DNA of 22,820 nt from a virus. Under the pieces are notes generated by a model that worked only from the letters and a program-made list of their open reading frames with translations, ran no database searches and was not told the DNA's origin. Where the stretch lies: the IMG/VR virus record IMGVR_UViG_3300025401_000104, positions 1 through 22,820 of that record. One strand, given 5' to 3'. The translations under genes and the position numbers were made by a program. Shown here piece after piece: positions 1-22,820 of this stretch (the first letter of the stretch is position 1; every line of letters begins with the position of its first letter).

Positions 1-158
1 CGGTCAAGTAAGCTCTCCACCCGATAGGTGTGTGGCTCTCTTGTTTGGCGTGGTCGGGGAGGTATAAGCCTCATAACCATGGGAACCCGTGCACTGAAAA
101 GAGGATGCATACTCGTTCCTGTTGAATACTAATTAAATTGACGTAATAGAAGATTAAT
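1..158 (+). other. Non-coding leader region, candidate structured RNA
   Basis: No frame stays open and the segment looks richer in G+C than its surroundings. Three short hairpins can be drawn in series: CACC/GGTG around position 20-32, GAGG/CCTC around 58-72, and CATGG/CCGTG around 78-92. CTCTT at 38-42 could pair with AAGAG at 99-103 and enclose the last two. It precedes a tRNA gene directly, so it may be a stable RNA of the tRNA cluster or the tail of a feature cut by the window edge. I cannot match it to a known RNA family. Confidence 0.3.
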
Positions 159-236
159 GCGCTTGTAGCCCAACGGTTAGGAGGCGAATGCCTTAGAAGC
201 ATTACAGTGTAAGTTCGAATCTTACCAAGCGCACCA
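159..236 (+). tRNA. tRNA with UAG anticodon (nominal Leu, CUA codons), short variable arm
   Basis: The cloverleaf is clear. The acceptor GCGCTTG pairs with CAAGCGC, the anticodon stem AATGC/GCATT carries the loop CTTAGAA, the T arm is GTAAG/CTTAC with loop TTCGAAT, and CCA is encoded. The D stem has three good pairs and one mismatch. The anticodon reads UAG, which would decode CUA (Leu), but the variable arm is only five bases, whereas tRNA-Leu is normally a long-arm type. Its amino acid identity is therefore uncertain. Confidence 0.85.
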
Positions 237-252
237 ATTTTAGAGAACTAAT

Positions 253-438
253 ATGGAAGACGAATTAAACAACGAAAATTTTAATAAAGAATTTTGGAAA
301 TGGTTTGATGCTCTTCCAAAAATAGAAAAGAATAGATTTTGGCATTATGCAGCTGATATGGCCAAACTTTATTTTTATAATAAATATTATATTAAAAAAA
401 GGCAAGTAGGTCGGCAAGGTGTCGACAAGCTCTCATAA
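253..438 (+). CDS. Small conserved-looking phage protein, unknown function
   Basis: A 61-residue protein rich in aromatic and charged residues, with an FWKWFDALP segment near residue 14 and an ADMAKLYFYNKYY segment near residue 34. This pattern resembles small hypothetical proteins of T4-like phages, but I recognise no function. The ATG lies 16 bases after the upstream tRNA and has only a weak Shine-Dalgarno (agagaa). The last 12 codons run into the tRNA-Met gene, so the natural C-terminus is probably the LysLys just before the tRNA plus an accidental tail. The reading is plausible but unproven. Confidence 0.5.
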   Translation: MEDELNNENFNKEFWKWFDALPKIEKNRFWHYAADMAKLYFYNKYYIKKRQVGRQGVDKLS

Positions 439-476
439 GGCTTCCAAGATTGGTTCGATTCCAATTACTTGCACCA
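402..476 (+). tRNA. tRNA with CAU anticodon (elongator Met or Ile-2)
   Basis: The acceptor GCAAGTA pairs perfectly with TACTTGC. The anticodon stem AAGCT/GGCTT has a closing U-G pair and the loop is CTCATAA. The T stem is ATTGG/CCAAT with loop TTCGATT, and CCA is encoded. The paired first acceptor base rules out an initiator tRNA. Whether C34 is lysidinylated (Ile, AUA) or not (Met) cannot be told from sequence. Confidence 0.92.
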
Positions 477-491
477 GTTATGGAGTATATT

Positions 492-911
492 ATGTTTGGT
501 AAAAAAATTGGCATTACATTTTCAACATTCGACCTCCTTCATGCAGGACATATTGCAATGTTAGAAGAATGTAAGAGGCAATGTAATTACCTTATTGTTG
601 GTTTACAAACAGATCCTACAATAGACCGACCTGATACAAAAAATAAACCAGCACAAACTATCTATGAAAGATGGATGCAGCTGGATGCTTGTAAATTTAT
701 TGACAAAATTATTCCTTACGCCACCGAGGCTGATGTGATTGATATTCTTTTATCGCAGCATATTGATATTAGATTTCTTGGTGAAGAATATAGAGATACA
801 GAATTTACAGGTAAAACTGCATGTTTAAGAAAAAAAATAAAAATAATTTATAATAGTAGAGAACATAGATTTTCAACAACAGAGTTGCGTAAACGTGCAG
901 CTATAAAATAA
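492..911 (+). CDS. Cytidylyltransferase-like nucleotidyltransferase (TagD/glycerol-3-phosphate cytidylyltransferase family)
   Basis: A 139-residue, single-domain HxGH nucleotidyltransferase. The HAGH signature is at residues 17-20, after the beta-strand IGITFSTFDLL. A YERWMQL segment matches the conserved ER helix, and FSTTELRKR near residue 127 is the ISSTxxR-like nucleotide-binding loop. The family transfers CMP (or AMP) from a nucleoside triphosphate to a sugar- or polyol-phosphate, and length fits TagD. The start is ATG 492 because GGAG sits six bases upstream; longer versions would run into the tRNA. It ends two bases before the tRNA-Ser gene. Similar genes occur in T4-like cyanophages. 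The substrate is unknown, and a surface-polysaccharide or head-group role is inference. Confidence 0.8.
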   Translation: MFGKKIGITFSTFDLLHAGHIAMLEECKRQCNYLIVGLQTDPTIDRPDTKNKPAQTIYERWMQLDACKFIDKIIPYATEADVIDILLSQHIDIRFLGEEYRDTEFTGKTACLRKKIKIIYNSREHRFSTTELRKRAAIK

Positions 912-912
912 T

Positions 913-1003
913 GGAAGAGTGTCCGAGCGGTTTATGGATCTGGTCTTGAAAACCAGCGTAGGTGAATAGTCTACCGTGGGTTCGAATCCCACCTCTTCCT
1001 CCA
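913..1003 (+). tRNA. tRNA-Ser (UGA)
   Basis: The acceptor GGAAGAG pairs with CTCTTCC, the anticodon stem CTGGT/ACCAG has loop CTTGAAA (anticodon UGA), and the long variable arm typical of tRNA-Ser is present. The T stem is GTGGG/CCCAC and CCA is encoded. The discriminator base reads T rather than the usual G for serine tRNAs. Confidence 0.93.
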
Positions 1004-1019
1004 TTATAAAGGATATCCA

Positions 1020-1292
1020 ATGGATCAAAGTATAATCGATTTAATTAATGCTTTCTTTCCATTCGTCGGATGTCTATTTGTTATTATAAACATTCAACAA
1101 ATTATTAAAGACAAAACATTAAAAGGTACTCATTGGCTTTCGCCGTTGTTTTTTTACACTGGTCAAGCATGGGGTGTATTTTTTTGTTATTCTCTCCACC
1201 AATGGTTTTCTTTCGTTGGTGGTTCTATGCTACTTACATGTAGCATGGTTTGGTATTCAACAATGATCTATTATAAATTTTTTAATAAATGA
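1020..1292 (+). CDS. Small three-helix membrane protein, SemiSWEET/PQ-loop-like
   Basis: A 90-residue hydrophobic protein with three likely membrane helices at about residues 9-27, 40-58 and 62-84. The order of helix 1, IQQIIKDKTLKG, helix 2, a short loop, helix 3 and a basic C-terminus matches the layout and length of bacterial SemiSWEET sugar transporters, where a PQ motif ends helix 1. Here the proline is replaced by isoleucine (IQQ). Related small proteins are common in T4-like phages. An AAGGA ribosome binding site precedes ATG 1020. Its stop abuts the stop of the convergent lipase gene. A transport role is inference; a holin-like role cannot be excluded. Confidence 0.6.
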   Translation: MDQSIIDLINAFFPFVGCLFVIINIQQIIKDKTLKGTHWLSPLFFYTGQAWGVFFCYSLHQWFSFVGGSMLLTCSMVWYSTMIYYKFFNK

Positions 1293-2045
1293 TTATTTGT
1301 TAGGATCGATATTTTTAATTCTTGTAGCATACAAGCTGATGCTATGGTCGTCGATACCTTCAAGTAATTTACCATTTTTAAGAGCATGATAGTGTGCTCT
1401 AATTTTATCTTTTAATTTCTGCCAAGGTGTTAGCTGTCTAATATTACCGTAGTAATTAATATAGTGTAATGTTCCATGATGATAAAATCCTAAAAATGCT
1501 GGCGGAACTCTTGTTACGATATCATTACAGTTTACGAATCTATGGTGTTTTGTTTTGATACAATCTACATATTCTTTGTTACCTAATCTCGGGCAACCAT
1601 AAGTAAATAACATTTCTGGATTATAACCAGCAAACTCTAACTCTTGTGTGATATAAAGAGCCATTGCTGCACCAAGACTATGACCAGCCAACCAAATTTT
1701 ACGATTTGGATATTTTTTAATATACTCTAATACCATCGGTAAAAGTTTTCTAGCTTCTCTTCTGAAACCTTCATGCACCCAACCAAGAGCATGTCTTTTA
1801 GGAATAGTATCTAAATCTGCATATAAATCATTTATTTTTGTAGGCTGAGTACCACGACATGTTATAATTAAATCATTTTTATTACATGCCGCATGACCTT
1901 GTGCGCCATCATTATTAAAAAATACATAGTTGTATGGTTTCATTTCTAACTCTAAGAAATTTTTACTACAATCATCTGTATATGCGGCATTTGCTAATGT
2001 AGCAAAAAGATATGCTTTTTCTAAAAAGTTCATGTCATCGATCAT
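1293..2045 (-). CDS. Class 3 (fungal-type) lipase, alpha/beta hydrolase
   Basis: A 250-residue alpha/beta hydrolase of the lipase class 3 family, which hydrolyses ester bonds of acylglycerols or phospholipids. The nucleophile elbow GHSLG is at residues 121-125 (Ser123), ITCRGTQ at 61-67 forms the oxyanion-hole strand, Asp175 lies in NDIVTRVPP, and His234 in DDHSISLY completes the triad. No signal peptide is visible, so export would need lysis or another route. ATG 2045 is chosen for the GGAGA site seven bases upstream; a longer reading would overlap the tRNA-Val gene. A TATAAATA late promoter lies 35 bases upstream, so the gene is expected to be expressed late. It is the only minus-strand gene in this region. 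Confidence 0.88.
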   Translation of the reverse strand: MIDDMNFLEKAYLFATLANAAYTDDCSKNFLELEMKPYNYVFFNNDGAQGHAACNKNDLIITCRGTQPTKINDLYADLDTIPKRHALGWVHEGFRREARKLLPMVLEYIKKYPNRKIWLAGHSLGAAMALYITQELEFAGYNPEMLFTYGCPRLGNKEYVDCIKTKHHRFVNCNDIVTRVPPAFLGFYHHGTLHYINYYGNIRQLTPWQKLKDKIRAHYHALKNGKLLEGIDDHSISLYATRIKNIDPNK

Positions 2046-2080
2046 AATTTTTCTCCAGCAGCCTATATAATAATACGCAG

Positions 2081-2088
2081 TATTTATA
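2081..2088 (-). promoter_or_regulatory. T4-type late promoter for the lipase gene
   Basis: The minus strand reads CTATAAATAC, an exact match to the T4 late promoter core TATAAATA. It lies 35 bases upstream of the lipase start codon and points away from the tRNA-Val gene. Confidence 0.75.
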
Positions 2089-2095
2089 GAATAAT

Positions 2096-2171
2096 GGTCG
2101 GTTAGCTCAGTTGGTAGAGCATCTCGTTTACACCGAGAATGTCGGCGGTTCGAGACCGTCACCGACTACCA
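2096..2171 (+). tRNA. tRNA-Val (UAC)
   Basis: The acceptor GGTCGGT pairs with ACCGACT (first pair is a G-U wobble). The D arm is GCTC/GAGC, the anticodon stem TCTCG/CGAGA has loop TTTACAC (anticodon UAC), the T arm GGCGG/CCGTC has loop TTCGAGA, and CCA is encoded. Confidence 0.93.
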
Positions 2172-2177
2172 AATAAT

Positions 2178-2252
2178 GCGGACGTAGCTCAGTGGTAGAG
2201 CATCTCGTTGCCAACGAGAATGTCGTGGGTTCGACCCCCATCGTCCGCTCCA
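2178..2252 (+). tRNA. tRNA-Gly (GCC)
   Basis: The acceptor GCGGACG pairs with CGTCCGC. The anticodon stem TCTCG/CGAGA carries loop TTGCCAA (anticodon GCC), the T loop is TTCGACC, the discriminator is T and CCA is encoded. The anticodon stem is identical to that of the adjacent tRNA-Val, which suggests duplication or gene conversion. Confidence 0.93.
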
Positions 2253-2256
2253 TTAT

Positions 2257-2330
2257 TGGGAGATCGTCTAATGGTAGGACCGCAGACTTTGAATCTGCTT
2301 ATCGGGGTTCGAGTCCCTGTCTCCCAGCCA
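2257..2330 (+). tRNA. tRNA-Gln (UUG)
   Basis: The acceptor TGGGAGA pairs with TCTCCCA, and the initial U-A pair is typical of tRNA-Gln. The anticodon stem GCAGA/TCTGC has loop CTTTGAA (anticodon UUG), the T loop is TTCGAGT, and GCCA ends the gene. Confidence 0.94.
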
Positions 2331-2341
2331 AAAAATAATAC

Positions 2342-2370
2342 TTTACTAATTTAACTATATACATTATAAT
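2342..2370 (+). promoter_or_regulatory. Sigma70-type promoter for the outer-membrane protein gene
   Basis: TTTACT (2342-2347), a 17-base spacer and a perfect TATAAT (2365-2370) lie between the tRNA cluster and the outer-membrane protein gene. With the terminator at 3090 this makes the gene an independent transcription unit. Confidence 0.7.
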
Positions 2371-2423
2371 CATGAAAGGTTAAGATTTATCTTGGCTTTG
2401 TTTTAAACACTAAGGAGTACTAA

Positions 2424-3065
2424 ATGAAGAAGTTATTAATTACAGTAGCCGCTGTTGTTCTAGCAACATCTGCATTCGCAACTGATCTTCCTTCAAAGAA
2501 GAAGGCACCGCTTCCACCAGTAGCTACTGTCGAAACTGCAAGTAGCTCAGATAGTTTGTCGGTTGCTTACGGTCAAGACCTTGCTAAGAATTTTGGTTCA
2601 AAGTCAGACGAACTTTATCAACTTACATACACCCACAATCTAGGCAAGGGATTTACTGTTGGTGGTATGGCTCAAACTACTCAAGTTCCAGGCTCAACGT
2701 TGAATCAAAATTTAGAAGCACAGGTTGGTTATGCACTTCCTTCCTTTTCTAATGTAACACTATCGAGTAAGATTGGCGTTGGCGAAAGATTCGGAACTTC
2801 TAACTTTCCATACTTTGCCGTATACGGTAATGCTGATTATCGGGTGAACGATAAGTTTACTATCAACGCTCTTCAATATACCTATACCTCTGCATTTAAC
2901 AGCGGACGTGATGGTTACCAGAGCCATCAGCTAGGAACTGGTGTTACATATAACATCAATTCTAAGTATTCTCTAAATGCGACCGTTGCTCGTACCTTTG
3001 ACACTACAACAAATTTTAATACAACTGGCGACCAGATTATGGTTGGTTTAACAACTAACTTCTAA
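2424..3065 (+). CDS. Phage-encoded outer-membrane beta-barrel protein (host porin-like)
   Basis: A 213-residue secreted protein. Residues 1-19 are a classical signal peptide (MKK, hydrophobic core, SAFA cleavage site). The mature protein starts TDLPSKKKAPLPP, a Lys/Pro-rich linker seen in alphaproteobacterial Omp25/Omp31-type proteins. The rest shows alternating polar and hydrophobic beta-strands with Gly/Asn/Ser turns and ends in Asn-Phe, the terminal aromatic that directs insertion by BAM. A strong AAGGAG site precedes ATG 2424. The gene has its own promoter and terminator, a moron-like arrangement. It may alter the host surface or block superinfection (inference); the exact family is not certain. 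Confidence 0.75.
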   Translation: MKKLLITVAAVVLATSAFATDLPSKKKAPLPPVATVETASSSDSLSVAYGQDLAKNFGSKSDELYQLTYTHNLGKGFTVGGMAQTTQVPGSTLNQNLEAQVGYALPSFSNVTLSSKIGVGERFGTSNFPYFAVYGNADYRVNDKFTINALQYTYTSAFNSGRDGYQSHQLGTGVTYNINSKYSLNATVARTFDTTTNFNTTGDQIMVGLTTNF

Positions 3066-3089
3066 TAGCCTCTATACAAATTGGTTAGA

Positions 3090-3118
3090 AACGCAGAGAT
3101 TTAGGTCTCTGCGTTTTT
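3090..3118 (+). terminator. Rho-independent terminator after the outer-membrane protein gene
   Basis: A perfect 10-bp stem AACGCAGAGA / TCTCTGCGTT with a six-base loop is followed by a T run. Confidence 0.9.
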
Positions 3119-3155
3119 CGTTTAAAAGCTCAACGATTTCAATCGTCTTTTTTCC

Positions 3156-3183
3156 TTGACTTTTCTGCTCTATACGCTATAAT
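3156..3183 (+). promoter_or_regulatory. Strong early (sigma70-type) promoter
   Basis: TTGACT, a 16-base spacer and TATAAT, followed by AGTAATATGAT. The TAATATG element after the -10 box recurs in the same register at two other promoters in the window (7404 and 14032). Confidence 0.85.
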
Positions 3184-3213
3184 AGTAATATGATTGAAAA
3201 TAAGGAGTTAAAT

Positions 3214-3429
3214 ATGTGGAATGAAGAAGATATGGAAAAATACTCAGCCAATCTTGATGCGCAGGAAACTGCAGTTCTAGAAGCTGTTTATGAACATAAA
3301 TTTTCAGACTTTGAAAAAGTTCGTGTTTATGTTGAATTGAAATTAGAAGAAACCGATATCGATTATCTTCGTTCAGTTTGGAACATGGTCGCTAATCCAG
3401 AAAAGAAAGTTTATCTCAATGTTGAATAA
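3214..3429 (+). CDS. Small acidic early protein, unknown function
   Basis: A 71-residue acidic, probably helical protein with no family I recognise. ATG 3214 is chosen because AAGGAG lies seven bases upstream; an in-frame ATG at 3190 would put the start at or next to the predicted transcription start. It is the first gene after a strong early promoter, so it is a candidate host-takeover protein. It overlaps the start of the next gene by 11 bases. Confidence 0.75.
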   Translation: MWNEEDMEKYSANLDAQETAVLEAVYEHKFSDFEKVRVYVELKLEETDIDYLRSVWNMVANPEKKVYLNVE

Positions 3430-3721
3430 AATTGTAATCGCAGTTATGGCAATTGGTCTTACAGTCACCAGTGCGCATGCAGACTATTATCATCATTACG
3501 GAAACCACAATAACTATTACAATCGTGGCGGAAATGGCGGTGATTGGGCAGCACCACTAATCGGTGGTTTGATCATCGGTGGAATGTTGGGTGCTATGAG
3601 TGAGCAACAGAACCAACAGCAACAATGGTACTACAACCAACAGTATCAGCCGATTTGCCGCGATGTTATTATTGGTTATGATGTATGGAATCGTCCAGTT
3701 TTTCGGAGAATTTGTCAATGA
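3419..3721 (+). CDS. Secreted His/Asn/Tyr/Gln-rich protein with Gly-rich hydrophobic segment
   Basis: A 100-residue protein with a signal peptide (residues 1-21, cleavage after AHA). The mature part begins DYYHHYGNHNNYYNRGG, is followed by a Gly-rich hydrophobic stretch near residues 45-60 (LIGGLIIGGMLGAM), a Gln-rich spacer, and a C-terminus with two cysteines flanking GYDVWNRPVFRR. The build resembles small exported proteins of rhizobia. It should be periplasmic or envelope-bound. The ATG overlaps the previous gene by 11 bases and the TGA overlaps the next ATG, so the three genes look translationally coupled. Function unknown. Confidence 0.7.
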   Translation: MLNKIVIAVMAIGLTVTSAHADYYHHYGNHNNYYNRGGNGGDWAAPLIGGLIIGGMLGAMSEQQNQQQQWYYNQQYQPICRDVIIGYDVWNRPVFRRICQ

Positions 3722-4047
3722 AATTTGAAACTAAATATGAGATCAATGATCGATTTTGGGTAGCTCGTTGCCGTAAACATATTCACGAAGACGAAAAAGA
3801 AATCGATGGTAAAATTTGGGTAAACACTTATTTTACTTTTGAACCATACGTTAAAGAAAAAGAAATTGTTTCTGTAGAAATTCGTTTAGGTTTATATGGA
3901 ACTGGAATTATCTATGGCATTCGTAATATTGGCGAACATGCTGAAATGAGTAACTTCTATCCAGAAGCTAATATAAATATTCTTACTAAAAAAGAAGCCC
4001 AAGCAATAGCTCTTAAAGCTGCAGAAAACTGCGAGGAATTATATTAA
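3718..4047 (+). CDS. Hypothetical phage protein
   Basis: A 109-residue soluble, mixed alpha/beta protein without signal peptide or motif that I recognise. It starts at ATG 3718, overlapping the previous stop as ATGA, with GGAGA 9-10 bases upstream. The C-terminal helix (TKKEAQAIALKAAENCEELY) is regular and amphipathic. It is the last clear gene of the early operon that begins at 3156. Confidence 0.7.
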   Translation: MKFETKYEINDRFWVARCRKHIHEDEKEIDGKIWVNTYFTFEPYVKEKEIVSVEIRLGLYGTGIIYGIRNIGEHAEMSNFYPEANINILTKKEAQAIALKAAENCEELY

Positions 4048-4053
4048 CAAATC

Positions 4054-4194
4054 ATGTACATAATAGAGGTACGATATCTTAAACACGGAAGATATTACTC
4101 TATTAGTCGCTTGGGTAAGTTAATAATATTAACAAAAGATAAACGGATCGCAGATGAATATGAAGCTATTAATTTTTCTCTGCGGTCTTCTTAG
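4054..4194 (+). CDS. Small 46-residue protein, unknown
   Basis: A short frame starting six bases after the previous stop. It encodes a basic, strand-rich peptide (MYIIEVRYLKHGRYYS then LGKLIILTKDKRIADEYEA) whose pattern looks like a real small phage protein rather than random translation. The ribosome binding site is weak and distant. Its 3' end overlaps the convergent outer-spanin gene by 26 bases. Confidence 0.5.
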   Translation: MYIIEVRYLKHGRYYSISRLGKLIILTKDKRIADEYEAINFSLRSS

Positions 4195-4435
4195 CATTTT
4201 CTAAATATGTTTTGATAGAGTCAATACTATTTTTACAAATTTTATTATATCTATCAAGCTGAACAATTAATTTAGCAACTTCAATATCAGTTAATTTTTT
4301 TGGATCTGGATAAGATTCTACCGTTGGGCAATTGTACATACTAGCCGATGGTAATATGACAAGCTGTTTTTGTGTAGTGACAACTGTTTGACATCCAGCA
4401 AGCATTAACGTGGTCAGTAATAATACTCTTTTCAT
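4169..4435 (-). CDS. Outer-membrane spanin subunit (Rz1-like lipoprotein)
   Basis: An 88-residue lipoprotein precursor. A basic N-terminus and hydrophobic core end in the lipobox LAGC with Cys15 as the lipidation site, and the mature part is polar with a helical C-terminal half. Its start overlaps the stop of the upstream inner spanin as ATGA. This two-gene order (inner-membrane coiled-coil protein then short lipoprotein) is the signature of o-spanins, which link to the i-spanin across the periplasm and fuse the membranes at the end of lysis. The call rests on architecture, since spanins diverge too much for sequence recognition. Confidence 0.75.
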   Translation of the reverse strand: MKRVLLLTTLMLAGCQTVVTTQKQLVILPSASMYNCPTVESYPDPKKLTDIEVAKLIVQLDRYNKICKNSIDSIKTYLENAKKTAEKN

Positions 4436-4773
4436 TTCGAAACTCCACGAAGCTGATTAATTGTATTTTTTAAAATATCTGATGATACTTGATCGTGTTT
4501 ATTAACATCAGGTGACGATAAATAACTATCGATATTAGACAGTTTTTGATTTAAATTATCATTCTGTTTCGCTAAATTATCTTCAACTGTCCGTTGTTTA
4601 TCTTGTATCTCGGACATCTTAGCTGCGAATTCTTCGCGATCTTTAGCAGCCCGTTCTAATTGCAATTGATTATATTGTAGGAATGCTTTTTGTTCTAAAT
4701 CTTTTTTCCAATATGCTAAACCGCCAGCAAATAAAGATAATAAAAAAATATAAAATTGTATTCTAGCAAACAT
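4432..4773 (-). CDS. Inner-membrane spanin subunit (Rz-like)
   Basis: A 113-residue type II membrane protein with one N-terminal membrane helix (about residues 5-24) followed by a long coiled coil rich in Lys, Glu and Gln (about 25-90). This is the standard i-spanin design. ATG 4773 is chosen because GGAGG lies six to seven bases upstream. A TATAAATA late promoter on the same strand lies 21 bases ahead. The pair is separated from the endolysin (6761, plus strand), so lysis genes are split over both strands here. Confidence 0.78.
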   Translation of the reverse strand: MFARIQFYIFLLSLFAGGLAYWKKDLEQKAFLQYNQLQLERAAKDREEFAAKMSEIQDKQRTVEDNLAKQNDNLNQKLSNIDSYLSSPDVNKHDQVSSDILKNTINQLRGVSK

Positions 4774-4794
4774 AATATCCTCCAAAGTTTTTTG

Positions 4795-4802
4795 TATTTA
4801 TA
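4795..4802 (-). promoter_or_regulatory. T4-type late promoter for the spanin operon
   Basis: The minus strand reads TTTATAAATAC, which contains the exact TATAAATA core, 21 bases before the inner-spanin start codon. Confidence 0.75.
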
Positions 4803-4814
4803 AAAAGGTGATCT

Positions 4815-5492
4815 ATGAAAGTAAATTTAGGACCATATCCTTCGCACTGGTCGACTTATGATATTGAAGGTGACTATCTTGCTATGATGCATAAGGTAGA
4901 GTATGGCTTTCAAGTCGAAGAAAAAGATTATACAAAATTAGATAAAGTTGTTATTTGGCTTCTTGATAAGTGGCAATATGTTTTAAATGCAACAATTAAC
5001 AAATATTTCCATTGGCTTGGACGTAAACAAAAAGTTCACATTGACAACTACGATGTATGGTCAGCCGATCATACTCTTGCACTTATTATCCATCCTACTC
5101 TTGTCAAGTTGAAAGAACAGCTCCACGGTTCTCCAAATACAGATGATGAAGATGTTCCTGATCATTTAAAATCAACAGCTGCTCCTACAAAAGAAAATGA
5201 GTACGACACTGACAACAATCACCATAAGCGTTGGGAATGGATTATTGACGAAATGATTTGGGCATTTGCTCAGCTTATCGATGATAACGCAGATAGTCAA
5301 TTTCACACTGGCGAACATGATATTCAGTGGAAAGAAGTCAAAAATAAAGATGGCAAAGTAATTGCAAATGAAATGGTTCACGGACCAAATAACACTCATA
5401 AGTTCGATAGAGAAGGATATGAAAAGTGGAATGATCGTATCGCTAACGGTCTAAGACTATTCGGAAAATACTACAGAGGATTGTGGGATTAA
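4815..5492 (+). CDS. Conserved phage protein (YDxWSxDHTLA family), unknown function
   Basis: A 225-residue acidic soluble protein. Residues 78-105 contain YDVWSADHTLALIIHPTL followed by a Lys-Gly loop, and 114-145 contain DDEDVPDHLKSTAAP and HHKRWEWIIDEMIWAF. I recall this pattern from hypothetical proteins of many marine and T4-like phages; none that I know of has an assigned function. AAGGTG lies ahead of ATG 4815. It is divergent from the spanin operon across a 41-base gap. Confidence 0.8.
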   Translation: MKVNLGPYPSHWSTYDIEGDYLAMMHKVEYGFQVEEKDYTKLDKVVIWLLDKWQYVLNATINKYFHWLGRKQKVHIDNYDVWSADHTLALIIHPTLVKLKEQLHGSPNTDDEDVPDHLKSTAAPTKENEYDTDNNHHKRWEWIIDEMIWAFAQLIDDNADSQFHTGEHDIQWKEVKNKDGKVIANEMVHGPNNTHKFDREGYEKWNDRIANGLRLFGKYYRGLWD

Positions 5493-5534
5493 ATTATATA
5501 ATGGAACTAATAATAAAAACAATAAGGAGTTCCT

Positions 5535-5768
5535 ATGAAATCAGTTTACGGAATACCAGTATTAGACCTTAAGATGTTACCAGAACAAATGGTTATGGAT
5601 GCGGCTGATATGTATCGTGAGGAAGATCCAGAAAATAGTTTCGTTAGACTTTTAAGAGCTGGCGAAGAATTTAAAGATGCTGGACTTACTCCAATTTATC
5701 TTACTGATGAACCAATGAAAAGAATGATGGTAACAACTAAAGAAAAAATGCAAAAAAAATATCACTAA
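5535..5768 (+). CDS. Small hypothetical protein
   Basis: A 77-residue charged protein with no recognised domain. It has a good AAGGAG site ahead of ATG 5535. A TATAAT-like sequence at 5497-5502 precedes it, but I see no matching -35 box. It sits alone between the conserved 225-residue gene and the Hsp20 late promoter. Confidence 0.7.
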   Translation: MKSVYGIPVLDLKMLPEQMVMDAADMYREEDPENSFVRLLRAGEEFKDAGLTPIYLTDEPMKRMMVTTKEKMQKKYH

Positions 5769-5793
5769 TTTACTAATTTTTATTGCGATGCAA

Positions 5794-5829
5794 TATAAAT
5801 AAACCGTAGAATGCTTAACAGGTTCTACG
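5794..5829 (+). promoter_or_regulatory. T4-type late promoter plus 5' leader hairpin for the Hsp20 operon
   Basis: An exact TATAAATA lies at 5794-5801. Directly after it, CGTAGAA (5805-5811) pairs with TTCTACG (5823-5829), a perfect 7-bp stem that would form near the 5' end of the transcript. The Shine-Dalgarno (5851-5856) is outside the stem, so mRNA protection is more likely than start-site masking. Confidence 0.75.
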
Positions 5830-5861
5830 TAATTTTCACCTTGCCTAATCAGGAGGTCTAT

Positions 5862-6371
5862 ATGACATTTTATAAATTCGACAGCGCATTCGCAGATCTA
5901 GATAAGTTTAATAAATTTTTCGTTGGTTCAGATAAGTTTGCTGAACGTCTTAACGAAACAGTTAATTATATTTCTAACACTGCATTGAATCCATCGTATC
6001 CACCTTTTAACCTTAAAAAAACTGATGATAATGTTTATGTTATCGAAATGGCAGTAGCTGGTTTCGGTAAAAATGATATTGAAATGACTCTTGAAGAAAA
6101 TCAACTTGTTATCAAGGGTTCTACTACTATCGATACACTTACTGAAGATGGAGTTAATCAGACATTCTTACATAAAGGTATTTCTGATCGTCCATTCAAT
6201 CGTTCCTTTACTCTAGCTGATAATGTTGTTGTTAATAATGCAGCTTTAGTTAATGGTCTTTTGAAAATTTGGCTTGAACATGTTATCCCTGAACATAAGA
6301 AACCTAAGAAAATTGATATCACCGAATACAAAGCAAAAGAACCGTACACAGACGAAGATAAGGTAAGATAA
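5862..6371 (+). CDS. hsp20: Small heat-shock protein Hsp20 (IbpA-type alpha-crystallin)
   Basis: A 169-residue small heat-shock chaperone that holds unfolding proteins in the cytoplasm. The alpha-crystallin domain starts at YPPFNLKKTDDNVYVIEMAVAGF (about residues 46-68), continues through an ENQLVIKGS strand and an FNRSFTLAD segment, and ends with NGLLKIWLE, the equivalent of the GxLxI motif. KPKKIDI follows, as in IbpA proteins. ATG 5862 is chosen for the perfect AGGAGG upstream. Hsp20 is common in T4-like cyanophages and may protect virion assembly. The gene is directly followed by DUF1127 with no gap, and both should be transcribed late. Confidence 0.93.
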   Translation: MTFYKFDSAFADLDKFNKFFVGSDKFAERLNETVNYISNTALNPSYPPFNLKKTDDNVYVIEMAVAGFGKNDIEMTLEENQLVIKGSTTIDTLTEDGVNQTFLHKGISDRPFNRSFTLADNVVVNNAALVNGLLKIWLEHVIPEHKKPKKIDITEYKAKEPYTDEDKVR

Positions 6372-6665
6372 ATGTTAACAAAAATTAATTCCTGGCTCAT
6401 TCGTCAAGAAAAAATAAATCGTACTATTAATGAACTTTATAAACTAAACGATCGTGAACTTGCTGATATCGGCATTAATCGTTCTGATATTCATAGAGTT
6501 GCAAATGAAGTAGTTTCAACCGATGAAAACAAAACTAGAAAATTAAGTGCCGAAGAAAGATTTATTCTTTCTCAAGATCCACAAAATGTACGAGACGTCG
6601 AATACTTCGCAGCAATATATGAAAGTAATCAACGTAACAATCGTCGTGCATGGAGTTTAGTCTGA
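6372..6665 (+). CDS. DUF1127 (YjiS-like) domain protein
   Basis: A 97-residue protein. Residues 10-45 form the DUF1127 helix pair, with LYKLNDRELADIGINRSDI as the signature. This domain is abundant in alphaproteobacteria, where some members act in stress, phosphate or RNA-related regulation. Here it carries an extra charged C-terminal half without a recognised motif. The start codon immediately follows the Hsp20 stop, so the two are co-transcribed and probably coupled. The role in the phage is unknown. Confidence 0.85.
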   Translation: MLTKINSWLIRQEKINRTINELYKLNDRELADIGINRSDIHRVANEVVSTDENKTRKLSAEERFILSQDPQNVRDVEYFAAIYESNQRNNRRAWSLV

Positions 6666-6712
6666 TGTGGCCATATACAGTCGATGAGCTAGTTATTATA
6701 AACGGTAATTAA
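6665..6712 (+). CDS. Possible 15-residue mini-protein
   Basis: The ATG overlaps the DUF1127 stop as TGATG, and the frame (MWPYTVDELVIINGN) ends just before the terminator. The coupled start and the sensible peptide make it a possible gene, but it is too short to be sure. Confidence 0.25.
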   Translation: MWPYTVDELVIINGN

Positions 6713-6718
6713 AATAAT

Positions 6719-6748
6719 AAATAGAGGGATTAATTTCCCTCTATTTTA
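6719..6748 (+). terminator. Rho-independent terminator after Hsp20/DUF1127
   Basis: AAATAGAGGGA (6719-6729) pairs with TCCCTCTATTT (6736-6746) in an 11-bp stem with a TTAATT loop and adjoining T residues. It ends only a few bases before the endolysin ribosome binding site. Confidence 0.8.
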
Positions 6749-6760
6749 TTGGAGAATGTT

Positions 6761-7372
6761 ATGTTTACAAAAGAAAATCTCCAGAAGTTTTTCGAAGATA
6801 CAAATGAAAATATCATTGACTCTTTCGTTGATCCTCTGAATAAAACATGTGAAAAATTCGAAATCAATTCGTCAAATCGTATCGCTATGTTTATTGCTCA
6901 AGTTGGGCATGAGTCTGGCGGTCTTAACCACACCAAAGAAAATCTTAATTATAAAGCAGCACAGCTGTTAAAGATATTTCCAAGATATTTCGAAAATGCT
7001 AATCCAGCAGAATACGAACATCAACCCGAAAAAATTGCAAATCGTATTTATTCTGGGCGAATGGGTAATGGCTCAGAAGCTTCTGGCGATGGTTGGAAAT
7101 TTCGTGGTCGTGGTTTGATTCAGCTTACTGGTAAAGAGAACTATACTAAATTCTCAAACGCATTAGAAATGGATCTTGATGCGGCTGTTGATTATCTTGA
7201 AACTCCAGAAGGAGCAGCAATGTCTGCTGGCTGGTACTGGAACGATAGACATCTTAATGATATATCAGACACTGGTGACATTGAAAAAGTTACTCGCAGA
7301 ATTAATGGCGGTACTATTGGTCTTGAAGAAAGAATTGCTTTATATAACGAAGCTCTTACAATCTTTTCTTAA
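6761..7372 (+). CDS. Endolysin, GH19 (chitinase-like) muramidase family
   Basis: A 203-residue glycoside hydrolase family 19-type endolysin, expected to cut the peptidoglycan glycan strands. The helix RIAMFIAQVGHESGG carries the catalytic Glu51, and GDGWKFRGRGLIQLTGKENY (109-128) is the other hallmark segment. WYWNDRHLN and TRRINGG near the C-terminus also match the family. No signal peptide is seen, so release requires a holin, which I cannot identify with confidence. ATG 6761 is chosen for GGAG six bases upstream. The gene starts right after a terminator, and I see no exact late promoter. Confidence 0.9.
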   Translation: MFTKENLQKFFEDTNENIIDSFVDPLNKTCEKFEINSSNRIAMFIAQVGHESGGLNHTKENLNYKAAQLLKIFPRYFENANPAEYEHQPEKIANRIYSGRMGNGSEASGDGWKFRGRGLIQLTGKENYTKFSNALEMDLDAAVDYLETPEGAAMSAGWYWNDRHLNDISDTGDIEKVTRRINGGTIGLEERIALYNEALTIFS

Positions 7373-7380
7373 AATTTCCC

Positions 7381-7409
7381 TTTACATTTTAATCAACACG
7401 AGGTATTAT
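7381..7409 (+). promoter_or_regulatory. Early promoter for DNA polymerase, nested in a terminator
   Basis: TTTACA (7381-7386), a 17-base spacer and TATTAT (7404-7409) are followed by AATAATATG. An overlapping TATAAT at 7407-7412 is less well spaced. The -10 box and the shared TAATATG element lie in the loop of the terminator at 7395-7431, so the transcript begins inside the hairpin. Confidence 0.65.
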
Positions 7410-7431
7410 AATAATATGCCTCGTGTTTTTT
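7395..7431 (+). terminator. Rho-independent terminator after the endolysin gene
   Basis: AACACGAGG (7395-7403) pairs perfectly with CCTCGTGTT (7419-7427) around a 15-base AT-rich loop, followed by a T run. The loop holds promoter elements for the next gene. Confidence 0.8.
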
Positions 7432-7443
7432 CGTGGAGATTTA

Positions 7444-9918
7444 ATGTCTAAATTTTATACAAATGTTTTCGGTCGTGGCGATCGTATATATCTTCGTGGT
7501 TATGATATGGGACTTCCTGTTAAAGAAGTTATCCAATACAAACCATATCTTTTTATCCCAAACAAAGATGGTGAATTTAAAACACTTGATGGTCAAGCAG
7601 TTGCTAAAATAGATTTTGATAGCATTAATGACGCACGTGATTTTACAAAACGATATGAAGACGTTGGTAACATGCCGATTTTTGGTTTGACCAATTATCC
7701 GTATATGTTTATCTATGATAATTATAAAGGTGATATTGATTATGACCCAAAATTAATTAATGTTGTATCAATCGATATTGAGTGTAAATCAGATAATGGT
7801 TTTCCGAATATCGCTGAAGCCGATCAGGAATTAACTGCTATCACTATCCGCTGTAAGGGTGCGACTGCAGTATTTGGTATGGGAGATTTTAAAACTAATG
7901 ATTCAAACATCAGTTACATCAAATGCAAAGACGAGTATCAACTTATTGAAAGATTCCTGCAGGTATGGCAATCGCCTAGCTGGTCGCCAGATATCGTTAC
8001 GGGGTGGAACATCGAGTTCTTCGACATCCCATATCTTATCAACCGTATCAAAAGAGTATTCAATGAGAAGGAAGCTAAGAAACTCTCTCCTTGGGGTATG
8101 ATATCCGAGCGTAATGTTGAGTTCCGTGGCAAAGAGAACCAAACCTATGATATCGCTGGTCTATCAACTTTAGATTATTATCAGCTATACCGTAAGTTTT
8201 CTTTTGGCAACCAAGAATCATATAAGCTAGATTATATTGCCCAGCTTGAGCTTGGCGAGAAAAAAGTTGATTATCGCGATCAAGGTTATAAGGATCTAAC
8301 CGATCTTTATAATCGTAATCATCAGTTGTTCATTGAGTATAATATTAAGGATACTGTTCTTGTCGATAAACTTGAAGATAAATTAAAGTTTATTGAACAG
8401 GTCATGGCTATCGCTTATGATGCTAAGGTCAACTATGATGATACGATGACTACTGTTCGTTCTTGGGATGTTATAATTCATAACTATCTTCTAAATCAAA
8501 ATATTGTTATTCCGCAATTTAAAAAACAACCTGATAACGAAGCGTTAGTTGGCGGTCATGTTAAAGAACCTAAAATTGGTTTGAGTAAGTGGATCGTATC
8601 TTTCGATTTGAATAGTTTGTATCCGCATTTGATTATGCAGTATAATATCAGCCCCGAAACATTTGCTGGAAAAATTGATTTTCCTTCTATCGATTATATG
8701 TTAAGAGGTAATTGGGAATATCGAGATGGGTCAGTAACTTATGCTGCTAATGGGTGTATGTACCGAAAAGATAAACAAGGTTTCCTTCCGGCATTAATGG
8801 AGAAGATGTATAATGACCGTTCATTGTATAAGAAAAAGATGCTTGAAGCCAAAAAGAGTTATGAAAAAACCAAGTCTAGTGAAGATGAAAAAGCAATCGC
8901 ACGTTATCACAATATGCAACTTGCGAAAAAAATTCAGCTTAACTCTGCTTACGGTGCCCTTGGGAATCAGTTTTTTCGATGGTTCAACTTCAACCATGCC
9001 GAAGCAATTACAACCAGCGGTCAATTATCAATTCGTTGGATTGAACAGAAAATGAATGAGTACATGAACAAGTTGTGTAAAACGACTGGTTCAGATTACG
9101 TTATTGCTTCTGATACAGATTCAATCTACGTTACGTTCGAGAAATTGATTCCAGAAAATTGTGATGAACTTGAAGCCGTTAAGTTGATTGACGACTTTTG
9201 TGATCGTTATATTCAGCCGTATATGGATAAGTCTTATGACGAGTTAGCTGGTATGATGAATGCCTATCAGCAAAAGATGCAGATGAAGCGTGAAACTATT
9301 GCCAACAAAGGTATCTGGCGTGGCAAGAAGATGTATATTCTAAATGCTTGGAATGTTGAAGGTGTTCAGTATGATAAACCGAAACTGAAGATCAGTGGAA
9401 TCGAAGCAGTTCGTTCATCAACTCCTTCTGCTTGTCGTGAAAATATTAAAAACGCTCTTGAAATTGTTATGAATAAGTCTGAAAATGAATTACAAAAGTT
9501 TGTTTCAGAGTTTCGTATTAAGTTTCTAGAACTTCCGTTTGAAGATGTTGCATTCCCACGTGGTATTAAAAATATGTGGAAGTATAAGGATGCTTCTAAT
9601 ATTTATAAATCAGGTACACCGATACAAGTTAAAGGTGCATTGCTCTTTAATAATCTATTACTAAAACATAAATTAAATAATATCATGCCAATAACTGATG
9701 GCGATAAAGTTCGATTTGCTTATCTTAAAACGCCCAATCCTATACATGATACTGTTATCGCAGTACCCGAAGAATTGCCAGCTGAGTTTAAATTAGATAA
9801 GTATATTGATCGCGATTTACAATTCGATAAGAGTTTCCTTGAACCGCTACGTTCTATAACGGAGGTAATTGGATGGGAAGTAGAGAAAACATCAACACTG
9901 GAAGGATTTTTTACATAA
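7444..9918 (+). CDS. 43: Family B replicative DNA polymerase (T4 gp43 type)
   Basis: An 824-residue polymerase with 3'-5' exonuclease, somewhat shorter than T4 gp43 (898 residues). Exo I has Asp111/Glu113 in SIDIECKSDN, Exo II has Asp194 in NIEFFD, and Exo III has Tyr299/Asp303 in YNIKD. Polymerase motif A is FDLNSLYP (Asp388), motif B KKIQLNSAYG (about 495-504), and motif C SDTDSIY (Asp557, Asp559). The C-terminal LEGFF resembles the clamp-binding tail of gp43. ATG 7444 has GGAG at 7434-7437. The gene is uninterrupted, with no intron or intein. Its stop overlaps the next start as TAATG. Confidence 0.97.
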   Translation: MSKFYTNVFGRGDRIYLRGYDMGLPVKEVIQYKPYLFIPNKDGEFKTLDGQAVAKIDFDSINDARDFTKRYEDVGNMPIFGLTNYPYMFIYDNYKGDIDYDPKLINVVSIDIECKSDNGFPNIAEADQELTAITIRCKGATAVFGMGDFKTNDSNISYIKCKDEYQLIERFLQVWQSPSWSPDIVTGWNIEFFDIPYLINRIKRVFNEKEAKKLSPWGMISERNVEFRGKENQTYDIAGLSTLDYYQLYRKFSFGNQESYKLDYIAQLELGEKKVDYRDQGYKDLTDLYNRNHQLFIEYNIKDTVLVDKLEDKLKFIEQVMAIAYDAKVNYDDTMTTVRSWDVIIHNYLLNQNIVIPQFKKQPDNEALVGGHVKEPKIGLSKWIVSFDLNSLYPHLIMQYNISPETFAGKIDFPSIDYMLRGNWEYRDGSVTYAANGCMYRKDKQGFLPALMEKMYNDRSLYKKKMLEAKKSYEKTKSSEDEKAIARYHNMQLAKKIQLNSAYGALGNQFFRWFNFNHAEAITTSGQLSIRWIEQKMNEYMNKLCKTTGSDYVIASDTDSIYVTFEKLIPENCDELEAVKLIDDFCDRYIQPYMDKSYDELAGMMNAYQQKMQMKRETIANKGIWRGKKMYILNAWNVEGVQYDKPKLKISGIEAVRSSTPSACRENIKNALEIVMNKSENELQKFVSEFRIKFLELPFEDVAFPRGIKNMWKYKDASNIYKSGTPIQVKGALLFNNLLLKHKLNNIMPITDGDKVRFAYLKTPNPIHDTVIAVPEELPAEFKLDKYIDRDLQFDKSFLEPLRSITEVIGWEVEKTSTLEGFFT

Positions 9919-10193
9919 TGAATGAAAATGATTTTGGTTTCAGCTTAGTATCAGAAGCAGAATTAAAAAAGCATGAAGAAATGCTTAAGAAGAAAGTAGA
10001 AGAGCAATCTAAAATTGTTGTTAAAACAGCTTTAGATAATCAAGCAAAGCTACAGGGATTGATTGATATGGTTATGCCACTGCTTAATAACCTTACAAAA
10101 GATCCAGATAAAACTTATATTCTTTGGCCAGACCGTGCTGAGAAAATGGCAGCTTTCATTAAAAAGATAAATGATTACGTAAGCAATGCTTAA
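9918..10193 (+). CDS. Small conserved phage protein downstream of DNA polymerase
   Basis: A 91-residue, mostly helical protein with a coiled-coil-like region at residues 14-40 and the segment KDPDKTYILWPDRAEKM near the C-terminus. I recall this Tyr-Ile-x-Trp-Pro-x-Arg pattern from small proteins of T4-like phages; the function is unknown. ATG 9918 overlaps the polymerase stop, and the 3' end overlaps the next gene by eight bases, so it lies within the replication operon. Confidence 0.75.
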   Translation: MNENDFGFSLVSEAELKKHEEMLKKKVEEQSKIVVKTALDNQAKLQGLIDMVMPLLNNLTKDPDKTYILWPDRAEKMAAFIKKINDYVSNA

Positions 10194-11124
10194 CATAATT
10201 ACAATCCTGGTATCGTTTACAATATCAGGAGTATCTGCGTATTTTTCGATTATTGGTTTAACTGCTATCTTCTCAGCTGCATATTATCCTATCATTGTGA
10301 TGGGAACTGCACTAGAAATAGGTAAGTTAGTTGCATCAACATGGCTATTTCATAATTGGAAAAGTTGTCCTTGGTTGCTGAAAGTATATCTGTCATTGGC
10401 AGTAGTTGTATTAATGTTAATTACCAGCATGGGTACATTTGGTTTTCTTTCAAAAGCACACATCGAACAAAACATAAACATTACAACTGGTAGTGCTGAT
10501 GATGCACAAATTGTTCAAACTAAAATTGATTCTGAACAAGCAATAATTGATGATTTGAATAAACAGATTTCGCAGATTGATTCTGCTGTTACAAAAATGA
10601 CTGATAAGGGACAGGCTGCTAGTTCTTTACAGGCTGCAGATAAACAACGAAAGATTCGTGATGACCTTACAAAAGAAAAATCTAGACACGTCGATATTAT
10701 ATCAGGTTTCAAATCACAAAAAGTTAAACTTGACTCGAGCATCAAAAAACTTGAAGCAGAAGTTGGTCCAGTCAAATACATTGCAGCGGCATTATATGGA
10801 ACCAGCGGACCTGAGACACTTGAAGTTGCTGTTCGGTGGGTTATATTCTTGCTTGTTATTGTATTTGATCCTCTCGCCGTTGTATTATTGCTGGCATCTA
10901 ATCATGGATTAAAAAATAAAAGATTGACTAATAAAGAGAAACATAGTATATTAATAATTGGACCTGAGATATTTGGAGAAGATAATGGCACTGAAAGACA
11001 AGTTAATCAAGAACAGCACGATCGACCTAACGGCAACATTAACCGACAGCAAGATCTTCACGAAGAAGGACATGATTCCAACATCAGTCCCGATGATCAA
11101 CGTAGCCCTGTCGGGATCAGTTGA
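10186..11124 (+). CDS. Membrane protein with central coiled coil, overprinting the uvsX start
   Basis: A 312-residue protein with likely membrane helices at about 8-29, 33-54, 66-88 and 215-238, and a coiled coil at about 105-195. The FDPLAVVLLLASN helix end is typical of a membrane protein family found in many T4-like phages, whose function is not established. Residues beyond about 267 are encoded in a second frame over the first 140 bases of uvsX and form a polar, low-complexity tail (Gln, Asn, Asp, His rich). That tail is probably a recent extension or a stop loss. Confidence 0.75.
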   Translation: MLNIITILVSFTISGVSAYFSIIGLTAIFSAAYYPIIVMGTALEIGKLVASTWLFHNWKSCPWLLKVYLSLAVVVLMLITSMGTFGFLSKAHIEQNINITTGSADDAQIVQTKIDSEQAIIDDLNKQISQIDSAVTKMTDKGQAASSLQAADKQRKIRDDLTKEKSRHVDIISGFKSQKVKLDSSIKKLEAEVGPVKYIAAALYGTSGPETLEVAVRWVIFLLVIVFDPLAVVLLLASNHGLKNKRLTNKEKHSILIIGPEIFGEDNGTERQVNQEQHDRPNGNINRQQDLHEEGHDSNISPDDQRSPVGIS

Positions 11125-12034
11125 TGGAGGTATCACTCCAGGACTAACCATGTTGGCTGGTCCATCTAAGCATTTTAAAACTGGTTTCGCACTTCTTCTT
11201 GCTTCTGCTTATTTGAAAAAGTATCCAGATGGCGTAATTCTTTTTTATGACTCAGAGTTTGGTACTCCCCAGTCATACTTTACTACATTCAAGATTCCAT
11301 TTGATTCTGTCGTTCATACTCCGATCACTGACATCGAGGAACTGAAGTTTGATATTATGAAACAGATGTCAGAACTATCACGTGATGATCATGTAATGAT
11401 TGTTATCGATTCGATCGGTAACTTAGCTTCTAAGAAAGAAGTTGAAGATGCATTAAACGAGAAGTCAGTTTCTGATATGACTCGTGCGAAGCAATTAAAA
11501 TCTTTGTTCCGTATGATTACACCACACTTGACTCTTAAAGATATTCCTATGGCAGTGATCAATCATACCTATAAGGAAATTGGTTTATATCCAAAAGATA
11601 TCGTTGGTGGTGGTACTGGTTCTTATTATGGTTCAGATAATATTTGGATCCTTGGTCGTCAGCAAGATAAGGACGGTACAGAGATTCAAGGTTACCACTT
11701 TGTTATTAATGTGGAAAAGTCTCGTTATGTTAAGGAAAAGTCTAAGATTCCTATTACAGTCAGTTTCGAAGGAGGCATTAATCGTTGGTCAGGTTTGCTT
11801 GATGTGGCTCTTGATGGTGGGTATATTGTTAAACCTAAGAACGGTTGGTATGCCACAGTAGATAAAGAAACTGGTGAAGTTCATACACCTTCTATGCGAG
11901 CAGGTGATATTGTAGATAACGGGGCATTCTGGAAAAAGATGTTTACCGAAACAGACTTTGCTCAATATATCGAAAAACAATATAAATTTTCAACTGGTTC
12001 AATTATGGAGGATGATGATGAGCTCGGTGATTGA
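10985..12034 (+). CDS. uvsX: UvsX RecA-like recombinase
   Basis: A 349-residue strand-exchange protein, shorter than T4 UvsX (391). Walker A is GPSKHFKT (residues 59-66), the YDSEFG segment holds the catalytic Glu91, and Walker B is VMIVIDSIG (Asp142). GGGTGSYYGSDNIWI matches the L2 and following region. The acidic C-terminus (MEDDDELGD) is typical for UvsX. ATG 10985 has GGAG seven to eight bases upstream; it lies 140 bases inside the preceding gene. It supports recombination-dependent replication with the polymerase and gene 41 helicase. Confidence 0.95.
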   Translation: MALKDKLIKNSTIDLTATLTDSKIFTKKDMIPTSVPMINVALSGSVDGGITPGLTMLAGPSKHFKTGFALLLASAYLKKYPDGVILFYDSEFGTPQSYFTTFKIPFDSVVHTPITDIEELKFDIMKQMSELSRDDHVMIVIDSIGNLASKKEVEDALNEKSVSDMTRAKQLKSLFRMITPHLTLKDIPMAVINHTYKEIGLYPKDIVGGGTGSYYGSDNIWILGRQQDKDGTEIQGYHFVINVEKSRYVKEKSKIPITVSFEGGINRWSGLLDVALDGGYIVKPKNGWYATVDKETGEVHTPSMRAGDIVDNGAFWKKMFTETDFAQYIEKQYKFSTGSIMEDDDELGD

Positions 12035-12209
12035 GGAATATAAACAAGGTAACAGAAAAGCTATTATTGTTCTAGAAGGCGAAACTTTGTGTATTGATTT
12101 TTACAAAGATGATCTTCAAATTAATAATGTAGAATATCCAAATAATAGTATTCACTTTGTCAAAGACGCTGCTGAAAATTATGTTAATGGAATTTTAAAT
12201 TTTGATTGA
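12018..12209 (+). CDS. Small protein between uvsX and gene 41 (position of T4 gene 40)
   Basis: A 63-residue acidic protein. Three ATG codons overlap at 12012, 12015 and 12018. The third is preferred because GGAGG (12007-12011) is six bases upstream and the first would abut it. It overlaps the uvsX end by 17 bases. The C-terminal HFVKDAAENYVNGIL pattern is common in small phage proteins. In T4, gene 40 lies between uvsX and 41, but there is no visible sequence relationship, so the link is positional only. Confidence 0.7.
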   Translation: MSSVIEEYKQGNRKAIIVLEGETLCIDFYKDDLQINNVEYPNNSIHFVKDAAENYVNGILNFD

Positions 12210-12429
12210 AAATATTTGTCAGCAGATTTGTTGGTATGACGATAATAATGTGTGCCTCGGCTGTGGGCGTATAGCCGAGGAGATTGTCGAATGGATGATT
12301 GCATCAGATATTCGAAAAGCTGAAATAAAGAAGATTGCAGGGGAAAGATTAAATGAGCGTAGAAAAGCTGATATTCAACAATTTGCTACACAACGAGGAG
12401 TATGCTCGAAAGACAATTCCTTTTCTTAA
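12202..12429 (+). CDS. DUF1289-like four-cysteine protein
   Basis: A 75-residue protein with Cys residues at 6, 10, 18 and 21 in ICQQICWYDDNNVCLGCGR followed by EEIVEWMIAS, the signature of DUF1289, a small proteobacterial family thought to bind a metal or Fe-S centre. A TTG start at 12202 is used because no ATG lies upstream of the first cysteine; it overlaps the previous stop. The last 25 codons overlap the gene 41 start in another frame. Function in the phage is unknown. Its placement between uvsX and 41 suggests a link to replication. Confidence 0.75.
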   Translation: MIENICQQICWYDDNNVCLGCGRIAEEIVEWMIASDIRKAEIKKIAGERLNERRKADIQQFATQRGVCSKDNSFS

Positions 12430-13756
12430 GTTAGAATATTTTCAAGACCCTTCTGATAAAATCTTATTTGATATTTTTAATACTCATATCCTAAAATACA
12501 ACTCTATTCCTTCAAAAGAAAGTTTGAATGTCGAACTTCTTAATAGAGATGGATTGTCTGAGGATACGTATCAGAAGATCAAGGAAAATGTTAATGGGTT
12601 ACAGAAAGAAGAGAATACTAAACTGCCATGGCTTCTTGACCAAACAGAAAAGTTCTGTCAAGAAAAAGCTATCTATAATGCAATCATGGCGAGCATTCAA
12701 ATCCTAGATGATAAGAATGGAGTAAAGAGTAAAGGTTCAATACCACAGGTTCTTTCTGATGCATTAGCTGTTAGTTTTGATACTCACATCGGTCATGATT
12801 TTCTTGAAGATGCAAATGATCGTTATGAATATTATCATAAGAAAGAAATTCGTATTCCGTTCGATCTAGATTATCTTAATAAGATTACAAATGGTGGTAT
12901 GCCACGCAAGACTTTGAATATTGCATTGGCGGGTACTGGTGTTGGTAAATCGTTGTTTATGTGTAGTTGTTCAGCTGCTAATATGGTAGCTGGTCTTAAT
13001 GTTTTATATATTACTATGGAGATGTCTGAAGAAAAGATTGCAGAACGTATCGATGCTAATCTTCTTGATACAGCTATTGATCAACTTGCTGCATTACCAA
13101 AAGATGTTTACGATAAAAAAGTACAAAAGATCCGTGGTAAAACTATCGGCAAACTGATCATTAAAGAATATCCAACTGCTTGTGCTGGTTCGGCTAACTT
13201 CCGTCATCTATTGGAAGAATTAAAAATTAAGAAGAACTTTGTTCCAGATATTATCTATATCGATTATCTGAACATCTGTATGTCATCAAGGATAAAAAAT
13301 GGAGCCAACGTCAATAGTTATACCCTTATCAAAGCCATTGCAGAAGAGCTTAGAGGGCTCGCAGTGGAGTACGATGTTCCTGTCGTCTCTGCGACTCAAA
13401 CAACTAGAAGCGGATATTCGAACAGCGACGTGGGATTGGAAGATACGTCGGAATCCTTCGGACTCCCAGCAACAGCTGATTTTATGTTTGCACTCATCAC
13501 GTCCGAAGACTTGGAGCAACGTAATCAAATTATGGTTAAGCAACTCAAGAATCGCTATAATGATCCAGGGAGCAATCGTAAGTTTGTTGTTGGTGTGGAT
13601 CGCAGCAAGATGCGGTTATACAATGTAGAAGAGTCTGCACAAGATTTATCTGACGATCGACCAATTATGGATAACACCAAATTTGGCGAAGAAGATAATG
13701 AAAGATCTAAACCAGCTTTTAAATTTGATAGAACAAAACTTGCTAGCTTTAAATAA
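12353..13756 (+). CDS. 41: Replicative DNA helicase, DnaB/T4 gp41 type
   Basis: A 467-residue hexameric 5'-3' helicase, close to T4 gp41 (475). An N-terminal helical domain (1-155) is followed by the RecA-like core. Walker A is AGTGVGKS (193-200), TMEMSEEKIAERIDA is the DnaB motif 1a region, Walker B is IIYIDYLN (Asp304), VVSATQTTR is motif H3, and KNRYNDPGSNRKF is the arginine-finger region. The acidic C-terminus FDRTKLASFK is phage-specific. An AGGGGAAAG site precedes ATG 12353, which lies inside the DUF1289 gene. The partner primase (gp61) is not in the window. Confidence 0.95.
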   Translation: MSVEKLIFNNLLHNEEYARKTIPFLKLEYFQDPSDKILFDIFNTHILKYNSIPSKESLNVELLNRDGLSEDTYQKIKENVNGLQKEENTKLPWLLDQTEKFCQEKAIYNAIMASIQILDDKNGVKSKGSIPQVLSDALAVSFDTHIGHDFLEDANDRYEYYHKKEIRIPFDLDYLNKITNGGMPRKTLNIALAGTGVGKSLFMCSCSAANMVAGLNVLYITMEMSEEKIAERIDANLLDTAIDQLAALPKDVYDKKVQKIRGKTIGKLIIKEYPTACAGSANFRHLLEELKIKKNFVPDIIYIDYLNICMSSRIKNGANVNSYTLIKAIAEELRGLAVEYDVPVVSATQTTRSGYSNSDVGLEDTSESFGLPATADFMFALITSEDLEQRNQIMVKQLKNRYNDPGSNRKFVVGVDRSKMRLYNVEESAQDLSDDRPIMDNTKFGEEDNERSKPAFKFDRTKLASFK

Positions 13757-13777
13757 ATAATCCCATGGAGGGATTAT
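13757..13777 (+). promoter_or_regulatory. Hairpin masking a ribosome binding site
   Basis: ATAATCCC (13757-13764) pairs perfectly with GGGATTAT (13770-13777) around loop ATGGA. The Shine-Dalgarno GGAGG (13767-13771) lies in loop and stem, and two bases of the ATG at 13776 are in the stem, so folding would block initiation. It could also serve as a 3' stabiliser for gene 41 mRNA. Confidence 0.55.
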
Positions 13778-14012
13778 GCCTGTCGACTGCTATTATCTAG
13801 CAGAGCAGTGGGATGGTATATCATGGGTTCGATATGAAACGTGTCAGTTTGCTAAAAGAGATGATGGTGTAGATGGTGTTTATATTGGTGCTCGCTTACA
13901 ATTCAGACCTATAGAATCTATGTCTCAAGGTAAATGCCTTGATATGGAAACAAAAACTCACGCAAAATATAAAATTGGTGATAAAGAGTGGATTTGTGTA
14001 AAAACTCCTTGA
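13776..14012 (+). CDS. Hypothetical protein behind a start-site hairpin
   Basis: A 78-residue soluble protein, probably beta-rich (AEQWDGISWVRYETC, then GVYIGARLQF), with four Cys residues. I recognise no family. Its start region folds into the 13757-13777 hairpin, so translation is probably controlled. It follows gene 41 by 19 bases and may be read through from the replication operon. Its end overlaps the -35 box of the next promoter. Confidence 0.7.
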   Translation: MPVDCYYLAEQWDGISWVRYETCQFAKRDDGVDGVYIGARLQFRPIESMSQGKCLDMETKTHAKYKIGDKEWICVKTP

Positions 14013-14037
14013 CATTTTACACAAGTTAGGTTATAAT
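14009..14037 (+). promoter_or_regulatory. Consensus early (sigma70-type) promoter
   Basis: TTGACA (14009-14014), a 17-base spacer and TATAAT (14032-14037): a perfect match to the bacterial consensus, followed by GATAATATGAT, the phage-specific downstream element seen at 3178 and 7404. Confidence 0.92.
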
Positions 14038-14063
14038 GATAATATGATAATTTGGAGATTGTA

Positions 14064-14258
14064 ATGATTAGGTTTTTAATTAATCTTGTAATGTTAATTG
14101 TTTTTCTTTCGTTTATGAGATGGTTAACAAATAATAATATCGAAGAAATGACACTGTACATTGGTGTAGTAGCTCTGTTCGAGCTTAATATGCTAAGGGA
14201 TGCCGTAAGCGATCTTAAAAAAAATACTAAGAAACCTGACTGGAATGATTATGTATAA
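14064..14258 (+). CDS. Small membrane protein, possible holin-like
   Basis: A 64-residue protein with a strong hydrophobic helix at residues 3-20, a short polar turn, a second weaker helix at about 29-45, and a charged Lys/Asp-rich tail. GGAG precedes ATG 14064. It is the only gene after a consensus early promoter. Small two-helix proteins can be holins or superinfection-exclusion proteins; early expression favours the second. Function not determined. Confidence 0.65.
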   Translation: MIRFLINLVMLIVFLSFMRWLTNNNIEEMTLYIGVVALFELNMLRDAVSDLKKNTKKPDWNDYV

Positions 14259-14261
14259 ATA
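14254..14261 (+). promoter_or_regulatory. T4-type late promoter
   Basis: An exact TATAAATA overlaps the stop codon of the preceding small gene and lies 30 bases before the next start. It heads a run of five small, closely packed genes up to the terminator at 15845. Confidence 0.78.
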
Positions 14262-14291
14262 AGTGCAGGATCTAACAAGGAAACTGCGATT

Positions 14292-14666
14292 ATGCCAACA
14301 AATAGATACGACCTTAATTTCCAACAAGGCGAAACATTTCAATTAGCACTTAACATTCAAAATGCAAACTCAATGAATATTGATTTGAGTTCGTATGTTG
14401 CTGCTATGCAGATTAGACAATCTTATACAAATAATACAATTATTGAACAATTGTCGACTGCTAATGGTGAAATTCAGGTTGCTAATTCTGGCTGGTATAA
14501 TTTGGTTCTTTCTGCACAGAGAACAGGTAACGTAAGTACAAGTGGTGCTGTTGGTTATCCTCCAAAAGTTATCTATGTTTACGATTTATCTTTAACAGAC
14601 CAAACTGGTATTACTACGAAGATTATGTTCGGTCAGGTTAATTTCTATTCTCAGGTTACTAGATAA
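14292..14666 (+). CDS. Probable virion structural protein (tail/fibre-associated)
   Basis: A 124-residue beta-rich protein. The opening YDLNFQQGETFQLALNIQ, then IDLSSYVAAMQIRQSY and a strand-rich C-terminus (VIYVYDLSLTDQTG), match a pattern I know from small beta-sandwich structural proteins of phages (RQGDTF...DLTGYTARMQIR). An AAGGAA site precedes ATG 14292, and a late promoter directly upstream supports a virion role. The exact location in the particle is unknown. Confidence 0.6.
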   Translation: MPTNRYDLNFQQGETFQLALNIQNANSMNIDLSSYVAAMQIRQSYTNNTIIEQLSTANGEIQVANSGWYNLVLSAQRTGNVSTSGAVGYPPKVIYVYDLSLTDQTGITTKIMFGQVNFYSQVTR

Positions 14667-14881
14667 TGGATCCGTTTAGATACCAGTTTGCAAATACTCA
14701 ACAGGTACTCTTTACATATACAATTCCTACGAGAGCATCTGCTCCTATAGCAAACGTAACAACCTATACCGCACAAATGAATAAAATACAGCAGTTACAT
14801 GTATTCTTTATTAATCCTTTAGATGAAAAAGAAACTTATCTAAATCCTTATACTGGTGAAATGCAAAGTCCATATTATTGA
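14666..14881 (+). CDS. Small hypothetical late protein
   Basis: A 71-residue protein rich in Thr, Gln, Tyr and Pro with no recognised motif. Its ATG overlaps the previous stop as TAATG, so translation is coupled. The late operon context suggests a minor virion or assembly protein (inference). Confidence 0.65.
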   Translation: MDPFRYQFANTQQVLFTYTIPTRASAPIANVTTYTAQMNKIQQLHVFFINPLDEKETYLNPYTGEMQSPYY

Positions 14882-14893
14882 AAGGTAAATATT

Positions 14894-15301
14894 TTGTCTA
14901 TGCATCTTGTGGGTCCATATCTTACTACTTCTCGTTATAAATCTAAAACTAAACAATCAAAATCAAAAAAACTAGCTGAAGCGACTGCCAAACATAACAA
15001 GTGGTTGCTCGAACGTGGTTTGCATCCGAACCAACGCCAGCTTCAAAAAGCCTATCGTGGCGAGCTCAAATTTAACATTCCTGATTATACTACTGAGAGC
15101 CTGTATGAATTAGGCAATCAAGTAGGTAATGGTTATAAGCGTGGCATCATGGAGAAACTTCGTGATGAATCGCCAGAGGTCCAGAAAGCTATTCTGGATA
15201 AAGCTGCTCGTTGTGAGGTAGCTTATAATAAAGGACCAGTGATGTATCACAGTCCTGAAACTGATATGAGTATGACTGGTAGCAAAAGTAGGAGAGGTTA
15301 A
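14894..15301 (+). CDS. Basic hypothetical late protein
   Basis: A 135-residue, strongly basic protein with a Lys/Ser-rich N-terminus (SKTKQSKSKKLAEATAKH) and helical middle. TTG 14894 is used, with AAAGG eight to nine bases upstream; ATG 14900, two codons later, is the alternative. The basic N-terminus suggests nucleic-acid contact, but no family is recognised. Confidence 0.65.
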   Translation: MSMHLVGPYLTTSRYKSKTKQSKSKKLAEATAKHNKWLLERGLHPNQRQLQKAYRGELKFNIPDYTTESLYELGNQVGNGYKRGIMEKLRDESPEVQKAILDKAARCEVAYNKGPVMYHSPETDMSMTGSKSRRG

Positions 15302-15502
15302 ATGGTAGAACAAATGGAACAAGCAACAGTTAATGATTTAAGTCAAGAGCAGAAAGAACAATATCGTTTAGATCAGCTACGATATAATCGTCAGTGGGCT
15401 GTTGAAAAAGCAATGATTTGGGCTAATTCTAACAATACTGTAGAACGTATGCTTGAGATTGCTGAGATGATGAATGAGTTTATCAATAAGGATAAAAAAT
15501 AA
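15302..15502 (+). CDS. Small helical hypothetical protein
   Basis: A 66-residue, almost entirely helical protein (Gln/Glu-rich, then RYNRQWAVEKAMIWANS). The ATG directly follows the preceding stop and the stop overlaps the next ATG as TAATG. No family recognised. Confidence 0.65.
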   Translation: MVEQMEQATVNDLSQEQKEQYRLDQLRYNRQWAVEKAMIWANSNNTVERMLEIAEMMNEFINKDKK

Positions 15503-15708
15503 TGGATTATAAGGTTGTAAAGAAAGATAATACTTACACTGTGTTGGAAACTAAAACTGAACATAATGTTGGGACATATCTTTCAGAAACTGAAGCACGT
15601 GTTATTGCTCGTATGTATAATCTTGGAGGTGGGTTCGCAGGTTGGACACCAAAATTTATTTTAAATAAAGTTGATGTTGAACGATATATTACTGTTGGAC
15701 TTGACTAA
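15502..15708 (+). CDS. Small hypothetical protein
   Basis: A 68-residue alpha/beta protein with a KVVKKDNTYTVLETKT strand pair, then a LSETEARVIARMYNLGGGF helix that resembles many small phage proteins of unknown function. It is the last gene before the structured region and terminator at 15718-15871. Confidence 0.65.
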   Translation: MDYKVVKKDNTYTVLETKTEHNVGTYLSETEARVIARMYNLGGGFAGWTPKFILNKVDVERYITVGLD

Positions 15709-15717
15709 ATAAAAGTA

Positions 15718-15844
15718 ATGAAATTGGTTTGCACCTTTAGAGGTGTTCGTGGCAAGGGAGTCGAAAGTACAGTATCGATACCAAGGAAAAGTCTGGGAAT
15801 AAACAGTGGGGTTCTGTCCGGACAGCCAGTTTCTATTGCTTCAA
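15718..15844 (+). ncRNA. Candidate structured RNA upstream of a terminator
   Basis: About 130 bases between the small gene cluster and the terminator are G-rich compared with the surroundings. Stems seen are CACCT/AGGTG (15732-15745), the palindrome GTATCGATAC (15772-15781), and CTGTCCGGACAG (15814-15825). The last competes with GTCTGG (15791-15796) pairing to CCGGAC (15818-15823), so two folds exclude each other. An ATG at 15718 is in frame with the next gene, but the peptide it would add looks unlike the rest. No known RNA family is recognised. Confidence 0.4.
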
Positions 15845-15871
15845 GGGGGGATCTTAGGGTCTCCCCTTTTT
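15845..15871 (+). terminator. Rho-independent terminator
   Basis: GGGGGGATC (15845-15853) pairs with GGTCTCCCC (15858-15866) over a TTAG loop, with five T residues following. It separates the 14254 late unit from the 15877 late promoter. Confidence 0.85.
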
Positions 15872-15876
15872 CATTA

Positions 15877-15884
15877 TATAAATA
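15877..15884 (+). promoter_or_regulatory. T4-type late promoter for the enzyme/tail-fibre operon
   Basis: An exact TATAAATA (in TATATAAATATAAT) starts six bases after the terminator T run and 31 bases before ATG 15916. Confidence 0.8.
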
Positions 15885-15915
15885 TAATAAAATAATTATA
15901 TTGGAGCATTTTCAT

Positions 15916-17196
15916 ATGGGAAATTTCATTAAATATCTATTAGAAGAAAAAGCAAGCAAAGAAGATTTTGGTGATTTAGGAAATGACCCAAAAGGTAAAA
16001 TGCATGAATTGTTAGTAGGTATGCACCTTAATGGTGGCAAACATATGGAAACATTTAGAGACGAAAATAAGAAAACACCAAAACAAGTTCACGACGAAAT
16101 TGCAGAAAAACTTGGTGGCGTAAATTCTCCTCAATATAAAAACTTTAGCGAAAGAGCCAGAAAAGCTGCTGAAGATATTAAAAAACAATTAGGTTTAAAA
16201 GATGAAGATATTGCTCATGTTAGATGGACTTCTAAACATGGCGATTTAGAATCCGCCACAGGTATACCAGCTACACAAACACAAGATGGTTCCGATGTGC
16301 TCATCACAGACCGCAATGGCAGACATCATGGCGTAAGTTTAAAAGTTTCAAACGATAATCAACCGATTACTCTTTCTAATGGTGGTGTCGAAGATACTTA
16401 TGGCGGTAGTAAAATTCACGAAGATAATAAAAATAAAATTAAAGAACAATATCCTGAATTACAGCATATTTCTAATCCAGATCAAAGAAAAGAATGGTTA
16501 AGAAATAATCCAGAAGCAAAAACTAATATTAACGGAAGAAATGTTGCAACATTACAAAATATAGCTAGGCATATGTCTGAACAAATTAGTAATATGACAC
16601 CAAAACAAAAAGTTGAACATATAAGAAAAACTTTAAAAGCATATTCTACACCAATGCAAGCGCATGGTCACAACCATATAAGACACTTCACGGGTGGCGG
16701 TCACGATCCTGTTTTAGAAACATCTCATCCAGGTGAAGATCATGAACATTTTTTAAGTCAGCCAGATCGTATAAAAGTTAGACACGCAGGTACTTCTATA
16801 TATTTTGAACATCATGGTGAAGATGGTAGAGTTACTCCTTTTGCCATGCAAACTGCTAAATTTAGTAGCCAATCAGATCCTTTATCTTCTTTAGTTGTTG
16901 TCGGAAAAGAAGTTAAAAGAAAAAAAGATAAAGCACCATCAGTTGCTCCAATTTTACAAACTGAAAAACCACCAGCAACAAAACCTGCTGCCAAAAAGAA
17001 AAAAGTAGAAACAACACCAACATCTGCCGAACAAAAAAGAGCAAAACAATCTGCAGGTAGCACAATTGGCGGTCAATCTTTCTATTCTCCTTCTGAAATC
17101 GGTAGACACGCAGATGATGGCGGTAGATCAGTAGATGAAAATAAAAAATCATCAAAATTAGGATTGAAAAAATTACTAGAAATGATTGGAAGATAA
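15916..17196 (+). CDS. Late protein with PD-(D/E)xK-like nuclease fold and possible capsid-targeting N-terminus
   Basis: A 426-residue protein. The N-terminus MGNFIKYLLEEK resembles the cleavable capsid-targeting peptides of T4 internal proteins, with a possible gp21-type LLE site. Residues 28-145 hold the order Glu31 in a helix, WTSKHGDLESATG (104-116), GSDVLITD with Asp127, and GVSLK with Lys143. This fits a PD-(D/E)xK nuclease core in which Ser replaces the usual Glu of ExK. A long charged middle and a Lys/Pro/Ala-rich linker (about 340-380) follow. ATG 15916 is chosen for GGAG upstream and because it follows the late promoter. The nuclease call is inference. Confidence 0.6.
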   Translation: MGNFIKYLLEEKASKEDFGDLGNDPKGKMHELLVGMHLNGGKHMETFRDENKKTPKQVHDEIAEKLGGVNSPQYKNFSERARKAAEDIKKQLGLKDEDIAHVRWTSKHGDLESATGIPATQTQDGSDVLITDRNGRHHGVSLKVSNDNQPITLSNGGVEDTYGGSKIHEDNKNKIKEQYPELQHISNPDQRKEWLRNNPEAKTNINGRNVATLQNIARHMSEQISNMTPKQKVEHIRKTLKAYSTPMQAHGHNHIRHFTGGGHDPVLETSHPGEDHEHFLSQPDRIKVRHAGTSIYFEHHGEDGRVTPFAMQTAKFSSQSDPLSSLVVVGKEVKRKKDKAPSVAPILQTEKPPATKPAAKKKKVETTPTSAEQKRAKQSAGSTIGGQSFYSPSEIGRHADDGGRSVDENKKSSKLGLKKLLEMIGR

Positions 17197-17197
17197 T

Positions 17198-19072
17198 ATG
17201 TTAAGTTTTAGAGCTTTTATTATTGAAGAAGAACAAGAAGGCGAAGGTAAGAAACTAAAACATCTTACTCATCTTGAGGATAAATCTTTTCATGAAGGTC
17301 ATCAAGGTGTAGCCGAAGCCGATAAAACACTTCGTGGTGTTGAAAAACAAATTGAAGGCAAACCAACTAAAACTAAAATTTCAACAAAATGGGACGGTGC
17401 GCCTTCTATCGTTTACGGGCATCATCCAGAAACTGGTCAGTTTTTTGTTGCTTCAAAATCAGCATTCAATAAGAACCCAAAATTAAATTATACGCCTGAA
17501 GATATCGAGCGTAATCATGGTCATGCTCCTGGACTCGTTGAAAAACTAAAAGCAGCATTAGAGCATCTACCAAAAGTTGCACCAAAGAAAGGTGTATTCC
17601 AAGGCGACTTGATGTATACTAGACCTGATGTTGCAGCAGAAGGCGATAAAGTAAGTTTTCAGCCAAACACCATTAAGTATTCTACTCCTGAAAATGGCAG
17701 AGAAGGTAAAAAAATAAAAGCTGCTCAATTAGGATTAGTAACTCATACAAAATATGTTGGTAAAAAACTTGAAGATATGGCTGCAACCCCAGTTGATGGT
17801 ACAGAAGGTTTCAAACAACATCCTGACGTTCATCAAATTGATCCAGTAACAAACACTGAGAATGCGCATTATACTCCTGAGATGAAAACTGAATTTCATA
17901 ATCATTTGGAAAATGCACGCAGAGCATATTCTGATATGAGCCATGAATATCCAGATATGATTAAAGGCAATGAACCTTGGATTGAAGCGCATGTTAATGA
18001 TCAGGTAAGAAAAGGTGGCAAACCGTCAGCTGAAGGTTTCCTAAAGTATATGAGAGATAGAAGAGATAAAGAAGTTGGTAAACTTAAATCTCCTGCTGGT
18101 CAAGAAAAGAAAAGATTAGAACACGACAAAAACATTGATAATCTAGAAAAAAACAAAGGCGAACTTGAAAAACTATTCAAGTTGCATGGCCATTTACAGG
18201 GTGCTAAAAACGTATTAGTGAGAGCTCTAAATTCGTCAGGCGATTATGACCATGAAATTAATGGTGAAAAAACAGGTCCGGAAGGATATGTTGCTGATGG
18301 TACTAAACTTGTTGATAGAGAAGATTTCTCTAAGAAAAATCTATTAGGTGCTGGTGCATTTCAAAAGAAACCAATTTCAGAATCTTATGATCCTAAGCCA
18401 ATCGTTTATGCTCATGTTAGAATGAATCCTCCGACTGCTGGTCACGAAGCATTAATTAATAAAGTTAAAGAAGAAGCTGATAAACAAGGTGCTGATCATT
18501 TAATTAATGTATCCCATAGTCAGGATCCTGAAAAAAATCCATTAAGTAAAGAACAAAAACTTGCTCATCTTAGAGAGATGTTTCCTAAAACTAATTTCGG
18601 TGCTACCTCTGAAGAAGAACCAAGTTTAATTGACCATCTTAAAAAATTAAACAAAGCTGGACATAAACATCTTACATTGGTAGCTGGTAGTGATCGTGCA
18701 CCTGAAATGAAAAAATTACTTGATAGTTATAATGGAAAAGAGTATAACTTTGATAAAATTAATGTAGTTTCATCTGGCGAAAGAGATCCGGATGCTGAGG
18801 GCACAACTGGTATGTCTGCAACTAAAATGCGAGATCATGCTATAAATAATAGGTTCAATGAATTTGCTTCTGGTCTTCCATCTAAAACTAAACCAGATCA
18901 AGCAAAAAGAATATTTGATGATGTAAGAAATGGAATGGATATTCCTATTAATCCAAATACTCATCCTATTAAATTAAAACGCTATGCTGAAAGAAACGAT
19001 CCTATCGGCGAGAAAGCCAGAAAAGAACAGAAAAGACGTATGGCTGAAAAGGTTATTAGAAAGAAAAAATAA
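17198..19072 (+). CDS. Bifunctional nucleotidyltransferase: KxDG ligase-like domain plus NMNAT-like TxGH domain
   Basis: A 624-residue two-enzyme fusion. The N-terminus MLSFRAFIIEEEQEG resembles a T4 capsid-targeting peptide. Residues 59-200 carry KWDGAPS (Lys64 as candidate adenylated lysine), an FFVASKS strand and VFQGDLMY near 133-140, matching motifs I and III of the DNA/RNA ligase superfamily. Residues about 400-570 form a cytidylyltransferase-like Rossmann domain with NPPTAGH (TxGH at 413-416), LVAGSD and GMSATKMR (539-545, the ISxTKxR loop), as in NMN adenylyltransferases. ATG 17198 follows GGAAGA. The next gene starts by TAATG overlap. Substrates are unknown. Confidence 0.75.
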   Translation: MLSFRAFIIEEEQEGEGKKLKHLTHLEDKSFHEGHQGVAEADKTLRGVEKQIEGKPTKTKISTKWDGAPSIVYGHHPETGQFFVASKSAFNKNPKLNYTPEDIERNHGHAPGLVEKLKAALEHLPKVAPKKGVFQGDLMYTRPDVAAEGDKVSFQPNTIKYSTPENGREGKKIKAAQLGLVTHTKYVGKKLEDMAATPVDGTEGFKQHPDVHQIDPVTNTENAHYTPEMKTEFHNHLENARRAYSDMSHEYPDMIKGNEPWIEAHVNDQVRKGGKPSAEGFLKYMRDRRDKEVGKLKSPAGQEKKRLEHDKNIDNLEKNKGELEKLFKLHGHLQGAKNVLVRALNSSGDYDHEINGEKTGPEGYVADGTKLVDREDFSKKNLLGAGAFQKKPISESYDPKPIVYAHVRMNPPTAGHEALINKVKEEADKQGADHLINVSHSQDPEKNPLSKEQKLAHLREMFPKTNFGATSEEEPSLIDHLKKLNKAGHKHLTLVAGSDRAPEMKKLLDSYNGKEYNFDKINVVSSGERDPDAEGTTGMSATKMRDHAINNRFNEFASGLPSKTKPDQAKRIFDDVRNGMDIPINPNTHPIKLKRYAERNDPIGEKARKEQKRRMAEKVIRKKK

Positions 19073-22000
19073 TGGCAATTGATGAAGAAGCATTTTTAAA
19101 GAAATTTGCAAAAGCTCTAGGTGCAGAGGATGTACTTGATGAGATGGAACAAAAAAAAATCAAGGAGCAAAAACTTCTTGAAGGTTTAAATAATGCACTT
19201 ACGAAATTAACTGTTGGTGAGAAGCTAGTTGTTGAAGAAAAATTCAAAAAGCCAGTTCGACTTATTGCTGAAGATATCCCAGTTGGATTACCAGCTCCAG
19301 CATCAAAACCAAATGAGCCAAAACCAATTCCTCTTGGTGCACAGCCATTACCACAGCTTCCTCATAAAGATTTAATTACAAAATCAGTTGATGCTATTTC
19401 ACAGAAAGCACGTGATGAATACGTAGCTGCTGTTGATGCTGTACCAAACAGTATTCGCAAAGAACTTGATATTATTAAGAAAACAATTACTGATTTGCAT
19501 CGTTATGCATCACGTGCATCCCAAATGGGCGGCGGTGGTGAAGTAAAATTTGCTCGTTTAGATGATGTTAATTCTTCAACAATTGCTGCTGGATTGTATT
19601 TAACCTATAATCCAACAACTAAGATGTTTGAATTTCAAGAAGTTTCAGCACAATCAGTTAATCTCAGTAATATAACTCAAGATATAGTTCCCCAGTACTC
19701 TGGCGTGTGGAGTCTTGGCAACTCTACAAATCAATGGGCTAATTTATATGTTCAGGACGTCGTATTTCCCGATGGCACCACGATAGTAACATCAAATACA
19801 CTCGGTAAGTTTGTATTCACCAATAACACGATTAATCTCGTAAACTCAGTAAGTAACGATATAATCGTTAATCCACAGGCAACTGGTAATTTTACTGTCA
19901 ATGGTAATATTATTCCAACTGGCAATCAAACATATACACTTGGTAATACTACTAATCGTTTCCAATCAATTTATGTCGGTTCTAATTCTATTGTATTTTC
20001 TGATACATTGGGCGGTCCAGATCAAACTTTATCTTTGGCTAATCAAGTATTTTATATTACACAAGGTCCAGGTACAAATACTCAATATAATGCTAATGCT
20101 GGATTTAATGCTGGTGGTATTATATCTCAAAATTATTCTTTGTTTCTAGCCAACAATAGTCAAAGTTTGACTATTGGTAATCCAGGAGATTCTGGCCAAG
20201 TTATTATTTCCAGAACCGTTCAAATCGGTAACTCTGTTGCTAACTCTGCACAGTCAGCATTCCAAATATCAAATAATGGTTTAACAACCATTCGTAATAA
20301 TTTAAATATTATCAATCCTATTACACAAACTACAATATCTCCTTTTACTGTCCAAAACCAGTCAGGAACGCCACAAGGATTTACAAATCCAGGCGTAACG
20401 ATGTATGCGATTAATGCTGCTAATCTCAGTAATCGTTTTGTTATGGATACATATGGTAATAATATGTATAATGTTATTGCTGCTCGAGCTTCTAGAGGTA
20501 CAATTAATTCTCCTACTTCTTCTCAGGCAAATGACATATTGCTTCGTATAACAGGTAATGCTTTTAGAAATAACGCATTTGGTACTTCTGGTGATGCTCG
20601 TATCGATCTTGTTGCTTCAGAAAATTTTAGTGATGCAAATAATGGTTCTCAGATAAATTTTTGGACAACAAAAATTGGTACAAATAATATAGCTATATCT
20701 GCTTCGATTACATCGAATGGGTTTGTAATTGCTAATAACCAAACTGGTATAACATTTAGTGATAATACATATCAAAATACTGCATTCAATTCTACATCGG
20801 CAGTAACAAATATTACTGTCGGAACTGGTCTTACTCAGTCAAATTCTGTTGGTAATGTTGGTATTAATGCAACTGGTGTTCTTTCGGTAGCTGGTACAGC
20901 AAGACAAGTTATCGTTGCCAACACTGGCCAGAATATAACTCTCTCGACTCCTCAGAATCTCGATACAAATTCGACAGTTCAATTTGCTAACCTAACTGTT
21001 AATAACTTTACTGTTACTGGCACTTCAACGATCGCAAACAATCAATCTCTTGCAACTAAACAATTAAATCTCGCATACAATTCTACACTTGCCGCACAAA
21101 TTGATGGTGGTGGTATTACTCTTGGTAATACATCTTCTGCATATTATCGCTCGATTCTCTATAATTTGGCTAATGATTACTGGTCAACGGGCAGCGCCAA
21201 TTTTGTCACACAAAATTTATATTCAAATTATATCAATGCGAATAACCTTTCGATAGCAAATGCTGCACATTTCGGTGACGCTTACATTGGTTATGACTAT
21301 CCAAATGCAATTATTCAAGCCGATCAAAATATTGCAACTTATAGTCAAATAATAGAGCAAAATCACAGCAGTAGCGTTGATGCTTCTACGGATTTTGTTG
21401 CAGTTAATGATATTGGTAATAATGATATTCACTTTATTGATTTTGGCATAAACAGTTCTACATGGTCGAATACTGATTGGACTATCAATGGACCATCTGA
21501 TGGTTATCTTTATATTGACTCGGGTAATCTATCAATAGGAACTGCGACTGCAGGTAAAGTTTTAACATTTTTTACTGGCGGTACATTAGCATCAAAACTT
21601 CGTATGACGATTAATGATTCTGGTGTTACAGTTGTTAATAATGTAACAGCTAACAGCTTTACTGGTCCATTAACTGGCAACGTAACTGGAAACATTACTG
21701 GTACAGCAAATAACACTAACTACGTAGGTTCGGTATCTGCTGCTAATGTTGTTTCTAATGCTCAATTAGTTGCTAACTTAGCTAACTATACTAATACAGC
21801 TGGTTTATCTGCATACCAAACAACTGCTGGTTTATCAGCTAATGTATTAACACTAACTTCTAATAACACAACTTACGTAGGTGCTGTTACAGCTTCTAAC
21901 GTAGTATCCAATGCTCAGTTGATTGCTAACTTAGCTAATTATCAAACTACAGCTGGTTTATCAGCTAATGTGGCTAAACTTACAGCTAACAATACATCAT

Positions 22001-22820
22001 TCGTTGGATCAGTTTCAGCAGCCAACGTAGTATCCAATGCTCAGTTGATTGCTAATCTTGTTAATTATGCTCAGCTTGCTGGAGCTACTTTTACTGGTAA
22101 TGTGATAGTTAATGCCAACCTTACTACTAATGCTATCTTTACAGTCGGTAATGCTACAGTAAATACAGTTATAAGTGGTTCTACTATTACGACTGCTAAT
22201 TTGACTACTAATTATATTGTCGCAAATGGTACTGCTGGAGTAGCGGGTCAGGTGCTTGTATCTGGCGACGGTTCTTCTAATGTATACTGGGCAAATCCAT
22301 CTCTTTATTTTGTGCTTGGCGCAAATACTACATATACTCCTGGAAATGCTACACCTCAAAGTATATTTCGAGTCGGCGCGACGTTGGCAGCGAATACAAG
22401 ATACCAATTTAGAGCTCAGTTTTCTTTTAGTACATCGGTTAACCATTTAGTTCCTACACTAGCATGGAATGGTACAGCTATAGGAAACGTAAAGTCTATA
22501 ACGTATAATGCTATATCCGACTTTGCAGGTTTTTCATCATCAGATAATAACTTAAACGTAGTATATAATCTACTATATTCTGGATTTACTACTGGTGTAA
22601 GTTTATTACCAGGAGGACCAAAAGGACAAACAAGCTCAAATGTTCCAATGGGTGTGTTGATTACTGGAGTAGTAGATGTCGGTAATACTAGTGGAACATT
22701 TTATCCTACGATAGGATTTGATAATACTCCTGGAACTGTTACAACTTATGCTTTAAGTTCTATATCATTTGTTCCAGCAGGTGTATCTGGAGCAAATAGT
22801 TCAGTTGGTACATGGGCATA
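19072..22820 (+). CDS. Large tail-fibre-like protein, open at the window end
   Basis: The frame is open from ATG 19072 (TAATG overlap with the previous gene) through 1249 codons, and the last two bases, TA, could begin a stop codon. Residues 1-165 are charged, helical and Pro-rich, likely the virion anchor. From about 170 the protein becomes Asn/Thr/Ser/Gly-rich and beta-structured, with fibre repeats such as VWSLGNSTNQWANLYV and TYTLGNTTNRFQSIYV. Three NNTxYVG...NAQLxANL repeats lie at 21709-22080. The final 200 residues, from GQVLVSGDGSSNVYWANP, look like a compact beta-domain, possibly receptor-binding. Late expression is expected from 15877. Confidence 0.85.
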   Translation, partial: MAIDEEAFLKKFAKALGAEDVLDEMEQKKIKEQKLLEGLNNALTKLTVGEKLVVEEKFKKPVRLIAEDIPVGLPAPASKPNEPKPIPLGAQPLPQLPHKDLITKSVDAISQKARDEYVAAVDAVPNSIRKELDIIKKTITDLHRYASRASQMGGGGEVKFARLDDVNSSTIAAGLYLTYNPTTKMFEFQEVSAQSVNLSNITQDIVPQYSGVWSLGNSTNQWANLYVQDVVFPDGTTIVTSNTLGKFVFTNNTINLVNSVSNDIIVNPQATGNFTVNGNIIPTGNQTYTLGNTTNRFQSIYVGSNSIVFSDTLGGPDQTLSLANQVFYITQGPGTNTQYNANAGFNAGGIISQNYSLFLANNSQSLTIGNPGDSGQVIISRTVQIGNSVANSAQSAFQISNNGLTTIRNNLNIINPITQTTISPFTVQNQSGTPQGFTNPGVTMYAINAANLSNRFVMDTYGNNMYNVIAARASRGTINSPTSSQANDILLRITGNAFRNNAFGTSGDARIDLVASENFSDANNGSQINFWTTKIGTNNIAISASITSNGFVIANNQTGITFSDNTYQNTAFNSTSAVTNITVGTGLTQSNSVGNVGINATGVLSVAGTARQVIVANTGQNITLSTPQNLDTNSTVQFANLTVNNFTVTGTSTIANNQSLATKQLNLAYNSTLAAQIDGGGITLGNTSSAYYRSILYNLANDYWSTGSANFVTQNLYSNYINANNLSIANAAHFGDAYIGYDYPNAIIQADQNIATYSQIIEQNHSSSVDASTDFVAVNDIGNNDIHFIDFGINSSTWSNTDWTINGPSDGYLYIDSGNLSIGTATAGKVLTFFTGGTLASKLRMTINDSGVTVVNNVTANSFTGPLTGNVTGNITGTANNTNYVGSVSAANVVSNAQLVANLANYTNTAGLSAYQTTAGLSANVLTLTSNNTTYVGAVTASNVVSNAQLIANLANYQTTAGLSANVAKLTANNTSFVGSVSAANVVSNAQLIANLVNYAQLAGATFTGNVIVNANLTTNAIFTVGNATVNTVISGSTITTANLTTNYIVANGTAGVAGQVLVSGDGSSNVYWANPSLYFVLGANTTYTPGNATPQSIFRVGATLAANTRYQFRAQFSFSTSVNHLVPTLAWNGTAIGNVKSITYNAISDFAGFSSSDNNLNVVYNLLYSGFTTGVSLLPGGPKGQTSSNVPMGVLITGVVDVGNTSGTFYPTIGFDNTPGTVTTYALSSISFVPAGVSGANSSVGTWA
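21709..22080 (+). repeat. In-frame tandem repeats within the tail-fibre gene
   Basis: Three copies of a roughly 42-codon unit begin at 21709, 21862 and 21988. Each encodes NNTxYVG, then S/T-A-S/A-NVVSNAQL and ANLxNY. The first copy has nine extra codons (spacing 153 versus 126 bases). Copies two and three share long near-identical DNA stretches (AACGTAGTATCCAATGCTCA), so slippage or recombination could change the copy number. Confidence 0.8.

Follow-up and report, generated by a model that had tools for sequence, protein, structure and literature searches.

A putatively packaged fusion of a DUF6267 ligase-like domain with a HIGH-superfamily nucleotidyltransferase in T4-like phages

Hundreds of sequenced cyanophages and other T4-like phages encode a DUF6267 protein together with a partner enzyme, a pair whose function has so far been unassigned. 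In the virus record IMGVR_UViG_3300025401_000104 the two are joined in a single reading frame, the product of which begins with a peptide reminiscent of the leaders of T4 internal head proteins. The locus raises the question of what two such enzymes might do together, and whether they are delivered by the phage particle. The best explanation as a whole, to which we would give a probability of roughly 0.6, is that the product is a double enzyme of T4-like phages, expressed late and packaged in the capsid.

A two-gene unit behind a T4-type late promoter

The window, by which we mean the whole stretch of DNA analysed (22,820 nt), covers part of the genome of a T4-like phage. Its T4-like gene content includes a DNA polymerase B (phrog_262), a UvsX-like recombinase and a DnaB-like gp41 helicase, and it carries six tRNA genes. 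The fused gene opens with MLSFRAFIIEEE and is uninterrupted. A preliminary description of this DNA had delimited the same reading frame, which is indeed open from both candidate start codons (Table 1), and its numbering of K64 holds when counted from the ATG. The same description called the gene late, and this is supported by an exact copy of the T4-type element TATAAATA ahead of the adjoining gene, which stops 1 bp short of the ATG of the fused gene and forms with it a two-gene unit. Among relatives, exact TATAAATA is found within 120 bp upstream of 29 of 93 leader-bearing DUF6267 genes, compared with 2.4% of random places and 14% of other gene starts, and at spacings similar to that of the window. 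A gp21-type protease (Peptidase_S77) is encoded by all three relatives on contigs longer than 120 kb; five contigs of 33–106 kb gave no match.

The upstream gene deserves mention in its own right. The ORF finder placed its start at 15718, but the ATG at 15916, which lies behind the late promoter and opens a leader, was preferred. In an alignment of 12 sequences, most of them approximately 20–30% identical to the window's protein, M1, F4, E10, E31, D127, S141 and K143 are invariant. Searches of Pfam, PADLOC and the phage collection gave no match to the protein; its leader and PD-(D/E)XK-like pattern make it a candidate packaged nuclease. PADLOC found no defence family among the two window proteins searched. 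On the other side of the fused gene, the ATG of an ORF of at least 1249 aa (19072–22818, + strand) overlaps the stop codon (TAATG); it runs off the end of the window, and its product is repetitive, Asn/Thr-rich and fibre-protein-like. Elsewhere, a class 3 lipase gene (PF01764, E 2e-21; 1293–2162, − strand) lies close to the tRNA genes of this T4-like phage. A 47–48-bp near-match to human-gut phage contigs (2124–2171) lies inside the tRNA-Val gene at 2096–2171; being a piece of that gene, it gives no indication that a mobile segment is shared.

Table 1. Coordinates of the fused gene, its motifs and its upstream neighbourhood; residues of the fused protein are counted from the ATG
Feature	Residues	Position	Strand	Basis
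T4-type late promoter element TATAAATA		15877..15884	+	exact match; begins 39 bp and ends 31 bp before ATG 15916
Upstream leader-bearing gene, MGNFIKYLLEE...		15916..17196	+	PD-(D/E)XK-like pattern E31, D127, S141xK143
Fused gene	624 aa	17198..19072	+	counted from ATG 17198; TTG 17186 is an alternative start
Capsid-targeting-like leader, MLSFRAFIIE	1-10	17198..17227	+	T4 IPII/IPIII pattern; low pLDDT at residues 1-17
DUF6267 domain, putative ligase-like covalent nucleotidyltransferase half	21-382	17258..18343	+	Pfam PF19782, AlphaFold2, VIA
Motif I, KWDG	64-67	17387..17398	+	K, D, G invariant (n = 82)
Motif III-like, QGD	135-137	17600..17608	+	D137 invariant (n = 82)
Motif IV, EGYV	362-365	18281..18292	+	E, G, V invariant (n = 82)
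Motif V-like, KLVDR	370-374	18305..18319	+	K370, R374 invariant (n = 82)
HIGH-superfamily (NMNAT/PPAT-like) half	392-624	18371..19069	+	phrog_3041 E 1e-62, AlphaFold2, Foldseek, VIA
HxGH-like ATP motif, RMNPPTAGH	408-416	18419..18445	+	P, G, H invariant (n = 57)
GSDR motif	497-500	18686..18697	+	G, D, R invariant (n = 57)
ISSTxxR-like motif, SATKMR	540-545	18815..18832	+	S and R in 56/57

Motifs and folds of the two halves

The preliminary description had read the protein as a ligase-superfamily core joined to an NMNAT-like Rossmann domain. The four motifs on which it relied (KWDG, FQGDLMY, NPPTAGH and SATKMR) are in place, and their catalytic positions are invariant, or nearly so, among 82 relatives of the N-terminal half and 57 of the C-terminal half. 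Structure prediction and fold searches, which it had proposed, bear out the second fold clearly and lead to PPAT and NMNAT; the first depends on invariant motifs together with a structural match that is borderline (ligases in VIA, Foldseek non-significant).

The C-terminal half belongs firmly to the HIGH superfamily, in the NMNAT/PPAT-type class, an assignment of class rather than of substrate. It matches phrog_3041 and phrog_395 (“cytidyltransferase”), and the Pfam family CTP_transf_like (PF01467) is matched by 52 of the 57 members; in the window the domain alone scores 21.5 bits against a cut-off of 21, and the whole protein 19.2 bits. Membership of the HIGH/CTP_transf_like superfamily follows from this match, the HxGH and SxxxxR motifs and the Rossmann-like fold. 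The AlphaFold2 model (pLDDT 91) retrieved PPAT and NaMN adenylyltransferases in Foldseek (E 6e-6 to 1e-4), and VIA gave Z scores of 14.5 for PPAT and 13.4 for an archaeal NMNAT. NaMN/NMN adenylyltransferases are the commonest specific NCBIfam families matched (by 35, 24 and 21 of 57 members). The fused protein stays far below the curated cut-off, reaching 12.8 bits with TIGR00482, where 112 are required, and the best E value among the 57 members is 5e-7 (TIGR00482, TIGR01526).

The first 386 residues correspond to Pfam DUF6267 and phrog_455, the former matched with an E value of 4e-93 (1.5e-93 in another search) and 313 bits against a cut-off of 27. Invariant throughout the 82 relatives are K64, D66, G67, K87, D137, H183, E362, G363, V365, K370 and R374, among which K64, D137, E362GxV and K370 occupy the places expected of covalent-nucleotidyltransferase motifs I, III, IV and V. 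EGYV and K370...R374, absent from the preliminary description, complete the set; motif III deviates, with an invariant aspartate (D137) where the superfamily usually has glutamate. We regard it as highly probable that this half is a covalent nucleotidyltransferase.

Which covalent nucleotidyltransferase it most resembles is a finer matter. The AlphaFold2 model has a pLDDT of 92, falling below 50 only at the leader (residues 1–17) and the last residues. Foldseek alone gave no significant match, the best being human DNA ligase 1 (E 0.13). When its candidates were realigned with VIA-align, all of the best 50 rows were ligases, led by a Naegleria RNA ligase (Z 8.4 over 180 residues, rmsd 3.8), TbREL1 (7.8), Trl1 (7.4) and T4 Rnl2 (7.2). 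Although a Z of approximately 8 is in the range of chance matches for any single row, the uniform list of ligases and the motif set together make a ligase-like assignment likely, with the RNA ligases as the best likeness of the model. The alignment with Rnl2 begins at residue 18 of the model and residue 3 of Rnl2; if it is ungapped there, KKLKHLTH faces KKYSSLEN. The model has a helical insertion at approximately residues 227–345 and a closing helix after motif V, with no C-terminal OB-fold. Sequence comparison is less telling: the N-half profile found no ligase in the PDB, and hhalign of the DUF6267 profile with the T4 Rnl1 and Rnl2 families gave probabilities of about 2 or less, in a setting where the positive control, Rnl1 against Rnl2, failed too (4.6). 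None of the curated RNA-ligase models matches the fused protein, and PF09511 (RNA_lig_T4_1) matches only 2 of the 82 members (best E 0.017), which is why the DUF6267 half is not filed as an RNA ligase.

The two halves travel together. In the phage collection 530 records, mostly of cyanophages, have a match, and the halves are separate genes, adjacent or nearby, in HTVC008M, P-RSM6, DLP6, P-HM2 and most gene-named records. The C gene is fused to the N-half gene or lies no more than 2.5 kb downstream of it in 92 of 96 assessable loci, a sample in which fused loci are over-represented because part of it was fetched with a fused query; 27 of 58 separate pairs are at most 3 bp apart or overlap. When the fused state is mapped on a maximum-likelihood tree of the N half, seven changes are needed, at least three of them forced by branches with good support (bootstrap range 6–7; shuffled mean 20): the fusion was gained or lost on several occasions. 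At five loci (L064, L067, L077, L094 and L095) a second HIGH-family gene lies near DUF6267, often with a leader of its own (MKDYRQLIKELPS..., MKQFKEFLRES...).

The leader and the evidence from virions

In T4 IPII and IPIII, roughly the first 10 residues form a conserved capsid-targeting sequence (PMC9958956). Both begin MKTYQEFIAEA, a pattern that MLSFRAFIIE has in common with them. The resemblance, pointed out in the preliminary description for FRAFIIEEE, is real and conserved: the strict pattern is present at 94 of 121 DUF6267 N-termini, against 2 of 4206 internal methionines and 0.08–0.26% of shuffled N-termini. A cultured phage in which the DUF6267 gene bears it is Stenotrophomonas phage DLP6 (MMKFTQFLAES). 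Of the other ORFs in the same loci that reach 120 aa, 36 of 528 carry it too, and these come from ten unrelated families that include PD-(D/E)XK-like proteins, HAD phosphatases, a zeta-toxin-like P-loop kinase and an adenylate-kinase-like protein. In the P-HM2-type clade both genes are without a leader and DUF6267 starts at the domain itself (MSKNTHLEHLED), and the leader is therefore an add-on. Three kinds of leader-bearing neighbour of DUF6267, namely the HAD phosphatase (phrog_415, named polynucleotide kinase), the P-loop kinase and the adenylate-kinase-like protein (L008:8216-8839, L115:3818-4534, L126:4221-4805), are possible packaged end-healing enzymes.

Mass spectrometry of purified virions has detected the C-half homologue in three cyanophages: S-SM1 (T4-GC190; PMC3037559), S-SCSM1 (ORF91; PMC9602691) and S-CREM2 (ORF154/gp154; PMC10665884). 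All three bear the leader (SSM1_190, MKKFSAFLNEA; ORF91, MKSFLQFLKEA; gp154, MKNFSSFLTEA). The published virion evidence concerns separate C-half homologues and no DUF6267 protein (PMC3037559, PMC9602691, PMC10665884), and the authors of the proteomes consider that such enzymes may co-purify instead of being packaged. The DUF6267 proteins of S-SCSM1 (ORF257, MQNKHQEHPED) and S-CREM2 (gp87, no pattern match) are leaderless and absent from the virion lists. ORF90 of S-SCSM1, a virion protein adjoining the NMNAT, was considered as the DUF6267 half and ruled out, that half being ORF257.

Genome-wide in S-CREM2, the leader pattern, fixed before this phage was examined, is found on 3 of 52 virion proteins and on 0 of 167 others (Fisher p 0.013), the three being a SAM hydrolase, a kinase and the cytidylyltransferase. 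A widened pattern, chosen post hoc with part of the data seen, adds Cas9 and gp13 and gives 5 of 26 non-structural virion proteins against 2 of 167 non-virion proteins. Enrichment of the leader pattern among virion proteins was not seen in S-SCSM1 (1/48, against 5/234 others). Within positions 1–16000 of S-CREM2 (L203; gp6, gp12, gp13, gp14), the virion-detected SAM hydrolase, APH-like kinase and Cas9 are leader-tagged (MKDFDSFLEE, MKRFDAFLTEE, LRFASFMAEA); the Cas9 leader sits behind a 16-residue N-terminal extension, and this phage apparently carries a Cas9-type nuclease inside its head. Gene 30 of S-SCSM1 (L048:44215-44535), which lies among structural genes, encodes a 106-aa leader protein (MKTFKQFMSES...) that is unreported in the virion.

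That the leader sends proteins into the head, as the preliminary description proposed, is well supported by the T4 IPII/IPIII pattern, its occurrence on unrelated families and its presence on homologues detected in virions, and we hold packaging of the fused protein to be probable. Two other accounts of the leader are both very unlikely. According to one, the pattern arises by chance from the make-up of N-termini or by common ancestry and does not direct packaging, and the lack of enrichment in S-SCSM1 and the many virion proteins without a leader agree with it. Such an origin is hard to reconcile with null rates of 0.05–0.3%, compared with 78% for DUF6267 and 6.8% for other ORFs, with ten unrelated families bearing the same leader and no match among the 167 non-virion proteins of S-CREM2, or with the invariance of F4 and E10 in an upstream family of which the rest is only about 20–30% identical. 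The other account makes the leader a late-assembly or scaffold-binding tag on a protein with a purely structural role in the head; T4 proteins with this targeting sequence are core components (PMC9958956), and the gene is under a late promoter. Yet both active sites are invariant in a family whose members are mostly 33–65% identical to the fused protein, and the leader is missing in part of the family and attached elsewhere to enzymes of unrelated fold.

Proposed function and known systems

Taken together, we propose that the protein is synthesized late and that residues 1–10 would act as an IPII/IPIII-type capsid-targeting sequence, bringing it into the core of the prohead; there, cleavage after IxE at E10 by a gp21-type protease is probable. 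Both enzymes would then be injected together with the DNA and act within the first minutes of infection, ahead of phage gene expression. The RNA-ligase-type half would be expected to form adenylyl-lysine at K64, and the second activity would be that of a HIGH-superfamily adenylyltransferase of NMNAT/PPAT type. Most likely, damaged nucleic-acid ends would be sealed or modified while the nucleotide used is supplied or recycled. Leader cleavage, injection, substrates and biological role are the parts of this scheme that we infer, and end sealing or end modification is offered as a tentative role.

More specific schemes can be drawn. In one, the virion would deliver a self-recycling sealing enzyme, whose N half adenylylates K64 with NAD+ (or ATP) and joins ends while its C half rebuilds NAD+ from NMN and ATP; it would be one of several injected leader-tagged repair enzymes (HAD phosphatase, P-loop kinases, PD-(D/E)XK-like protein) mending damage by host nucleases before phage transcription. 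We consider this version improbable. The main rival, which has a real but less than even chance, is NAD+ maintenance: the C half would be a true NMN/NaMN adenylyltransferase, delivered by the virion to oppose host NADase defences or to serve phage metabolism, and the N half would be accessory or NAD+-consuming. The fold, the motifs of the C half and the specific NCBIfam families that most members match speak for this, as does its earlier proposal for the cyanophage homologues (PMC9602691, PMC10665884); jumbo phages, too, carry genes for NAD+ synthesis (PMC7824862). The scores far beneath the curated NMNAT cut-off and the equal or better structural match of PPAT tell against it, no other NAD-salvage enzyme was found among the window proteins searched, and the invariant active site of the N half is left unexplained.

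Motifs I to V are common to ligases and capping enzymes. It is thus conceivable, if rather unlikely, that the N half is a covalent nucleotidyltransferase of a non-ligase kind that caps RNA or nucleotidylates a host protein, analogous in purpose to T4 Alt, a packaged protein annotated as modifying a host target, the host RNA polymerase. The helical insertion, the helix after motif V and the missing OB-fold of the model fit such an enzyme; against it, the VIA rows are ligases with RNA ligases first, and no capping enzyme is among the best 50.

That NMNAT-like proteins, and hence the packaged C-half type, occur in cyanophage virions is already known. New here are a ligase-like interpretation of DUF6267, its close pairing and recurrent fusion with a HIGH enzyme, and a leader common to T4 internal proteins and other packaged enzymes. 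In the literature searched we found no paper on DUF6267 and no account of the ligase-like half or the shared leader; the jumbo-phage survey, in its excerpted text, covers NAD+-synthesis and RNA-repair systems of phages with no mention of the DUF6267/HIGH pair (PMC7824862). The ligase-like reading, the HIGH pairing and the T4-type packaging leader give DUF6267 and its partner a role that can be tested. The leader can also be used as a simple rule to predict injected proteins of T4-like marine phages: of the four named packaged non-lysis enzymes of S-CREM2, it marks three, and the post hoc widening adds the fourth, Cas9.

With T4 IPII and IPIII the fused protein shares the leader (MLSFRAFIIEE against MKTYQEFIAEA), late expression, a T4-type phage and a gp21-type protease in relatives. 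Those proteins are small (100 and 193 aa) and we know of no enzyme activity in them, whereas the present one is a 624-aa double enzyme predicted to be packaged. The cyanophage virion cytidylyltransferase/NMNAT (S-SM1 T4-GC190, S-SCSM1 ORF91, S-CREM2 gp154) resembles it in the homologous C half and the leader, the detection by mass spectrometry being theirs; it is a separate gene in cyanophages but fused behind the DUF6267 half here, and one leader therefore serves both. Archaeal NMNAT, NadD and PPAT (CoaD) have the Rossmann-like fold, the HxGH-like and SxxxxR motifs and a conserved arginine two residues before NPP in common with the C half, from which they differ in an identity of 10–21% in the structural matches and in scores under the curated cut-offs. 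T4 Rnl2, TbREL1 and the Naegleria RNA ligase are like the N half in the KxDG-type motif I, EGxV, the motif V lysine and, as a borderline match, the overall fold (Z 7–8), and the N-terminal KLxHLEH resembles KYSSLEN of Rnl2. Unlike these ligases, it has aspartate in motif III, a helical insertion of about 120 residues before motif IV, no match to a curated family and another accessory domain. Its full-length match is to Pfam DUF6267/phrog_455, a family without an assigned function until read here as a nucleotidyltransferase.
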